From assembly GCA_030625815.1 (NCBI GenBank), contig DAOUQF010000002.1, forward strand, positions 62,001 to 126,000: 64,000 nucleotides of DNA. The letters are read 5' to 3'. The notes below the pieces were generated by a model. It ran no database searches, had not been told where the DNA came from, and saw only the letters and a list, made by a program, of their open reading frames with translations. This DNA is from Eubacteriales bacterium (lineage in GTDB: Bacteria; Bacillota; Clostridia; Tissierellales; GPF-1). The translations under genes were made by a program, and so were the position numbers. Numbering within the stretch: the stretch's first letter is position 1; every line of letters starts with the position of its first letter. Below, in pieces: positions 1-64,000 of this stretch.

Positions 1-626
1 ATGGTCAAGGTTGCATCAATGCCCGGCAATGGAAATTCAAACCCTTTTTGATTCCAAGCCATTGCCTTGTTATGATCAATGCTGATGTTTTCAACGGAGA
101 TCGGCAAAAAATGGATGAGGGTTGTCATAAAGGCGTCATCGATTTTTTCTCCGACAGCGATTGATGTTCCCTGCGCGGAATAGGTTGAAAACAGGTAATA
201 CTGTTCACCGATCTTTCGAACGGCGCCTTGTTTGATTTTGAAAATTTGCGATTCGAAATCAGCTCGGGAAATTGCATTGCCGTAAAAACTGGTTTCTTCC
301 CCATTGCTTAAATAAAAAAGATCAACGGCAGCTTCGCCGTCTTCAATTACATGCTGAGCAAATTTTTTTGTATCGCGGTCTAGAGGATATGCGCTCAGCA
401 ATTGATCGTTTTCAAAGAATTGATAGATGAGAAGCTGATTAAGCTCGGCTTTCTGTGTGAAATAGGCATCGACCGATTCACTGATCATGATTTCTGTCTG
501 TTCTTGATACAGATGAACTTGATAGGTAATATTGGCAATTGCGGTGCAGAGGAACAATAGCGCCAAAGCGATAGCATATTTGCTAAAGGCTTTTCGAAAA
601 TGCTGAAAAAGCGAGGACTCTTCCAT
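1..626 (-). CDS. Membrane-anchored sensor protein, N-terminal part
   Basis: The gene runs off the left edge; 208 codons are visible. The start ATG at 626 is preceded by AAGGAG at a good distance. Residues about 14-34 form one hydrophobic segment (KYAIALALLFLCTAIANI), followed by some 170 mostly polar residues that would lie outside the cell. This layout is typical of Cache-like sensory regions of histidine kinases, diguanylate cyclases or chemoreceptors, but the signalling domain is beyond the window, so the output is unknown. It is transcribed leftwards, behind the phosphohexomutase gene and separated from it by a hairpin at 720-749. Confidence 0.6.
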   Translation of the reverse strand, partial: MEESSLFQHFRKAFSKYAIALALLFLCTAIANITYQVHLYQEQTEIMISESVDAYFTQKAELNQLLIYQFFENDQLLSAYPLDRDTKKFAQHVIEDGEAAVDLFYLSNGEETSFYGNAISRADFESQIFKIKQGAVRKIGEQYYLFSTYSAQGTSIAVGEKIDDAFMTTLIHFLPISVENISIDHNKAMAWNQKGFEFPLPGIDATLT

Positions 627-719
627 AATTAGCTCCTTAAATGGATTTTCATGTCATTTTATCAAAAAATGGCAGGAAAAAACATAGACAGATTCTGAAC
701 TTTTTATAAAAAAGCTGAA

Positions 720-756
720 ATCCCCTGCACAAAGGCTTGTGCAGGGGATTCTTTTA
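720..756. terminator. Bidirectional hairpin terminator after the phosphohexomutase gene
   Basis: Perfect 13-base arms (atcccctgcacaa at 720-732, its complement at 737-749) enclose a 4-base loop. The minus strand continues into a T-rich stretch, which suits termination of the leftward gene at 754; the plus strand also has a short TTTT. Confidence 0.8.
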
Positions 757-2244
757 AAACGCATTTAAATCTAATTGTTGGTAATTGCTTAAGAATTCGA
801 CCAAGGCATCTGCGGTTTGACGAACACCGCCGGATTCGTTGGATTCGATATTCACGGGCATGACCGGATCATGGAGGGACAAACGAACCAAGAACCAGCC
901 GGTTTTCCCGTTTTCCGTAAAGGCGATGCGTACGCCTTCGTAATTATCGGGAACCAATGACCAGGTTTTTTTTCCGCGGGCAAAGCCCTCTAAATCTTCA
1001 ATCACACCTTGTCCGTAGGTTTTAAAGTCTTCCGCGTTGATTTTGATGCGGAATTCTTTGGATTCTGTTGGCAGCTTCAAGGTTTCAATGGCTTCTGCCA
1101 AGCCCTTGTTTTCTTTGGCAAGCTGTGCCATTTCAATCAAAAGCTTTACAATCAAGTAGGCGCCGTCATCGAGAAAATAGTTTTCTTTCAAAGCGGCATG
1201 TCCGCTTGTTTCAATGGCCAAGGGACAATCTTGCCCAATGGCATTCAATCGAATGGCTTCGTTGATGACGTTTTTATAGCCGCGTTTGAAGCGGTGGTGA
1301 TGGCCGCCGTTTTTATAGATGAATTCAGCGAGACCATCGGATGTAACTGAATCTGTGACGATGGTTGCTCCAGGCGTTTCCTTTAAGCAAATGGTACTGA
1401 TCAAAGCGATCAGGCGATTGCGGTTGATGCTTTTTCCATCCTTGGAAACAACAGCGGCGCGATCTACGTCGGTATCAAAAATGATGCCAAGATCGGCTTG
1501 GTTTTCCTTGACGCAATCTTCAATGGCTTTCATCGCGGTCGCATCTTCGGGATTGGGCACGTGGTTCGGGAACATGCCGTCAGGATCCAAGAATTGGCTT
1601 CCGCTTGTATCGGCACCCAGCGGAGCTAATACCTTTTCTGCAAAAAAACCGCCTGCGCCATTGCCGGCATCCAATACGATTCGCATTCCGGCCAAGGGTT
1701 GAGTTTCGCCGGTGCGCTCTTGAATAATGGAAACCAAGGAAGCGGAATAAAGAGCCATTAAGGGACTTGTTTCTTCGCTGCCCGCTTGCGATTCTGGATT
1801 CATGGTTTCGGCAGTCTCCAATATCCATTGGATATCGGCTTTTTCCAATCCGCCTTTCGGGGAGAAAAACTTAAGACCATTTCGATTATAGGGGAGATGG
1901 GAAGCCGTTACCATAATGGCGCCATCTGCTTGAATTTGTGGATACACAGTCGACATAAACATAGCTGGCGTGCTTGCTAATCCACAATTGAGTACGTGAC
2001 ATCCTTCCGACCGCAGGCCTTTCGTGGTGCCTGAAACAAGATCAGGACCTGAAATACGGCTGTCTCTTCCAATGGCAATCGTGAGTGATTTTTCTTCGTT
2101 GGCATTTTGTTTCAGCCATCGCGCGAATGCAGCGCCGATTCGTTGTCCATGGGCAGGCGTAATGGTAATGGGTTCACCTGCTACACCGGCAATCGCAACA
2201 CCTCGAATATCCGTTCCATTTTGTAAATGCATAAATTCGCTCAT
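754..2244 (-). CDS. Phosphomannomutase/phosphoglucomutase (alpha-D-phosphohexomutase)
   Basis: This is a cytoplasmic enzyme that moves phosphate between the C6 and C1 hydroxyls of a hexose, supplying sugar-1-phosphates for envelope glycans. The protein of about 496 residues has the four family landmarks in order: the catalytic serine loop TASHLPYN, the metal-binding loop DTDVDRA, a sugar-binding loop ETSGHAALKENYFLDDGA, and the C-terminal phosphate-binding region. A GTG lies at 2250, but it falls inside the AAGGAGG site; the ATG at 2244 sits 7 bases after it and is preferred. Length is normal for the bacterial PMM/PGM group. Substrate preference (glucose or mannose, or GlcN) cannot be read from the sequence. 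Confidence 0.88.
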   Translation of the reverse strand: MSEFMHLQNGTDIRGVAIAGVAGEPITITPAHGQRIGAAFARWLKQNANEEKSLTIAIGRDSRISGPDLVSGTTKGLRSEGCHVLNCGLASTPAMFMSTVYPQIQADGAIMVTASHLPYNRNGLKFFSPKGGLEKADIQWILETAETMNPESQAGSEETSPLMALYSASLVSIIQERTGETQPLAGMRIVLDAGNGAGGFFAEKVLAPLGADTSGSQFLDPDGMFPNHVPNPEDATAMKAIEDCVKENQADLGIIFDTDVDRAAVVSKDGKSINRNRLIALISTICLKETPGATIVTDSVTSDGLAEFIYKNGGHHHRFKRGYKNVINEAIRLNAIGQDCPLAIETSGHAALKENYFLDDGAYLIVKLLIEMAQLAKENKGLAEAIETLKLPTESKEFRIKINAEDFKTYGQGVIEDLEGFARGKKTWSLVPDNYEGVRIAFTENGKTGWFLVRLSLHDPVMPVNIESNESGGVRQTADALVEFLSNYQQLDLNAF

Positions 2245-2267
2245 ATGCACACCTCCTTAACAGGAAT

Positions 2268-2295
2268 ATTATATCACTCAAATGTAAATAAGCAA
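2268..2295 (-). promoter_or_regulatory. Candidate sigma-A promoter of the phosphohexomutase gene
   Basis: On the minus strand TTGCTT (2290-2295) and a perfect TATAAT (2268-2273) are separated by 16 bases and lie just upstream of the ribosome binding site. Confidence 0.45.
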
Positions 2296-2296
2296 T

Positions 2297-2588
2297 GAAT
2301 TTGGTAGGAATGGAAAGGGGAGGGAATTTAAGGAAAATTGATAAAAAAATAACGCGACCGGGTTTCCTTGCAAATGTTTTCTTTTCCGATATATTTTTTC
2401 GAACTCTGAAAAAGAGAGAAAGCGGGAGGAATTTGGAGAAAAACCGAGAATAGGTAGGGTAATCTTTCTCTATTTAAAAAACAGGAAGAGCAATTGCAGA
2501 ATAAACCACAGAACAAAAGGATTCGTAGTTGATAGGAGGCCCTGCAAACTCATATCCTATATAAAGTTAGTTAAGTGGGGTGGAATAG
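2297..2588. other. Intergenic region between divergent genes, no gene seen
   Basis: AT-rich sequence between the divergent phosphohexomutase and antiporter genes. No credible coding frame, tRNA or recognisable riboswitch is visible. A TTGATA at 2529 and TATATA at 2558 could form a poor promoter, but their spacing (23) is too long to assign. Antiporter genes often carry leader regulation, so this stretch may hold signals that I cannot identify. Confidence 0.4.
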
Positions 2589-3815
2589 ATGAATGTTTTT
2601 CTTCGATTAGGTCTTTTATTGGTTATTGGTTTTTTTGGCGGGAAGGCAATGAAACTGATTAAGTTGCCGACAGTTACGGGATATATAATGATTGGGTTAT
2701 TTTTAGGGCGGTCCGGTGTCGATCTATTAACGCCCGATTTTATTGAGCAAGTCAGCTTTATCAGTTCGGTTGCCCTTGTTTTTATTGCCTTTAGCATCGG
2801 AAGTGAATTCCGAATACAGGAGATTCGAGAATTGGGCAAATCAATTGTTGTGATCGCCTTTAGTGAAGCGATCGTTACCTTTGTTTTGGTTACAGGAGTT
2901 ATGCGATTGTTTGTAAACTGGCCGACAGCGCTTATCTTAGGTGCCGTATCATCGGCAACTGCACCGGCGGCCACGATGATGGTCTTGCGAGAATATCGAG
3001 CACGGGGACCGTTGACCTCTACGCTTTTGGGGGTTGTCGCGGTAGATGATGCCATTTGTTTGATGATCTTTGCCATTGCTTCTTCGGTAGCCAAGGTATT
3101 TGTTGCGCATGATGTGCTGACCTTCAACCGATTGGTGGTATTGCCATTGGTTGAAATCATCAGCTCGGTTGGCCTGGGCGTCGTTTTGGGCGGCGGGTTG
3201 ATCTTGGTAGCTCGGCGAGTGAGCAATGATGCGGAGCTCTTAACGATTGTTGTGGCTGCCGCGCTTTTGATTACGGGAGCGGCGGAACAATTGGGCTTAT
3301 CGGAATTGCTTTGCGCCATGGCGGCGGGAGTGACGGTTACCAATGGAATGGGCGTTGTGCCGGCTAGGCGGTTATTTACTGTAACCGAGCAATTTACGCC
3401 ACCGATTATCACTGCGTTTTTCGTGATTGCCGGATCGCGGTTGGATATAGCGATGATTCCACAAATCGGTTGGATCGGTTTGGCTTACCTCGTTGTGAGA
3501 ATGATCGGGAAAATTGGTGGAGCCTCTTTGGGCGGTGCCTTGTCAAAATCGCCTTTGGTTGTTCGAAAGTACTTGGGATATGGTCTTTTGTCTCAAGTTG
3601 GTGTTGCAGTGGGATTGGCGATTATTGTGAGCGAAATGTTTGCGGGCACGCAGATTGGTTCTTTGGTGTTAACCATTCTATTGGCTACGACCATCGTAAC
3701 AGAGGTTGTTGGACCTATGATGACAAGATATGCGATTTATAGCGCTGGTGAAGCGAAAAAGGAGAAAGTTCATGGAAACTTGCAAAGAGAAGCGCATGCT
3801 TCTTCTCATTCTTAG
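2589..3815 (+). CDS. Cation/proton antiporter, CPA2 (KefB/NhaA-fold) family
   Basis: Integral membrane protein of 408 residues with about 12 hydrophobic segments over residues 1-390 and a short charged tail. The pattern GGKAMKLIKLPTVTGYIMIGLFLG near the start and VAVDDAICLMIFAIASS in the middle are typical of monovalent cation:H+ antiporters of the CPA2 group; the DD pair in the latter is the usual ion-translocation site. No RCK/TrkA-N nucleotide domain is attached. The small gene that overlaps its end (3772) encodes a PII-like protein, a plausible soluble regulator. The ion (Na+ or K+) cannot be decided. Confidence 0.8.
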   Translation: MNVFLRLGLLLVIGFFGGKAMKLIKLPTVTGYIMIGLFLGRSGVDLLTPDFIEQVSFISSVALVFIAFSIGSEFRIQEIRELGKSIVVIAFSEAIVTFVLVTGVMRLFVNWPTALILGAVSSATAPAATMMVLREYRARGPLTSTLLGVVAVDDAICLMIFAIASSVAKVFVAHDVLTFNRLVVLPLVEIISSVGLGVVLGGGLILVARRVSNDAELLTIVVAAALLITGAAEQLGLSELLCAMAAGVTVTNGMGVVPARRLFTVTEQFTPPIITAFFVIAGSRLDIAMIPQIGWIGLAYLVVRMIGKIGGASLGGALSKSPLVVRKYLGYGLLSQVGVAVGLAIIVSEMFAGTQIGSLVLTILLATTIVTEVVGPMMTRYAIYSAGEAKKEKVHGNLQREAHASSHS

Positions 3816-4137
3816 AGCCCCAATAGTTTTTCAAACCATTGCTGAAATTTTAACGGATCTTCATATTGAATCGATTGCATTATCGGGATATCAAGTGGCA
3901 GGCCCGGAGGAAGAGCAAATGTTGGCAGTGCCAATGGTCGGCGGATTTTTGCGATTGCTGGAAAAAGACGCGCCAGACAGCAAGGCGGTTTTGGCGGTCA
4001 TGGAAGATGATGTGATGATAGAGTTTGAAAAACGCTGTGAGGGAATTTATGGAAACCTCGCGGAAAGCAAAGAATTTATGGCGTTGGTTCTTCCCGTTAT
4101 ACGAACGCTGGGAAGTCGATTTGAGTTTGCAGTTTAG
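3772..4137 (+). CDS. Small PII-like protein overlapping the antiporter gene
   Basis: A 121-residue soluble protein whose ATG at 3772 lies inside the 3' end of the antiporter gene, with AAAGGAG upstream; the 44-base overlap suggests translational coupling. It opens with a beta strand (MLLLILRAP) and a helix (FQTIAEILTDLHIESIALSGYQ), as in the ferredoxin-like PII/GlnK fold, and has an internal motif MVGGFLRLLEKD. I recognise the fold only weakly. The context suggests it binds a nucleotide or ion signal and regulates the antiporter, which is inference. A decayed copy of its middle part follows the stop codon. Confidence 0.6.
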   Translation: METCKEKRMLLLILRAPIVFQTIAEILTDLHIESIALSGYQVAGPEEEQMLAVPMVGGFLRLLEKDAPDSKAVLAVMEDDVMIEFEKRCEGIYGNLAESKEFMALVLPVIRTLGSRFEFAV

Positions 4138-4228
4138 TCTGCCTGCAGGGATCGATAATCAAGAGGAATTGTCAATGGTTGGCGGGTTCTTGAAGGTGAT
4201 GGAAGAAGAGGTCTTGGACTTTGATTGA
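4136..4228 (+). pseudogene. Remnant of a second copy of the PII-like gene
   Basis: After the stop of the preceding gene, the next frame reads NQEELSMVGGFLKVMEEE before a stop at 4228. This matches the internal EEEQMLAVPMVGGFLRLLEK of the intact gene, and the DNA is also alike (CAATGGT, GGCGG and TT-TTG blocks shared). No start or complete domain remains, so it looks like the end of a partly deleted tandem duplicate. Confidence 0.5.
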
Positions 4229-4231
4229 TGG

Positions 4232-4254
4232 AACCGCCGAAAGGTGGTTTTTTC
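4232..4254 (+). terminator. Intrinsic terminator after the antiporter unit
   Basis: Stem AACCGCC / GGTGGTT with a GAAA tetraloop is followed by a run of Ts. Confidence 0.85.
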
Positions 4255-4349
4255 GTTGTTTGACTTCTTTTCAGCAAGGTGATAGCATGAAAACAAAGCC
4301 ATCCCATTCCGTGTGGATCCATGCGGAGAATCCCAAACCGAGGTGAAGA

Positions 4350-5675
4350 ATGAATCGAACAATATTGGAACGAAAGAGTTTAAAAGACTTAAAAGAGATC
4401 GCGAAGTCTTTGGAATTGAAGGGATATTCGCGTGCAGATAAAGCCTCCGTCATCGATTTGATCATGGGTGATGTTGCGGATCAGGAGAAAATGGAAACCA
4501 AAGAGCGGCATTACTCAGCCTTGCCGGAACGCTTGAAGGATGAAGTGGGCGACGAGCCTGCGGATTTGATCGAAGGCGTATTGGAAGTCTTGGCGGAGGG
4601 ATATGGATTTTTACGAACCCGAAACTATCTGCCGAGCGATGGCGATGTGTATATCGCGCCCCCGCAAATTCGCCGCTTTCGATTGAAGACCGGCGATAAG
4701 GTAAAGGGGATTGTTCGTCCGCCGAAAGCGGGAGAAAAATTCAACGCCCTTCTATTTATACGGGAAGTGAATGGAATGAATCCGGAGCGAGCGGTTCGTC
4801 GTCCTCAATTTGAGAATTTGACGCCGGTGTTCCCGGATGAACGCATGCATTTGGAGGACGATTCGAAAGAAATATCAATGAGGGTAATCGATTTGTTTGC
4901 TCCCATCGGAAAGGGGCAGCGCGGATTGATTGTCGCCTCGCCGAAAACGGGAAAAACGGTCTTATTGAAGCAGATTGCCAACAGCATTGAAAAGCATCAT
5001 CCAGAATCGGAGATTATCATGCTTTTGATTGATGAGCGGCCGGAAGAGGTAACAGATATGAAACGGTCCGTTGGCGCGGATGTGGTTTCTTCCACCTTTG
5101 ATGAATTGCCGAGCCACCATACCAAGGTGGCGGAGATCGTTCTGGAGCGTTGCAAGCGGCTGGTGGAGCAGGGAAAAGACGTGGTGGTGCTATTGGACAG
5201 CATTACTCGATTGGCAAGGGCCTACAACCTGACGATCCCGTCATCGGGACGCACCCTGTCGGGGGGGTTGGATCCGGCGGCACTCCATTTGCCTAAGCGT
5301 TTCTTTGGAGCGGCACGGAATATTGAAGACGGCGGAAGCTTGACCATTCTGGCGACAGCCTTGATTGATACGGGAAGCCGTATGGACGATGTCATCTTTG
5401 AAGAGTTCAAGGGAACGGGAAATATGGAAATCCACTTGAACCGCAACCTGTCGGAACGAAGAATTTTTCCTTCCTTTGATATCTATAAATCCGGTACGCG
5501 GAGAGAGGATCTTCTGCTGGACAAGGAAGAATTGGCTTGTATGTGGCGGATTCATCGCGCCTTCCAAACCTCGCAAACCATGGAGGTTACCGAGATGATT
5601 CTAGAGGGAATGCGTGTTACAAAGAATAACTGTGAATTTATTGATCTGATGAATCAGAAATTTTCAAAAAAATGA
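4350..5675 (+). CDS. rho: Transcription termination factor Rho
   Basis: Hexameric RNA-dependent ATPase that ends transcription. The 441 residues contain the N-terminal Rho/SAP-like helical segment (residues 5-40), the cold-shock-like RNA-binding region around [19 protein letters not shown], the Walker A loop ASPKTGKT near residue 195, the Walker B region [13 protein letters not shown], the Q loop [10 protein letters not shown] and the R loop [18 protein letters not shown]. All catalytic motifs are present. The start ATG is preceded by GAGGTGA. It stands between a terminator (4232) and the promoter of rpmE (5676), an arrangement (rho-rpmE-prmC-prfA) common in Firmicutes. Confidence 0.97.
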
Positions 5676-5704
5676 TTGAAAGCGTGATTCTTCTATGATA
5701 TACT
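5676..5704 (+). promoter_or_regulatory. Sigma-A type promoter of rpmE
   Basis: TTGAAA (5676-5681) and TATACT (5699-5704) with a 17-base spacer, directly after the rho stop codon and 59 bases before the rpmE start. Confidence 0.7.
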
Positions 5705-5762
5705 GTAGCAGTTGAAAAGTGAGTTTTTTCTGGACAGCTTTTTTAGAAAGAGGTGAAGAATT

Positions 5763-5969
5763 ATGAAAAATGGAATCCATCCAGATTACCATAAAGTAAC
5801 CGTTCATTGCGCATGCGGGAACGAGTTTGAAACGGGATCTACCAAAGAGAAGCTTCGCGTTGAAGTTTGTTCTGCTTGCCATCCATTCTATACAGGCACT
5901 CAAAAACGTGCGGAAAAAGGTGGACGTGTGGAGAAATTCAAGAAGCGTTACGGCATGGAATCAAAATAG
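5763..5969 (+). CDS. rpmE: 50S ribosomal protein L31, zinc-binding type
   Basis: A 68-residue ribosomal protein. The four cysteines of the zinc form are present (VHCACGNEF near residue 18 and [11 protein letters not shown] near residue 37), so this is the C+ paralogue that needs zinc, not the C- form made under zinc starvation. The basic C-terminus (EKFKKRYG) is typical. RBS GAGGTGA precedes the ATG. It has its own promoter and a terminator follows. Confidence 0.96.
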
Positions 5970-5981
5970 GCCAAAAGCTGA

Positions 5982-6020
5982 AGGGGTCAGGATGGGCGAA
6001 GCGCGTCATGCCCCTTTTTT
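5982..6020 (+). terminator. Intrinsic terminator after rpmE
   Basis: AAGGGG (5982-5987) pairs with CCCCTT (6011-6016), with an inner ATG/CAT pairing and some bulged bases, followed by TTTTTT. The stem is imperfect, so read-through into prmC is possible. Confidence 0.55.
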
Positions 6021-6053
6021 GTTTGCCAATTTTTAACAGGTAGGTGAATGTTG

Positions 6054-6911
6054 ATGAAGATTCAAAACGCTCTCATTTGGGGAGCAGAACAATTGCAGCA
6101 GTCTTTGTCGCCGCGTTTGGACGCGGAGATTTTACTTGCCTTCTTATTACGAATATCGAGGGTCTATTTGATGACCCATCATGAACGAGAATTGTCTGAC
6201 GTGGAATGGGATAAATTCCAGGAAGTGATTGCCAAGCGGAAAACCGGTTACCCCATCAGTTATATCACCGGGGTGAAAGAATTCTATGGCCGTGATTTTT
6301 CCGTGCAGGAGGAGATCTTGATTCCCCGCCCGGAAACGGAGCACTTGATTGAATTTATTGTGGAATGGGCGAAGACCCATCCCGTGGAGACGATTATCGA
6401 TATTGGCGCGGGAAGCGGCGCCATTGGTATCACCCTGGGGTTAGAGCTTCCGCATACCCGGGTACTTGCAACCGATATTAGCAAAATGGCTGTATACATG
6501 GCCACAGAAAATGCAGAAAATCACCATTTGATGCGATATTTGGTCTTGTTGGGGAATCTTGACGAGCCATTGCAATCATTGGAATTGCAAGAGAAAGTTG
6601 ATGTCTTGGTTTCAAATCCTCCGTATATTCCAAAGCGGGAGATCGATGAGTTGATGTCGGATGTCCGAGATTTTGAACCGCATCTTGCCTTGGACGGCGG
6701 AGAAGATGGGTTGGATTTTTATCGAGAATTGGTTAAGATTTCGAAGGGGTATTTGAGGCCGGGTGGTCTTTTGGCCTTTGAAATTGGTGCGGATCAGGGA
6801 GAAGCAGTAGCGGAATTGATGGAGAATGCTGGCTATCAATCGATTGCGATCCATCCTGATTTGGCTGGACTTGACCGTGTTGTCTCGGGGGAAAAGGCGC
6901 AAGAGCCTTAA
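6054..6911 (+). CDS. prmC: Peptide chain release factor N5-glutamine methyltransferase
   Basis: SAM-dependent enzyme that methylates the Gln of the GGQ motif in release factors; its target gene prfA follows directly. The 285-residue protein has the helical N-terminal recognition domain (residues 1-80), the SAM loop [12 protein letters not shown] and the catalytic NPPY motif (VSNPPYIP) near residue 186. Two in-frame ATGs exist (6048 and 6054); AGGTGA ends right before 6048 and lies six bases from 6054, so the second is preferred. Confidence 0.94.
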
Positions 6912-6958
6912 CGGGATTTTTGCCGCCCTATTTAAATGAAATCGAAAGGATTGAGGAT

Positions 6959-8032
6959 ATGATAGAAAAATTAGATTTTCTTGTGCAAAAACATCAGGAC
7001 TTAGTAAAGAAAATTGCCGATCCAGCTGTGATCGCGAACAATAAAGAATGGCAAAAACTGATGCGCGAGCATTCAGAGTTGGAGCCGATTGTAGAAAAAT
7101 ATCAAGAATATAAATCTCTGAAAGAGTCATTGGAAGAGAATAAGGAAATGCTGGCAGATAAAAGTCTGGAAGAGGATTTTCGCGATATGGTCAAAGAGGA
7201 AATCAAGGAGATTGAGGAGCAACTGCCGGAACTGGAGCAGGTGATTCGCACGATGCTGATTCCAAAGGACCCCAATGATGACAAGAATGTTATTGTCGAG
7301 GTTCGTGCGGGTGCGGGCGGAGACGAAGCGGGACTCTTTGCCGGAGACTTGTTTCGCATGTATACCCGATACGCGGAACGAAATCGATGGAAGATTGAAT
7401 TGATGAGCGTCAGCGATAATGGGGTTGGCGGCTATAAAGAAGTGATTTTCCTGATCAAGGGAAAGGGCGTTTATTCGCGCATGAAGTATGAGTCGGGCAC
7501 CCATCGGGTGCAGCGGGTACCTGCAACGGAGAGTGCGGGACGAATTCACACCTCGATCGCAACGGTAGCCGTATTGCCTGAAGTGGACGATGTGGAAGTA
7601 AATATTCAGGCCAATGATGTGCGATGTGATGTATACCGTTCCAGCGGGAACGGGGGCCAGTCGGTCAACACAACCGATTCCGCCGTGCGATTGACCCATA
7701 TTCCTACGGGAATTGTGGTTGCGATGCAGGATGAAAAATCACAATTGAAAAACAAAGATAAAGCGATGCGGATTTTGAAGGCGCGGATTTACGAGAAGCA
7801 ATTGGAAGAGCAGAACAAAGAGATTGCGGAACAACGTCGCTTGCAAGTGGGTACCGGAGATCGAAGTGCGAAAATTAGGACCTATAATTTCCCGCAGGGT
7901 CGTGTCAGCGATCATCGAATTACGATGACTATTCATAAGCTTGAGGCTTTCTTGGATGGCGACATCAATGAAATTCTAGATGCATTGATCACCTCCGACA
8001 ACGCTGAGAAATTGAAACAAATTAACAGATGA
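6959..8032 (+). CDS. prfA: Peptide chain release factor 1
   Basis: Class I release factor that reads UAA and UAG. The 357-residue protein has the N-terminal helical domain, the codon-recognition tripeptide PAT (in [11 protein letters not shown]) that marks RF1, and the GGQ loop (NGGQSVNT) near residue 232 that triggers hydrolysis. An upstream TTG at 6920 is open in frame, but the ATG at 6959 follows GAGGA and gives the usual RF1 N-terminus (MIEKLDFL). Downstream of prmC, forming a substrate-enzyme pair. Confidence 0.96.
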
Positions 8033-8121
8033 TGACAGTTGACCGGGTTGCCGAATAACGACAACTAGCCGATTGCCGATTGCAGCCTAGCTGGTAACAC
8101 TCAGATAAGGAGATGACGGGA

Positions 8122-9300
8122 TTGGAAAAGTATCAATTTCTTATGGATTTGGTGATCATTATTTTGGTTGCCGATATTGGCGGATATCTAGCGAATCGCT
8201 TGAATCAGCCTGCTGTTTTGGGACAAATTGTAGGCGGTTTGATCGCGGGACCCACCTTTTTAGGGTTGGTTCACGACTCCACCTTTATTACGAACATGTC
8301 AGAGATTGGCGTTATTCTGCTGATGTTTATCGCAGGATTGGAAACCGATGTTGACGAATTGAAATCCTCAGGAAAGGCATCGTCATTGATCGCTCTTGGG
8401 GGAGTAACGGTACCCTTTGCCTTGGGTGGGGCTGCCTTGTATTTCTTGAGACCGGGACTCGATACCTTGGAATATGTGTACTATGGGATTATCTTGACTG
8501 CGACTTCTGTCAGTATCACGGTGCAAACCCTTCGGGATATGCGCTGTTTGAAGTGTCGTGCGGGCGTCAGCATTCTAGGCGCCGCGATTATCGATGATGT
8601 GGTTGGCATTATTTTGGTGACGATTGTTACGGGAATGGTCAATCCTTCCGGCAGTGCCGGTTTGCTTTGGGTGATTATGAAGATCATTGGTTTCTTTTTG
8701 ATTGCCATTGGAATTGGTGTTGTCTTTTACAAGATTTTAAATAAGAGAGCCGAATTTTTCAATCGTCAACGGCGATTGTTGCAAGCGGCTTTGATCTATA
8801 GTTTTGTATCGGCTATTTTTGCGGAGGAAATGGGAGTCGCAGCCATTATTGGCGCGTATTTCACCGGTGTTGTTTTTTCGACAACGCATTTTCGCAATCA
8901 GGTTTCCCATGAGGTGCAGCGGGTAGCCTATGCCTTGTTTACTCCGATCTTTTTTGTGCATATCGGGATCGCGGTGAATATGCCGCCCTTTACCTGGAGT
9001 CTTGTGATCTTGAGCCTGACCCTAACGGCTGTTGCATTGGCCGGCAAGGTGATCGGCGCCGGTTTTGGCGCAAAGCTTTCGAAGTTCACCAATCAGGAGG
9101 CCATTCAGATTGGCCTTGGGATGATGCCTCGTGCTGAGGTTGCATTGATTGTCGCCAATCTCGGTTTGGAGATGGGTATTATCGGCCAGGAAATTTTCAC
9201 GAGCGTAATCGTGATGGTTCTCTTGTCGACCATTGTAACGCCGATTGCGTTGAAAGGGGCTTTCCACACAGGAAAGATAAAAGGAGTCGTGGAGAGTTGA
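8122..9300 (+). CDS. Cation/proton antiporter, CPA2 family (second copy)
   Basis: Integral membrane protein of about 392 residues with 12 or so hydrophobic segments. Landmarks are LANRLNQPAVLGQIVGGLIAGP at the N-terminus and AAIIDDVVGIILV with the conserved DD pair. It is distinct from the antiporter at 2589. An ATG lies at 8113 but directly abuts AAGGAG; the in-frame TTG at 8122 lies nine bases after that site and gives MEKYQFLMDL, so I prefer it. The 3' end overlaps the start of the next gene by four bases. Ion specificity is not readable; with the sodium-type ATP synthase nearby, Na+ export is plausible. Confidence 0.82.
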   Translation: MEKYQFLMDLVIIILVADIGGYLANRLNQPAVLGQIVGGLIAGPTFLGLVHDSTFITNMSEIGVILLMFIAGLETDVDELKSSGKASSLIALGGVTVPFALGGAALYFLRPGLDTLEYVYYGIILTATSVSITVQTLRDMRCLKCRAGVSILGAAIIDDVVGIILVTIVTGMVNPSGSAGLLWVIMKIIGFFLIAIGIGVVFYKILNKRAEFFNRQRRLLQAALIYSFVSAIFAEEMGVAAIIGAYFTGVVFSTTHFRNQVSHEVQRVAYALFTPIFFVHIGIAVNMPPFTWSLVILSLTLTAVALAGKVIGAGFGAKLSKFTNQEAIQIGLGMMPRAEVALIVANLGLEMGIIGQEIFTSVIVMVLLSTIVTPIALKGAFHTGKIKGVVES

Positions 9301-10772
9301 AAACGAAATTATTTATGATTGAAGAAAATCAGCAAGAATATAATTGGATGGACGAGGCGGCAATGATGATCAGGAATGGATCGCTTGTCGCCTTTCCTAC
9401 AGAAACGGTCTATGGATTGGGTGCGAATGCCCTGGATCCGGAAGCCATTGCGAAGATTTATCAAGCGAAAGGGCGTCCTTCGGACAATCCCTTGATTGTG
9501 CATGTGGCGAACCTTTCCATGGTGGAGGAGCTGGTGACGGAAATTTCGTCCCAGGCCAGAAAGGCGATGAAGCGATTTTGGCCGGGTCCTTTGACCCTGG
9601 TGATGCCTCGCTCTATGAGGGTTCCGGATTGCGTAACGGCGGGGCTTGATACGGTGGCGATCCGCATGCCGTCCCATCCCGTTGCCATCGCGCTGATCGA
9701 TGCGGCGGGATTGCCCATTGCAGCGCCGTCCGCCAATCGTTCCGGGCGCCCGAGCCCCACAAAAGGCGAGCACGTGGTGGAGGATTTGGATGGATTGATT
9801 GCGGGAATTATCATTGGGCCCGAGTCGCAATTTGGTGTGGAGTCGACGGTTTTGGATGTGACCGGAGCAGTGCCTGAAATTTTGCGGCCTGGTGGTGTAA
9901 CCCGGGAGATGCTCTTGGAGATCTATTCGGAAGTGCGGGTGGATCCGGCGTTGGAAAGCGTCCGTGAGGACAGAAAACCAAAATCCCCAGGGCAAAAATA
10001 TCGCCATTATGCGCCGAAGGCAAAGATGGCGGTGGTGCAGGGAAGCCTTGCCTTTAAAAGAGAAGTTGCGCTTCGGCGCTTGAATGATAGCCAGGGCCGG
10101 GGCGTGGTATTGGCTTCCGATGAACTGGCCCAAGAATTGCCAGATTTGGATGTGTGGAATCTGGGGGCCTGGGCGCACCCGGAGATTGCCGCCAATCGAT
10201 TGTTTGATCTGCTTAGGATGTGTGATGCCCGCAAAATCGAATGGATTCTTGCGGAGGGATATAGGGAAGAGGGTTTAGGCGCAGCATTGATGAATCGGAT
10301 GCGAAAAGCAGCCGGAGGTCATGTGATCAAGGAGGAAAAAGAGATGAAATTGGCAATTGGCAGTGATCATGGTGGATATGAATTAAAGGAATTCATCAAG
10401 AGCAAACTTGTGGAAACTGGGCATGAGGTTGTGGACTACGGCACTTTCAATGGAGAATCTGTGGATTATCCAGACGTCGGGCGAGAAGTTGCCTTGGCCA
10501 TAAAAGCGGAGAAGGCACGATATGGTATTATTTTCTGCGGAACGGGTATCGGGATTTCTCTTGCTGCCAACAAGGTGGAGGGCATTCGATGCGCTTTGGT
10601 CAGTGAAGAGTTTTCTGCGCGCATGAGCCGCGCCCATAACAATGCGAACATGTTGGCCATGGGCGGGCGAACTGTGGGGCCTGAATTGGCCTGGTCAATT
10701 ATGCAAGCCTTTCTGGCAACGGAGTTTGAAGGGGGACGCCACGCGCGTCGTGTAGCAAAAATCGAGGGATAG
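9297..10772 (+). CDS. Fused Sua5/YwlC threonylcarbamoyl-AMP synthase and ribose-5-phosphate isomerase B
   Basis: One uninterrupted frame of 491 residues. Residues 1-345 are a full Sua5/YwlC: YrdC domain (PTETVYGLGANALDPEA, KGRPSDNPLI, SANRSG) plus the C-terminal Sua5 domain; this makes threonylcarbamoyl-AMP for tRNA t6A. Residues 350-491 are a complete RpiB (GSDHGGYELK, the FCGTGIGIS loop with its cysteine, RAHNNANML), which interconverts ribose- and ribulose-5-phosphate. The two genes are usually separate neighbours in clostridia. Here no stop lies between them, yet AAGGAGG at 10329-10335 precedes an in-frame ATG at 10344, so free RpiB may also be made. The TTG start overlaps the antiporter stop. 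Confidence 0.9.
   Translation: MKTKLFMIEENQQEYNWMDEAAMMIRNGSLVAFPTETVYGLGANALDPEAIAKIYQAKGRPSDNPLIVHVANLSMVEELVTEISSQARKAMKRFWPGPLTLVMPRSMRVPDCVTAGLDTVAIRMPSHPVAIALIDAAGLPIAAPSANRSGRPSPTKGEHVVEDLDGLIAGIIIGPESQFGVESTVLDVTGAVPEILRPGGVTREMLLEIYSEVRVDPALESVREDRKPKSPGQKYRHYAPKAKMAVVQGSLAFKREVALRRLNDSQGRGVVLASDELAQELPDLDVWNLGAWAHPEIAANRLFDLLRMCDARKIEWILAEGYREEGLGAALMNRMRKAAGGHVIKEEKEMKLAIGSDHGGYELKEFIKSKLVETGHEVVDYGTFNGESVDYPDVGREVALAIKAEKARYGIIFCGTGIGISLAANKVEGIRCALVSEEFSARMSRAHNNANMLAMGGRTVGPELAWSIMQAFLATEFEGGRHARRVAKIEG
10329..10346 (+). promoter_or_regulatory. Internal ribosome binding site and ATG for free RpiB
   Basis: AAGGAGG at 10329-10335, eight bases before ATG 10344, sits inside the fused frame exactly at the domain border. 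Translation from here would give a normal-length RpiB of 142 residues. Confidence 0.7.
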
Positions 10773-10773
10773 A

Positions 10774-10812
10774 AAAAGGAATCACCGCTTAAGCGGTGAT
10801 TCCTTTTTTATA
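10774..10812 (+). terminator. Strong intrinsic terminator after rpiB
   Basis: Near-perfect palindrome AAGGAATCACCGCTT / AAGCGGTGATTCCTT followed by six Ts. It closes the rpmE-prmC-prfA-antiporter-sua5 region. Confidence 0.93.
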
Positions 10813-10945
10813 AGGACGTTGAATAAACACTACGCTTATCCAGCTATTTGATTATATCATAAACGTAAGAGTTTTTACAGAAATGAAATAATTGATTTGA
10901 GTTGTAAAGACAAATGTTTTTTCAGGGGGAGAAGGTCCGTTCTTC

Positions 10946-10974
10946 TTGTCTGAAAGATTTGAATCAGGTACAAT
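10946..10974 (+). promoter_or_regulatory. Candidate promoter of the dCMP deaminase-tagO-wecB operon
   Basis: TTGTCT (10946-10951) and TACAAT (10969-10974) with a 17-base spacer, 25 bases before the deaminase start. Confidence 0.55.
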
Positions 10975-10999
10975 AAGTACGAATCATAGGAGGGCAGAA

Positions 11000-11455
11000 A
11001 TGAGAAAAGACTGGGATACATACTTTATGGATATCGCCTTTATGGCAAGAGAGCGAAGCACGTGTCCGCGCCTTCATGTCGGCGCGGTTATCGTGAAAAA
11101 TAAACAGATCAAATCAACGGGATACAATGGATCGCCCAAGGGACTGCCTCATTGCGACGACGACGGCTGCTTTATGGCGGATGGACATTGCCGGAGAACC
11201 ATTCATGCCGAGATCAATGCCATCATCAATGCATCGCCGGAGGAGCGGGAGGGCGCAACCCTGTATGTGACGCATCAGCCCTGTGTCGAATGCCAGAAGG
11301 TGATTATATCGTCGGGAATCACTCGTGTGGTTTTTGCAAAGGGATATATGCCGGAGTGGGATTGGCTCAAGTTCGCTGGTCATATTGAAACGGAACATAT
11401 GGAGGCGTACAGAAGGCCGTCATTTTTATCGGCGGCAGATAAGGAGTCGGAATGA
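11000..11455 (+). CDS. Deoxycytidylate (dCMP) deaminase
   Basis: Zinc enzyme that converts dCMP to dUMP for thymidylate synthesis. The 151-residue protein has the CDA-fold signature: HAEINAIINA (zinc His and catalytic Glu) and PCVECQKVI (two zinc Cys), with an extra Cys/His-rich insertion before it (HCDDDGCFMADGHC) as in ComEB-type enzymes. The ATG at 11000 follows AGGAGGG; an open TTG 54 bases upstream would place the start inside the promoter. The ATGA overlap with the following gene indicates coupled translation. Its place beside tagO/wecB rather than thymidylate genes is known from other clostridia. Confidence 0.93.
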   Translation: MRKDWDTYFMDIAFMARERSTCPRLHVGAVIVKNKQIKSTGYNGSPKGLPHCDDDGCFMADGHCRRTIHAEINAIINASPEEREGATLYVTHQPCVECQKVIISSGITRVVFAKGYMPEWDWLKFAGHIETEHMEAYRRPSFLSAADKESE

Positions 11456-12636
11456 ATCCGTATGGATTAGGATTTTGTATCGCTGCAATCGTCGCCTTTT
11501 TGATGACGCCGGTTGCCAAGCGAGTTGCGAAAAAGATCGGCGCCATCGATGTGCCGAAGGATGCGAGACGGGTTCACACCAAACCCATTCCGAGACTCGG
11601 TGGATTGGCCATTTTTATGGGCTATTTGGTTTCTCGGCTTGTGTTGGGTTACTTGGAAATCCTCCCGTACGGGAGTAATTTTCTTCCTGTCATGGCGGGC
11701 GCCAGTGTCATCATCGTGATGGGCATGGTGGATGACTCCAAGGGATTGTCGGCAAAAACCAAGTTTATGATCGAAATGATGATTGCCATCTTCCTGATTG
11801 GCGCCGGGGTTCGAATCGATTTTCTCTCCCTTGGGAATTTAGCGGGGGATACAGCGCCGTACTTCTATTACGATTATTTGCTGTTTCCCTTAACTGCGAT
11901 CTGGATTGTGGGAATTACGAATACGGTGAATTTAATTGATGGATTGGATGGATTGTCCTGCGGTGTGTCCGCGATTGCCAGCATTGCACTTTTTGCCGTG
12001 GCCTCTCTCTTTATGGGAGGAGATCCGATCTATCCGCAGGTAATGGCAACCACGGCTGTATTGGCGGGTGCCGCCCTGGGATTTTTACCCTATAATTTCA
12101 ATCCGGCCAAGATTTTTATGGGAGATACGGGCGCATTGTTCTTGGGATATATGTTGGCTGTCGTTTCCCTTCAAGGGGTGATGAAATCGATCACCGCCCT
12201 CTGGATTATTTTGCCGATTCTGATCTTGGGACTCCCGATTTTCGATACCTTTTTCGCCATCGTTCGACGAATGGTGAATAAACGGCCGATTATGGAAGCT
12301 GACAAGGGGCACCTGCATCATCGCTTGTTGGATCTTGGATTGAATCAAAAGCAGACGGTTTTGATTCTTTACGGGATCACTGGCAGCTTGGGATTTTTGG
12401 CTTATGTGTTGACGAGAAAGAATGTTCAGCTTTCCGCTTGGGGGCTGATTGGAATTGTTGCCGTTGCCTTTGCGCTGGCGGGATTTTTCCTTTGGTGCGA
12501 CAACAAACGGCGATTTGAACAACGAAAGGAGCAGACAGATGAAACAATTGAAAGTGATGACGATCTTCGGGACGAGACCCGAAGCGATCAAGATGGCACC
12601 GATTGTGAAAGCCCTGGAAATGGAACCGAAAATTAA
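11452..12636 (+). CDS. tagO: Undecaprenyl-phosphate N-acetylhexosamine-1-phosphate transferase (TagO/WecA/MraY family)
   Basis: Polytopic membrane enzyme that transfers GlcNAc-1-phosphate (or a related sugar phosphate) from UDP to undecaprenyl phosphate, the first step of wall glycopolymer synthesis. About ten hydrophobic segments are visible. Family motifs are present: VDDSKGLSAK, NTVNLIDGLDGLSCG, FMGDTGALFLGY and the HLHHRLLDLG loop that marks the WecA/TagO branch. The last 30 residues are acidic and unusual (ETIESDDDLRDETRSD) because they are read across the start of wecB, which begins 98 bases before this stop. The downstream 2-epimerase fits a pathway using UDP-GlcNAc and UDP-ManNAc. Confidence 0.9.
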   Translation: MNPYGLGFCIAAIVAFLMTPVAKRVAKKIGAIDVPKDARRVHTKPIPRLGGLAIFMGYLVSRLVLGYLEILPYGSNFLPVMAGASVIIVMGMVDDSKGLSAKTKFMIEMMIAIFLIGAGVRIDFLSLGNLAGDTAPYFYYDYLLFPLTAIWIVGITNTVNLIDGLDGLSCGVSAIASIALFAVASLFMGGDPIYPQVMATTAVLAGAALGFLPYNFNPAKIFMGDTGALFLGYMLAVVSLQGVMKSITALWIILPILILGLPIFDTFFAIVRRMVNKRPIMEADKGHLHHRLLDLGLNQKQTVLILYGITGSLGFLAYVLTRKNVQLSAWGLIGIVAVAFALAGFFLWCDNKRRFEQRKEQTDETIESDDDLRDETRSDQDGTDCESPGNGTEN

Positions 12637-13654
12637 TCATGTTTTATGCGTAACGGCGCAGCATCGTGAAATGCTGGATCAGGTACTGGGAATTTTCGAC
12701 CTGGAGCCGGCCTATGATTTGAATATTTTTTCTCCGGGACAAAGTCTTTCGCAGATTACTTCCCGCGCTTTAATGGGATTGGAGTCGGTGATTGAGAAAG
12801 AAAAGCCGGATATCGTTTTGGTGCAAGGGGATACGAGCACGGTTTTTGCCGGCGCCCTAGCCGCCTTTTACCATAAAGTCAAAATTGGCCATGTGGAAGC
12901 GGGGCTTCGAAGCCATGATATGCATTCTCCTTATCCGGAAGAAGCCAATCGAAAGCTGACGGGCATCTTAACCGATTTTCATTTTGCTCCGACAGAGGTC
13001 AGCCAGCAGAATCTGCTGGCGGAAGGCACGGCGGAGTCGAAAATTTTTGTTACGGGGAATACCGTCATTGATGCATTGCTGTCTGTAATTGAAGACGGAT
13101 TTGTATTCGACAATCCGCTGTTGAACGAAATTGATTACGACAACCGACAAGTGATTCTGATGACAGCCCATCGAAGCGAGAATATTGGCGAGCCAATGGA
13201 TCGGATTTTTTCGGGCATTCGCCAAGTTGTGGAAGCACAACCGAAGACGGAAGTGATTTTTCCCATGCACTTGAACCCCAAGGTGAGGGAGATTGCAACT
13301 CGGCATTTATCTGACCACGATCGGATTCATTTGATCGAGCCGTTGGATTATTTGACATTGGCCAATTTGCTGGCGAAGGTACGCATGGTCGTGACGGATT
13401 CGGGCGGCATTCAGGAAGAGGCGCCGGCATTGGGGAAACCGGTGTTGGTGGTGAGGGAAGAAACCGAACGGCCGGAAGGCATTGACGCGGGAACGGCAAA
13501 ACTGATCGGAACGGATCGAGAATTGCTGATTCAGGAATTAACGGCGCTGATCACGCAGCCTGCCGCCTATGAAGCCATGGCAAATGCCGTCAATCCTTAT
13601 GGAGACGGGAAAGCCGCGGATCGGATCGTTAGTATTCTGCTTAAACAGAGCTAA
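12539..13654 (+). CDS. wecB: UDP-N-acetylglucosamine 2-epimerase, non-hydrolysing
   Basis: Cytoplasmic enzyme that interconverts UDP-GlcNAc and UDP-ManNAc for teichoic-acid linkage units or other envelope glycans. The 371 residues show the N-terminal GTRPEAIKMAPIV motif, QGDTSTVFAGALAA, HVEAGLRSHD and the nucleotide-binding TDSGGIQEEAPALGKPVL. The ATG at 12539 follows AAAGGAG; the reading frame extends further upstream, but only within the tagO gene. It is the last gene of the deaminase-tagO-wecB operon. Confidence 0.95.
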   Translation: MKQLKVMTIFGTRPEAIKMAPIVKALEMEPKINHVLCVTAQHREMLDQVLGIFDLEPAYDLNIFSPGQSLSQITSRALMGLESVIEKEKPDIVLVQGDTSTVFAGALAAFYHKVKIGHVEAGLRSHDMHSPYPEEANRKLTGILTDFHFAPTEVSQQNLLAEGTAESKIFVTGNTVIDALLSVIEDGFVFDNPLLNEIDYDNRQVILMTAHRSENIGEPMDRIFSGIRQVVEAQPKTEVIFPMHLNPKVREIATRHLSDHDRIHLIEPLDYLTLANLLAKVRMVVTDSGGIQEEAPALGKPVLVVREETERPEGIDAGTAKLIGTDRELLIQELTALITQPAAYEAMANAVNPYGDGKAADRIVSILLKQS

Positions 13655-13662
13655 ATCGTTGA

Positions 13663-13715
13663 AATGCACCCTAAAGGCTGGACAGAAAATCGAGCATTTG
13701 GCGGTGCATTTTTTT
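13663..13715 (+). terminator. Long-loop terminator after wecB
   Basis: AATGCACC (13663-13670) pairs with GGTGCATT (13703-13710) followed by Ts. The loop of about 32 bases makes it less certain than the other terminators here. Confidence 0.5.
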
Positions 13716-13799
13716 CAGCAGTTGCAAGTGTGTTCGTGGAAGCAAATAAAGGGTTTTGAGAGAGGAAACAATTGACACATCGAAACCGGAATGATATTC

Positions 13800-13828
13800 T
13801 TGACAATAGCTAAAGTATTTTGTATACA
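13800..13828 (+). promoter_or_regulatory. Near-consensus sigma-A promoter of a small orphan unit
   Basis: TTGACA (13800-13805), 17-base spacer, TATACA (13823-13828): the best promoter match in the window. The expected start near 13835 leads into the small frame at 13877. Confidence 0.75.
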
Positions 13829-13876
13829 AAGATCCTTGGCACAAGGAAAACGATCGCCTAACGGGAGTGAAAATTG

Positions 13877-14059
13877 ATGCAAGATTTCAAACTGGGAAAA
13901 ACAGGATTTGGAATCCTGGTGGAATTCAAGGATCAGCGAAGGCTGCGCGGGAAAAAGGAAAATATTTCATTTGACAAGGACTGGATGAATCGCGTACACT
14001 GTGTTAAAAGAAGCGTTATTAATTTAACAAATCATATAAATCCTCTTGGAGATAATTGA
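13877..14059 (+). CDS. Possible small protein of unknown function
   Basis: A 60-codon frame starting with ATG 13877 (a TTG codon precedes it) and having GGGAG about eight bases upstream. It lies between a near-consensus promoter (13800) and a strong terminator (14069), so the unit is surely transcribed; whether it is translated is less sure. The protein (begins MQDFKLGKTGFGILVEFKDQ) is basic and lysine/arginine-rich with no motif that I recognise. A second promoter-like pair, TTGACA 13971 and TACACT 13995, lies inside the frame, so the real product could instead be a small RNA. Confidence 0.35.
   Translation: MQDFKLGKTGFGILVEFKDQRRLRGKKENISFDKDWMNRVHCVKRSVINLTNHINPLGDN
13971..14000 (+). promoter_or_regulatory. 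Second promoter-like pair inside the orphan unit
   Basis: TTGACA (13971-13976) and TACACT (13995-14000) with an 18-base spacer. Start from here would give an RNA of about 95 bases ending at the 14069 hairpin. Confidence 0.45.
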
Positions 14060-14068
14060 GAAGATAGA

Positions 14069-14102
14069 GTAGACATGGTTGGGACACATGTCTACTTTTT
14101 GT
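14069..14102 (+). terminator. Terminator of the orphan unit
   Basis: Perfect arms GTAGACATG (14069-14077) and CATGTCTAC (14087-14095), 9-base loop, then TTTTT. Confidence 0.88.
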
Positions 14103-14283
14103 ATTTGAAGACTTTATGAAATTTTTAACAAAGGCAAACGTTTCTTATTTGAAATCATGCGATAATTGCTGAAAAGCAATGATTTGCGGCGTTTAAGCAG
14201 GTATTTCTTTTTAGAGATGCTGAAACGTGATAAAATACATGTTGTTGCAAGAACTTGCATTTTATTCTTGAATGATTCCGTCA

Positions 14284-14289
14284 TATAAT
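14284..14289 (+). promoter_or_regulatory. Possible -10 box of the ATP synthase operon
   Basis: A perfect TATAAT at 14284-14289 lies 20 bases before the first atp gene, but no good -35 box is found at the right distance (TTTATT at 14261 is the best), so the operon promoter is uncertain. No gene is seen between 14103 and 14309. Confidence 0.4.
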
Positions 14290-14309
14290 GAAGGAATGGG
14301 GGACGGAGT

Positions 14310-14585
14310 ATGAAGCGAAAAGAAAAAGTCTCGATTATGAAAAATGTCGCTCTGATCACACAGGTCGGGATCACGATTATTTCGACGATTTTGATCGCGC
14401 TGTTGTTAGGAAAGAAGTTGGACGAATGGTTGGGCACCGGAGTTTTATTTACTTTGGTTCTGCTTGTTTTGGGGATTGCCTCCAGCTTTATGACCATTCT
14501 GCGCTTAGGGCTCAGGGAAAAGAACAAACCCATAGAGGACTGGGGAGAGGAGGACGAGGATGAAGACGATCACCCCGATTTCTGA
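14310..14585 (+). CDS. AtpZ/AtpI-type small membrane protein of the ATP synthase operon
   Basis: A 91-residue protein with two membrane segments (residues about 12-33 and 41-65) and an acidic tail (EDWGEEDEDEDDH). It matches the AtpZ-type F0F1 accessory proteins, which are thought to assist c-ring assembly or Mg2+ supply. The ATG follows GGGGGACGGAG. It overlaps the next gene by 26 bases, placing it at the head of the operon. Confidence 0.75.
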   Translation: MKRKEKVSIMKNVALITQVGITIISTILIALLLGKKLDEWLGTGVLFTLVLLVLGIASSFMTILRLGLREKNKPIEDWGEEDEDEDDHPDF

Positions 14586-14970
14586 AGATCCTGTCAAACG
14601 AATTACCAGTCGAGGACTCTTGGTCGCCGGTGTGATCAGCGTGATTCTCAGTTTGGCATTATCCAATCCAACTCCAATTGTGAAGGGTTTTTTAATTGGA
14701 GCAATTATCAATTTGTTGAATTTTCGATTGATGACCTTAAGTTTGATTCGAACTGCAACAATGCCGCAAAACCGAGTTCAGGGATATGCCATGGGGCAGT
14801 ACATGATTCGGTACACGATTTACGGCGTTGTCTTATATTTTGCGTTTCGCTCGCCTTCGACGAATGGAATCGCAACAGCTTGTGGTTATTTTCTAGTGAA
14901 GAGCATGATTCTTGCGGATGTATTCATTCAGTATTTGCAAGGGAAACCCAAGAAGAAAGGAGGGAGATAA
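14560..14970 (+). CDS. atpI: ATP synthase subunit I
   Basis: A 136-residue protein with four predicted membrane segments (LLVAGVISVILSLAL, VKGFLIGAIINLLNF, MIRYTIYGVVLYFAF, YFLVKSMILADVFI). Size, topology and position before atpB fit AtpI, which helps insert subunit c into the c-ring. The sequence is poorly conserved in the family, so the call rests partly on position. The ATG lies within the preceding gene, after GAGGACGAGG. Confidence 0.75.
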   Translation: MKTITPISEDPVKRITSRGLLVAGVISVILSLALSNPTPIVKGFLIGAIINLLNFRLMTLSLIRTATMPQNRVQGYAMGQYMIRYTIYGVVLYFAFRSPSTNGIATACGYFLVKSMILADVFIQYLQGKPKKKGGR

Positions 14971-15654
14971 GTGGAAGAAACAGGTAAGATGGGGTTGCAA
15001 TTTGCCCTCGGAAACCAACAAGTTTTTATTCATGACACCCTTGTCAACAGTGTCATCATTGTATTGGTTTTGTGTATTTTCTTTATTGTCGTTAGCCGGA
15101 AGATCAAGGCTGCCGATCCAACAAAAGCACCGAAAGGTGTTGTGCATATCATGGAGATACTTGTAACGGGAATTAATTCCTATGTTGCATCCACCATGGG
15201 GAAAAAAGGGAAAGGGTTTGAACCTTACATTGGCACGCTGGCAGTCTACCTGGCAATAGCAAACCTTTTGGGATTGATTGGCTTTACACCACCGACATCG
15301 GACTACAATGTCACCTTGGCCTTGGCTATTATGACATTCTTCTTAACACAGTTCTTTGGATTTAAAACACAAAAATTGGGCTATTTCAAAAGCTTTACAG
15401 AGCCCTATGCGTTTCTTTTGCCGATCAATCTGCTCGGTGAAATCGCGAATCCGGTTTCATTGTCATTCCGTCTATTCGGAAATATCGTTTCAGGCGCGTT
15501 GATTATGGGATTGCTCTATGGAGCCATGGGTTGGATCACGCCGATCTTTGCACCGGCACTGCATGCGTATTTTGATGTCTTTGCAGGATTGATTCAAACC
15601 TTTATCTTTACAATTCTTACCATGATCTTTATTTCAGGGGCTATGGAAGACTAA
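14971..15654 (+). CDS. atpB: ATP synthase F0 subunit a
   Basis: Membrane stator subunit that forms the ion half-channels against the c-ring. The 227-residue protein has five or six membrane helices and the essential arginine in PVSLSFRLFGNIVSG. It starts with GTG at 14971, directly after the atpI stop and with AGGAGG a few bases upstream. The subunit partners a c subunit with sodium-type ligands (15702). Confidence 0.93.
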   Translation: MEETGKMGLQFALGNQQVFIHDTLVNSVIIVLVLCIFFIVVSRKIKAADPTKAPKGVVHIMEILVTGINSYVASTMGKKGKGFEPYIGTLAVYLAIANLLGLIGFTPPTSDYNVTLALAIMTFFLTQFFGFKTQKLGYFKSFTEPYAFLLPINLLGEIANPVSLSFRLFGNIVSGALIMGLLYGAMGWITPIFAPALHAYFDVFAGLIQTFIFTILTMIFISGAMED

Positions 15655-15689
15655 GGCAGTATTGAAAATCTATGATTAATCATGTATAG

Positions 15690-15962
<273 letters not shown>

Positions 15963-16001
15963 ATCGACGCGAAGTAATAGTGGAAAAGGAGGGCAAGTAG
16001 C

Positions 16002-16495
16002 ATGACCATTAATTTATTGCCCGATCTTCATAATTTTAGCTTGCAGATTGTTTCAACCATTATTCTTTTCTTGGTCATTAAAAAGTACTTATGGGCTCCG
16101 ATGACGGAGTTCCTGGCGAAGCGCCAAGCGGCGATCGAAAAGGAAATTTCAGAGGCGGAAAAAACGAATGTGGCGGCGAATGAATTGAAATCGGAATATG
16201 AATCTCATATTGCGAAGTCAAAGGATGAAGGCCGACAGATCATTGATCAAGCGAGAAAACGAGGCGAAGAAATGTCGGATCGTTTGGTGAATGAAGCGAA
16301 ACAAGAAGCGGGAGATTTGATTCAACGGGCACAAAAAGAGATTGTCTTGGAAAAAGCGCAATCCCGAGATGAAATAAAACAAGCGATCGTGGATGTGGCA
16401 GTGCTTGCGGCTGCAAAAGTTGTCGAGCGAGATCTATCGGATGCGGATCACGCGGCCATGATCGAACAATTTATTGATGAAGTGGGCGAATCGAC

Positions 16496-16508
<13 letters not shown>
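16002..16508 (+). CDS. atpF: ATP synthase F0 subunit b
   Basis: Stator stalk protein of 168 residues: one N-terminal membrane helix (FSLQIVSTIILFLVIKKYLW) followed by a long charged helix (residues 35-150) rich in Ala, Glu and Lys, typical of the b dimer. RBS AAGGAGG precedes the ATG. The stop overlaps the atpH start by 13 bases. Confidence 0.94.
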
Positions 16509-18581
<2,073 letters not shown>

Positions 18582-18609
18582 AAAAAGCCGAAAGAAAGGA
18601 GGGGATTGA

Positions 18610-19470
18610 ATGGCAGTTAATTCAAGGGACATTAAAAGCAGGATCAAATCGGTCAACTCGACGATGAAGATCACCAAGGCGATGGAATTGGTTGCAACCG
18701 CGAAGTTGAGAAAAGCGCGGTCGCAATTGGACCGGACCCGCCCGTATTCCCTTGCGGTTATTGAAAGCATTCAAGAAATCCTCGCAAATTCCGGCAAAAT
18801 CAACCATCCGTATCTTGATGTGCGAGAGGTGAAAAAACGCCTCTTTATCGTATTGACGGCGGATCGTGGATTATGCGGAGGCTATAACACCAATGTCAAT
18901 AAATTGGTTGAGTCTCAAGTCTCGGATCTCTCTTCGGTGAAACTATTGATCGTTGGCGGTAAAGCAAGAAATTATTTCACCCGAAGGAATTATGATATTG
19001 TGGATTCCTTTATTGGAATTTCGGAGGAGCCGATCTTTTCGGATGCCAAACACATTGGCGAGGTGGCCCTGGATTTATTCAAACGGGGCGAAGTTGACGA
19101 AGTGAATGTGGTGTACACCCACTTCAAGTCAACCATTTCCTATGAGCCGAGAGTCTTGAAATTATTGCCGGCGGAAAGTCTGAAAGAGGATCCGCAAAAG
19201 GACAAGAGACAAGCGTTGATTGAATATGAACCATCACCGGAAGTCGTGTTGGGATACCTTGTGCCAAAGTATGTGTTTGGTGCGGTTTACGGGGCTTTGA
19301 TTGAAGCCTCCGCCAGCGAGCAAGGGGCTAGGCGGGTAGCGATGGAGAGTGCGACAGATAACGCGGAAGATATTATCAAAGACCTGGATCTTTTGAAAAA
19401 CAGGGCGCGACAGGCGGCAATCACTCAGGAAATCACGGAGATTGTCAGCGGCGCGAATGCATTGAAATAA
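18610..19470 (+). CDS. atpG: ATP synthase F1 subunit gamma
   Basis: Central rotor shaft, 286 residues. The N-terminal helix (RDIKSRIKSVNSTMKITKAM) and C-terminal helix (ENAEDIIKDL-like, ending ITQEITEIVSGANAL) that form the coiled-coil shaft are both present, as is the DRGLCGGYN motif. AAAGGAGGGG precedes the ATG. Confidence 0.97.
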   Translation: MAVNSRDIKSRIKSVNSTMKITKAMELVATAKLRKARSQLDRTRPYSLAVIESIQEILANSGKINHPYLDVREVKKRLFIVLTADRGLCGGYNTNVNKLVESQVSDLSSVKLLIVGGKARNYFTRRNYDIVDSFIGISEEPIFSDAKHIGEVALDLFKRGEVDEVNVVYTHFKSTISYEPRVLKLLPAESLKEDPQKDKRQALIEYEPSPEVVLGYLVPKYVFGAVYGALIEASASEQGARRVAMESATDNAEDIIKDLDLLKNRARQAAITQEITEIVSGANALK

Positions 19471-19478
19471 AGGAGTGA

Positions 19479-20885
<1,407 letters not shown>

Positions 20886-20897
20886 AGGAGGGATCGG

Positions 20898-21302
20898 ATG
20901 TCAACATTCCGACTCGATGTGGTAACACCCAATCGTCATTTCTTTTCTGAAGAGGTGGAGATGGTCATTATTCGGGGAACTGAAGGAGATCTTGGGATCT
21001 TAAAAGGTCATTATCCGATGGTGACGCAATTGGGAATTGCCCGATTGAAAATCAAACAGGCAGGTGAATGGAAGGAAGCGGCCATTTCTTCCGGCTATGC
21101 CGAGATAAAAGAGAATTATACGATGATTGTAACGGATTCTGCCGAGTGGCCGGACGAGATCGATATTGATCGCGCGGAAGAGGCTATGAAGCGGGCAAAG
21201 GATCGACTGAAGCATGGACCGACGGATTTGGATTTGGTTCGCGCGGAAGCAGCTTTGCATCGAGCCATTACAAGAATTGATGTAGCAAAACGAGACCACT
21301 AG
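20898..21302 (+). CDS. atpC: ATP synthase F1 subunit epsilon
   Basis: A 134-residue rotor subunit that also restrains ATP hydrolysis. An N-terminal beta sandwich (residues 1-85, with GTEGDLGILKGHYPMVTQL) is followed by the two-helix C-terminal arm (AEEAMKRAKDRLK, VRAEAALHRAITRIDVA). It ends the operon; the terminator hairpin overlaps its stop codon. Confidence 0.95.
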   Translation: MSTFRLDVVTPNRHFFSEEVEMVIIRGTEGDLGILKGHYPMVTQLGIARLKIKQAGEWKEAAISSGYAEIKENYTMIVTDSAEWPDEIDIDRAEEAMKRAKDRLKHGPTDLDLVRAEAALHRAITRIDVAKRDH

Positions 21303-21324
21303 CCCTTTGGCTGGTGGTTTTTTC
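21295..21324 (+). terminator. Terminator of the ATP synthase operon
   Basis: ACCACTAGCC (21295-21304) pairs with GGCTGGTGGT (21309-21318) with one G-U pair, followed by TTTT; the left arm contains the atpC stop codon. Confidence 0.88.
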
Positions 21325-21368
21325 CTATTAATTTTTTGTGAATCTTACGGAGATTTAGTGATTTCATG

Positions 21369-21396
21369 TTGGAATGAAAAGTCTCTATGGTATAAT
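21369..21396 (+). promoter_or_regulatory. Promoter of the mbl gene
   Basis: TTGGAA (21369-21374) and TATAAT (21391-21396), 16-base spacer, 48 bases before the start codon. Confidence 0.55.
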
Positions 21397-21443
21397 GAAA
21401 TGGAATGTAAAATGTGAATTTGCGGAAAGAGCAGGGGGCAAAA

Positions 21444-22466
21444 ATGGGATTTTTTAGAGAAAATATTGGAATTGATTTGGGGACCACCTCCATCCTTGTT
21501 TATGTGGAAAAAAAAGGAATCGTTTTAAGTGAACCTTCGGTGGTTGCATTGGACAGAAATACGAACAAAATTTTAGCAGTCGGCGAAGAAGCGCGCCAGA
21601 TGCTGGGTCGTACGCCAGGGAATATTGTAGCGATTAAACCATTGAAAGACGGCGTAATTTCAGATTATGATGTGACAGAAAAAATGCTGAAGTATTTCAT
21701 CAAGAAAGCAATTGGGACTTCTCTGTTCAAGCCGAAGATAATCGTCTGCGTGCCGAGTGGCGTAACGGAAGTGGAAAAACGCGCCGTTGTTTCTGCGTCG
21801 AACCAGGCGGGGGCGTCGAAAACCTATCTGATTGAGGAACCGGTGGCTGCTGCCATTGGCGCGGGACTTGACATTACACAACCGGACGGTCATTTGATTA
21901 TTGATATGGGCGGCGGAACCACGGATATTGCAGTGATCTCTTTGGGCGGCATTGTAGTCAGCCGTTCCATCAAGGTGGCGGGCAATAAATTTGACGAAGC
22001 GATTATGCGATATATGCGCAAGAAACACAATATGATGATCGGTGAGCGTACGGCGGAAGACTTGAAGGTTAATATCGGTTCCGCTTATCCTTTGGATCAA
22101 GAGAAGTATATGGATGCGCGAGGCCGAAACCTCGTTTCCGGATTGCCGAAAACCATTAAGGTTTCTTCTTCTGAAATTCGAGAAGCCATTGAAGAACCGG
22201 TTGCTCAGATTGCCGATGCAGTCCATTCTGTTTTGGAGAAAACGCCGCCGGAATTGGCTGCGGACATCTCTGACAAGGGAATTGTCATGGCGGGAGGCGC
22301 TTCGCTGTTGGGTGGCTTGGACAAGCTGTTGCAAAAGCGAACGGGAATTCCGGTTTATATAGCGGAAGATTCCATCTCATGCGTGGCCGTGGGTACGGGA
22401 AAAGCCTTGGAACATTTTGACGTATTGGCAAGCAGTGTGTTGAAAAAGGACACCATGTATTATTAA
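21444..22466 (+). CDS. mbl: MreB/Mbl-type bacterial actin, cell shape protein
   Basis: Cytoskeletal ATPase that organises lateral wall synthesis under the membrane. The 340-residue protein has the actin ATP-binding motifs: phosphate 1 (IGIDLGTTSILVYV), phosphate 2 (IIDMGGGTTDIAVISLGG) and the adenosine motif (GIVMAGGASLLGGLDKLL). ATG 21444 follows AGGGGG; a TTG 30 bases upstream is open but lacks a ribosome site. A copy directly after the atp operon is typical of Mbl-like paralogues in Firmicutes; whether it acts as MreB or Mbl cannot be decided. Confidence 0.92.
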   Translation: MGFFRENIGIDLGTTSILVYVEKKGIVLSEPSVVALDRNTNKILAVGEEARQMLGRTPGNIVAIKPLKDGVISDYDVTEKMLKYFIKKAIGTSLFKPKIIVCVPSGVTEVEKRAVVSASNQAGASKTYLIEEPVAAAIGAGLDITQPDGHLIIDMGGGTTDIAVISLGGIVVSRSIKVAGNKFDEAIMRYMRKKHNMMIGERTAEDLKVNIGSAYPLDQEKYMDARGRNLVSGLPKTIKVSSSEIREAIEEPVAQIADAVHSVLEKTPPELAADISDKGIVMAGGASLLGGLDKLLQKRTGIPVYIAEDSISCVAVGTGKALEHFDVLASSVLKKDTMYY

Positions 22467-22479
22467 GAGTTATAGAATG

Positions 22480-22509
22480 AGTCAGCTCCTGTGGAGTTGG
22501 CTTTTTTTT
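22480..22509 (+). terminator. Terminator after mbl
   Basis: AGTCAGCTCC / GGAGTTGGCT stem with a 3-base loop followed by seven Ts. Confidence 0.9.
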
Positions 22510-22591
22510 ACAGTAAAACTGGGAATTAATGGACGATTTGTGTATGGTCTTGTACAATAAGAGTATTAGGCTATGGGGAGATGACGAAGAG

Positions 22592-24736
22592 ATGCAGGCA
22601 AAGCAAATCGTAGTGCCAGAAAAGCTAGATCGAATTTTTCAACAGGTGCAAGAGCCCCTGTTTTTGATTGATGAAAACGGACGCTGTTTTTATGGCAATC
22701 AGACTGTTCTGGATTTTTTAGGCTATACGAAATTGGAATTCGAAAGCCTTTCAGTCTGGGAGTTTAGCGAGACCCTTCGCAAGGAAGATTGGAAAGAGCA
22801 CTGGGACAAGATTCGTGAAAGCGGGTTTGGAGAGATGCCGGGCATTCATCGGAAGAAGAACGGAGAAACGGTGGATGTTGTGATAACCGCAACCGCGTTG
22901 GAAGACGACGAGAATCAATGGCTCTATATTCTCTTGCGGGAAACAGGCGAGTTGAAGTCGATGCTGGGATGCAGTGAGAACAGCATAAATCCGGACTACA
23001 ATGTATTTAGGCATTTGGAAGAAGGGGTTGCCTTGCATCAGATTATTTTGGATGAAGAGGGAAATCCAGTGGATTATCGCTTTCTGGAAGTCAATCAGGC
23101 ATTTTGTGCCTTGCTGGGCTTTCAACGGGAAAAGGTGATTGGGAAAACCGTAAGGGAGCTTTTGCCGGAAACACCCCTCTCTTTGATTCGCGAATATGGT
23201 CAGGTCGCGCTGGAGCGACAGACAAAGAATTTCAATTACTATAGCGAGGACTTGGGCAGGCACTGGAAGGTTCATGCGTATTCACCGACAGCCATGCAAT
23301 TTATTACCGTTTTCTCGGATATTACGGATATGGTAAACAAGCAAAGAGATTTGGAGTTGGAGCGGGAGCGGCTTCAGATGGCGATTGATACCGCTGATCT
23401 CGCCTTTTTGGATATTGAGATGGAAGGGGACCGCGTCCATGTGCAGGGCGAAATTTTCAATAAATACACGATTGAGAAGATCGCGGATCTCGACTCGTTT
23501 TTCACAAAGATTCATCCAATCGATCAGCAGTCTGTCGCCGAGCAGCAGAAGGAATTGCTGGATGGAAAGCGAGAGTCTTTTTCCATTGAAATGCGATTCG
23601 ATCGCGGGGGAAATATGAAGTGGATTGAGATGAACCTTAAGATTGTCACCTACCAAGCGGACGGCAGTGCGAATCGAATCATTGGTGTCATCAAAGACAT
23701 TCATGAGAAGAAGCGAGAGCGGCAGCGATTCGAGTTCCTTGCCAATCATGATATCTTAACGGGCACCTTTAACCGCAATGCCTTTGAGCGGTATATTCAG
23801 CGCAATCTTCCGGCGGAGCAATATCCCGTTGGCATGCTGTTGTTTGATGTGGACGGCTTAAAATTATTGAATGATGGGTTTGGCCATGGAGAAGGAGATC
23901 TGTTATTGACCTGCTTTGCCGCGACCCTGAAATCTGAGTTTGAATCTCCAACTCGAATCTTTCGAATTGGCGGGGATGAATTTGCTGTGATTATGCCGAA
24001 GGTGCAAGCCGAGGAGATTCCTGAGTTGCAAAAGCAGATTAAGGAAAAGGTGGAAGCTTTTGATCTTCCCATTCAGGCGAGCATTTCCAGTGGATTCGGA
24101 CTGATTGAGTCCAAGGGCGAGCTCTTGGAAGACACCTTCCGGGAGGCGGAGGATCGGATGTACCGCAACAAATTGTGGGAGAAACGAAGAGAGCGCAGCA
24201 GCATGTCGGAGACCTTGATCAAATCCTTGCAGTCGCGCACCCATGAAGATTATGAGCATTTCACGCGAATCGAAGAGATGGCGATGAAGATGGCGGACGC
24301 CTTGTCCTTGGATGATCACAATAAAATGGTTTTGAGGAAATTGGCGTACGCCCATGATATTGGGAAATTGGCAACGCCGAAAGAGATCCTCTATAAACCG
24401 GCCGAGTTGTCCGAGGAAGAATGGGAAGTTATGCGGAAACATTCGGAAGTCGGGTATCGGATCGCCTTGGGCCTAAATGATCTCGCCCTCGCGGCCAGCG
24501 ATATCTTGCTTCACCACGAGCATTGGGACGGCGGCGGATATCCCCACGGTTTGAAGGGAGAGGATATTCCCCTCACAGCACGGGTGATCAGTATTTTGGA
24601 TGCTTATGACGCCATGACGCACCATCGAGCCTATCGCGATCGATTCAGCCAGGCGGAAGCCATAGCAATTTTACATCAAGAGTCGGGAACCAAGTTTGAT
24701 CCCGAATTAATTGAAATTTTTCTAAATATTTTATAA
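22592..24736 (+). CDS. PAS-GGDEF-HD-GYP protein, bifunctional c-di-GMP enzyme candidate
   Basis: A cytoplasmic signalling protein of about 714 residues without membrane segments. Two or three PAS-like sensor domains occupy residues 1-370 (for example IDENGRCFYGNQTVLDFLGY). A GGDEF domain follows with the intact catalytic motif RIGGDEFAVIM and DVDGLKLLNDGFGH; no RxxD inhibition site is present. The C-terminal HD-GYP domain has YAHDIGKLATP and HHEHWDGGGYP, so synthesis and breakdown of c-di-GMP are both possible. Open frame extends to an ATG at 22529, but a TACAAT box at 22553 suggests transcription starts later; ATG 22592 after GGGGAG is preferred. A close relative follows. Confidence 0.9.
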   Translation: MQAKQIVVPEKLDRIFQQVQEPLFLIDENGRCFYGNQTVLDFLGYTKLEFESLSVWEFSETLRKEDWKEHWDKIRESGFGEMPGIHRKKNGETVDVVITATALEDDENQWLYILLRETGELKSMLGCSENSINPDYNVFRHLEEGVALHQIILDEEGNPVDYRFLEVNQAFCALLGFQREKVIGKTVRELLPETPLSLIREYGQVALERQTKNFNYYSEDLGRHWKVHAYSPTAMQFITVFSDITDMVNKQRDLELERERLQMAIDTADLAFLDIEMEGDRVHVQGEIFNKYTIEKIADLDSFFTKIHPIDQQSVAEQQKELLDGKRESFSIEMRFDRGGNMKWIEMNLKIVTYQADGSANRIIGVIKDIHEKKRERQRFEFLANHDILTGTFNRNAFERYIQRNLPAEQYPVGMLLFDVDGLKLLNDGFGHGEGDLLLTCFAATLKSEFESPTRIFRIGGDEFAVIMPKVQAEEIPELQKQIKEKVEAFDLPIQASISSGFGLIESKGELLEDTFREAEDRMYRNKLWEKRRERSSMSETLIKSLQSRTHEDYEHFTRIEEMAMKMADALSLDDHNKMVLRKLAYAHDIGKLATPKEILYKPAELSEEEWEVMRKHSEVGYRIALGLNDLALAASDILLHHEHWDGGGYPHGLKGEDIPLTARVISILDAYDAMTHHRAYRDRFSQAEAIAILHQESGTKFDPELIEIFLNIL

Positions 24737-24762
24737 ACAGGGAGATTTTCCCTGTTTTTTAT
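24735..24762 (+). terminator. Terminator after the first GGDEF-HD-GYP gene
   Basis: AAACAGGGA / TCCCTGTTT stem with a 5-base loop and T tail; the left arm begins at the stop codon. Confidence 0.85.
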
Positions 24763-24815
24763 TGTATTTAAGGCGATAGAAGATTAAACTGAACATAAGG
24801 GTAGGAGGTGGAGCG

Positions 24816-26561
24816 ATGAAGGAGTTTCTAAAAGCGACAAACTTGGCTTCGTATGTTTGGCATATTCCAGAGAATCACTTGGAGTTATCGGAGGCGTGGT
24901 TTTCTCTGTTCGGGATGAATGGAGACGAGTATCATGTCGAAAATCAGGAGTGGGAAAGGCGAATCCATCCAGAGGATCGAGAAAGAGTTTTGGAGAGGCT
25001 CCACGGGCATTTTCGCGAGGAAACACCGTATTTTCAAGTTGCCTATCGATATTGGTCAGATTTGAAGGAATGGATTTGGATTGAAGACTGCGGCCAGGTA
25101 GTGGATCGGGGTGAGCAGGGAGAACCCCTTCGAATGATGGGGTTTAATCGAGATGTTACGGTTGCAATGAGAGAAAAGAAGCAGATGAAGGAAAGCAACG
25201 AGCTTTTGCAATTGGCCGCTGACGTTGCAAATCTAGGGGTCTATTGCATCCATTTGAATGAAAAAATCATATGCGTTCACAGCGGTGTCACGGGGAAAAA
25301 CAGGTTGATTGACGAAAAGGAAATGACCTTGAAGCAATTTTTGTCCCATGTGCGGCCGAGTGAGAAGGAGCTGGTGGAAAGGACGTTTTGGCAACTTCAA
25401 ACAAGGGAAAAGCAAGAGGTGAAACTGCGGTTTTGTCTTCTGGATCAGAACCTGCATGCTCGATGGGTGGAGGCTAGCGGTCGATGGTCAACGGACGAAT
25501 TGATTATCGGAGTGATCCGGGATGTGGATGAGGAAGCGCGCCGACTAATCGAATTGGATCGTCTTGCGAATCGGGATTTATTGACGGGATTGTTCAATCG
25601 GAATGTCTTTGAGCGAAAGTTGAATGGCTTCTCTCGCACCATTGAGGAGCAGGTGATTGCCGTCTGTGACATTGACGGATTGAAGATCCTGAATGATGCC
25701 TTCGGACATATGATGGGAGATCGCATGCTGCGCCTGTTTGCCGATGCCTTGGATGAGGTGTTTGATGAAGTGGATTTAATCGCAAGAATGGGGGGTGATG
25801 AATTCGCCGTCATTGATGCGAAGCTTTCTTCTTCTGAGATGGAGAAGAAATTTGAGTTGTTGGAGCAAAAAATCATGAAATTTGATCTTCCGGCACAGAT
25901 TGGAATTTCCTATGGGATCGCTGAGATCGAGGCGACAGAGGATCCGGCTTTGGCCTATAAAATCGCGGAGGATCGGATGTATCGGCAAAAGCATTTGGAG
26001 AATTTCACGAAACGAAACTTGATGGTGCAAAAATTGCTGATCAAGATGCAGGCGAAAGATCCGCTGGCGAGTCGGCATGCTGCCAGAATGAAAGCCACAA
26101 TGAAGCGATATGTAAAAGACTTGCCCATTGAATCCAATGAAAAGGAAGAATTGATTTTGTTGGCGCAATTTCATGATATCGGAAAGTTGAACGTGCCCAA
26201 TCAGGTATTGGAAAAAACGAAAGGGCTGAACCATCGAGAAAGAATTGAAGTGAAGCGGCATCCTGAAATTGGATATCGAATTGCGCGGAGCTTGCCGGAA
26301 TTGGCTGGGATTGCCCACGAGGTGTTGACTCACCATGAACGCTGGGATGGCAAGGGATATCCCTTGCATTTGAAGGGGGAAGAGATTCCTTACAAGGTGC
26401 GGGTGCTGTCTTTGTTGGATTATTATGATTCCATTACCCATGACCGTCCCTATCGCCCCGCGGTGGAAAGAGAAGTGGCATTGAAACGGATTCGGCAGAA
26501 TTCCGGCAGGCGATTTGATCCGAATTTGACAAAAGCATTTATTGATTTTATGCAAAAGTAG
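24816..26561 (+). CDS. PAS-GGDEF-HD-GYP protein, second copy
   Basis: A 581-residue soluble protein with the same build as its upstream neighbour but one PAS unit fewer. Residues 1-110 are a PAS fold (LSEAWFSLFGMNGDEYHVEN, followed by a PAC-like end at GFNRDVT); a weaker second unit spans 125-235. The GGDEF domain has CDIDGLKILNDAFGH and ARMGGDEFAVI, without an RxxD site. The HD-GYP domain has FHDIGKLNVPNQ and HHERWDGKGYP. AGGAGGTGG precedes the ATG. The pair probably arose by duplication and divergence of the sensory part; the signals are unknown. Confidence 0.9.
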   Translation: MKEFLKATNLASYVWHIPENHLELSEAWFSLFGMNGDEYHVENQEWERRIHPEDRERVLERLHGHFREETPYFQVAYRYWSDLKEWIWIEDCGQVVDRGEQGEPLRMMGFNRDVTVAMREKKQMKESNELLQLAADVANLGVYCIHLNEKIICVHSGVTGKNRLIDEKEMTLKQFLSHVRPSEKELVERTFWQLQTREKQEVKLRFCLLDQNLHARWVEASGRWSTDELIIGVIRDVDEEARRLIELDRLANRDLLTGLFNRNVFERKLNGFSRTIEEQVIAVCDIDGLKILNDAFGHMMGDRMLRLFADALDEVFDEVDLIARMGGDEFAVIDAKLSSSEMEKKFELLEQKIMKFDLPAQIGISYGIAEIEATEDPALAYKIAEDRMYRQKHLENFTKRNLMVQKLLIKMQAKDPLASRHAARMKATMKRYVKDLPIESNEKEELILLAQFHDIGKLNVPNQVLEKTKGLNHRERIEVKRHPEIGYRIARSLPELAGIAHEVLTHHERWDGKGYPLHLKGEEIPYKVRVLSLLDYYDSITHDRPYRPAVEREVALKRIRQNSGRRFDPNLTKAFIDFMQK

Positions 26562-26618
26562 TAGCGGTCTTATGCGAGAGGAGCCATTTGTTTGATATTT
26601 CCATTTTTCAGATAATTC

Positions 26619-26648
26619 TTGAGATTACCCCCGGATCGATGATATAAT
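26619..26648 (+). promoter_or_regulatory. Promoter of the M23 peptidase gene
   Basis: TTGAGA (26619-26624), 18-base spacer, perfect TATAAT (26643-26648). Confidence 0.6.
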
Positions 26649-26688
26649 AGTTTTACGTCTGTGAGCAGATGGGAAAAGGGGTAAGCTA

Positions 26689-27786
26689 TTGAGGGAACAA
26701 GGCAAGAATAATCAAAAAAAGTCAAAAAAAATATTTGCCCAACTGAGACAAGTTGTAAGAGATTTGGGCGCTGATATGAATCGGGGAAAAGGCCAAGCGA
26801 AGAATTGGTTTTCCAAGGAGAAGGAAATTCTTCTGCAGCACAGCACGGAGATCCGCATTCATCATTTGAAGGATCAGGAGCAGAAGGTGTATTATGTGCG
26901 TCATTTTCGGCGGAAACTGAAATTGGGCCTAGGCGTTGCGGTGGCGGGAATGGTGGCTTTTGCGGTGATGATGACAGTGGAGGTAGGCGACCTGCGCAAT
27001 CAGGTGGCAACCTTGGAAGCACAAGCCATTGCCAAGGATGAGATGATTGAAACGCAACAGAAGACGTTGGCGATGAAGACAGATGATATTACAGAAGATC
27101 TGGCAATGATTGAAGACTATCGGGAAACAACCAGCGATATGACCGATCAATTGGAAATCTTGGTGGAAAAAACGGAAGTGTTGGCGCAGAGCTATATGCT
27201 GTCGGCGAATGTTCAATTGCAGGATCGATCGGGAGTCCGGGAAGAGATTGAGCCGTTGATGGATTCGGCGGATGAGATCGACGATATGATTGTCAATGTT
27301 GCGGAGATCGCCGATTGGTTGAAGATGGAAGAGGGCGTGACGGAAACGGATCGCATCTTTGAAATTGAAGAGGAATTGACATCGTTTCTGGAGGATGTGC
27401 CGCGAATTTGGCCGGTGGAAGCCCGTCGGATCAGTTCTGATTTTGGCACCAGGTTGCATCCGATTTTGAATGGACGCTCGAATCATACGGGGGTGGATAT
27501 TCCCGATGATTATGGATCGCCGATTGTTGCGACTGCTGAAGGGATTGTCAGTTTTGCCGGATATCAGTATGGATACGGATATATGGTCAAGATTGAACAT
27601 GCCAATGGACTGGAAACCGTCTATGGACATGCCTCGAAATTGCTGGTGGAAAAGGGCGACGACGTGATTCAAGGCCAGATCATTGCCAAAGTGGGGAGCA
27701 CCGGACTCAGCACGGGACCGCATATTCACTATGAAATCAAGATTAATGGCGCGTATATCGATCCTGAATTGTTTCTTGAACAATAG
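26689..27786 (+). CDS. Membrane-anchored M23 family (LytM) peptidoglycan endopeptidase
   Basis: The 365-residue protein has a basic cytoplasmic N-terminus (residues 1-80), one membrane segment (LGLGVAVAGMVAFAVMM, about 83-100), a long coiled-coil region (105-235) and a C-terminal LytM domain. The zinc ligands are visible: the first His and Asp in NHTGVDIPDDYG, and the HxH pair in GPHIHYEIK, plus YGHAS. The enzyme should cut peptide crosslinks in the wall outside the membrane, or activate another hydrolase. The start is TTG 26689 after AAAAGGGG; no better in-frame start lies near. Monocistronic between a promoter and a terminator. Confidence 0.9.
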   Translation: MREQGKNNQKKSKKIFAQLRQVVRDLGADMNRGKGQAKNWFSKEKEILLQHSTEIRIHHLKDQEQKVYYVRHFRRKLKLGLGVAVAGMVAFAVMMTVEVGDLRNQVATLEAQAIAKDEMIETQQKTLAMKTDDITEDLAMIEDYRETTSDMTDQLEILVEKTEVLAQSYMLSANVQLQDRSGVREEIEPLMDSADEIDDMIVNVAEIADWLKMEEGVTETDRIFEIEEELTSFLEDVPRIWPVEARRISSDFGTRLHPILNGRSNHTGVDIPDDYGSPIVATAEGIVSFAGYQYGYGYMVKIEHANGLETVYGHASKLLVEKGDDVIQGQIIAKVGSTGLSTGPHIHYEIKINGAYIDPELFLEQ

Positions 27787-27793
27787 CATTTTC

Positions 27794-27820
27794 AACCGAT
27801 CCGAAGGGGTCGGTTTTTTC
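27794..27820 (+). terminator. Terminator after the M23 peptidase gene
   Basis: AACCGATCC / GGGTCGGTT stem, GAAG loop, then Ts. Confidence 0.88.
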
Positions 27821-27834
27821 TTGCAAGAAAACCC

Positions 27835-27863
27835 TTGCAGAGAAAAAAAACCTGTGCTATACT
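27835..27863 (+). promoter_or_regulatory. Promoter of the yhf-type operon
   Basis: TTGCAG (27835-27840), 17-base spacer, TATACT (27858-27863). Confidence 0.65.
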
Positions 27864-27870
27864 CAAAGTA

Positions 27871-27894
27871 CAAAATATTGTATTCTGTATTTTG
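27871..27894 (+). promoter_or_regulatory. Operator-like palindrome before yhfZ
   Basis: Inverted repeat CAAAATA (27871-27877) and TATTTTG (27888-27894) around a 10-base centre; a nested TACAA/TTGTA pair overlaps its left half. It covers the expected transcription start, where a bound repressor would block the promoter. YhfZ, encoded directly downstream, is the obvious candidate regulator (inference). Confidence 0.5.
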
Positions 27895-27906
27895 AGGAGT
27901 GAAATG

Positions 27907-28845
27907 ATGGCAACAGGAACAAAACAATTAATGTCAAAAAATGGACGCGCAATTATGTTGCTGTCCCAAGAGATGTTTTCCTATGAAGTGGGCGACCGCA
28001 TCCGAACCATCTCGGAATATGTTGAGCTGTTTCAAACCTCGCGGGGGACGGTACAGTCCGCCATGAAGTTTTTACAGGAGGGACAATGCATATATTTGGA
28101 GTCTCGTGGTCATTTGGGGACCTTTTTAATTGAGATGGATCATAAGCAACTTTGGGAGTACTCGGATTTTGGCGTGATTATGGGCGCCATGCCATTGCCG
28201 TATTCCAAGCGATACGAGGGATTGGCGACGGGGCTTTATAAAGCCTTTGAGGAAAAAGAAATTCCTTTTAGCCTGGCTTTTATGCGAGGCGCCAACAAGC
28301 GAATTGAAGCCCTGAATTTTGGGAAATACAGTTTCTCAATTATTTCAAAATTGGCTGCAGACACCCGAAACGAGACGCATCATGATCTGCATATCGTTCA
28401 TGAGTTTCAGCCGGGCAGCTATGTAGGCAATCATGTGGTGATTTTTCGGAATGCCGAATATCAGCAAATTCAAGACGGCATGCGAGTCGGATTTGATTCT
28501 GCTTCCATTGATCAGTCCATGTTGACGGAGGTGGAATGCGAGGGATTGGATGTAGCATATGTTGCGACACCCTACAATCAAATTTTGCAGAAGCTTGAAA
28601 TGAATGAGATTGATGCGGCAATCTGGAATGTGGATGAGATCAAGGAAAAGAATTTGGACTTCCATATTCAACCGTTGCGCAAGCAATTGGCGCAGGAATT
28701 GGATCGAAAGGGAACCATCGCAACCATTGTTGTCAGTCAAGATTCCATGGTGATCGGCCGTATTATGCAGCGATTGTTGGAGCTGGATGCCGTAGAGGAA
28801 ATTCAAAAACAGGTGATTGAAGATAAGATTATGCCAGTTTATTAA
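27907..28845 (+). CDS. yhfZ: YhfZ-type transcriptional regulator (GntR-like HTH with ligand-binding domain)
   Basis: The 312-residue protein opens with a winged-helix segment (MLLSQEMFSYEVGDRIRTIS, TSRGTVQSAMKFLQEGQCI, GHLGTFLIEMD), matching the HTH of E. coli YhfZ. Residues about 90-300 look like a periplasmic-binding-protein type effector domain (GVIMGAMPLPYSKRYEGLATG, MRVGFDSAS, VVSQDSMVIGR). It most likely senses the pathway substrate and controls its own operon through the 27871 palindrome. Tandem ATGs lie at 27904 and 27907; the second is better spaced from GAGGAG. It is the first gene of the yhf-type operon. Confidence 0.82.
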   Translation: MATGTKQLMSKNGRAIMLLSQEMFSYEVGDRIRTISEYVELFQTSRGTVQSAMKFLQEGQCIYLESRGHLGTFLIEMDHKQLWEYSDFGVIMGAMPLPYSKRYEGLATGLYKAFEEKEIPFSLAFMRGANKRIEALNFGKYSFSIISKLAADTRNETHHDLHIVHEFQPGSYVGNHVVIFRNAEYQQIQDGMRVGFDSASIDQSMLTEVECEGLDVAYVATPYNQILQKLEMNEIDAAIWNVDEIKEKNLDFHIQPLRKQLAQELDRKGTIATIVVSQDSMVIGRIMQRLLELDAVEEIQKQVIEDKIMPVY

Positions 28846-28892
28846 AGATTTGCCATGAATATACAAAAAAATGTACATTGCGGGAGGAATTT

Positions 28893-29264
28893 ATGGAAAG
28901 CACAATCCGACAGCGGCTTGACATACTGAAACAAGCCAATCAGATTAACGAGAAAATGGAAACCGTGATTATCACCTTTGTTGAAAAGATGGAGGACGCA
29001 TATCAGTTGCAGGTGACGGAAGAAAATGGCGCGATGCTGGTTATGCATATGGCCATCGCATTGGCTCGTATTGATCGAGGCGAAACCGTCGCCCGCATGG
29101 ATGAAATGCTGGTCGAGCAGATTCGCGGCGCAAAAGGATTTGATGAGTTGCCTGATTTTTTGGGGGACTTGGAAGTAGAAATGGGATGGAAAATCCCAGT
29201 TGAAGAATTTGAATATATTGCTTTGCATTTCTGTACCATGATTGAAAAAGGAGGAAGAGCATGA
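28893..29264 (+). CDS. yhfY: YhfY-type PRD-domain protein
   Basis: A 123-residue single PRD (PTS regulation domain) protein. The helical pattern and the conserved histidine in MLVMHMAIALARIDRGE are visible near residue 50, and a second histidine (ALHFCTMIE) lies near the C-terminus. PRDs are phosphorylated on histidine by PTS proteins in larger regulators, but here there is no DNA-binding or PTS domain. E. coli YhfY is an equally small PRD protein in the equivalent operon. GGGAGGAA precedes ATG 28893. The stop overlaps yhfU by four bases. Confidence 0.82.
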   Translation: MESTIRQRLDILKQANQINEKMETVIITFVEKMEDAYQLQVTEENGAMLVMHMAIALARIDRGETVARMDEMLVEQIRGAKGFDELPDFLGDLEVEMGWKIPVEEFEYIALHFCTMIEKGGRA

Positions 29265-29623
29265 TTCGTATTGTTGTAGGCGGAGCAATCCGCAAAGATG
29301 ATATTGCAAAAATGGTTCAAGAGATCGGGGGTGAAAAAGTAGAAGTCAAAGTGATGACCGATTTGCAAGCTGCGCTGGCTATTCAAACCAACCAAGCGGA
29401 CTATTATATTGGGGCGTGTCATACAGGGGGAGGCGGTGCATTGAGCATGGCAATCGCATTGTTAACGATTGTAAAATGTGCGACTGTTTCCATGCCTGGA
29501 AGACCGCCAAAGGAAGAAGAAATCATTCAAGCGGTAGCAGCAGGCAAGGTTGCCTTTGGTTTCACAGGAGATCATATGGAAGCGGCACTACCCGTTATCA
29601 TGCGGGAAATTCTAGCGAAATAG
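29261..29623 (+). CDS. yhfU: YhfU-type protein (DUF2620)
   Basis: A 120-residue protein with glycine-rich loops (IGACHTGGGGALSMAIALL, KVAFGFTGDHMEAALPV). It matches the DUF2620/YhfU family, which has no known function. The small alpha/beta character and pairing with the membrane protein YhfT suggest a partner or ligand-binding subunit of the transporter; that is inference from gene order (overlap with yhfY, 19-base gap to yhfT). Confidence 0.82.
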   Translation: MIRIVVGGAIRKDDIAKMVQEIGGEKVEVKVMTDLQAALAIQTNQADYYIGACHTGGGGALSMAIALLTIVKCATVSMPGRPPKEEEIIQAVAAGKVAFGFTGDHMEAALPVIMREILAK

Positions 29624-29642
29624 CAAACTCAGGAGGAAAAAG

Positions 29643-30917
29643 ATGAATATCATGTTAATGGCTGTGATTGGCGCGTTGGCGGCGATTATGGCGAATAAGG
29701 GAATTGCGGTATTTAACGATGGGCTTCGACCGATTATGCCGGAGCACATTGAGGGAAGAATGTCACGAAAAGAGTTGGCGGCAACAGCGTTTGCCATGAG
29801 TTTTGGACTTGTTATCGGTTTTGGTATTCCATTCTCTTTAGCGGCAAGCATTATTTTGATTCATTGTATCCTATTGGGTACTGACATTATTGGCGCTTCT
29901 TCACCAGATGGAAAAAAAGGAATGGTGATTGCAGGGGTGATCGGTGCCCTGTACGGCATCGGAATCCTTTTGGGCTTGGAGAGTGTTGTCAAGGCATTCG
30001 AATTGCTTCCAGTGAACTTTATGGGCAGCTTGGGACAAGTTGGTGCGCCAATTGTCATTGCGTTCGCTGCATTCCCGGCATTGGCGACAGGGTATCAGTA
30101 TGGAGCGAAAAAAGGGGCTCTCAACTTAGGCGTATCGGTCATCGCGCGACAAATCGCGATTGTTGCCGGATCGTTTCAAATGGGATCTGCAACGATTAAA
30201 CTGAACCCGGAAGGTACAGCTTTGATCGTTGGTATGGCGATTCTTCTGATCTATGCGATGCGAGAAAAAGTAGAAGGTGAAACCGTTGACTTGGTTTCTA
30301 TATTCGAAGAGCGTGTGAAACGAATTAAGAAGAATATCCCATATTTGATGGTAATGGGTGGATTGGTTGCAGCGGCAACTGCATCAGGTCTGATGGCGGG
30401 CGATCCGATTTCCTTGAACTTGATGAAGGAAGGTCAATTGATGGACGCTGGCTTTGCAGCCTTGGCGCGTGGTATTGGATTTATTCCTTTGGTTGCTTCT
30501 ACGGCGATCGCAACAGGTGTTTACGGTCCTGTTGGCATGACTTTCGTATTCGCGGTTGGCTTGTTTGTACACAACCCATTGTTGGCGGGTCTTTTGGGTG
30601 CCGCGACGATTGGACTTGAAGTTTTGTTATTGGGTCAGATTGCACATTTCTTGGACAAGTTCCCTGGAATCAGAAAATCTGGCGACAATATCCGAATGGC
30701 GATGTCTCAATTATTGGAAGTTGCTTTGTTGGTTGGCGGTATGAATGCTGCAAATGCAATCGCTCCAGGAATCGGATTCTTCGTGGTTGTTGGTTTATAT
30801 ATCTTGAATGATATTGCTGGAAAACCAGTGGTTCGTATGGCAGTTGGACCGATCGCGGCGATTTTGGTTGGCGTATTGGTAAACGTACTGGCAGTTGTAG
30901 GCTTATTTACAGTATAA
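29643..30917 (+). CDS. yhfT: YhfT-type multispan membrane protein, predicted transporter
   Basis: A 424-residue integral membrane protein with about 11 hydrophobic segments, matching the uncharacterised YhfT family throughout (begins MNIMLMAVIGALAAIMANKG; GFGIPFSLAASIILIHCILLG). As the only membrane protein of the operon, it is the best candidate for the substrate importer. AGGAGG precedes the ATG. A strong hairpin without T-run follows the gene (30928). Confidence 0.84.
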   Translation: MNIMLMAVIGALAAIMANKGIAVFNDGLRPIMPEHIEGRMSRKELAATAFAMSFGLVIGFGIPFSLAASIILIHCILLGTDIIGASSPDGKKGMVIAGVIGALYGIGILLGLESVVKAFELLPVNFMGSLGQVGAPIVIAFAAFPALATGYQYGAKKGALNLGVSVIARQIAIVAGSFQMGSATIKLNPEGTALIVGMAILLIYAMREKVEGETVDLVSIFEERVKRIKKNIPYLMVMGGLVAAATASGLMAGDPISLNLMKEGQLMDAGFAALARGIGFIPLVASTAIATGVYGPVGMTFVFAVGLFVHNPLLAGLLGAATIGLEVLLLGQIAHFLDKFPGIRKSGDNIRMAMSQLLEVALLVGGMNAANAIAPGIGFFVVVGLYILNDIAGKPVVRMAVGPIAAILVGVLVNVLAVVGLFTV

Positions 30918-30927
30918 GGTTGACCCT

Positions 30928-30955
30928 CAAAGGAAGCTGCAGGCAGCTTCCTTTG
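30928..30955 (+). promoter_or_regulatory. Intercistronic hairpin after yhfT
   Basis: Perfect 13-base arms (30928-30940 and 30943-30955) with a tiny loop, followed by GGGAGG rather than Ts. It is not an intrinsic terminator; more likely it protects or separates the upstream message from the enzyme-coding part. Confidence 0.7.
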
Positions 30956-30978
30956 GGAGGTTTATAAGGAGAAAACAT

Positions 30979-32082
30979 ATGCATGCAGACTCAGTCAAAC
31001 GCGTCATGAAAGCCATGATTCGCGCAAAGGAAGAGGAGGGAAAGAGCGTTGTCTCTTTTCAAAAATCCATGATAGAAGAAGCGGTGAGCGTTCTTGAGAG
31101 AAATGAGTCCCTGACGTTATTTGGCGTAAAGGATACCAATCAGATCTCCCGAGACCTTGTCAATCGGTTGCGACGGCAGCCGGGATTTGTTTTTCACACC
31201 ACGGATGCCATGTCCGAACGGGGACGAGCGGTGGATGTGGAGAGGATCAATCCCTTGACGGGTCGAGCGATGACCGGTTCTTCTAGCGGGAGCTGCATCA
31301 ACATTTTGAAGGGAATCAATGATTTAGCCATCGGAACAGACGGGGGCGGCTCCGTATTGGCGCCAGCCCTAAGTACGCAGCTTTTTTCCATTATGGGAAA
31401 AGGAATGGGACTGACGGGAATGACAAAGAAAAAATCAACAGACGAACTGGCCTTTATTCCGGGAGTCGGAGTAATCAGCCATGAGTATCGCCGTTGTGTA
31501 CAGGCCGTCCGCGCACTCTGCGAGGTTACACCGGAAGAATGGAAAAGGACACAATCTGAATTTCAGCTTGCGGTTCCGGAAGCGGGAGGCGTTCAGCTGC
31601 CTGACGGGCGAGATATGCGGGAGGCGTTGCAGCCATACATCAAAGATTTGCCGGAGAATATCCAGGTGAGAACAGTGCAGGTTCCGAACCTGCAGGATCG
31701 AAGAGAGAGCATCGCCTTTCTTGAAGATATCTTTGCGCAAGGATTCGATGCCGTGCTGACTATGGAGGGGCCCATCGATTTGTATGGCTACGGGGATTCT
31801 GTCATGGGTGTTTGGGGCAAGACGGGGGAAACCGGGCAACAGGCTTCGGGCAAATATTTGGTCAAGTCAGCCAATTTGGTGGATGCGACAGCGATCACCA
31901 TACCGGTGCAAGACTTGGCGACGGGCTTGGTGTTAATCGGAAAGTCCGGCAGAGAAGCAGGCGTTCGTCTGATGAAGGTCGCGGAAGTTTTTGTTGAGAA
32001 GGTCGATCGACCTGCCTTGTATCAGCGTTACTTTATGGATGGGTATCAAAATCGAAATTTGGGATTTGGATCGGAGGAATAG
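30979..32082 (+). CDS. Compact amidase-signature family enzyme within the yhf-type operon
   Basis: The 367-residue protein carries the amidase signature: TGSSSGSC (candidate cis-serine S101) and GTDGGGSVLAPA (candidate nucleophile S125). Their 24-residue spacing equals that of GatA and FAAH. K51 in FGVKDTN may be the catalytic lysine, although it is about 25 residues closer to S101 than usual. The enzyme is about 100 residues shorter than typical amidases. It should hydrolyse an amide, urea or carbamate, but the substrate is unknown. As far as I know it is not part of the E. coli yhf operon. AAGGAG precedes ATG 30979. Confidence 0.75.
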   Translation: MHADSVKRVMKAMIRAKEEEGKSVVSFQKSMIEEAVSVLERNESLTLFGVKDTNQISRDLVNRLRRQPGFVFHTTDAMSERGRAVDVERINPLTGRAMTGSSSGSCINILKGINDLAIGTDGGGSVLAPALSTQLFSIMGKGMGLTGMTKKKSTDELAFIPGVGVISHEYRRCVQAVRALCEVTPEEWKRTQSEFQLAVPEAGGVQLPDGRDMREALQPYIKDLPENIQVRTVQVPNLQDRRESIAFLEDIFAQGFDAVLTMEGPIDLYGYGDSVMGVWGKTGETGQQASGKYLVKSANLVDATAITIPVQDLATGLVLIGKSGREAGVRLMKVAEVFVEKVDRPALYQRYFMDGYQNRNLGFGSEE

Positions 32083-32083
32083 A

Positions 32084-32998
32084 ATGGCTATTTATGGAAT
32101 TGGGGGCGTGATTCGCCCGGACCAATTGGGAAAAACATATATGCACGAACATCTCTATTTGGATTTATCGAGGGTGAAAGGGGATCCGGACACGCACTAC
32201 GATGCGACGGATCTTGTGATTGATGAAATGAAGCAGCTGAAGGCGAAGGGGATTTCCACCATCGTGGAAGTAACGAATCACGGCATGGGCCGTGATCTGG
32301 AGCGCATGCAACGAATCGTGAAAGAGTCGGGCATTCAGGTTGTCATCAGCACCGGGTTTTATAAGGATCCGTTTTTGCCGGCGTCAGTACTATCGCAGCC
32401 GGTCGATAAACTGGTCAAGATGATGATCCGAGAATTGAATGAAGGAATCGGAGATTCCGGGATTCGAGCACAATTGATCGCTGAGATCGGCACCAGCAAA
32501 GATCAAATGACAGAGATGGAAGCCAAGGTTTTTGAAGCTGCGGCTCGCGCCCATCGGGAAACCGGAGCGGCCATCAGCACCCATACGACATTGGGAACTT
32601 ATGCCTTGGAGCAATTGGAATTCTTCAAAGGATTTGGGGTCGATCTCGAAAAGGTGGTCATTGGACATGTGGATTTGCGCTGCGATATGGAGACCCATCT
32701 GCGCATTGCACAGACCGGAGCGACGTTGGCTTTTGATACCATTGGAAAGATAAATTACGCGTCCGATGAGGCGCGGGTTAAGCATATTAAAGGATTGATT
32801 GAGCGAGGACATGCCGGTCAGATCGTTCTTTCCCAAGATTTGACGCGCAAGAGTCATTTGAAAGAATTTGGCGGAATTGGCTACTGCTATATGCTGGATG
32901 AATTTTTGCCGAAACTGCGGGAAGCGGGCGTTGGGGAAGAACAAATTATGCAAATGCTAGTGAAAAACCCGGTACGGGTTTTAGATCGAAAGGAGTAA
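32084..32998 (+). CDS. php: Phosphotriesterase homology protein (Php)
   Basis: A 304-residue amidohydrolase-fold protein. Metal ligands of the Php type are visible: MHEHL (HxH), the bridging glutamate in LIAEIGTSK (true phosphotriesterases have a carbamylated lysine there), ISTHT, IGHVDLR and the aspartate in LSQDLTR. Members of this superfamily often act as lactonases or phospho-ester/lactone hydrolases; the natural substrate of Php is not known. ATG 32084 follows GGAGGAA and abuts the amidase gene. E. coli php lies in the corresponding operon. Confidence 0.88.
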   Translation: MAIYGIGGVIRPDQLGKTYMHEHLYLDLSRVKGDPDTHYDATDLVIDEMKQLKAKGISTIVEVTNHGMGRDLERMQRIVKESGIQVVISTGFYKDPFLPASVLSQPVDKLVKMMIRELNEGIGDSGIRAQLIAEIGTSKDQMTEMEAKVFEAAARAHRETGAAISTHTTLGTYALEQLEFFKGFGVDLEKVVIGHVDLRCDMETHLRIAQTGATLAFDTIGKINYASDEARVKHIKGLIERGHAGQIVLSQDLTRKSHLKEFGGIGYCYMLDEFLPKLREAGVGEEQIMQMLVKNPVRVLDRKE

Positions 32999-33002
32999 AA
33001 GG

Positions 33003-34097
33003 ATGAAAACTTATCCCATTCATACCATGTCAATCAATGAAGCAAAGGAGATGCAATTTCGATTGGTCGATTGTATTCATCAGGTGATCCCGGGCGGAGA
33101 GTTTCTTCAGCTGGGAGATTTGGGGGTTACCCGTGCCATGGGGGCGCCGACAACCACACGAAAGGTAGAAGCGGTGTTGGCAAAGTTTTTCAATGCGGAA
33201 GCGGCCATGCTGGTTCGGGGGTCCGGTACGGGAGCCATCCGGAATGTGATGAATGTTTCCAATCAACCGATGGGTGCCATTGTATTGCATGATGCGCCGA
33301 TCTACCCGACCACAGAGGTAATTGTGGATAGCATGGGTCTTCAACCCGTTTGGGTGGATTTCAATGATGAAAGCGATCCGCGCTGGGCCAATTGCGTCAA
33401 GGCGCCGTTTGCCTTGGTGCAGCATTCGAGACAGGGAATCGAAGATTCCTATGAACTGGAAACCGTGATTGCGAAGATCAAGGCTGTGAATCCGGCAATT
33501 GAAATTTTGGTGGACGACAATTACACGGCCATGAAGGCGCCGAAAATCGGGGCGCAATTGGGGGCGGATGGCAGCGCATTTTCACTCTTTAAATTGTTGG
33601 GACCCGAGGGTGTTGGATGCATCGTGGGCACCGCATCCATTATTGAAAAAGTGAGAAAGATCAATTACTCCGGCGGCAGCCAGGTGCAGGGATATGAGGC
33701 GATGGAAGCCTTGCGAGCGATGGTGTATACACCGGTGGCGCTTGCCATTCAGGCGGAACAAGGAACAGAAATCGTGGAACGCTTGAAGAATCAAGAAGTT
33801 GACGGTGTGAAAAATGCATTTATAGCGAATGCGCAATCGCGCGTGATTCTCGTTGAATTCGAGGAACCGATTGCAAAACAGGTCTTGCTGGAAGCGGAAA
33901 AATTAGGCGCTGCGCCGTATCCGATTGGAGCGGAATCGAAATACGAAATTGCGGCTATGTTTTATCGCGTTTCAGGAACCTTTTTAGCGGTGAATCCTGA
34001 TTTTGAATCAACCATGATTCGAATCAATCCCATGAGAGCGGGAGCGGATACGGTAGTGCGCGTATTGAAAGAAGCGATGGAAGCGGCAAAGAATTAG
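33003..34097 (+). CDS. yhfS: YhfS-type PLP-dependent enzyme
   Basis: A 364-residue fold-type I PLP protein, matching YhfS. The probable Schiff-base lysine is in GSAFSLFKLLGPEGVG, with an upstream aspartate (EILVDDNYTA) to bind the pyridinium nitrogen and an RGSGTGAIRN phosphate-binding stretch near residue 77. The family resembles cystathionine gamma-synthase/aminotransferase enzymes, so elimination, aldol cleavage or transamination are all possible. AAAGGAG precedes the ATG. It sits between php and yhfX. Confidence 0.84.
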   Translation: MKTYPIHTMSINEAKEMQFRLVDCIHQVIPGGEFLQLGDLGVTRAMGAPTTTRKVEAVLAKFFNAEAAMLVRGSGTGAIRNVMNVSNQPMGAIVLHDAPIYPTTEVIVDSMGLQPVWVDFNDESDPRWANCVKAPFALVQHSRQGIEDSYELETVIAKIKAVNPAIEILVDDNYTAMKAPKIGAQLGADGSAFSLFKLLGPEGVGCIVGTASIIEKVRKINYSGGSQVQGYEAMEALRAMVYTPVALAIQAEQGTEIVERLKNQEVDGVKNAFIANAQSRVILVEFEEPIAKQVLLEAEKLGAAPYPIGAESKYEIAAMFYRVSGTFLAVNPDFESTMIRINPMRAGADTVVRVLKEAMEAAKN

Positions 34098-34106
34098 GGG
34101 GACACC

Positions 34107-35276
34107 ATGTTTTTAGAAAAGACAATAACAAGAAATCCTGCGTTGGTGGAAGCGGCGATTGCATTGCATCAGCAGTGCGTGATTCAGCCGGACACCTATG
34201 TGATGGATTTGGATCAGATTGAGAACAACACGCGGCTATTGGCCGAAGAGGCAAAAAAACAGGGCATTTCCCTATATATGATGACCAAGCAGATTGGCAG
34301 AAATCCGGAACTGGCAAAACGAATCGCTTTGGCGGGAATCGAACAAGCGGTTGCGGTGGATCCATGGGAGGCATTGGTGCTGGCGAAAGCGGGCGTTTCT
34401 CTTGGACATGTGGGACATTTGGTTCAAATTCCGGATGGAATGATCGCGGAAATTTTGTCTTACCGCCCAGAAGTGGTGACGGTATTCTCCATAGAAAAAG
34501 CCAAGGCGATTTCAGAGGAAGCCCAAAAACAGGGATTTATACAAAAAATTCTGATTCGCGTTGTCGGGGAGCGGGATCGCCTGTATCCTGGACAAGAGGG
34601 CGGATTTTTGGAAGAAGATTGGATTTCCACAGCAAAAAGTGTGATGGCGATGCCGGGTCTTGCTTTGGCGGGCGTAACCGCCTTTCCATGTTTCTTGTAC
34701 GAAGAGGGAAGCGTGAAGCCAACGGAGAATTGTAAAACGGTTCAGCGGGCAGCCAAGCGAATTCAAAGCGAATTGAAACTTAAATTGGAGCAGGTGAATA
34801 TGCCGAGCGCCAATTCCGTCGAGACCATCAGGCAGATTGCAGAACTCGGTGGAACACATGGGGAGCCGGGACACGCCTTGACGGGCACGACGCCCCTGCA
34901 TGCGGTGCGGGATTTGCCTGAGCTACCAGCCATGGTTTATATATCGGAGATTTCTCATTGCATGGGAGAGAAAGCCTACACCTACGGCGGCGGGTTTTAT
35001 CGACGGTCCAATGTTGAGAAAGCCTTGGTGGCGAATGCGAAAGACCCAGCGCAAAGAGTGGTTGTTGATGCGGATGAGCCGATCGCCGAGATGATCGATT
35101 ACTATGGAATGATTGATGCGAGTGACAAAAATCTTCATGTCGGAGATACGGTTTTGTATGCCTTTAGAACCCAGATCTTTATGACGAGAAGCAGCGTGGC
35201 TTTAGTGGCGGGGATTCAATCGGGCAAACCGGAGTTGGTTGGCATTTACGACGGGCTTGGCAGAAAGAAGGATTAG
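34107..35276 (+). CDS. yhfX: YhfX-type PLP protein of the alanine racemase fold (fold type III)
   Basis: A 389-residue protein with the N-terminal barrel of alanine racemase-like enzymes: the PLP lysine is most likely in MMTKQIGRNPELAKRIALAG near residue 58. HGEPGHALTGTTPLHA and KAYTYGGGFYRRS are family hallmarks further on. Classical racemases use a second catalytic tyrosine from a partner chain; I cannot confirm it here. It could act as an amino-acid racemase or decarboxylase on the pathway compound. Start ATG after GGGGGAC. Confidence 0.83.
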   Translation: MFLEKTITRNPALVEAAIALHQQCVIQPDTYVMDLDQIENNTRLLAEEAKKQGISLYMMTKQIGRNPELAKRIALAGIEQAVAVDPWEALVLAKAGVSLGHVGHLVQIPDGMIAEILSYRPEVVTVFSIEKAKAISEEAQKQGFIQKILIRVVGERDRLYPGQEGGFLEEDWISTAKSVMAMPGLALAGVTAFPCFLYEEGSVKPTENCKTVQRAAKRIQSELKLKLEQVNMPSANSVETIRQIAELGGTHGEPGHALTGTTPLHAVRDLPELPAMVYISEISHCMGEKAYTYGGGFYRRSNVEKALVANAKDPAQRVVVDADEPIAEMIDYYGMIDASDKNLHVGDTVLYAFRTQIFMTRSSVALVAGIQSGKPELVGIYDGLGRKKD

Positions 35277-35282
35277 GGCAGG

Positions 35283-36482
35283 ATGAAAAAACGGGCAATC
35301 GTATTGATTATTGATAGTTTAGGGGTAGGTGCCATGAATGATGTCGCGCGTGTTCGCCCGCAAGATTTGGAAGCGAATACCTTCGGACATCTTTTGGACA
35401 TCCATCCTGATTTGGGAATTCCATATCTGAAACAATTGGGGATTGGATCCATTCTCTCTCACCCTGCTTTGGAATTGCAAGATCCGGAGGCGAGCTTTGG
35501 CGCATGCGCGCTGTTGCACGAGGGGGCCGACAGCTACCTGGGACATCAAGAAATTATGGGAACCAAACCGCTTCCTGCAACCATTGTTCCCTTTGTGGAT
35601 ATAATGGCAGCTGTGAAAAAGGGATTGGAAGCGAGCGGGTATCGCGTAAGTATTCCGGATGACAACAAGCCATATCTTTTGATTAATGAAGTGGTTGTGG
35701 TTGCCGACAATATTGAAACGGATTACGGTCAAATCTATAATGTGACGGGAGCGATTGATGAAATTTCCTTTGATGAAATCCTAAAGATCGGTCAGTTGGT
35801 TCGTTCAATGGTAAAGGTGAATCGAGTGATTGCATTGGGGGGAGAAGGGGTTTCCACGGAATGGATTCTCTCATGCATCGAGAAGCGTGAAGATGGATTG
35901 GTTGGTGTAAATTCACCGAAATCCAATGTTTATCAAAAGGGATATCAGGCGCGCCACCTTGGGCTGGGAGTTGATCCCACCAAGCAAGTGAGCGGTATTG
36001 CCTTTCAAGCCGGTCATGAAGTGGTCTTGATTGGAAAAATGCAGGACGTGATTGCTTGCACGGGGGCGACAAAAATGCCCGCTGTGGATACGGGATTGGT
36101 TCTTTCGAGCATTGAAGGCGCGATGGATCAAGTGGAATCGGGATTGATTGCAGCAACCATCCAAGAAACCGATCTTGCGGGACATGCTCAGGATGCCGAC
36201 CGCTATGCTTCTTTGGTGGAGATGGCAGATCGAGGAATTGGAAGAATTTTAGAAAAAATGAGGGCTGACGATCTTTTGATCATTAGCGCCGATCATGGCA
36301 ATGATCCTTGTGTGGGACATAGCCAGCATACCCGGGAGAAGACCTTCCTTTTAGTTTATCAAAAGGGGAAAGAAGCAGTTGCGTTGGGGGAAAGGGAAAC
36401 CCTTTCGGATATCGCGGCGTCGGTCGCGGCCTTTTTGGGCGTGAATGCGCCTGAAAATGGAACGAGTTTTATTGAGGAGTAG
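35283..36482 (+). CDS. yhfW: YhfW-type phosphopentomutase-like metalloenzyme
   Basis: A 399-residue member of the alkaline phosphatase/phosphopentomutase superfamily. Metal sites are visible at both ends: IVLIIDSLGVGAMND (first aspartate) and SADHGNDPCVGHSQHTRE (Asp-His, His-x3-His). YLGHQEIMGTKP resembles the phosphopentomutase loop with the phospho-acceptor threonine region. A mutase acting on a phosphorylated sugar or amino-sugar is likely. It lies between yhfX and the NagB-like gene. Confidence 0.85.
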   Translation: MKKRAIVLIIDSLGVGAMNDVARVRPQDLEANTFGHLLDIHPDLGIPYLKQLGIGSILSHPALELQDPEASFGACALLHEGADSYLGHQEIMGTKPLPATIVPFVDIMAAVKKGLEASGYRVSIPDDNKPYLLINEVVVVADNIETDYGQIYNVTGAIDEISFDEILKIGQLVRSMVKVNRVIALGGEGVSTEWILSCIEKREDGLVGVNSPKSNVYQKGYQARHLGLGVDPTKQVSGIAFQAGHEVVLIGKMQDVIACTGATKMPAVDTGLVLSSIEGAMDQVESGLIAATIQETDLAGHAQDADRYASLVEMADRGIGRILEKMRADDLLIISADHGNDPCVGHSQHTREKTFLLVYQKGKEAVALGERETLSDIAASVAAFLGVNAPENGTSFIEE

Positions 36483-36487
36483 GGAAT

Positions 36488-37234
36488 ATGCGAGTACTGG
36501 TTGTAGAAAATTATGAAGAGATGAGTCGAGAAGCGGCGAGTCTATTTCAAATAAGAATTGAAGAAAAGCCTGGTTTGGTGCTGGGATTGGCAACGGGCAG
36601 CACGCCGATCGGCACCTACAAGGAATTGATTAACCGATATCAGGTCGGGAAAATTCGATTTCAGCAGGCAAGCGTCTTTAATTTGGATGAATACTGTGGG
36701 TTGGACAAAAACCATGAACAAAGCTATGCGCGGTTTATGGAGGAGAATTTCTTTCGATCAATTGACGTTGACAGAAAGAATACATTTATTCCCAATGGAA
36801 ACGCAAAAGACAGGCAAGCAGAATGTGAGCGATACGACACCTTGATTCGGGAACGAGGCGGAATTGATTTGCAATTGTTGGGGATCGGGGAAAATGGACA
36901 TATTGGATTTAATGAACCGAACGATTTGTTGTCGGCGGGAACCCATCAGGTGGAATTGGAGCAGGGAACCATAGAGGCGAACAGTCGGTTCTTTGTTACT
37001 CGGGAAGAGGTGCCGAAGTCGGCTTTGACTATGGGAATGGGAACGATTCTTAAAGCGAAAGAAATTGTTTTGTTGGCTTCTGGAGCAAAGAAAGCGGATG
37101 CGATTCAAGGCTTGCTGAGTGGGAAGATTTCGACGAAGAATCCGGCGAGCTTTTTGCAGCTTCATCCACGGGTTACCGTAATTATTGATCGGGAGATCGC
37201 GGATGCGATCAAATTGAAGCAGGATGTTGCATAA
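36488..37234 (+). CDS. nagB: Glucosamine-6-phosphate deaminase (NagB family)
   Basis: A 248-residue cytoplasmic enzyme with the full NagB set: ATGSTPIGTYKEL (phosphate loop), FNLDEYCGL with catalytic Asp, and GIGENGHIGFNEP. It should convert an amino-sugar phosphate to a keto-sugar phosphate and ammonia. Being the last gene of the yhf-type operon, and absent from the E. coli one as far as I know, it hints that the pathway ends in a hexosamine-like phosphate. The allosteric GlcNAc-6-phosphate site cannot be judged. It could be the cell's ordinary NagB that happens to sit here. Confidence 0.9.
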   Translation: MRVLVVENYEEMSREAASLFQIRIEEKPGLVLGLATGSTPIGTYKELINRYQVGKIRFQQASVFNLDEYCGLDKNHEQSYARFMEENFFRSIDVDRKNTFIPNGNAKDRQAECERYDTLIRERGGIDLQLLGIGENGHIGFNEPNDLLSAGTHQVELEQGTIEANSRFFVTREEVPKSALTMGMGTILKAKEIVLLASGAKKADAIQGLLSGKISTKNPASFLQLHPRVTVIIDREIADAIKLKQDVA

Positions 37235-37265
37235 AAAGACGATGGGCAACCCATCGTCTTTTATT
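37234..37265 (+). terminator. Terminator of the yhf-type operon
   Basis: Perfect 13-base arms around CAA (AAAAGACGATGGG / CCCATCGTCTTTT), ending in Ts. Confidence 0.92.
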
Positions 37266-37310
37266 TTGAAAATTGTTGAAGCAATTGATTGACTTCAATG
37301 GAGAAAGTAA
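37262..37310 (-). repeat. Duplicated 3' end of the neighbouring DUF2140-like gene
   Basis: On the minus strand this stretch reads FSIEVNQLLQQFSK and a stop, nearly identical to the FSIEANQLLQQFSTN end of the gene at 37380. The DNA repeat (GAAAATTG-TGAAGCAATTGATTG) recurs 123 bases away at 37389. It looks like the leftover of a duplicated or recombined gene end. Confidence 0.65.
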
Positions 37311-37311
37311 T

Positions 37312-37368
37312 AGGACCCATCGACGAGACACGTATAGTTCGTGCCCAGTCGACGGGTCTGTTTTTGTG
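37312..37368. terminator. Hairpin between the two copies of the repeat
   Basis: GACCCATCGAC (37314-37324) pairs with GTCGACGGGTC (near 37350-37360) with one G-U pair; an inner CACG/CGTG pair extends it. Ts follow on the plus strand. It may terminate the leftward gene or act in both directions. Confidence 0.45.
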
Positions 37369-37379
37369 CTGCATCGGTT

Positions 37380-37970
37380 TTAATTCGTTGAAAATTGCTG
37401 AAGCAATTGATTGGCTTCAATGGAGAAATACACGACTAATTGATCGTTGACAAAGTCAAAAGAATCGATCGTGAAAATCTCCAGATTTCTTGAGAAGCGA
37501 TATTCGACTGTGTTGAATAAGCGATTGGAGATGGATTCCGGAAGGGTGAGTGCACCCAATTGAATATCTTCGAATCGAATGACGACTTCATCTCCCTCAA
37601 CAGTCACTTTGGCAATCGCATCGATTCCGATCGGAATACGATAATAATCCAAGGATCCGCCAACATGCAAGGTTTCTTGCTGAATATAAAGCCGGGATCC
37701 GTTGAAGGCAATGCCGTCTCTCGGATTCTCTTCCAATTCGTTATAAATGCCATAGGAGAAGAGTTGGTTGACAAGGGTTTCTGAAAAACTCAAGCGCAAG
37801 CCATCCATGATGCCGAGGTCTGCTCCTGAAATGAGTTCCTGCAGTTGCGGTTGTTCTCTAACTAGGGTGTATTGATTGGGGTTATCGGGACGCACGGTGA
37901 AGATCAGTCCGACACCAATCAAAGCAAGGATGAGGATCAAAAGGAAAAGCCCTTTGAAAAAACGTTTCAT
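37380..37970 (-). CDS. Membrane-anchored protein of unknown function, YpmS/DUF2140-like
   Basis: A 196-residue protein with one N-terminal membrane segment (residues about 6-26, GLFLLILILALIGVGLIF) and an extracytoplasmic beta-rich domain (VTVEGDEVVIRFEDIQLGALTLPESI). Layout and the final VVYFSIEANQLLQQF resemble the YpmS-type proteins of Firmicutes, which have no defined role. AAGGAGGTGAA precedes the ATG. Divergent from the ribokinase gene. Confidence 0.65.
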   Translation of the reverse strand: MKRFFKGLFLLILILALIGVGLIFTVRPDNPNQYTLVREQPQLQELISGADLGIMDGLRLSFSETLVNQLFSYGIYNELEENPRDGIAFNGSRLYIQQETLHVGGSLDYYRIPIGIDAIAKVTVEGDEVVIRFEDIQLGALTLPESISNRLFNTVEYRFSRNLEIFTIDSFDFVNDQLVVYFSIEANQLLQQFSTN

Positions 37971-38099
37971 ATGTTCACCTCCTTATTGGTTTATTGTATC
38001 CCAATTTTTGTGAAATGTGTATGAATTCGTGATGAAGTGGTGTAGAATTTTCTAGAATTTGATACAATAAGACGTGTAAAGAAGAGAAGGAGGATTCAC

Positions 38100-39008
38100 A
38101 TGGGAAAGATTTGTGTGGTAGGAAGTTTAAATATGGATTTGGTTGCAACGGGGGAACGAATTCCTGTTGTTGGCGAAACTGTTTTAGGGGAAACGTTTAA
38201 ACAGGTTCCTGGAGGCAAGGGAGCGAATCAAGCGGCGTCAATGGGTCGTTTGCAAGGAGATGTCGCGATGATCGGCAAGGTGGGCGAAGATGCCTTTGGC
38301 GAAGCCTTGATTCAAGCCTTGGCGGAAGCGCGGGTTGAAACAAAGGCGATAACAAAAGCGCCGACTTCTACAGGGATTGCGTTGATTACCGTGCAAGCGG
38401 ATGGAGACAATGCGATTGTCGTCGTACCGGGCGCCAATGCGGAATTGAGACCGGCGGACATCGATGCGGCGAAAGCGGTCATCGTGGAGTCTGAGATTGT
38501 GATCACGCAATTGGAGACCCCGGTGGATACCGTGACCTATGCCTTGAAACTGGCTAAGGAGCAGGGGAAACTGACGATTTTGAATCCGGCGCCGGCTATG
38601 CCTTTGGCGGATGAATTGATTCAGAATGTGGATTATTTGACACCGAATGAAACGGAACTTGCGATCCTTTCCGGCATGCCAACCGAGACAGATGAAGAGT
38701 TGGAGGCGGCGGCGAAAGCCATGATGAACAAAGGGGTGAAAGTGTTGATCGTAACCCTGGGATCGAAAGGCTGCCTGGTAATCGATAAGAATGGCACCCG
38801 TCAATTCCCGGCATTCAAGGTGAAAGCGGTGGATACAACGGCGGCTGGAGACAGCTTCAACGGCGGTGTCGCGGTTGCATTGGCGGAAGGGAAATCCCTG
38901 GAAGAGGCGATTGGATTTGCGACGAAGGTCGGCGCGCTTACGGTGCAAAAGGCTGGCGCTCAGAGTTCATTGCCAACGCGGGAAGAAGTGGATGGATTCC
39001 GTGGCTAA
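38100..39008 (+). CDS. rbsK: Ribokinase
   Basis: PfkB-family sugar kinase of 302 residues that phosphorylates ribose at O5. The first signature GGKGANQAASMGRL and the second, DTTAAGDSFNGGVAVAL, with the catalytic Asp in AGDS, are intact; the N-terminal GSLNMDL is typical. AGGAGG precedes ATG 38100. A TACAAT box at 38063 is a possible -10. No ribose transporter is adjacent; RpiB at 10344 would take the product onward. The 3' end overlaps rnhA by 17 bases. Confidence 0.92.
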   Translation: MGKICVVGSLNMDLVATGERIPVVGETVLGETFKQVPGGKGANQAASMGRLQGDVAMIGKVGEDAFGEALIQALAEARVETKAITKAPTSTGIALITVQADGDNAIVVVPGANAELRPADIDAAKAVIVESEIVITQLETPVDTVTYALKLAKEQGKLTILNPAPAMPLADELIQNVDYLTPNETELAILSGMPTETDEELEAAAKAMMNKGVKVLIVTLGSKGCLVIDKNGTRQFPAFKVKAVDTTAAGDSFNGGVAVALAEGKSLEEAIGFATKVGALTVQKAGAQSSLPTREEVDGFRG

Positions 39009-39630
39009 GAAGTTTTATGCAGTGAAGGTTGGAACGAAACCGGGCGTCTATGAGACATGGGATGCGTGCAAGGCACAGGTGAAGGGAGTCTCTGGTGCTG
39101 TTTACAAGAGTTTTCCCACAAAATCGCAAGCCCTTGATTTTCTTGGGGGAGAGCCGGAACGCAAAGCGGGAACGGAAAAGGGAACGGGATTGCCGGATTG
39201 GCCGGACGCGCCCGATACGGTCTACGCCTATGTGGACGGCAGCTTTGATGTGAAAACCATGCGATACGGATCGGGAGTTGTGCTTCTGTATTCGGATCAA
39301 ACTACCAAAACCCTCAGTGTGATGGGCGAGGATCCGGAACTTGTTGAAATGCGCAATGTTTCAGGCGAGATTTACGCGGCGGAATTAGCTATGAGGCAGG
39401 TCGTTGAAGAAGGCTATCACCGGGTGGTGATCTTTCATGATTACGCGGGAATACGACATTGGCCGCTTCGGGAATGGAAGGCGAACAAGTCGGGCACGCA
39501 GGCGTACCGCGCCTATTATGAATCGATTAAGGATCAACTTCAGGTGCTGTTTGTGAAGGTAGCCGCCCATACTGGGGATACCTACAATGAAATGGCGGAT
39601 CAATTGGCCAAAAAAGCACTCGGATTATAA
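38992..39630 (+). CDS. rnhA: Ribonuclease HI with N-terminal viroplasmin (RNase H1 N) domain
   Basis: A 212-residue cytoplasmic nuclease that cuts the RNA of RNA-DNA hybrids. Residues 6-50 form the hybrid-binding domain (KKFYAVKVGTKPGVYETWDACKAQVKGVSGAVYKSF type); residues 75-212 are the catalytic domain with the metal ligands Asp (YVDGSFD), Glu (GEIYAAELA), Asp (IFHDYAG) and Asp (NEMADQLAKKAL). ATG 38992 lies within the end of rbsK; a GTG at 39001 is an alternative. Confidence 0.93.
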   Translation: MDSVAKKFYAVKVGTKPGVYETWDACKAQVKGVSGAVYKSFPTKSQALDFLGGEPERKAGTEKGTGLPDWPDAPDTVYAYVDGSFDVKTMRYGSGVVLLYSDQTTKTLSVMGEDPELVEMRNVSGEIYAAELAMRQVVEEGYHRVVIFHDYAGIRHWPLREWKANKSGTQAYRAYYESIKDQLQVLFVKVAAHTGDTYNEMADQLAKKALGL

Positions 39631-39631
39631 G

Positions 39632-39670
39632 AAGCACTCGTGATTCATAGAATCACGAGTGCTTTATTGA
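39632..39670 (+). terminator. Terminator after rnhA
   Basis: Perfect 15-base arms (39632-39646, 39650-39664) with an ATA loop; the T tail is weak (TATTG). Confidence 0.7.
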
Positions 39671-39788
39671 ACGAGATTTATTCGGAGGATCCGAAGTGGA
39701 ATGAGAGAGGCTGATGATAAAGGATAGAATTGCACATATTATTTTTATAATTGATTGGATGCCCTGAGAGAATAAAAGGGGGTAATAA

Positions 39789-39842
39789 GAAAAAGTGCGT
39801 GAAAATCGAGAAGAGATCTCGAGATCCACGCGCTTTTTGATT
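39789..39842. terminator. Bidirectional terminator after the peroxidase gene
   Basis: AAAAAGTGCGTG pairs with CACGCGCTTTTT (one G-U), with an inner ATCGAG/CTCGAT-like stem. T tracts occur on both strands; it lies just behind the leftward gene at 39865. Confidence 0.7.
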
Positions 39843-39864
39843 TGCTGGGTTGATTTGTATTCGA

Positions 39865-40410
39865 TTAAAGTAAGGCTTCGACGGAGCTGGCAATCTCGTC
39901 CGGCGTAATGGGTGGTTCGAAGCGAGAAACAACATTTCCGTTGCGATCGATCAAGAACTTGGTGAAGTTCCATTTGACTGAATCGCCGTCGAAAAGCTTC
40001 GGGAACTTTCCCTTCAGTTTTGTGAAGAAACCCTCTGCCGCGGGTTTGGAAGGATCGGCGCCGGTGAATGGCGCTTCCTGAATCAAGAATTGATAGAGAG
40101 GATCCGCGTCTTTTCCTCGAACCTTAATTTTCTTTGATAAGGGAAAACTGACTCCGTAATTGAGGGAACAGAAAATTGCCAATGAATCACCCTCCAAGGG
40201 TTCTTGATTGGCGAACTGATCGCAAGGGAATCCAAGGATCACAAAGCCCTGATCCCGGTAGGTTTCGTAGAGCAGTTCGAGCCCTTCATATTGAGGCGTG
40301 AATCCGCATTTGCTGGCCGTGTTGACAATGAGAAGAACCTTTCCTTGATAGTCGGCAAGACTCTTTTCTTTTCCTTCAAGAGAGGTGTAAGGATATGAAT
40401 AAATAGACAT
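39865..40410 (-). CDS. Glutathione peroxidase family thiol peroxidase (cysteine type)
   Basis: A 181-residue thioredoxin-fold peroxidase that reduces H2O2 or alkyl peroxides. The peroxidatic residue is cysteine (NTASKCGFTPQY), not selenocysteine; the Gln and Trp of the catalytic tetrad are in GFPCDQFANQEP and VKWNFTKFLID. The cysteine in GFPCDQF is the likely resolving residue, so thioredoxin is the probable reductant, as in other bacterial members. ATG 40410 with AGGAGG upstream is preferred to a TTG six bases earlier. Confidence 0.93.
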   Translation of the reverse strand: MSIYSYPYTSLEGKEKSLADYQGKVLLIVNTASKCGFTPQYEGLELLYETYRDQGFVILGFPCDQFANQEPLEGDSLAIFCSLNYGVSFPLSKKIKVRGKDADPLYQFLIQEAPFTGADPSKPAAEGFFTKLKGKFPKLFDGDSVKWNFTKFLIDRNGNVVSRFEPPITPDEIASSVEALL

Positions 40411-40505
40411 AAGCAACCTCCTGTTTTGTTATGAGTGCAATCTACACTTAGATACCCGCCAGCAAGCAGGCCATGCAGATTTCCTGCAAACAGGAGGTCG
40501 TTTTT

Positions 40506-41921
40506 TTATTTGATGAAATTTTTCAGGAGCCTGTGCTTCTCCAAAATGCGAAGGATTCTGTGCTTTTCTTTTGTGTAAGGCGGATAAGCCAATGAGATGC
40601 CGTACCGTCTGTGTTTTCTCAAAATCGACTTATGATGGCTAAAGGTTTCGAAGCTTTTGGCGCCATGGTAGCTGCCCATGCCGCTTCTGCCCCTGCCGCC
40701 GAAGGCCAAATAGGAAGTGGCCAAATGGGAGACCGTGTCATTGATGGCTCCGCCGCCAAATGGAACCCGGCTGATAATGCGATCAATGACAACTTGATCT
40801 TCTGAAAACAGATAGAGCGCCAGTGGATCGGGGCGGTCACATATCCATTGTATCGCTTCGTCGATTGTCTGATAGGGTATAATCGGAAGGATGGGACCAA
40901 AGATTTCATCCTCCATAACCTTTGCGCCTTCTGGAATTCCATCCATCAAAGTAGGTGCGATAAAGAGGGTTTCTTTATCGGTTTCTCCTCCGAAAAGAAT
41001 ATTTCCTTCCTCCAAATAGCCGCTGAGGCGGTCGAAATGTTTTTGATTGATAATATGAGCGTAATCCTTGTGCTCAGGCGTCATTTCTCCGTAAAACTCA
41101 TGCAGCACTTCGATCAAAGCCTTGATCAAAGGCTCTTTCAGCTCTTCTTTCACCAAGATATAGTCCGGGGCGACGCAGGTTTGACCCGCGTTGATAAATT
41201 TCCCCCATGCAATGCGTTGAGCGGTCACCTTGGGATCATGAAGCGCATCGACGATGGTCGGGCTTTTTCCGCCGAGCTCCAAGGTGACGGGAATGAGGTT
41301 TTCGGCAGCGGTTTGCATCACAATTTTTCCGACTTGAGTGCTTCCGGTAAAGAAAACATGATCCAAAGGTTCGTGCAGGAAGGCTTGAGTAATGCTTGCG
41401 CCACCCGTTATGGCAAGGATATAATCAGGTTCAAAGGTTGTCTCGATCATTTCTATGATAACGCCGGACGTATGGGGAACTTCTGTGGCAGACTTCAAAA
41501 TGACGGTATTGCCGGCAGCGATAGCGCCGATCAAAGGCAAGATGACGAGATTAAAGGGATAGTTCCAAGGCGCGATGATGAAAACGATTCCCTGCGGTTC
41601 GGGATAGACGTAACTTCGGGAAGGAAACTGTGTGATTGGTGTATGTTTGCGCTCCGGTTTCATCCATTCTTTAAGATGTTTGAGCGCAAAACTGATCTCT
41701 TCATAAGCCTGTCCGACCTCTGTTACATAAGATTCAAAAGCAGGTTTGTGGAAGTCTTTTTCCAGAGCGTGGATCAATGGTTTTTCATAGGCTTTGATGG
41801 CAGTTTTTAACCGGATCAACTGTCGTTTGCGAAAATCATAGGAAAGGGTTTTGCCGCTTTGAAAGAGGTGCTTTTGTTTTGCAACGGCGAGTTTTGCTAA
41901 TTCCTCGTTGGTTAGTTTCAT
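40506..41921 (-). CDS. NAD(P)-dependent aldehyde dehydrogenase (class 3-like)
   Basis: A 471-residue soluble or membrane-associated enzyme. The cofactor region (APWNYPFNLVILPLIGAIAAGN, FTGSTQVGKIVMQTAA), catalytic glutamate (LELGGKSPT) and nucleophilic cysteine (INAGQTCVAPDYILV) are all present. The overall build matches bacterial YwdH-like enzymes that oxidise fatty or medium-chain aldehydes; the true substrate is unknown. The basic C-terminus (HRILRILEKHRLLKNF) resembles tails seen in membrane-bound members. AAGGAGAA precedes the ATG. Divergent from mgtC. Confidence 0.92.
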   Translation of the reverse strand: MKLTNEELAKLAVAKQKHLFQSGKTLSYDFRKRQLIRLKTAIKAYEKPLIHALEKDFHKPAFESYVTEVGQAYEEISFALKHLKEWMKPERKHTPITQFPSRSYVYPEPQGIVFIIAPWNYPFNLVILPLIGAIAAGNTVILKSATEVPHTSGVIIEMIETTFEPDYILAITGGASITQAFLHEPLDHVFFTGSTQVGKIVMQTAAENLIPVTLELGGKSPTIVDALHDPKVTAQRIAWGKFINAGQTCVAPDYILVKEELKEPLIKALIEVLHEFYGEMTPEHKDYAHIINQKHFDRLSGYLEEGNILFGGETDKETLFIAPTLMDGIPEGAKVMEDEIFGPILPIIPYQTIDEAIQWICDRPDPLALYLFSEDQVVIDRIISRVPFGGGAINDTVSHLATSYLAFGGRGRSGMGSYHGAKSFETFSHHKSILRKHRRYGISLAYPPYTKEKHRILRILEKHRLLKNFIK

Positions 41922-42016
41922 GGCGATTCTCCTTTCATCCCTTACTTACTATATACCGCATGTCAATTTCCGGTAAACGTTGAAATCTGGTATACTATAA
42001 AAAATGAGGTGGTTGC

Positions 42017-42652
42017 ATGATTACAAATGATGAAATTATTGTTCGATTATTATTGGCTTTGGCATTTGGCGGCGTGATCGGGTTTGAACGGGAAATCAAT
42101 CGCCGGCCTGCCGGGTTTCGTACCCATGTCCTGGTAAGCGTTGGTTCGTCCTTGATCATGATGATCTCAGCGTATGCATTTGTAAATACGGATCCGACGC
42201 GGATGGCGGCTCAGGTTGTCAGCGGCATTGGGTTTTTGGGCGCGGGCACGATTATCTTTAGCGGAGACAAGATTAAAGGACTGACGACGGCTGCGAGCAT
42301 CTGGCTTTGCGCTGCCATTGGACTGGCGTCTGGCGCGGGATTTTATTTTGCCGCGGGAGCCGCGAGCATATTGGCATTGACAATTCTTTTGGTTGCAGGC
42401 GCGATTGAACGGTTTAGCGAGAAGAAAAAGTACAAGCATATTCGCTTGACCTTCCATGAGCGGACGGGATTGATCGGGGATATCGGACATATCGCAAAGA
42501 TGTTGAATGTATTGATCAAGGACATCCATATGAGTCAGGGAGATGCAACGATTTGTATGGTGGACTTGGTGGTGGATGTACCGCCGAACACGTCATACAG
42601 CATGTTGGTGTTGGAGTTGTCAAAAATTGATGGCGTTATCGAAGTCGTATAG
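42017..42652 (+). CDS. MgtC/SapB family membrane protein
   Basis: A 211-residue protein: four or five membrane helices (residues 10-135) with the family signature GGVIGFEREINRRPAGFRTHVLVSVGSSL, and a C-terminal cytoplasmic ACT-like domain (KHIRLTFHERTGLIGDIGHIAKM). The family is tied to Mg2+ limitation and acid stress, but is not itself a proven Mg2+ pump. GAGGTGG precedes the ATG. Confidence 0.88.
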   Translation: MITNDEIIVRLLLALAFGGVIGFEREINRRPAGFRTHVLVSVGSSLIMMISAYAFVNTDPTRMAAQVVSGIGFLGAGTIIFSGDKIKGLTTAASIWLCAAIGLASGAGFYFAAGAASILALTILLVAGAIERFSEKKKYKHIRLTFHERTGLIGDIGHIAKMLNVLIKDIHMSQGDATICMVDLVVDVPPNTSYSMLVLELSKIDGVIEVV

Positions 42653-42661
42653 GAGAAAATT

Positions 42662-42835
42662 ATGTTGTACGTAGAGCGAAGAAAACAATTCGAGATTAAA
42701 TTATTCAGCACGGTTCGGTAAGGGTTGCCGAACTGGCCGACTGCTTTCAAGTTGGCGAGGCGGATGATCTTCTTGGCTCCTTCGGTTTTCAAAAAGAAAA
42801 AGTCTATGAATTGGTAAAATGGAGATGTTTTCTTC
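42662..42835 (+). pseudogene. Broken N-terminal fragment of a DeoR-family regulator
   Basis: After AGGAG, ATG 42662 reads MLYVERRKQFEIKLFSTVR and stops. In the neighbouring frame from 42709 the sequence continues as HGSVRVAELADCFQVGEA, exactly the HTH pattern expected next in DeoR regulators (x-GSVRVAELAELFGVSE). A small deletion therefore broke the gene in the HTH, and the region after it no longer resembles DeoR. No sensory domain remains. Confidence 0.7.
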
Positions 42836-42842
42836 AACTGAC

Positions 42843-42888
42843 AAAAGCGCAGGCAAACGTTGAAATGACGAGAGCCTGCGCTTTTTGT
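42843..42888 (+). terminator. Terminator after the DeoR remnant
   Basis: AAAAGCGCAGGC and GCCTGCGCTTTT arms around a 19-base loop, with Ts following. Nothing else is seen between it and the phosphatase gene at 43015. Confidence 0.8.
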
Positions 42889-43014
42889 CGTCAGGGGAAA
42901 CTGTGCTGAAAAACTAGTTGCAGTCTTGCCGATTGTTTTTTTATCCCGTAGAATGGGGGTAATTCGTTGACGGTAATACGGAAAGATGGCAGTTGTGGAT
43001 TTGGAGGGGTTTGA

Positions 43015-43626
43015 ATGTTGAAAATTGTATTGATTCGACATGGATATTCCATGGGGAACAAGGCGCATACTTTGAGCGGCTGGCATGATGTGCCGCTGAC
43101 GGAAGAAGGGATCGAAGCCTTGCAGGCATTGCAGAAGAACTATCCCTATCCGAAGACGGACGGATATTGTTCGAGCGATTTGAGCCGCGCTTACGATACG
43201 GCGAGAATTCTTTTTCCCGAGCAGGAGATTGTCAAGATTTCGGGTTTTCGCGAAATTCATTTTGGCATTTATGAAGGCATGGGCGTCGATCAGATTAATC
43301 ACGATCAATTCTTTGATGCGTGGTTGGCCGGGGCTGAAGTGGAAGAGGGAGAAAACTATGATCGCTTTCAAGAGCGAGTGATGAGCGGCTTGAAATATTT
43401 GAGCCTTCAAATGATGGAATCCGGCAAGGAGAGTCTAACCCTTGTTTGCCATTCCGGTGTGATTCGCTTGATTTATACCTTGTGCCATCAAAAGGAAGTG
43501 GCCGATCTTTTTGATCTGCCTGTTCCGAACGGGCTGGGCTTTGAGTTGAGTCTTGAGAATAAAAACGGTGCGGTAGAATTGCTAAAAATGAAACGTCTTA
43601 AGCGGTTGCAAGAGATCAAGGGGTAA
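43015..43626 (+). CDS. Histidine phosphatase superfamily protein
   Basis: A 203-residue phosphoglycerate mutase-like phosphatase with the catalytic LIRHGYSMGN, the second site GFREIHFGIYEG and the distal VCHSGVIRLIY. These supply the two catalytic histidines, the arginines and the acid. The substrate could be a sugar phosphate, alpha-ribazole phosphate or nucleotide; context does not tell. RBS GGAGGGG. It precedes the LacI-controlled operon but is likely transcribed apart from it. Confidence 0.88.
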   Translation: MLKIVLIRHGYSMGNKAHTLSGWHDVPLTEEGIEALQALQKNYPYPKTDGYCSSDLSRAYDTARILFPEQEIVKISGFREIHFGIYEGMGVDQINHDQFFDAWLAGAEVEEGENYDRFQERVMSGLKYLSLQMMESGKESLTLVCHSGVIRLIYTLCHQKEVADLFDLPVPNGLGFELSLENKNGAVELLKMKRLKRLQEIKG

Positions 43627-43674
43627 AGCATTCGCTTCTAGGCGTGTGCGGGGGATAAATCAAGGAGGTTTTTG

Positions 43675-43703
43675 TTGACGAAAGTGGAAAGTTCAGATAA
43701 AAT
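43675..43703 (+). promoter_or_regulatory. Promoter of the sugar ABC operon
   Basis: TTGACG (43675-43680), 17-base spacer, TAAAAT (43698-43703). Confidence 0.65.
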
Positions 43704-43708
43704 GACAA

Positions 43709-43722
43709 TGTAATCGATTACA
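43709..43722 (+). promoter_or_regulatory. LacI-family operator 1
   Basis: Perfect 14-base palindrome TGTAATCGATTACA right after the -10 box, covering the transcription start. The central CG is typical of LacI/GalR operators. Confidence 0.9.
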
Positions 43723-43758
43723 CGAAAAAGTAAGTTGGTTCGTTTTTTTGCACAACGA

Positions 43759-43772
43759 TGTAATCGATTACA
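43759..43772 (+). promoter_or_regulatory. LacI-family operator 2
   Basis: Identical palindrome TGTAATCGATTACA, exactly 50 bases after operator 1 and 22 bases before the first start codon. Paired sites allow cooperative binding. The regulator is probably the LacI protein encoded at 49707. Confidence 0.9.
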
Positions 43773-43793
43773 TAAAATTGAAGGGAGAGAAGG

Positions 43794-45059
43794 ATGAAAA
43801 AACGTTTTGCATTATTGTTGGTTGTATTGCTCGTATTGCCGCTTTTCGCAGGCTGTGCGCAGCAGGAAGAAGGATCTGTAACGATTACGTATTATGGCCG
43901 TCCAGATGAAAAGGGAATTGAAACCACGATGATTGAGGCATTCGAAAAAGAAAACCCAAACATCAAGGTGAATTACGTAGAACTTCCTGAAAGTACGGAT
44001 CAGAAATTGCAGACAATCAATACCATGCTGCAAGCGAAGGATCCAGCAATGGATTTGTTCGTGGGAGACGTTGTATGGACGCCGATCTTTGCATCCGCCG
44101 ATTGGGTATTGCCTCTAGACGATTACTTGACGCAAGAAGAAATCGACGAGCATGTTCCGGGCGCGATGAAAGCGTATACCTATCGTGATCATGTGTACGG
44201 AATTCCATTCTTTACAGATGGCGGCATGTTGTATTATCGGACAGATCTTCTAGAAAAGTACAATAAGTCAGTTCCAACGACTTGGGATGAGTTGATTGAA
44301 ACCGCTTCATATATTATGGCGCAAGAGAAGGATCCGAATTTGTATGGCTATGCGGGATCATGGAAGCAGTATGAAGGCGTAACCTGTTCATTGACTGAAT
44401 TGGTTTGGTCTCATGGCGGCGACTTCTTGGATAAGGAAGGCAATGTCATCTTTGATTCGCCGGAATCCGTAGCAGCCATGACTGTCATGGAAAAAATGGT
44501 GCATGAAGCGAAGATTACGCCGCCGGGCGTTGGCGGCTTCGGCTCCGGGGACATGCGTGCATTGGCGTTGAACGGCCAGATGATCTTTACGCGCGACTGG
44601 CCAAGCTTCTACAGCAACTCCATGGATCCTGAAAAATCCAGCGTTGTTGGCAAGATTAAATATACAGTACTTCCGCACGCGCCGGGTCAAGATTCGTATT
44701 CAACTCTGGGCGGCTGGGGCATCATGGTATCAAACTTCACGGATAATCCGGAAGAAGCTGTAAAATTCGCAAAATTCCGCTCCAGCTACGAATCGCAAAA
44801 ACAAGAAGCCTTGTTGATTGCGCATTTGCCAACAAGAAAAGCCTTGTACGAGGATGCGGAGATCGTGGAAAATGAGCCGTGGATGGTGGACATGCTGCCA
44901 GTTATGATGTCAACCAATCCTCGTCCGCAATCCGCATACTATGCGGAACTTTCCGCGCATTTGCAACAAGCCTCACAGGATGTGATTGCCGGAAATAAGA
45001 CACCGGAAGAAGCTGTAAAATACGCGGCAGAGAAAATGAAAGAGACCTTGGGTCAATAG
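43794..45059 (+). CDS. Sugar ABC transporter, substrate-binding lipoprotein
   Basis: A 421-residue family 1 extracellular solute-binding protein. The signal peptide ends in a lipobox (LFAGC, Cys near residue 22), so it is anchored outside the membrane. The domain shows the usual ITYYGRPDEKG start, the AKDPAMDLFVGDVVW stretch, YGIPFFTDGGMLYYRTDLL and the late RPQSAYYAELS region. Family and neighbours (two permeases, GH13 protein) suggest an oligosaccharide such as an alpha-glucoside. First gene of the LacI-controlled operon. Confidence 0.93.
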   Translation: MKKRFALLLVVLLVLPLFAGCAQQEEGSVTITYYGRPDEKGIETTMIEAFEKENPNIKVNYVELPESTDQKLQTINTMLQAKDPAMDLFVGDVVWTPIFASADWVLPLDDYLTQEEIDEHVPGAMKAYTYRDHVYGIPFFTDGGMLYYRTDLLEKYNKSVPTTWDELIETASYIMAQEKDPNLYGYAGSWKQYEGVTCSLTELVWSHGGDFLDKEGNVIFDSPESVAAMTVMEKMVHEAKITPPGVGGFGSGDMRALALNGQMIFTRDWPSFYSNSMDPEKSSVVGKIKYTVLPHAPGQDSYSTLGGWGIMVSNFTDNPEEAVKFAKFRSSYESQKQEALLIAHLPTRKALYEDAEIVENEPWMVDMLPVMMSTNPRPQSAYYAELSAHLQQASQDVIAGNKTPEEAVKYAAEKMKETLGQ

Positions 45060-45067
45060 ATGGATGT

Positions 45068-45100
45068 GGAAGCTTGGTTTTTCAAGCTTCCCTCCTTTTT
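45068..45100 (+). terminator. Intercistronic attenuator hairpin
   Basis: GGAAGCTTG / CAAGCTTCC stem, GTTTTT loop, tail CTCCTTTTT. Such hairpins behind binding-protein genes lower permease expression. Confidence 0.65.
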
Positions 45101-45115
45101 AAGGAGTGAAGGGGT

Positions 45116-45991
45116 ATGAAAAGACGGGAAAAAATCGGCTATTTATGTTTATTGCCGGCCGCCTTGTTGGTCTTGGTTTTTGTGTTCTATCCAGTGGCGA
45201 AGACGATTTGGTTGAGCTTTCATGAACTGCGGGTACAAACCATGGTGGATGGAGCAAAGTTTATTGGATTTGGCAATTATGAAAAAATCTTGAGAGATGA
45301 AACCTTTTGGAAAACCTTCCGCTGGACGTTTATGTTTACGGTGATATCCGTTTCCATTGAGCTTGTCATCGGAATGGGACTTGCCCTTATAATGAATCGA
45401 AAGATTCCGGGGCAGGGGATTATTCGAACGACCATTTTAATTCCTTGGGCAATCCCGACCATTGTTGCCGGGATGATGTGGTCTTATCTATTCGGGCAAT
45501 ACGGCATGATCAATGAAATTCTTTTAAAAGCCCATATAATTACAGCGTATCTTCCGTGGATGACGGAAGAATTCTATGCAAAAACCGCGATTATTATCGC
45601 TGATGTTTGGAAAACGACCCCGTATATGTCGCTTTTACTTTTAGCGGGACTTCAGAATGTGCCAAAGAACTTGTATGAGGCGGCTGCCATCGATGGAGCG
45701 GGTAAAATACAGCAATTTTTTCGAATTACAATTCCCATGATTAAACCGGCTTTGATGGTTGCGGTTTTGTTCCGCGTGGTTGCTGCGCTTCGGATTTATG
45801 ACTTAATCGCGGCGATGACCTCCGGCGGACCGGCGGGTACCACCGAGAGTCTGTCCATTTACGCGGTCAGTACCTATTTCCGTTACGGCAACTGGGGATA
45901 TGGCGCAGCGCTTTCTGTTGTGATGCTGGTCTTGGCGCTGATCATCAGTTTGTTCTTTGTGGATGCGATGAAATCAAAGGTCGGTGAATAG
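45116..45991 (+). CDS. Sugar ABC transporter permease (MalF type)
   Basis: A 291-residue membrane protein with six helices. The EAA loop that docks the ATPase is visible as EAAAIDGAGKIQQFFRITIPM. It pairs with the second permease, whose gene follows directly. No ATP-binding subunit is encoded here, so a shared MsmX-type ATPase elsewhere in the genome is expected. Confidence 0.93.
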   Translation: MKRREKIGYLCLLPAALLVLVFVFYPVAKTIWLSFHELRVQTMVDGAKFIGFGNYEKILRDETFWKTFRWTFMFTVISVSIELVIGMGLALIMNRKIPGQGIIRTTILIPWAIPTIVAGMMWSYLFGQYGMINEILLKAHIITAYLPWMTEEFYAKTAIIIADVWKTTPYMSLLLLAGLQNVPKNLYEAAAIDGAGKIQQFFRITIPMIKPALMVAVLFRVVAALRIYDLIAAMTSGGPAGTTESLSIYAVSTYFRYGNWGYGAALSVVMLVLALIISLFFVDAMKSKVGE

Positions 45992-45992
45992 G

Positions 45993-46820
45993 ATGAAAAA
46001 TATCAGTAAAAAAGTAATCTACCTCTTATTCTTTGTGATTTTTGTGGGATTTATGTTGTTTCCTTTTCTGTTTATTTTGTTCAGTTCCTTTAAGCTGCCG
46101 AAAGACATTATGGCGATTCCGCCAAAGTTGTTGCCGACGCAATGGATTTTTTCCAACTACGTGGACGCCTTTCAGATTCAACCCTTGGTGATTTATTTGC
46201 GCAATAGCTTGATTATGTCCTTATTGGTTGTGTTGATGACGATTTTGATCGGCTCGTTGGCAGCCTATGCCTTGTCTCGAACCGAGATCAAGGGAAAGAA
46301 AATTTTTCTTGTTTTTCTTTTATTGATCTCCCTATTGCCGCCGGTTACCATTATCAATCCAATCTATCAATTGTTGAGCAAGGTGCATTTATTGAACACT
46401 TATTTTGGCTTGGCATTGGTCATAACAGTTTTGGAATTGCCGCTGGCGGTCTGGTTTTTAACGGCGTTTTTCAATACCATTCCAAAATCACTGGAAGAGA
46501 GCGCGGAGATCGATGGCGCCAATATTGTTCAAGTATTCCGGTCGATTCTTTTTCCGCTTGTGAAATCGGGAATCTTCATCGTCAGTATTCTGGTCTTTAT
46601 TGGGGCGTGGAATCAATTCCTCTTTGCTTTGGTCTTGAATCAATTTGAAGCGCGTCGAATGGTTACCGTTGGAGTCACCTTGTATATTACCGATTATCTG
46701 GTGCCGTGGGGGGTCTTGTCGGCTGCATCCATCATTGTCATCATTCCATTGATTCTGATGGTATTGGCGCTGCAAAAACGGATTCTATCCGGTGTACTGG
46801 AAGGCGGGGTGAAGGAGTAA
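45993..46820 (+). CDS. Sugar ABC transporter permease (MalG type)
   Basis: A 275-residue membrane protein with six helices and the EAA loop ESAEIDGANIVQVFRSILFPL. ATG 45993 follows GGTGAATAGG and lies just behind the previous stop; a GTG nine bases earlier is possible. Together with the previous gene it forms the transmembrane pair. Confidence 0.93.
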   Translation: MKNISKKVIYLLFFVIFVGFMLFPFLFILFSSFKLPKDIMAIPPKLLPTQWIFSNYVDAFQIQPLVIYLRNSLIMSLLVVLMTILIGSLAAYALSRTEIKGKKIFLVFLLLISLLPPVTIINPIYQLLSKVHLLNTYFGLALVITVLELPLAVWFLTAFFNTIPKSLEESAEIDGANIVQVFRSILFPLVKSGIFIVSILVFIGAWNQFLFALVLNQFEARRMVTVGVTLYITDYLVPWGVLSAASIIVIIPLILMVLALQKRILSGVLEGGVKE

Positions 46821-48052
46821 TGAAGATTGCGATTGTGATCAACACCTATATCGTAACAACCGCCGGGGAGAAAAACCCCTTTGATCACCCAACGCCTCTA
46901 TGGTTGTTTGAAAAAGAAAATACCCTGAAGGCGACGTTGGAAAGCCTGCGGGACGCCAATAAAAGAGTGGAAGACGAACTGACTCTGTATTTGTTTGGGA
47001 TTGCCGCCAATGAGAAAACAGATTTTGATAAAGCGATCGAATCGAAGATCCGGAAGCTGGTACTGGAGGTGGGTGAACTTCCAGTAACGCGTGTGATCAC
47101 CAATCGTCAGGTCAAGGATTTCAAAGAGGCGACGGACATTGAATTCTTTGAGAGCATGGGCTATCCGGAAATTCGAAACCTGGGGCTTTTGATTCCGAAT
47201 CTCTTCGGGGAAGATTTGATTATGCAATTGGACGACGATGAGCTTGTAAGGCCCAATCACTTGGTTCGGTTCGCAGAGATATTTGAAGAACATCCGGAAT
47301 ATGGGATCGTGACGGCGCCCTATGAAAAAGATGGAACCGCTCGCATTCAAGGAAAGGATCCCCTGTCCAATTGGAGAAAATATTCGGCTATGGATGAGGA
47401 CCTCGAAGAATTGTTGGGAAGCAAGGCGTGTTCCAAGACCCTCTTTGGGTTTGGAGGCAATCTCTGCCTGCGAACCTCGGTGGCGAGGGAAGCGCACTAT
47501 CCAAGGCGTGTGCCGCGGGGGGAAGATTTTTCTTTCCTGCTCGCATGTCGGCTCCTTTTTGCAAATGGAGATCCGGAAACCGGATTTGCATCCGAACAAT
47601 CGAAGTTCTTAACCTGGTTCTGTCCGGAGGAAGCGGTAACGATTCTGCATCGGCCGCCGGTCGAGGCAAAGGCTGCATTCCTTCGATATTTTGAAAACAA
47701 TCTGAATCGATTTATCCTGGAGCGGCGAATGGTGACCAGCCAAACTGGATTCACCCTTCAGGATTTGGCGGAGAGTTCCCATTATCTGACGGCCATGTTT
47801 GGACAAAAGGATTTTAAGTCGGAGCTGCGGTTATGGATTCAAGCAATTCGCGCTGAGCGAAGGGATATTTTGGATGCCGTCATGGTGGATCAAATGGAAG
47901 AGCGATTGTTGGCAGCTTTGGAAGAAGTGGAAGCCACACCGCGCTGGGAAAATTATCTTCGGGAGTGCAGGGCATTTCGGGAGGCGCAGGAGCAACTTGT
48001 CTCTTGGGAGTTGGCTTCGTTATTGCCGAAGATCAGGGGGTGGATGGAATGA
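46820..48052 (+). CDS. GT-A fold glycosyltransferase (family 2-like) in the sugar operon
   Basis: A 410-residue soluble protein beginning MKIAIVINTYIVTT, a typical GT-A opening. The metal-binding acidic motif is MQLDDDELV, and RGEDFSFLLACRL provides the later acidic residue seen in family 2-like enzymes. There is no membrane segment. A glycosyltransferase between sugar permeases and a GH13 protein is uncommon; it may build or extend a compatible-solute glycoside or a storage oligosaccharide, but donor and acceptor are unknown. The ATG overlaps the permease stop; the end overlaps the GH13 start (ATGA). Confidence 0.72.
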   Translation: MKIAIVINTYIVTTAGEKNPFDHPTPLWLFEKENTLKATLESLRDANKRVEDELTLYLFGIAANEKTDFDKAIESKIRKLVLEVGELPVTRVITNRQVKDFKEATDIEFFESMGYPEIRNLGLLIPNLFGEDLIMQLDDDELVRPNHLVRFAEIFEEHPEYGIVTAPYEKDGTARIQGKDPLSNWRKYSAMDEDLEELLGSKACSKTLFGFGGNLCLRTSVAREAHYPRRVPRGEDFSFLLACRLLFANGDPETGFASEQSKFLTWFCPEEAVTILHRPPVEAKAAFLRYFENNLNRFILERRMVTSQTGFTLQDLAESSHYLTAMFGQKDFKSELRLWIQAIRAERRDILDAVMVDQMEERLLAALEEVEATPRWENYLRECRAFREAQEQLVSWELASLLPKIRGWME

Positions 48053-49683
48053 CTTGGTGGAAAGATACCGTCATTTATGAAATCTATCCGGAGAGTTTTT
48101 ATGACGCCAATGGCGATGGCGTGGGGGATTTGGCCGGGATTCGGGAGAAACTGCCGGAGCTTGTCGAGCTCGGGGTGGAAACCCTGTGGCTCTGTCCAAT
48201 CTTTTCGTCTCCCATGAAGGACGGCGGTTACGATGTCGGCGATTATTGCGGAATCCGCGAAGAGTTGGGAACCCTCGAAGAGTTTGATGCCTTGGTTGCT
48301 GCGTTGAAGCGGAATCAGATGCGATTGATTCTCGACATCCCCATCAACCATACCTCGGATCAGCATAATTGGTTCCAGCATAGCAAAGCGTCAAGCGATA
48401 ATCTGTATCGTGATTTCTATATTTGGCGTGCAGGAAAGGGGGAATCCCCCCCAAACAATTGGATCTCCTCGAAGGTGGGCGGATCCTGTTGGGCGCAAAC
48501 GGAGGAAACCGAGGACTATTACTTGCATCTCTATTCCGATTGGCAGCCAGATTTGAACTGGGAGAATCCAGCGGTTAGGGAAGCGATGGCGAAGGTCCTG
48601 CAGTTTTGGATTGACCGGGGCGTCGATGGATTTCGATTGGATGTCATCAATAAAATTGGAAAGGAACCGGGATTGCCGGATGCAAATATAGATCCAGAAA
48701 CGGGATTACCGGAATATCCGGAACCGTATTTTCAGAATCATCCCTTGTCTCATGGATATATTCAAGAATTGAGAAGCCGCTTGAAGGGAGATGAGATCTT
48801 CTTGATCGGGCAAACGCAAGGGGTTTCAGAAGCGGAGGCCTATGCCTATGCGGCGCCAATTCGAAATGAGTTGGATTCCTTTTTGCAATTTGAGGCAACG
48901 GATTTTCAGAAATCGAAAGGGGAGTCGCAGGAAGCCTTTGTAGAAGGGTGGAAGGCGAAACTCTTTCGCTGGCAAATGATCGATGAACGAGTAGATGCCA
49001 TGATATTTTTTGGCAGCCATGATTTGAGCCGCACAGTTTCCCATTTCGGGGAAGACGAGAGGTATCGGCGGGAATCTTCGAAGGCATTGGCACTCCTCCT
49101 CTTAAGCCTTCGAGGCATTCCGGTTATCTACATGGGCGAGGAAATCGGCATGACCAATGCCCGCTACCGAGATTTTTCGAAATATCAGGATATTCGCACC
49201 CGTTTGGCCTATCAGCGCCGCGTGATTGAGGGCGGCGAGCCGGAAGAGAAAGTCTTGCGGGAAATTTGGGAAACCAGCCGCGACAACGCGCGCTATCCCA
49301 TCCATTGGAATGCGGGACCTAATGCGGGATTCAGCAGGATCAAACCAAGGCTTTCTCCCGCATCCAATTATCGCCAAGTGAATTTTGAAATCGAAGGGGA
49401 AGATCCGAACTCGGTGTTCTCTTTTTACAAGAAGATGATCCGGATCAGGAGGCTAGAAGATGCATTGCGGCGGGGAGGTTTCCGTGCCGCGGAAAGTGTG
49501 CCGGGTGTGATCTGTTTTGAAAGGGAGTGGCAAGGGCGGCGGCTTGTGACTCAAGTGAATTTGACGGACGCAGAGAAAGTCTGCGAGTGGATTGAGGGGA
49601 GCGCCTGCCGGATAGCGACCCATGCGCTGCAAGGGGAAGCCTCGGTTTTATCCGCCTTTGAAGGAAGGATACTTATGATATAA
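48049..49683 (+). CDS. GH13 alpha-glucosidase-like protein lacking the catalytic acid
   Basis: A 544-residue (beta/alpha)8 protein matching oligo-1,6-glucosidase-type GH13: WKDTVIYEIYPESFYDANGD, region I DIPINHTSD, region II GVDGFRLDVINK with nucleophile D198, and region IV FFGSHDLSRTVSHFG with D325. In region III the general acid/base, E255 in the usual GE-x-PGV motif, is Gln here (LIGQTQGVSEAE; codon CAA at 48811). Hydrolysis should be strongly impaired, so the protein may act as a transferase with an activated donor, a sugar-binding protein or a scaffold. The rest looks intact and under constraint. Last enzyme of the operon. Confidence 0.9.
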   Translation: MTWWKDTVIYEIYPESFYDANGDGVGDLAGIREKLPELVELGVETLWLCPIFSSPMKDGGYDVGDYCGIREELGTLEEFDALVAALKRNQMRLILDIPINHTSDQHNWFQHSKASSDNLYRDFYIWRAGKGESPPNNWISSKVGGSCWAQTEETEDYYLHLYSDWQPDLNWENPAVREAMAKVLQFWIDRGVDGFRLDVINKIGKEPGLPDANIDPETGLPEYPEPYFQNHPLSHGYIQELRSRLKGDEIFLIGQTQGVSEAEAYAYAAPIRNELDSFLQFEATDFQKSKGESQEAFVEGWKAKLFRWQMIDERVDAMIFFGSHDLSRTVSHFGEDERYRRESSKALALLLLSLRGIPVIYMGEEIGMTNARYRDFSKYQDIRTRLAYQRRVIEGGEPEEKVLREIWETSRDNARYPIHWNAGPNAGFSRIKPRLSPASNYRQVNFEIEGEDPNSVFSFYKKMIRIRRLEDALRRGGFRAAESVPGVICFEREWQGRRLVTQVNLTDAEKVCEWIEGSACRIATHALQGEASVLSAFEGRILMI

Positions 49684-49684
49684 T
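49657..49684 (+). promoter_or_regulatory. Possible internal promoter of the lacI gene
   Basis: TTTGAA (49657-49662), 16-base spacer, TATAAT (49679-49684) at the end of the GH13 gene. Confidence 0.45.
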
Positions 49685-49706
49685 AAGGCAAGGATGTGAT
49701 GCAGGG

Positions 49707-50684
49707 ATGAGTACGATTAAAGAAGTAGCGAAGTATTGTGGCTTCTCCGTAGCAACGGTATCGCGAGTTTTGAACGATGACCCGATTGTCAAGCCTGAAA
49801 CACGGGAAAAGGTATTGGCAGCCATTGAAGCCTTGAACTATCGACCGAATTTGATGGCGAAAAATTTGCGAACACAAAAAAGCAATTCCATACTGGTGAT
49901 GATTCCAACCATTGCGAATCCGTTTTACGCGGAGATTTTACGCGGAATCGAGCAAGGGGTGAAAGAAACGGAAATGAACCCTATTATTGGTACGGTGGAG
50001 TTCGACCCGAGCCACACGGATCATTTTCTAGCGCTTTTGGACAGCAATCAAGCGGATGGGGTAATCTTTATTTCCTCTTCAATCACCAGCGAGCGATTGG
50101 CTGAGGTGGCGAAGAAGCATCCAGCGGTGATGTGTAACGAGTATTTCGATCCCATGCCCGTATCCTATGTTGCCATCAACAATGAAGAAGCCGCCTATGA
50201 AGCGGCCTGCGAGTTGGCAAAGATGGGATGCGAGCGAGTTGCCTATTTTAGCGGCGCACGGGATTCCAGTTCATCGATTGATCGATCTCGTGGCGTGAAG
50301 CGGGCTAAAGAAGAGAATAAATGTGTAGAGGTTGATATTATCAGGGGAGATGATGATTTTCACCATTTGAAGGATAAAATCTGCAAGGTTCTGAGTGAGA
50401 AACCGAACATCGATGGCTTGATTATGAACTCGGACATCAATGGAACAGTTGCCATTCGAGCCCTCGTGGAAATGGGTTTGGTGCCGGGGAAAGATGTGCG
50501 AATTGTCAGCTTTGACGGGACAATGATCTCGGAGCTTACAACGCCCATGCTTACTTGCGTGAAGCAGCCCTTGTTTGATTTGGGGTATTTGGCTGTGCGA
50601 CTCTTGGAAAATCAAATGAAAGAAAAGGATGCGCCCTTTGAACGATTGATTTTGCCACATGAATTTTGCTTAAGAGAAACCTAA
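49707..50684 (+). CDS. LacI-family transcriptional regulator of the sugar operon
   Basis: A 325-residue repressor. The HTH (IKEVAKYCGFSVATVSRVLN) is followed by the hinge helix (LNYRPNLMAKNLR) and a periplasmic-binding-like effector domain (ILVMIPTIANPFYAEILRGIEQG, DGVIFISSS, VSFDGTMISEL). It most likely binds the two TGTAATCGATTACA sites at 43709 and 43759 and responds to the imported sugar (inference from position and operator class). Confidence 0.92.
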   Translation: MSTIKEVAKYCGFSVATVSRVLNDDPIVKPETREKVLAAIEALNYRPNLMAKNLRTQKSNSILVMIPTIANPFYAEILRGIEQGVKETEMNPIIGTVEFDPSHTDHFLALLDSNQADGVIFISSSITSERLAEVAKKHPAVMCNEYFDPMPVSYVAINNEEAAYEAACELAKMGCERVAYFSGARDSSSSIDRSRGVKRAKEENKCVEVDIIRGDDDFHHLKDKICKVLSEKPNIDGLIMNSDINGTVAIRALVEMGLVPGKDVRIVSFDGTMISELTTPMLTCVKQPLFDLGYLAVRLLENQMKEKDAPFERLILPHEFCLRET

Positions 50685-50695
50685 TAGAGAATAAG

Positions 50696-50735
50696 CGAAC
50701 CCCCACAGCCATTGGTTGTGGGGGTTCGTTGTTTG
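50696..50735 (+). terminator. Terminator of the sugar operon
   Basis: CGAACCCCCACA / TGTGGGGGTTCG stem with a 9-base loop and a T-rich tail; it separates lacI from the opposing helicase gene. Confidence 0.88.
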
Positions 50736-50797
50736 TATTCCTCCAAAGAAAAGTCAATTAATCATATCGACAGGAGGGAGGAAATCAATTTAAAAAA

Positions 50798-53146
50798 TCA
50801 ATTATGAGGGGGATTGTTCTCCCAAAACGCTTCCAGTTCGGTCAATAAGGGTTTGGATTCTCCAAAGAACTGGCCGTGGCGCCAATGGGCGGGTACCAGA
50901 TCGATGGCCGGGGGTTGCGAGAAGCGTTGCCCAACAAGAATAATCATGCCTTTATCGTTCTCGGTTCGGATTACGCGTCCGCCGGCCTGCATCACCTTGT
51001 TCATTCCGGGGATCACATAGGCGTACAAAAAACCGTCTCCGTGTTTTTTATCGAAATAGGTTTTGATTTGATCCCGCTGAAAGCTGATTTGCGGCAATCC
51101 GATTCCTACCAGAATGGCTCCAATCAACCGATTCGCCGGCAGGTCGATTCCTTCGGAAAAAACGCCGCCCAAAACACAGAACCCAAGGAGGGATTCTTCG
51201 GGTGCCGTTTCGAATGTATCCAAAAAGACCTCCCGTTCCGGTTCGCTCCATCCGCTCTCTTGCAGGATGGTTCGCTGTTTGGGATAGGCATTGAAAAAGG
51301 CGTCGTACACCTGATGCATATAGGCATAGGATGGAAAGAAGACCATATAGTTTCCCGGTCGTTTTTTAATGGACTCGCCAATCAAGGCGACCAGCTCGGG
51401 GATCGCGGCGTCGCGGTATCGATAGCGCAGATTGATGCCGTATTGAATCCCGACAAAGCAATTCTTCGCGTCAAAGGGAGAGGAAATTGAGACGGTCTTG
51501 TCGATTTCCGTACCCCCCAAGAGTTCCTTGAAATAGGGGAAAGGGGATAGGGTGGCGGAAAAAAAGATCGACGACTTGGCGCGTTGATTCAAGTTTCTCA
51601 TCTTCATTGCGGGATCCATGCAGTAGAGATGCAGGGTGCATTGTTTCTTTTGCTGATACAAGTAGATCAAATATCCTTCGTCCACATGCTGCTCTGCGAT
51701 GCGCAAATAATCCAGGGCTTGAAAATAAAAATCCAGCAGGGTCTCCTGCAAGGGAGAATTTCGCTCGGCAAGGATCGGATCCAGGTCTTCGATCAAGCGG
51801 CGAAGGGCGCGATCCATGGCATCGGGCGGAGATTCCAAGGGCTTATAGACGGGATCCTCTTCGTTTCTGAGATCGAGGAAGACGCGATTGATTCGCTCCA
51901 AAGCCTTTCCTAATTTTGGATGATGCGGTTTGACCAAGCGGCGAAGCGCGAGAATATCCTGCTTGTTGATCTGAACGGAATACATGCTTCGCAAGCGATC
52001 TACAAGGTTGTGGGATTCATCGATCAAGAACAGATAAGGGGTATGCTCCGTATCGAAAAAGCGGCGAAGATACACCTTGGGATCATAGACATAGTTATAG
52101 TCGCCGATGATGACATCACAAAAGAGCGAAAGGTCAAACCCCAGCTCCAGGGGGCAAACCCGGTATTCTTTGGCGTAGCGTTGAATGACATCTCGGGTGT
52201 AGTGCGATTCCTTTTCCAGCATGGCCCACAGGCAGTCTTTCACTCGATCAAAATGCCCCTTGGCATAGGGACAGATCTCCGGTTCGCATTGACAGACATC
52301 ATTGAGACAAATCTTCTCTTTTGCAGTGAGTTCAATCCGTTTTAACGGGAAATCCGAAAAGAGATTCAGGGTCGACAAGGCAATTTGCTTATGAGGTGTT
52401 TTTGCGGTTAGGTAGAAGATCTTTTCGAGATTCGAGTTGGGAAGACTTTTTATGGCAGGAAAAAGCGCCGATAGGGTTTTTCCGGTGCCTGTCGGTGCCT
52501 GAAGAAACAAATTCTGTTTTTGTTGAATGGTTTGATAAACCGCGACAGCCATTTCGCGTTGCCCTTTCCGGTAGACGGGGAATGGAAAGTCGAGGGATTC
52601 GATGGCTTGATTGCGATTGAGGATCCATTTGCCCTGCAGGGTTGCCCATCGATCATAGGCGATCAAAAGATCTTCGAAATAGCTCATCAAGTCGTCTCGG
52701 TTCCAGGTTTCTGTGTAGGTTTTTGATTTTTTTTCTTCCAGGCTGTAGTAGGTCAGTTGAACGCCGATCTCGGCGAGGTCCTCTTGAATCATGATGATTG
52801 TCCCATAGACGCGTGCCTGCGCCCAATGGAGGAGTCTTCCTTCTTCCAGGGTATCCAACCTGCCCTTGATGCTCTTGATTTCATCGACAATGATTCTGTC
52901 TTTGAATCGGAAAATGCCGTCGGCACGCCCCTCGAGTTCAAGGGTGTAAAAGGGCGCTTCCTTTTGGAAGAGGAGATGGACTTCGGTTTCATATTCGTCG
53001 CCAAATTTTTTCTGATAGCGGCTTTGCACGGTTTGATGGGTATATGTGCCTTCCACTGCACGTTTTTGACTTCGAAACGTGGTATCGATGTCGCCGGATG
53101 CGAGGATAAATTCCACAAATTTACGTACCGATAGATGATTGACCAT
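50798..53146 (-). CDS. XPD/DinG-type iron-sulfur helicase with N-terminal PD-(D/E)XK-like domain
   Basis: A 782-residue DNA repair-type protein. Residues 60-110 hold a nuclease-like core (EGRADGIFRFKDRIIVDEIKS, with Asp and the D-E-x-K pair). The helicase part has Walker A QAPTGTGKT (near residue 220), four cysteines of an iron-sulfur site (KICLNDVCQCEPEICPYAKG), the DEAH-like LIDESHN box and the late GGVFSEGIDLPANRLIGAIL and QAGGRVIRTENDKG motifs. It should unwind DNA 5' to 3' and perhaps cut it. Such Cas4-like/DinG fusions are found in Firmicutes outside CRISPR loci; no CRISPR is seen here. Confidence 0.87.
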   Translation of the reverse strand: MVNHLSVRKFVEFILASGDIDTTFRSQKRAVEGTYTHQTVQSRYQKKFGDEYETEVHLLFQKEAPFYTLELEGRADGIFRFKDRIIVDEIKSIKGRLDTLEEGRLLHWAQARVYGTIIMIQEDLAEIGVQLTYYSLEEKKSKTYTETWNRDDLMSYFEDLLIAYDRWATLQGKWILNRNQAIESLDFPFPVYRKGQREMAVAVYQTIQQKQNLFLQAPTGTGKTLSALFPAIKSLPNSNLEKIFYLTAKTPHKQIALSTLNLFSDFPLKRIELTAKEKICLNDVCQCEPEICPYAKGHFDRVKDCLWAMLEKESHYTRDVIQRYAKEYRVCPLELGFDLSLFCDVIIGDYNYVYDPKVYLRRFFDTEHTPYLFLIDESHNLVDRLRSMYSVQINKQDILALRRLVKPHHPKLGKALERINRVFLDLRNEEDPVYKPLESPPDAMDRALRRLIEDLDPILAERNSPLQETLLDFYFQALDYLRIAEQHVDEGYLIYLYQQKKQCTLHLYCMDPAMKMRNLNQRAKSSIFFSATLSPFPYFKELLGGTEIDKTVSISSPFDAKNCFVGIQYGINLRYRYRDAAIPELVALIGESIKKRPGNYMVFFPSYAYMHQVYDAFFNAYPKQRTILQESGWSEPEREVFLDTFETAPEESLLGFCVLGGVFSEGIDLPANRLIGAILVGIGLPQISFQRDQIKTYFDKKHGDGFLYAYVIPGMNKVMQAGGRVIRTENDKGMIILVGQRFSQPPAIDLVPAHWRHGQFFGESKPLLTELEAFWENNPPHN

Positions 53147-53293
53147 AAGAAACCTCCTGTAGGTAGTATATCTTATTTAAAAGGGGAAGAAAATCGAAAT
53201 AAAATAGACTGAAAATTCAAATAAAATTGTTTGTAAATTGAAAAAAAGGTTAAAAATTAAATATATGGTGAAAATTTGATGGAGGATCGTTCG

Positions 53294-54997
53294 ATGAAAA
53301 ATCAGGCAGGAATCAATAAATTTCATTTAAGTAAACTTTTCGGAACTGAAATGCTTCATTTGTTCGACAAAATGCCGGTTTCTGTTTTTATTAAAGCCCT
53401 GGACGGAGAACATCTCTTTGTGAATCAGATGTTTTGCGATGTGGTGGGACGTTCGAGGGAAGAGGTCTTGGGAAAACGGGATCTGGATTTGTTTCCGAAG
53501 GAAGAGGCGCTTGCGCATTTGCGTCAAGATCAAATGGTCGTCGAGGGCTGGGCGCAAGCCTCTTGCTATGACTTTCAGAGACACGTGGTGGATTTAGAGG
53601 GGGAGAAGATCGATTTTTCAGTCTATAAATCGACAATAGAAGATCCCTTGTCAAAAGAGATTGTAGGCATTATCGGCATGGGGATTGATAAAACGCAGGA
53701 AAATTCCTTGTACAAGAAATTGGAATTTCGAGTGAATTATGATGAGTTGACGGGGTTGCCCAATCACAAAAGAATGACTGCAGCCTTGGAACTGGCGAAG
53801 GCGGATGCTGAACCCTATGGTGTTTTTGTGATCGATTGGGCCAGTATGGGCGGGATCAATGAAACCTTCGGCTTTGCCTTTGGCGATCGATTGCTGCAGT
53901 CTTTGGCAGATCGTTTGAAACAACTTGCCGAGGAGAAAACGGGTCGAATTTTCCGGTTGAAGATGGATGGGTTCGCCTTGTTGTTGCCCCTGAAAGATAA
54001 GAAAAGCGAGGCGGTTGCCCGAGAGCTGGCGCTGGAATTTGAAGAGTATAACTTTGAAGGTTTGGTTTTGAGTCAGGGCGTGCAGGTTGGGTTTTCAGAA
54101 GAAGGGATTCAGGCGGAATCGGGTTCGCAATGGGTGAATAATGCCCGATTGGCACTGAATTCAATCCGGGGAAAAAAGGAAGCGAAATGGATGAGTTATT
54201 CGCCCGCCCTCAAGAAGAAGCGGATTCGACGGTTCCAATTGGAGAACCGCTTGCGTTCTGCAGTCGACGAGCAGCGGATTTATGTGGTTTATCAGCCGAT
54301 TATGGAGTTGAAGTCGGGGGAAATCGGTATGGTGGAAGCCCTGGCAAGGTGGCGAGATCCTGAACTGGGAGAGATTTCACCCAGTGAGTTTATTCCGATC
54401 TCTGAGAGCAATGGGGCGATCATGCAAATAGGCGAGTTTGTGATGGAAGAGGCTTTTTCCATGATTAAGGAGATTAATTCGGGAAGAGCAGTACCCATAC
54501 GAATGGCCCTGAATCTCTCTATCAAGCAGATGGAACAGCCCGAATTTGCGGATAGGGTGATGGAAGTGGCGGCTCGCCATCAATTGGATCCAAAATGGAT
54601 TGAGCTCGAGGTGACAGAAAACTTGAAATTTGATCGCCATGGAGTGGCGAATGAGAATTTGAATCGATTGGATGCAGAGGGGTTTTCCATTGTCATCGAT
54701 GATTTCGGCAATGGGTATGCAGCGATGGAGCGTCTGATGAATCGATATGTCAAGCAGGTGAAGGTCAGCCAGTTTTTTACGGAACGCATGATGAAGGATA
54801 TCAATGTACAGAAGCTGGTTAGTCATATGGTGGAGTTATCCAAGCAGATGGGATTAAAGGTGGTAGCGGAAGGGGTTGAGACGGTCGAACAATTGAATTT
54901 CTATCAAAAGCACCAGGTTGATTTTATTCAAGGATTCTATTATTACCGTCCAGCATTGAGAAACAGTATACGGAATTGGTTGGTATCAACAGAATAA
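53294..54997 (+). CDS. PAS-GGDEF(degenerate)-EAL protein, probable c-di-GMP phosphodiesterase
   Basis: A 567-residue soluble protein. Residues 20-140 are a PAS domain (FIKALDGEHLFVNQMFCDVVGRSREEVLGKR-type). The GGDEF domain (160-300) has lost its catalytic motif (RLKMDGFALLL in its place), so it cannot make c-di-GMP. The EAL domain (315-567) keeps MVEALARW, LNLSIKQ, ELEVTEN, the metal pair in VIDDFGNGYAAM, the lysine in VKQVKVSQ and AEGVET, hence hydrolysis is likely. ATG 53294 after GGAGG is preferred over upstream TTG. It could balance the two GGDEF-HD-GYP proteins at 22592 and 24816. Confidence 0.9.
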   Translation: MKNQAGINKFHLSKLFGTEMLHLFDKMPVSVFIKALDGEHLFVNQMFCDVVGRSREEVLGKRDLDLFPKEEALAHLRQDQMVVEGWAQASCYDFQRHVVDLEGEKIDFSVYKSTIEDPLSKEIVGIIGMGIDKTQENSLYKKLEFRVNYDELTGLPNHKRMTAALELAKADAEPYGVFVIDWASMGGINETFGFAFGDRLLQSLADRLKQLAEEKTGRIFRLKMDGFALLLPLKDKKSEAVARELALEFEEYNFEGLVLSQGVQVGFSEEGIQAESGSQWVNNARLALNSIRGKKEAKWMSYSPALKKKRIRRFQLENRLRSAVDEQRIYVVYQPIMELKSGEIGMVEALARWRDPELGEISPSEFIPISESNGAIMQIGEFVMEEAFSMIKEINSGRAVPIRMALNLSIKQMEQPEFADRVMEVAARHQLDPKWIELEVTENLKFDRHGVANENLNRLDAEGFSIVIDDFGNGYAAMERLMNRYVKQVKVSQFFTERMMKDINVQKLVSHMVELSKQMGLKVVAEGVETVEQLNFYQKHQVDFIQGFYYYRPALRNSIRNWLVSTE

Positions 54998-55020
54998 GCC
55001 CTTTGGGGCTTATTTTTTTG
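54993..55020 (+). terminator. Terminator after the EAL gene
   Basis: AATAAGCCC / GGGCTTATT stem, TTTG loop, six Ts; the left arm contains the stop codon. Confidence 0.88.
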
Positions 55021-55071
55021 TCCCCTTTTTTCCAGATTTCTTGCATATATAGAAGGAAAGGAGGTGAGAAT

Positions 55072-55299
55072 ATGGCAGCACAACTTACACCGAGTGAATC
55101 GCGAGTGCGCGTAAGTTTGCAGGTTGGAACGGATGAATTTGGAGAACCCGTCTTGAAGTCCAAGACCTACTCTCGAATTAAACCAGGTTCTACCAATGAT
55201 GCAATCTATGCGGTACTGGATGCGATGATGGATTTGCAAGCACACCCTGTTGATGGGTATGAGCGAATCGATTATGGGCAATTGGTAGAAATCGTCTAG
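55072..55299 (+). CDS. DUF1659 family small protein
   Basis: A 75-residue protein (begins MAAQLTPSESRVRVSLQVGT) matching the DUF1659 family common in clostridia and bacilli. GAAAGGAGGTGAG gives a very strong ribosome site. Function is unknown; the gene always seems to travel with DUF2922 and YvrJ genes, as here. Confidence 0.82.
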   Translation: MAAQLTPSESRVRVSLQVGTDEFGEPVLKSKTYSRIKPGSTNDAIYAVLDAMMDLQAHPVDGYERIDYGQLVEIV

Positions 55300-55328
55300 G
55301 AAAGGATGGATAGAAAGGAGGTGAAAGA

Positions 55329-55550
55329 ATGACTAAACGACTTTTGATGAGCTTTCGAAATGCCGCTGGGAATCGAGTGAGCTTGTCTATCGACGATCCC
55401 CGAGAGGATGTAACGGATGCGGAGGTGAAGGCTGCAATGCAGACAGTTTTGACCCAGAATATCTTTACATCGAACGAGGCGGATCTGGTTGAGATTGTGG
55501 ATGCAACCATTATTGAGACCACGAAAACGGATTTGGATGTAGAAGCATAA
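55329..55550 (+). CDS. DUF2922 family small protein
   Basis: A 73-residue acidic protein (MTKRLLMSFRNAAGNRVSLS start; DPREDVTDAEVKAAMQTVL) of the DUF2922 family. AAAGGAGGTGA precedes the ATG. The two small genes are 29 bases apart and probably co-transcribed; a terminator follows. Confidence 0.82.
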   Translation: MTKRLLMSFRNAAGNRVSLSIDDPREDVTDAEVKAAMQTVLTQNIFTSNEADLVEIVDATIIETTKTDLDVEA

Positions 55551-55553
55551 GAG

Positions 55554-55579
55554 AAGGCCGGCGGTTGCCGGCCTTTTTT
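55554..55579 (+). terminator. Terminator between DUF2922 and yvrJ genes
   Basis: AAGGCCGGC / GCCGGCCTT stem, GGTT loop, six Ts. Partial read-through would set the DUF proteins at higher levels than the genes behind it. Confidence 0.9.
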
Positions 55580-55604
55580 GGAGATGAGAATGGGAGGTGA
55601 GAAA

Positions 55605-55751
55605 ATGGAAGAAATGATGGGTGCGATCGGAAACGTGGGTTTTCCCATCGCGGTCAGCATCTATTTGCTGGTGCGAGTCGAGTCGAAGATGGATCGCCTG
55701 ACGCAGAGTATTCAAGAACTCGCCCATGTGATTGAAGCGACTAAGACATGA
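55605..55751 (+). CDS. YvrJ family small membrane protein
   Basis: A 48-residue protein (MEEMMGAIGNVGFPIAVSIY at the N-terminus) with one membrane helix (residues about 6-24) and a short amphipathic helix. It matches the YvrJ family, which is holin-like in size and topology. GGGAGGTGAG precedes the ATG. The stop overlaps the amidase start (ATGA), so the two are translationally coupled, as a holin/endolysin pair would be. Confidence 0.82.
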   Translation: MEEMMGAIGNVGFPIAVSIYLLVRVESKMDRLTQSIQELAHVIEATKT

Positions 55752-56311
55752 AGATGGAGACAGATTGGTTAACGCCAAACCGTTACTCGCGGCCTCAGCG
55801 CCCGATGGAGGAAATTCGAGGGATCGTGATCCATTGGGTGGCGAATCCCCACACAAACGCGAAGGCCAATCGGGATTATTTTGAATCGAGGAAATCGGGC
55901 ATCCTTGGATTTGGATCCGCCCATGAGATTATTGGACTCAAGGGCGAGGTGATCTTGTGCATTCCGGAAATGGAGATGGCGTATCATGTGGGGGCAAGAA
56001 AATATTGTCCCGAAGCCATTCGAGCCTTGTCGGCCTATCCGAACAATTGCACCTACGGAATCGAACTCTGCCATGTCGACTGGGAGGGACGGATGACAAG
56101 GAAAACCCTGGAGTCGCTGATTCTTCGCTTGTCGGTCCTTTGTCGGCGCTGGGCGCTGGATCCCGTGACAGCCCTCTATCAGCACCATGAGATTGTCGGC
56201 TTTAAGGATTGCCCGCGCTGGTGGGTGCGGCATGAGGCGGATTGGGAAGCATTGAAATGGTTGGTGCGGTCTCAGATGGAAACCGGAGAAAGCTGTTTGA
56301 AGTTTGACTAA
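55748..56311 (+). CDS. N-acetylmuramoyl-L-alanine amidase (Amidase_2/T7 lysozyme-like)
   Basis: A 187-residue zinc amidase that cuts between MurNAc and the stem peptide. Ligands are visible: IVIHWVA (first His), LYQHHEIVGFKDCPRWW (second His and the Cys/Asp position). There is no signal peptide, so export would depend on a holin-like route, consistent with the coupled YvrJ gene. Cluster position suggests a cell-lysis, spore or prophage-derived module; no other phage genes are nearby. Confidence 0.9.
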   Translation: MKMETDWLTPNRYSRPQRPMEEIRGIVIHWVANPHTNAKANRDYFESRKSGILGFGSAHEIIGLKGEVILCIPEMEMAYHVGARKYCPEAIRALSAYPNNCTYGIELCHVDWEGRMTRKTLESLILRLSVLCRRWALDPVTALYQHHEIVGFKDCPRWWVRHEADWEALKWLVRSQMETGESCLKFD

Positions 56312-56351
56312 AGGAGGTGGATGGGGTACAAAGAGGATAAGGAGGCAGACG

Positions 56352-57254
56352 ATGAAAGAGCTCTTTATCATTTATAACCCATCCGCCGGTCGGCAATGGG
56401 AGCAAGATAAGGTTTTTGAGATTGCACGACAGGTTCAATTAAGAACAGACTGGATTGTCAGCCTTTACGCCACAAAGGGACCCAGAGACGCGGAGCGCAT
56501 GGCGTCGACGATGATGGAACGGGACGTGGAGATTGTGATGGCTGCAGGCGGCGATGGAACGATCCATGAGGTGATCAATGGATTGATGAAGCATGAAAAG
56601 CGGCCGCGATTGGCTATTTTGCCGGCGGGGACGGTGAATGACTTTGCACGTCAACTCAAGCTCCCCAACTCAGTTGGGGATGTTGTGGATATGTTGGTGG
56701 CCGAACAGGTGCAGATTGTGGATGTCGGACAGGTGAATGAACGATTTTTTATCAATGTTGCCGCGGGCGGTGCCTTTACGAGCATTGCTCATGAGATGGC
56801 ATCGGAGTGGAAAACCTGGTTTGGAAGATTGGCGTATTATGTGCAGGGAGCGGTCAAGGTTCCCGAGGAGATTTCAAAGTCCTATCTATTGACCTTTGAA
56901 ACCCCGGAAAATACCTTTACGGTGGATACCCTCTTGTTTCTCGTCTCCAATACGGCGAGTGTAGGGGGATTTTCCCGCGCGTTGCCCGATGCGTCCTATC
57001 AGGACGGCAAGTTTGATTGCTTGGTGATCGAACAGGCGCCGATCCCGGAATTGATGGAGATCTTTACGCGGTTTTTGATGGGGATCCATGTGCAGCATGA
57101 TCGCGTTCATCATTTTCAAACCCAGGAGTTGATCATCAATGGACTGAGCAATGTGCCGCTTGATGTGGATGGAGAGCGGGGCGATCTTTTGCCCGTGCAA
57201 TTTCATATGGAACCGGGAGCCATTGAAGTGATTGTTGTGCCGGAAGATTTTTAG
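56352..57254 (+). CDS. Diacylglycerol kinase-family lipid kinase
   Basis: A 300-residue protein of the DAGK/YegS/BmrU family. The phosphate-binding IIYNPSAG, the AAGGDGTIHEVING nucleotide loop and LPAGTVNDFARQL signature are present, with the typical C-terminal VDGERGD segment. It phosphorylates a lipid alcohol, perhaps diacylglycerol recycled from lipoteichoic acid synthesis. RBS AAGGAGG before ATG 56352. Confidence 0.92.
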   Translation: MKELFIIYNPSAGRQWEQDKVFEIARQVQLRTDWIVSLYATKGPRDAERMASTMMERDVEIVMAAGGDGTIHEVINGLMKHEKRPRLAILPAGTVNDFARQLKLPNSVGDVVDMLVAEQVQIVDVGQVNERFFINVAAGGAFTSIAHEMASEWKTWFGRLAYYVQGAVKVPEEISKSYLLTFETPENTFTVDTLLFLVSNTASVGGFSRALPDASYQDGKFDCLVIEQAPIPELMEIFTRFLMGIHVQHDRVHHFQTQELIINGLSNVPLDVDGERGDLLPVQFHMEPGAIEVIVVPEDF

Positions 57255-57281
57255 GCATGGAAAGTTAGGGTAAATGAAAGG

Positions 57282-57348
57282 AGAACATCCGTATATGCGG
57301 GTTTTGCGTGATCGCTGAACTCAGTATTGAAGCGGGTGTTCTTTTTTT
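57282..57348 (+). terminator. Long-loop terminator after the lipid kinase gene
   Basis: AGAACATCCG (57282-57291) pairs with CGGGTGTTCT (57333-57342), followed by seven Ts. The loop of about 40 bases may fold further; a structured leader for the next gene cannot be excluded. Confidence 0.55.
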
Positions 57349-57450
57349 GCAAGATTGATTCTTCCTAAAACTCCAACATTGGAACCCTTGCGGCGGAGGA
57401 ATGGGCGACTCTATAATGAGGGTAAAGAAATGTATCAGAAGGAGTTGCGA

Positions 57451-58041
57451 ATGAAAATCATTGATATCACTATGGAATTATCGGCGGACATGAATACCTA
57501 TACCAGCCTGCCACCGATCCGACAGACTTTCCTGAGGAGAATAGGAGCAGATAATTATGTGAATGTTACGGAAATTGAAATGAACAATCATGTAGGAACT
57601 CATGTGGATGCACCGAATCACTTTGTGGAAACGGGCCGCATGATGGATGAAGTAAAGATGGAAGAGTTGATGGGGAATGCGCAATTGATTGCCGTTCCAG
57701 AAGACTTGACTATCGACGCTGACTGGGTGGATGGATTGAATCTGACGGAATCCAAAGTGATCTTTTGCTTTGGCGAAGCGCGGTTTGATCGAAAGCTGGA
57801 CTATTTTACAATTGAAGCGGTAAAGAGGCTTTATGACCGCGCGGTGCGTTTGATCGGCACCGATTGCGTCAGCATCGACAGCAAGACAACGGGCAACAAG
57901 ATCCATCGCACCGTCTTTGGTTTGGATATGCTGGTGGTGCCAGGGCTTGTGGTAGCGGAATTGGAATCGAAAACCTATGATCTTTGGTTTTTCCGGTTGC
58001 AACCAAGGGCGCCGAAGGAGCGCCGGCACGGGTCGTGCTGA
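57451..58041 (+). pseudogene. Cyclase family (kynurenine formamidase-like) protein, C-terminus frameshifted
   Basis: A 196-residue frame with the metal-binding signature NNHVGTHVDAPNHF and the later GTDCVSIDS, of the cyclase/formamidase family, which hydrolyses amides or lactones such as N-formylkynurenine. At about 57983 the frame departs from the family: the usual hydrophobic end (LVFPVATKGAEGAPARVVLI) appears in the next frame, while this frame ends RLQPRAPKERRHGSC. One missing T would restore it. The active site is intact, so a residual protein may still work. ATG 57451 follows GAAGGAG. Confidence 0.75.
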
Positions 58042-58277
58042 TTGATCAGGAAGCGCCGGCAAGAAGCATCATTGATATTTCAGAACCCCTTTACGATGAT
58101 GTCATCAAATACAAGAGCCTGAAACCATACAGGAGAACCTGGGTGCGGGATTATCATGATGCGGACGGCAATGATATGCGCATGTCCTCTTTCCAGATGA
58201 CTTCCCATGTCGGCACCCACATCGATGCGCCGATGCATTATATTGCTGATGGAAAAAGAATGGTTCGATTTGGTTGA
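57984..58277 (+). pseudogene. Continuation of the cyclase plus truncated second cyclase domain
   Basis: This frame finishes the first cyclase (LVFPVATKGAEGAPARVVLI) and runs straight into a new N-terminus, IIDISEPLYDDVIKYKSL, ending soon after a second SHVGTHIDAPMHYIADGK signature. About 65 residues of the second domain remain; the other two thirds are missing. The end coincides with the -35 box of the following operon, as if a rearrangement cut the gene here. No own start or ribosome site is evident. Confidence 0.72.
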
Positions 58278-58302
58278 ATTATTTGAAAACAGGTGATATA
58301 CT
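58274..58302 (+). promoter_or_regulatory. Promoter of the aldolase-dehydrogenase-kinase operon
   Basis: TTGAAT (58274-58279), 17-base spacer, TATACT (58297-58302). Confidence 0.6.
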
Positions 58303-58315
58303 AAGTTTGTTAATG

Positions 58316-58340
58316 AAACCTAGTTTCAATATGTAAAACT
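58316..58340 (+). repeat. Operator-like direct repeat, copy 1
   Basis: AAACCTAGTTTCAATATGTAAAACT spelled as AAACCTAGTTT at 58316 and ATGTAAAACT at 58331; it matches copy 2 at 58398 in all but three positions and lies 14 bases after the -10 box. Confidence 0.7.
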
Positions 58341-58397
58341 TTGGCGATAAAGTCTGGATCTTTGACGAGAAAGACTATTTCTTATAAACTGCTTGTA

Positions 58398-58424
58398 AAA
58401 CCTAGTTTTATTATGTAAAACTAG
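58398..58424 (+). promoter_or_regulatory. Operator-like palindrome, copy 2
   Basis: Perfect inverted repeat CTAGTTTTA (58402-58410) and TAAAACTAG (58416-58424) around TTATG, 82 bases after copy 1 and just before the aldolase ribosome site. The same TAAAACTAG half-site recurs at 61746 before tctC. The regulator gene is not in the window. Confidence 0.75.
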
Positions 58425-58445
58425 AAGGGAAAAGGAGAAAAAGTT

Positions 58446-59327
58446 ATGTTTAAAATGAAAGGCGTAGTACCTCCAATGATTACACCCTTTGACAAAGATG
58501 GAAACCTTGATGTTCCTGCTTTGGAAACCTTAGTCACATATTTGAAGGATGAAGTCGATGGACTTTTTATCACAGGTTCTTATGGCGCAGGCGCGTTGAT
58601 GAGCTTGGAAGAACGAAAGCAGGTTGCTGAAACAACATGCAAGGTTGTTGAAGGAAAGATTCCGGTGATTACTATGATCGGATCTACAAACAACCGAGAC
58701 AGCGTAGAATTAGCGAAGCATTCGGAATCAGTTGGAGCTACGGCGGTTGCTGCGGTCGGTCCTTATTATTTCAAACATAATAAAGAAAGTCTTTTGGCAT
58801 TCTACAAAGATTTAATTGATGCTGTTGATATCCCGGTTTATCTGTATAACAATCCAGGATTCCAAGGCTATGAAATTGGTCTTGATCTATTGAAGGAATT
58901 GAAAGCCATTGGTCTTGCCGGTGTGAAGGATGCGACATTCGATATCTTGACACATGCGACTTATCAACGAGTTCTTGTTGATGAAAGCTTTGACCTTGCT
59001 TTGGGAACAGAGGCGATGTGGTTGTCTGCACGGTCTTTGGGCACAGAAGCCTTTATTCCAGGACTTGCCAATGCATTCCCAGAGATCTGCCAAAAGATGT
59101 ACAAAGAAGGCATGGAAGGCGACTATGAAGCCTGCAAGAATACACAGTTTGAAGTCAATCAAATGCGCGACATCATGTACTTGGCAAAATCAACACAATT
59201 GGCAATCTATGCAATGCTGGAAATCCGCGGTATTGTAACCTGCTACCCACGGGCGCCGTTTGTTCCTGCATCGGAAGAAGAAAAGGCCAATATCAAACAA
59301 GCCCTATTGGACCTTGGTGTCCTTTAA
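58446..59327 (+). CDS. DapA/N-acetylneuraminate lyase family aldolase
   Basis: A 293-residue (beta/alpha)8 class I aldolase. The Schiff-base lysine is in GVKDATFD, the catalytic tyrosine in VYLYNNPGF and the carboxylate-binding GSYGAG loop near residue 45. It is not a clear dihydrodipicolinate synthase; beside a DgoK-like kinase and a sugar-acid type transporter it more probably cleaves or dehydrates a 2-keto-3-deoxy sugar acid. RBS AAAAGGAGAA before the ATG. First gene of the operon controlled by the CTAGTTTTA sites. Confidence 0.88.
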   Translation: MFKMKGVVPPMITPFDKDGNLDVPALETLVTYLKDEVDGLFITGSYGAGALMSLEERKQVAETTCKVVEGKIPVITMIGSTNNRDSVELAKHSESVGATAVAAVGPYYFKHNKESLLAFYKDLIDAVDIPVYLYNNPGFQGYEIGLDLLKELKAIGLAGVKDATFDILTHATYQRVLVDESFDLALGTEAMWLSARSLGTEAFIPGLANAFPEICQKMYKEGMEGDYEACKNTQFEVNQMRDIMYLAKSTQLAIYAMLEIRGIVTCYPRAPFVPASEEEKANIKQALLDLGVL

Positions 59328-59402
59328 TCATACACACTGCAAGGAAATTGGTCGAGTCGTCTGATTTTCTTGCCCCCTTCTATAAAGGAAGGAGGCTAGT
59401 TA

Positions 59403-60392
59403 GTGAAAGCTAAAATTGTAATAACAGATTATAATTATGAAAATCTTGATCAGGAAAAAGAAATTTTTTCTGACTTGGGTGCGGAACTCTTTGATTTCCA
59501 ATGCCGAACGGAAGAGGAAGTGATTGCAGCCGCAAAAGATGCGGATGCTGTGATGGTTCAATTCGCTCCGATTACTCGACGCGTGCTGGAGTCCTTAAAG
59601 AATTGCAAGGTTGTGGTTCGCTATGCGGTTGGATTTGACAATATTGATCTGGGTGCAGCGACGGAGTTGGGCATTCGTGTGGTAAATATCCCCGATTATT
59701 GCACAGAGGAAGTTTCTGAACATGTCGTGATGCTGCTTTTGGCAATAGCAAGAAAACTTTGCCCTTTGAATCAAGCGGTTAAAGAGGATCATTGGGATTT
59801 CAAAGTAATGAAACCGGTTCAGCGATTGAAAGGGACGACTGTTGGTTTGATCGGGTTCGGTCGGATTGGAAGAATGGTGGCAAGGAAACTTAGTGGATTT
59901 CAATTTCGCATAGTGGTCTATGATCCTTATGTAGAGGAAGCATTAGCAGCTCAATACGGTGTTGAGTTTGTCGATTTACAAACGCTTGTGGGCGAGTCGG
60001 AGTTTCTTAGCTTGCATGTTCCTTTATACGAAGAAACGAAGCACATGATCGATAAAAATGTTTTCGGAATGATGCGTAAAAAGCCGTTTATAATCAATAC
60101 TGGACGGGGTGGGCTGATTCAGGAAGAAGATCTGATTACTGCATTGGATCAAAGGATTATTAGAGACGCTGCATTAGATGTAATGGAAACGGAACCAATT
60201 CTTTTATCGCATCCTTTGCAAAGCTATGAAAATGTGATTTTGACGCCGCATGCGGCATGGTATTCAGAAGAAGCGTTATCTGCGATTCAACTTTTTGCCG
60301 CCAAAGAGGTTGAAAGGGTTTTGAAAGGATTTGAACCAAGAAATCTTATCAATCAAGAGATAGAAAACAGTGATGCTTTACGAAAAATCTAA
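59403..60392 (+). CDS. D-isomer specific 2-hydroxyacid dehydrogenase
   Basis: A 329-residue NAD(P)-dependent oxidoreductase of the phosphoglycerate dehydrogenase/CtBP type. The Rossmann motif GLIGFGRIGRMVARKLSGF lies near residue 155; catalytic Arg (NTGRGGLIQEEDL), Glu (LDVMETEP) and His (LTPHAAWYS) are in place. There is no ACT domain, so it is not a regulated SerA. It could oxidise a 2-hydroxy sugar acid or reduce a keto acid of the pathway. It starts with GTG 59403 after GGAGG. Confidence 0.9.
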   Translation: MKAKIVITDYNYENLDQEKEIFSDLGAELFDFQCRTEEEVIAAAKDADAVMVQFAPITRRVLESLKNCKVVVRYAVGFDNIDLGAATELGIRVVNIPDYCTEEVSEHVVMLLLAIARKLCPLNQAVKEDHWDFKVMKPVQRLKGTTVGLIGFGRIGRMVARKLSGFQFRIVVYDPYVEEALAAQYGVEFVDLQTLVGESEFLSLHVPLYEETKHMIDKNVFGMMRKKPFIINTGRGGLIQEEDLITALDQRIIRDAALDVMETEPILLSHPLQSYENVILTPHAAWYSEEALSAIQLFAAKEVERVLKGFEPRNLINQEIENSDALRKI

Positions 60393-60413
60393 GGCTGACA
60401 CAAAGGAGTAGGA

Positions 60414-61445
60414 ATGATAGGCATTATTGATTGTGGGACGACGAATACCCGTGTATATATAATAGATGAGGCGGGCGATGTTGTCAGTAAGAGCTACAAG
60501 AAAGTTGGTGTGCGAGATACATCAATTACCGGTTCACGAGACGCGCTAAAGGCGGGGATTAAAGAAGCCTTTTTGGATGCTGTTGAACAAGCGGATTTGA
60601 CACTGAAGGACATTAAATGTGCGGTTGCATCCGGAATGATTACATCAGAGATTGGATTAATAGATCTTCCACATTTGATTGCGCCGGTTGGGTGTGACGA
60701 ATTGGCTGCGAATGTTAAAGTGGTTCATGATTTAAAAGTGTTTCCCTTGGATATTCCGGTAATATTCATTCGAGGAATTAAAAATGATTATGGAGATATT
60801 GGCGTATCTGAAATTCAAAAGATGGATTTTATGCGTGGAGAAGAAACACAGATCATGGGATTGTTAGATTTGGAGAAATTTCAATATCCAATGAATGTTG
60901 TTGTTTTAAGTTCTCACACGAAATTGATTCATATTAATGCGAAGGGGGAGATTGCGGGAAGTATAACAACCATTAGCGGTCAGATTTTTGAAGCGATCAA
61001 TAAGGAAACTTTTATTGGAAGTTGCATTCAATCGGATGGAAAAGAGAAAGCGTATTTTTCGAAAGACCTTTTAAGAACAGCGAATGAGAGTGTTCAGAAT
61101 GCGGGTTTCTTGCGTACTTTGCTAATGCCTCGCTTTATGCAAGTGTTGTTAGATACAGAATGGTATGAACGTCGATTCTTTGTGGACGCGGCAATCGCAG
61201 CTGAGGATATTCGTATTCTTGATGAAGCTCGAGATCATTTGCGATATTCGATGGACACCAATTTTGTTTTAGTGGGCCATAAGGAAAGATGTGAAATTTA
61301 CTCGGAACTCATCAAAGAAAAAATTTTAGGATGTCAATCAATACGATCCATTACTCAAAAGGATGAAATTGATCAATTAGCAATTCAAGGCGTGTTAACG
61401 ATCTTAAAGAATTATAAGTATGATAGTTTGGATGGATTGAATTAA
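60414..61445 (+). CDS. 2-dehydro-3-deoxygalactonokinase-like sugar acid kinase
   Basis: A 343-residue member of the DgoK family: IDCGTTNTRVYIID (phosphate 1 loop of the ASKHA fold), ASGMITSEIGLIDLPHLIAP, MRGEETQIMGLL and SSHTKLIHI are family landmarks. It would phosphorylate a 2-keto-3-deoxy sugar acid before aldol cleavage. Divergent enough that another substrate is possible. AAAGGAG precedes ATG 60414. AT content is higher and codon use more A/T-ended than in the housekeeping genes, suggesting more recent acquisition of this region. Confidence 0.8.
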   Translation: MIGIIDCGTTNTRVYIIDEAGDVVSKSYKKVGVRDTSITGSRDALKAGIKEAFLDAVEQADLTLKDIKCAVASGMITSEIGLIDLPHLIAPVGCDELAANVKVVHDLKVFPLDIPVIFIRGIKNDYGDIGVSEIQKMDFMRGEETQIMGLLDLEKFQYPMNVVVLSSHTKLIHINAKGEIAGSITTISGQIFEAINKETFIGSCIQSDGKEKAYFSKDLLRTANESVQNAGFLRTLLMPRFMQVLLDTEWYERRFFVDAAIAAEDIRILDEARDHLRYSMDTNFVLVGHKERCEIYSELIKEKILGCQSIRSITQKDEIDQLAIQGVLTILKNYKYDSLDGLN

Positions 61446-61534
61446 AAAAGCAATCATGCTAGGATGAACTCGTTGGAAAATATTTGAAATTAAATTTGAA
61501 AACTTCAACTTGTTCTCGAACCCTGAATGAGATT

Positions 61535-61577
61535 TTGACTCACTATAATAGAATTAAGTTTTATTATAGTGAGTCAA
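61535..61577. repeat. Perfect 16-base inverted repeat
   Basis: TTGACTCACTATAATA (61535-61550) and its exact complement (61562-61577) flank an 11-base centre. Each arm contains TATAAT. No T-run follows, so it is not an ordinary terminator; a regulator site or RNA hairpin is possible. Confidence 0.85.
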
Positions 61578-61745
61578 TCGAGTATGCCAAGTGGTTTACA
61601 GACAAAGTGATGAAAGGGTCATTGTTTATCCATGAGTTGGCAAACGTTTTCTATAGATTTAGATCTGGTTACTCATTCCAAGTGGAAAGTGAATATAGAA
61701 TGGTTTTTTGATCGATTGAGAAAGGGGGAAATAGAGGCGCGATCA

Positions 61746-61754
61746 TAAAACTAG
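61746..61754 (+). promoter_or_regulatory. TAAAACTAG half-site before tctC
   Basis: Identical to the right arm of the palindrome at 58402-58424. The left arm is absent, so binding, if any, would be weaker. Confidence 0.4.
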
Positions 61755-61803
61755 GATCAACAAAATAAATAAATACATACAAACAATTATGGGGGGAAAA
61801 GAA

Positions 61804-62802
61804 ATGAAAGTAAGAATAAAAGTGATTGCGTTATTATTATGTATTATGCTCACAGGTGTTTGTTTTATAGGTTGTAGTCCGACCGGATCTACAGAGGTAG
61901 CTAGCCAATTTCCTGAAAAACCAATTACAATTATTTGCCCATATGGCGCAGGCGGCGGAACGGATGCAGTAGGTCGCGCGGTAGCGGATGTTGCAAAAGA
62001 TATTTTCGGACAACCAGTTGTGGTAGAAAATAAAACGGGGGGTGTAGGCGTTGTTGGTATGACGGCCAGCATGAATGCGAAACCTGATGGTTATACGGTT
62101 GGTATGGTTGCTGTAGAATTGGTTTCTTTGCCAAAAATGGGCTTGGCGCCGGATACCTTTACGTATGAGAATTACAAGCCAATTGCGTTATTGAATGCCG
62201 ATCCATGTGCGATTACAGTAGGTATTGATGCACCGTGGAATACGCTTCAAGAGTTTCTTGAGTATGCGAAAGAGCATCCTGGTAAAGTAACTGTTGGTAA
62301 TGCGGGTTCAGGATCTATTTGGCATTTAGGTGCAATTGGTCTTGAAGAAGCGGCTGGTGTTGAATTTAAGCATATTCCATATAGTGGTGGAGCAAATCCG
62401 GTTGTTGTCGATCTATTGGGTGGACATATTGATGCGGTAGCGGTAAGTCCTGCAGAAGTGGGATCCCATGTGGAAGCAGGCAAATTGAAGATTTTGGGAA
62501 TTGCTGCTGAAGAGAGAAGTGAAAAATTTTCAGATGTTCCAACCTATAAAGAACAGGGAATTGACCTCGTGCTTGGTACATGGAGAGGTTTAGCTGTTCC
62601 TAAGGATACGCCTGATGAGATCGTTTCGATACTGGAAGAAAAGTTTATGGAAGCAGCGAATGATCCAAAGTTTGTTGAATTTCTGGAAAATGCCGGTTTG
62701 GGTCATGAGGTATTGAACTCAGAAGAGTTTGTAGCGAAAATGCAGAAAGAAGATAAATTATTAGATGCTATCTGTGAAAAATATTTAGAAACAACAGAGT
62801 AA
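61804..62802 (+). CDS. tctC: Tripartite tricarboxylate transporter substrate-binding lipoprotein (TctC/Bug family)
   Basis: A 332-residue protein with a signal peptide ending in a lipobox (FIGC, Cys near residue 23). The Bug-type anion-binding loop is FPEKPITIICPYGAGGGTDAV-like, followed by VVVENKTGGVG and the second loop HIPYSGGANPV. It captures a carboxylate outside the membrane and hands it to TctAB. ATG 61804 follows GGGGGG. Given the neighbouring kinase and aldolase, a sugar acid is a plausible ligand. Confidence 0.92.
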   Translation: MKVRIKVIALLLCIMLTGVCFIGCSPTGSTEVASQFPEKPITIICPYGAGGGTDAVGRAVADVAKDIFGQPVVVENKTGGVGVVGMTASMNAKPDGYTVGMVAVELVSLPKMGLAPDTFTYENYKPIALLNADPCAITVGIDAPWNTLQEFLEYAKEHPGKVTVGNAGSGSIWHLGAIGLEEAAGVEFKHIPYSGGANPVVVDLLGGHIDAVAVSPAEVGSHVEAGKLKILGIAAEERSEKFSDVPTYKEQGIDLVLGTWRGLAVPKDTPDEIVSILEEKFMEAANDPKFVEFLENAGLGHEVLNSEEFVAKMQKEDKLLDAICEKYLETTE

Positions 62803-62813
62803 TAAGAAGGTTG

Positions 62814-62839
62814 CAAGGGGATGGAGCACCATCCCCTTG
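62814..62839 (+). promoter_or_regulatory. Intercistronic hairpin between tctC and tctB
   Basis: CAAGGGGATGG / CCATCCCCTTG with a 4-base loop and no T-run; likely to stabilise the binding-protein message. Confidence 0.65.
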
Positions 62840-62874
62840 ATTCTTACACTAGGCTATCAAGGGAGAGATGTACG

Positions 62875-63345
62875 ATGACTGCAAAACGTCATACAACAAA
62901 GAAACAAGCGGATTTAATTGCTGCAGGAATTTTATTAATTCTGGGCATATATGTTTCCATTGAGGTATCTGGGTTTAAAAAGATTGCAAGTCTAGATATT
63001 GGACCTGCCTTTTTCCCCAAAGTGCTTGGGGGATTATTGATCGTTTTTTCAATTTTATTGGCTTTGCAAACAGTCAAGAATAATAATCAAGAGCCAGTTG
63101 AGTTTATGAATCGAAATTTATGGATTGTTTTTATTGTGGTGGGTATCTTTTCGATTGTCTTTAATTTGATTGGATTTGTATTTTCTAGCATCATGATATT
63201 GATGGTTTTGATGAAACTAATGGGTGCTGGAACTTGGAAAAAAACTCTTTTTGTTTCGACAATAACAACTTTGATTATATATGGTGTTTTCGATTATTTT
63301 TTACATGTTCCTTTACCGTGGGGAATTTTTGAAGGACTGTTTTAA
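62875..63345 (+). CDS. tctB: Tripartite tricarboxylate transporter small membrane subunit (TctB)
   Basis: A 156-residue protein with four membrane helices (LIAAGILLILGIYVSIEV, FFPKVLGGLLIVFSILLAL, NLWIVFIVVGIFSIVFNLIG, and the C-terminal VSTITTLIIYGVFDYFL). Order and topology fit TctB. ATG 62875 follows GGGAGAG; an upstream in-frame ATG (62821) lies in the hairpin and is unlikely to be used. Confidence 0.88.
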   Translation: MTAKRHTTKKQADLIAAGILLILGIYVSIEVSGFKKIASLDIGPAFFPKVLGGLLIVFSILLALQTVKNNNQEPVEFMNRNLWIVFIVVGIFSIVFNLIGFVFSSIMILMVLMKLMGAGTWKKTLFVSTITTLIIYGVFDYFLHVPLPWGIFEGLF

Positions 63346-63369
63346 TCATTAAGAAAGTGGAGAGTGGAA

Positions 63370-64000
63370 ATGGATAATTTACTGATAGGCTTAGCGAATA
63401 TAATGAATTTGAAATACATACTATTAATTATGGCAGGGGTAGCCGGTGGGATTTCTATTGGTTCTTTGCCGGGATTAACTGCCACGATGGGGGTTGCCTT
63501 GCTGTTGCCTGTTACTTTCGGCATGGAAGCAACTTCTGGATTCTTAATTCTGATCGGGATCTATGTGGGAGCCGTTTACGGCGGATCTGTTGCGGCGATT
63601 TTGGTGCGGACACCAGGTACACCAGCTGCGGCAGCTACAGTTTTTGATGGAAATGAGTTCGCGAAACGTGGAGAAGGTGGCAGGGCAATTGGAATATCGA
63701 CAACATCTTCGGCGATTGGCGGGATTATTAGCGCATTAATGTTGATATTTGTCTCTCCGTATTTAGCTAATTTTGCATTGAAATTTAGTTCAGCAGAGTA
63801 TTTTGCCCTCGCGTTTTTTGGATTGACCATTATTGCAAGTATATCGGCGAAATCCTTGGTGAAGGGATTGGCAGTCGGCATGGTGGGTTTATTGATATCT
63901 TGTATTGGTCTAGATCCTATGACGGGATATAGCCGATTTACTTTTGGAAGTTATTATTTATTTAGTGGATTTTCATTGATTCCTGTGATGATTGGCTTGT
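63370..64000 (+). CDS. tctA: Tripartite tricarboxylate transporter large membrane subunit (TctA), partial
   Basis: The first 210 codons are in the window; the gene continues past the right edge. The TctA signature is clear: GGISIGSLPGLTATMGVALL, then IYVGAVYGGSVAAILVRTPG followed by TPAAAATVFDG. It forms the main transport channel. ATG 63370 follows GGAGAGTGG. Last visible gene of the tctCBA operon. Confidence 0.92.
   Translation, partial: MDNLLIGLANIMNLKYILLIMAGVAGGISIGSLPGLTATMGVALLLPVTFGMEATSGFLILIGIYVGAVYGGSVAAILVRTPGTPAAAATVFDGNEFAKRGEGGRAIGISTTSSAIGGIISALMLIFVSPYLANFALKFSSAEYFALAFFGLTIIASISAKSLVKGLAVGMVGLLISCIGLDPMTGYSRFTFGSYYLFSGFSLIPVMIGL

Follow-up and report, generated by a model that had tools for sequence, protein, structure and literature searches.

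A small clade of GH13 proteins with Gln at the acid/base position and its possible link to glucosylglycerate-type metabolism

The locus and its putative operators

The window, i.e., the whole 64,000-nucleotide stretch of DNA that was analysed (contig DAOUQF010000002.1), carries a GH13 gene flanked by genes for a glycosyltransferase (GT) and a LacI-family regulator. The features of the locus are as follows.

43675–43703, + strand: sigma-70-like promoter TTGACG-17-TAAAAT, found by eye immediately upstream of the first operator
43709–43722, no strand: operator-like palindrome TGTAATCGATTACA, copy 1, exact
43759–43772, no strand: operator-like palindrome TGTAATCGATTACA, copy 2, exact
43794–45059, + strand: ABC sugar-binding protein, between operator and GT only in this one of three species
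45116–45991, + strand: ABC permease
45984–46820, + strand: ABC permease
46820–48052, + strand: GT2-like glycosyltransferase; 4-base overlap of its stop with the GH13 start (48049–48052)
48049–49683, + strand: GH13 protein of 544 residues with Gln255 at the acid/base Glu position
49707–50684, + strand: LacI-family regulator, 23 bases past the GH13 stop

The first-pass annotation had placed the GH13 gene together with a glycosyltransferase gene in a regulated operon. This is borne out by the GT/GH13 overlap, the LacI gene that comes next and the two perfect palindromes upstream. Both sister species have the same GT-GH13-LacI order, which is the core unit of the three, the ABC genes (43794–46820) lying inside the unit in this species alone; the operons of the sister species have neither a transporter nor a GH130 gene. 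In the source genome (3.2 Mb, 58 contigs, 98.5% complete) there are two exact copies of TGTAATCGATTACA, both 5' of this operon, and each sister species has one exact copy just upstream of the GT gene. The LacI protein would be expected to bind to these putative operators. A degenerate LacI-type pattern allowing one mismatch matched 7 times in the window, where 3.3 matches were expected; since 8 of 100 shuffles reach 7, only the two exact palindromes are telling. The same 14 bases were also found about 2.2 kb before a Glu-type GH13 match in two Streptococcus loci (L070 and L083), and the word is thus not private to the Gln clade described below.

A histidine phosphatase gene (43015–43626) was considered as a further member of the operon and discounted: in both the window and G002 it is located upstream of the palindromes, and the GT gene of G001 has no adjoining phosphatase. 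The window GT had no match in the PDB at E values up to 1, and a three-row GT profile returned five matches at chance level (best E value 1.1), which leaves the GT without a link to a known synthase. Its AlphaFold model, built from 3 sequences, had a mean pLDDT of 41.4 and was too poor to use.

The GH13 protein

Translation of 48049–49683 yields an intact open reading frame of 544 residues, as had been claimed, and the gene is intact in three species. The product matches the GH13 catalytic domain (PF00128) at 420.6 bits over residues 12–476. Its nearest PDB structures by phmmer are oligo-1,6-glucosidases, with 1uok at the top (454 bits; E value 4e-135), and by this comparison the protein sits near the oligo-1,6-glucosidase/sucrose isomerase group. 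Against the phosphotrehalase model TreC (TIGR02403) it scores 498.9 bits, below the curated cut-off of 799.05. An AlphaFold model from 5 sequences (mean pLDDT 48.0) was too poor to use. The catalytic positions are given below; the two Asp residues were read from the alignment with 1uok and with the protein set.

48640–48642, + strand: Asp198, nucleophile position, kept
48811–48813, + strand: codon CAA, Gln255; Glu in 257 of the 263 distinct proteins read, the window's included
49021–49023, + strand: Asp325, transition-state stabiliser position, kept

In the phmmer alignment the window segment LIGQTQGVSEAEA is opposite TVGEMPGVTTEEA of 1uok, and Gln255 is aligned with the general acid/base Glu. 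A slip of the alignment in region III was ruled out, the block being gapless against 1uok and also in 43 of the 44 aligned rows, i.e., those spanning it. Translation and alignment therefore confirm the original observation that Gln, encoded by CAA, replaces the acid/base Glu255, as well as the retention of Asp198 and Asp325. The residues of the -1 site (Tyr61, Asp62, His101, Arg196 and His324) are likewise present, and all seven are invariant across the six Gln proteins. Of the residues expected in a hydrolase of the oligo-1,6-glucosidase type, the Asp nucleophile and the second Asp are found, and the acid/base Glu is not. The protein shares with 1uok and the sucrose isomerases the catalytic domain, an alignment over nearly the full length, the nucleophile, the transition-state Asp and the -1 site; it differs from them in the Gln at the acid/base position, in GSHD for NNHD, in DIRT (Arg) for DIET (the +1 Glu) and in a Lys at nucleophile +4.

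Distribution and descent of the Gln residue

Relatives were searched for in the order (249 genomes), in samples of the class (391) and the phylum (398), and in the family of G340 (11). The order, class and phylum searches share genomes, and the best 5 or 3 candidates per genome were scored; listing thresholds were an E value of 1e-30 for the order and 1e-150 for the class and phylum samples. Of the 325 loci fetched in all, including those of the scan of public genomes, 277 aligned across the acid/base column, giving 263 distinct proteins: 257 with Glu and 6 with Gln, the window's included. Because 48 loci, a piece from G014 that lies outside the column and the matches below the thresholds do not enter this count, the Gln clade may be larger than six members.

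The first-pass annotation had advised an alignment of homologues to see whether Gln is conserved. The GH13 orthologues of two other genomes of the genus are 80 and 74% identical to the window protein and both have Gln, so that it is present in all three members examined, and it extends to a wider clade. These two are also the only other genomes of the family that were examined, and one of them is the public MAG GPF-1 (L008, contig JABXKS010000054.1, Clostridia). The scan of public genomes kept the best 80 of 327 relatives. Apart from GPF-1 these comprise 79 loci, every one with Glu and none above 41% identity. Three further Gln proteins, 44–45% identical to the window's, came from the order, class, phylum and family searches. 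Two of these genomes (G215 and G216) belong to another family of the same order and the other (G340) to a third family of the same class. A further 93 listed matches, initially without a locus, were fetched and proved to have Glu throughout. Of the motif GE-x-PGV, which had been ascribed to the active members, GE is indeed present in the relatives with Glu; the PGV after it is often missing there.

A sequencing error or a decaying gene was considered as an explanation of Gln255, CAA being one base from GAA. It is refuted: Gln occurs in six genomes with two codons (CAA in three, CAG in three), and no internal stops were seen in the matched frames of the GH13 relatives. A Glu-bearing relative within the same operon, which had been named as a sign of a strain-specific mutation or base error, was looked for and not found in the three members of the genus. 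Among these, dN/dS of the GH13 gene is 0.10–0.12 (dS 1.1–1.9, hence rough), similar to the 0.08–0.11 of the LacI gene, the 0.11–0.16 of the phosphorylase of the same genus and the 0.12 of the GT gene in one pair of three, the sole pair with a computable dS. The GH13 gene is under purifying selection. With Gln found in the genus and the wider clade and a dN/dS of about 0.1, base error, pseudogene and strain mutation are ruled out.

A tree was built from 163 distinct proteins thinned to less than 62% identity, with the Gln rows restored (46 rows in total) and L179, which has an in-frame stop, excluded. The columns around regions III and IV were removed from the alignment, and a quick search without bootstrap was used. 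The six Gln rows form one side of a branch with an SH-aLRT support of 100, and a single change suffices to place the Glu/Gln label on the tree. The program flagged a long branch (L157) and an odd letter make-up in five rows, two of them Gln rows. Convergent scattering of Gln over the family was considered and rejected in favour of a single clade. On this tree the exchange of the acid/base Glu for Gln happened once and was then kept; the clade is small and old.

Residues characteristic of the clade

Three further positions set the six Gln proteins apart.

48079–48081, + strand: Glu11; Glu in all six Gln proteins
48652–48654, + strand: Lys202 (nucleophile +4); Lys in all six Gln proteins and 0 of 257 Glu proteins
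49195–49197, + strand: Arg383, aligned with E387 of 1uok; Arg in all six Gln proteins and 3 of 257 Glu proteins

Leu279, His332 and Ser323 are also common to all six, and occur in 1, 2 and 3 of the 257 Glu proteins, respectively. Lys202, four residues past the nucleophile, is at what we take to be a +1-site position in amylases and other GH13 enzymes. The position of Arg383 is occupied by Glu in 221 of the 257 Glu proteins, and was matched to Glu428 of the sucrose isomerase NX-5 by the 28-residue spacing to the next conserved Arg. According to PMC3777934, Glu428 hydrogen-bonds the +1 fructosyl unit. The two new positive charges would be on the side of the partner, and by sequence comparison Lys202 and Arg383 suggest that this partner is anionic.

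Glu11 raises the prospect of an ordinary hydrolase whose acid has been relocated, since the exchange at position 11 runs opposite to that at position 255: the 257 Glu proteins have Gln (248) or Glu (7) here, with 2 uncovered. We regard such a relocation as quite improbable, because those seven relatives possess both Glu11 and the acid/base Glu, and because position 11, presumably in strand beta-1 of the GH13 fold, is placed across the barrel from beta-5.

Genome context in related bacteria

The Gln gene of G215, G216 and G340 is preceded by genes for an ABC importer, a GT4 and a GH130. The GT4 resembles mannosylglucosylglycerate synthase (NF041101), with scores of 461, 460 and 441 bits, respectively, against a cut-off of 640. 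This cut-off was reached by no GT4 in the searched genomes, only by the control, Thermotoga maritima, and few genomes give a match at an E value of 1e-60 (3 of 291 from the class, 5 of 398 from the phylum). The GH130 proteins match PF04041 in all three genomes; with the beta-1,2-mannobiose phosphorylase model (cut-off 450) those of G215 and G216 are above and that of G340 (399) is below. The Gln locus of G216 also contains a GH38 gene.

Twelve GT4 loci, an incomplete list of those encountered, were inspected. At nine (G000, G001, G002, G302, G767, G817, G887, G971 and G215:C3) a GH13_18 protein with the motif (T/S)ETN was found, a motif which, according to PMC7178133, marks glucosylglycerate phosphorylase. 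At two others (G215:C2 and G216:C2) the sequence fetched includes the Gln protein and lacks a phosphorylase. In G340, the first gene on the contig of the Gln protein is the end portion of a binding-protein gene, and a second contig breaks off in the beginning of such a gene, beside a phosphorylase; the two proteins probably share one operon. The GH13_18 proteins compared have 37–49% identity to E. coli YcjM over 559–582 residues, and the motif-bearing proteins of L204 and L205 are 37 and 49% identical to YcjM at full length. The window protein resembles these phosphorylases in belonging to GH13 at large and in having similar neighbour genes. It is unlike YcjM in being 25% identical over only 170 residues, with no full-length similarity, in the replacement of the Glu, and in having GQTQ where (T/S)ETN was looked for at strand beta-5.

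The two kinds of locus are built from similar parts. In their ABC, GT4 and LacI genes, the Gln locus of G215 and the phosphorylase locus of the window genus are 44–62% identical, and relatives of the window-type GT lie directly beside a phosphorylase in G216:C11 and G817 (29 and 25% identity). These GT relatives have in common the motifs FDHPTP, DDDE and RGED. Around three others (G019, G159 and G160; 1.5 kb around each) there is a second, GT4-like frame, and no GH13 was seen by eye. One GT4/phosphorylase locus (G971, L222) has two flanking glycerate kinase genes (PF02595). The Gln proteins and the glucosylglycerate phosphorylases thus have glycosyltransferase partners of the same two kinds, which are swapped in G000 and G216, and most simply both would act on glycerate-linked glucosides.

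A phosphorylase with the motif is present in all six Gln genomes, in the window genus in an operon separate from that of the Gln GH13. This rules out the Gln protein as a simple replacement in genomes that lack the phosphorylase; since every Gln genome has both, the Gln protein more probably serves an additional, related step.

The same finding bears on the possibility that the Gln protein is a transglucosidase with an activated donor, in which alpha-glucose 1-phosphate or a similar phosphate would glucosylate Asp198 and the sugar would pass to an acidic acceptor. A phosphate leaving group needs no acid, the phosphorylase found in all six genomes would make alpha-glucose 1-phosphate, and the GH130 proteins of three loci would supply mannose 1-phosphate. 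We nonetheless judge this reading rather unlikely, a candidate acceptor being yet to be named and the phosphorylase of the window genus being encoded in another operon.

Proposed reaction

Ordinary hydrolysis by the window protein is unlikely by analogy with NX-5, a member of the same group: its E295Q mutant is described as inactive, and crystals of the mutant contain uncleaved sucrose, with the Gln in contact with both sugar units (PMC3777934). This agrees with the earlier expectation that such a protein would hardly hydrolyse glycosides.

The main rival explanation, that of a pseudoenzyme, starts from the same mutant. The protein would bind an alpha-glucoside tightly and leave it uncleaved, as a sensor, as a storage protein or chaperone, or as a partner of the co-translated GT. 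Glu-to-Gln is the exchange engineered to trap intact substrate, as E295Q and sucrose illustrate (PMC3777934). A binder too would retain the -1 site, Asp198 and Asp325 and look much alike, and the GT and GH13 genes stay adjacent in three species. We hold this explanation to be unlikely, if less so than the other rivals, because the nucleophile is kept in all six Gln members, whereas many dead GH13 proteins have lost it; moreover, dN/dS of the GH13 gene resembles that of the neighbouring gene and of the phosphorylase of the same genus, and the GT is no fixed partner, being GT2-like in the window genus and GT4 in the other members. The heavy chains rBAT and 4F2hc are GH13-like eukaryotic membrane proteins without hydrolase function; rBAT was found among the PDB matches of the window protein, the comparison being at the level of the family.

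Myrosinase of plants keeps its nucleophile and acts on S-glycosides, which have a good leaving group, while ascorbate serves as the base. It belongs to GH1, and a natural Gln replaces its acid/base Glu (PMC6274110). The window clade is similar in the change of the acid/base residue to Gln throughout and in the kept nucleophile, and differs in family and in anomer. No natural Gln variant of a GH13 protein was seen among the matches listed in searches of the open-access PMC literature. A Glu-to-Gln mutant of sucrose phosphorylase is said to keep the half-reaction with phosphate.

We favour, tentatively and with rather less than even confidence, an enzyme that acts on an alpha-glucoside whose partner is anionic, of the glucosylglycerate type, and in which the substrate or phosphate would stand in for the acid/base. 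A glucosyl-enzyme would still form at Asp198, from a glucoside whose negatively charged partner makes the enzyme's own acid/base dispensable. The most probable substrate would be 2-O-alpha-glucosylglycerate or a close relative. Lys202 and Arg383 may hold the negative charge of the partner, its carboxylate may aid the breakage of the bond, and the glucose would be accepted by phosphate, which needs no general base; in the reverse direction alpha-glucose 1-phosphate would be the donor of glucose. With a carboxylate near the bond and phosphate as acceptor, the loss of the acid/base would be bearable. The GH13_18 phosphorylases keep their Glu on what is presumably the same substrate, so that glucosylglycerate alone leaves the loss unexplained; as both proteins are found in all six genomes, and probably in one operon in G340, the Gln protein may catalyze a different step. 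The lack of a transporter and a GH130 in the operons of the sister species and the scores of the GT4 proteins below the synthase cut-off speak against this proposal.

The first-pass annotation had proposed a changed function. The occurrence of Gln in all three genus members and in a wider clade supports this part of the proposal, and altered chemistry is probably a better description than a broken gene. Of the transferase, phosphorylase-like reaction and sensing that it offered, the genome context, by pointing to glucosylglycerate-type metabolism, favours the phosphorylase-like or activated-donor readings; a binding or sensing protein is the less likely alternative. Glucosylglycerate is a protective sugar acid.

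Significance

Few residues in this set are conserved as strictly as the acid/base Glu, and all 6 exceptions among 263 proteins are the Gln clade. The loss of this Glu with the nucleophile kept would amount to a natural experiment in turning a retaining glycosidase into a transferase, a phosphorylase or a sensor. With greater reserve still, we speculate that the clade may be a retaining branch of GH13 without an acid/base residue, in which a glycerate carboxylate held by Lys202 and Arg383, together with phosphate, would replace the Glu; it would be the GH13 equivalent of myrosinase and represent a new kind of enzyme in glucosylglycerate or mannosylglucosylglycerate metabolism. Annotation by similarity only would label the Gln proteins alpha-glucosidases, probably wrongly. 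If the proposal is true, the poorly charted metabolism of glycerate-linked compatible solutes would gain a gene.

Operator-like palindrome and genes of the window

The operon that includes the GT2-like glycosyltransferase (GT), the GH13 protein with Gln255 and the LacI gene is preceded by an operator-like sequence, and the GH13 gene carries a further mark of the Gln clade:

Window 43709–43722 and 43759–43772: two copies of the perfect palindrome TGTAATCGATTACA, 5' of the GT-GH13-LacI operon
Window 48079–48081: codon for Glu11 of the GH13 protein, a mark of the Gln clade, where nearly all relatives have Gln

The two palindromes are the only exact copies in the window's genome (98.5% complete), and both sister species have a single copy 5' of the GT. 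There the GT follows the operator directly, whereas ABC genes (43794–46820) separate the two in the window's species alone among the three compared; from gene order, these genes look like an insertion into the regulon, or a loss from it elsewhere. The identical 14-base palindrome also occurs in two Streptococcus loci, L070 (5768–5781) and L083 (5792–5805), approximately 2.2 kb 5' of Glu-type GH13 genes.

At position 11 the exchange in the Gln clade (Gln to Glu) runs opposite to that at position 255 (Glu to Gln).

Elsewhere in the window, 29643–37234 holds what we take, by eye, to be a run of genes like the E. coli yhf/php cluster, presumably encoding a membrane protein, a phosphotriesterase homologue, PLP enzymes and a phosphopentomutase-like protein, followed by a glucosamine-6-phosphate deaminase-like gene.

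Glucosylglycerate phosphorylase-type loci

The GT family and GH13_18 proteins occur in the following loci, of the same genome and of others:

L224 8146–11142 and L220 6634–9796: GT family with motifs FDHPTP, DDDE, RGED and HxPP, adjoining glucosylglycerate phosphorylase
L204 (G000:C23:78000–97900) 5399–15027: ABC importer, mannosylglucosylglycerate-synthase-like GT4, LacI, GH13_18 and GH130
L222 5710–6876 and 17536–18663: two glycerate kinase genes (PF02595), either side of a GT4/phosphorylase locus

A PDB search (E up to 1) returned no solved relative of the window's member of this GT family. The GH13_18 protein of L204, the second locus of the window's genome, is glucosylglycerate-phosphorylase-like with the motif SETN, and a locus of this type is present in both sister species too. 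The glycerate kinase pair flanking the L222 locus is in keeping with a predicted release of glycerate.
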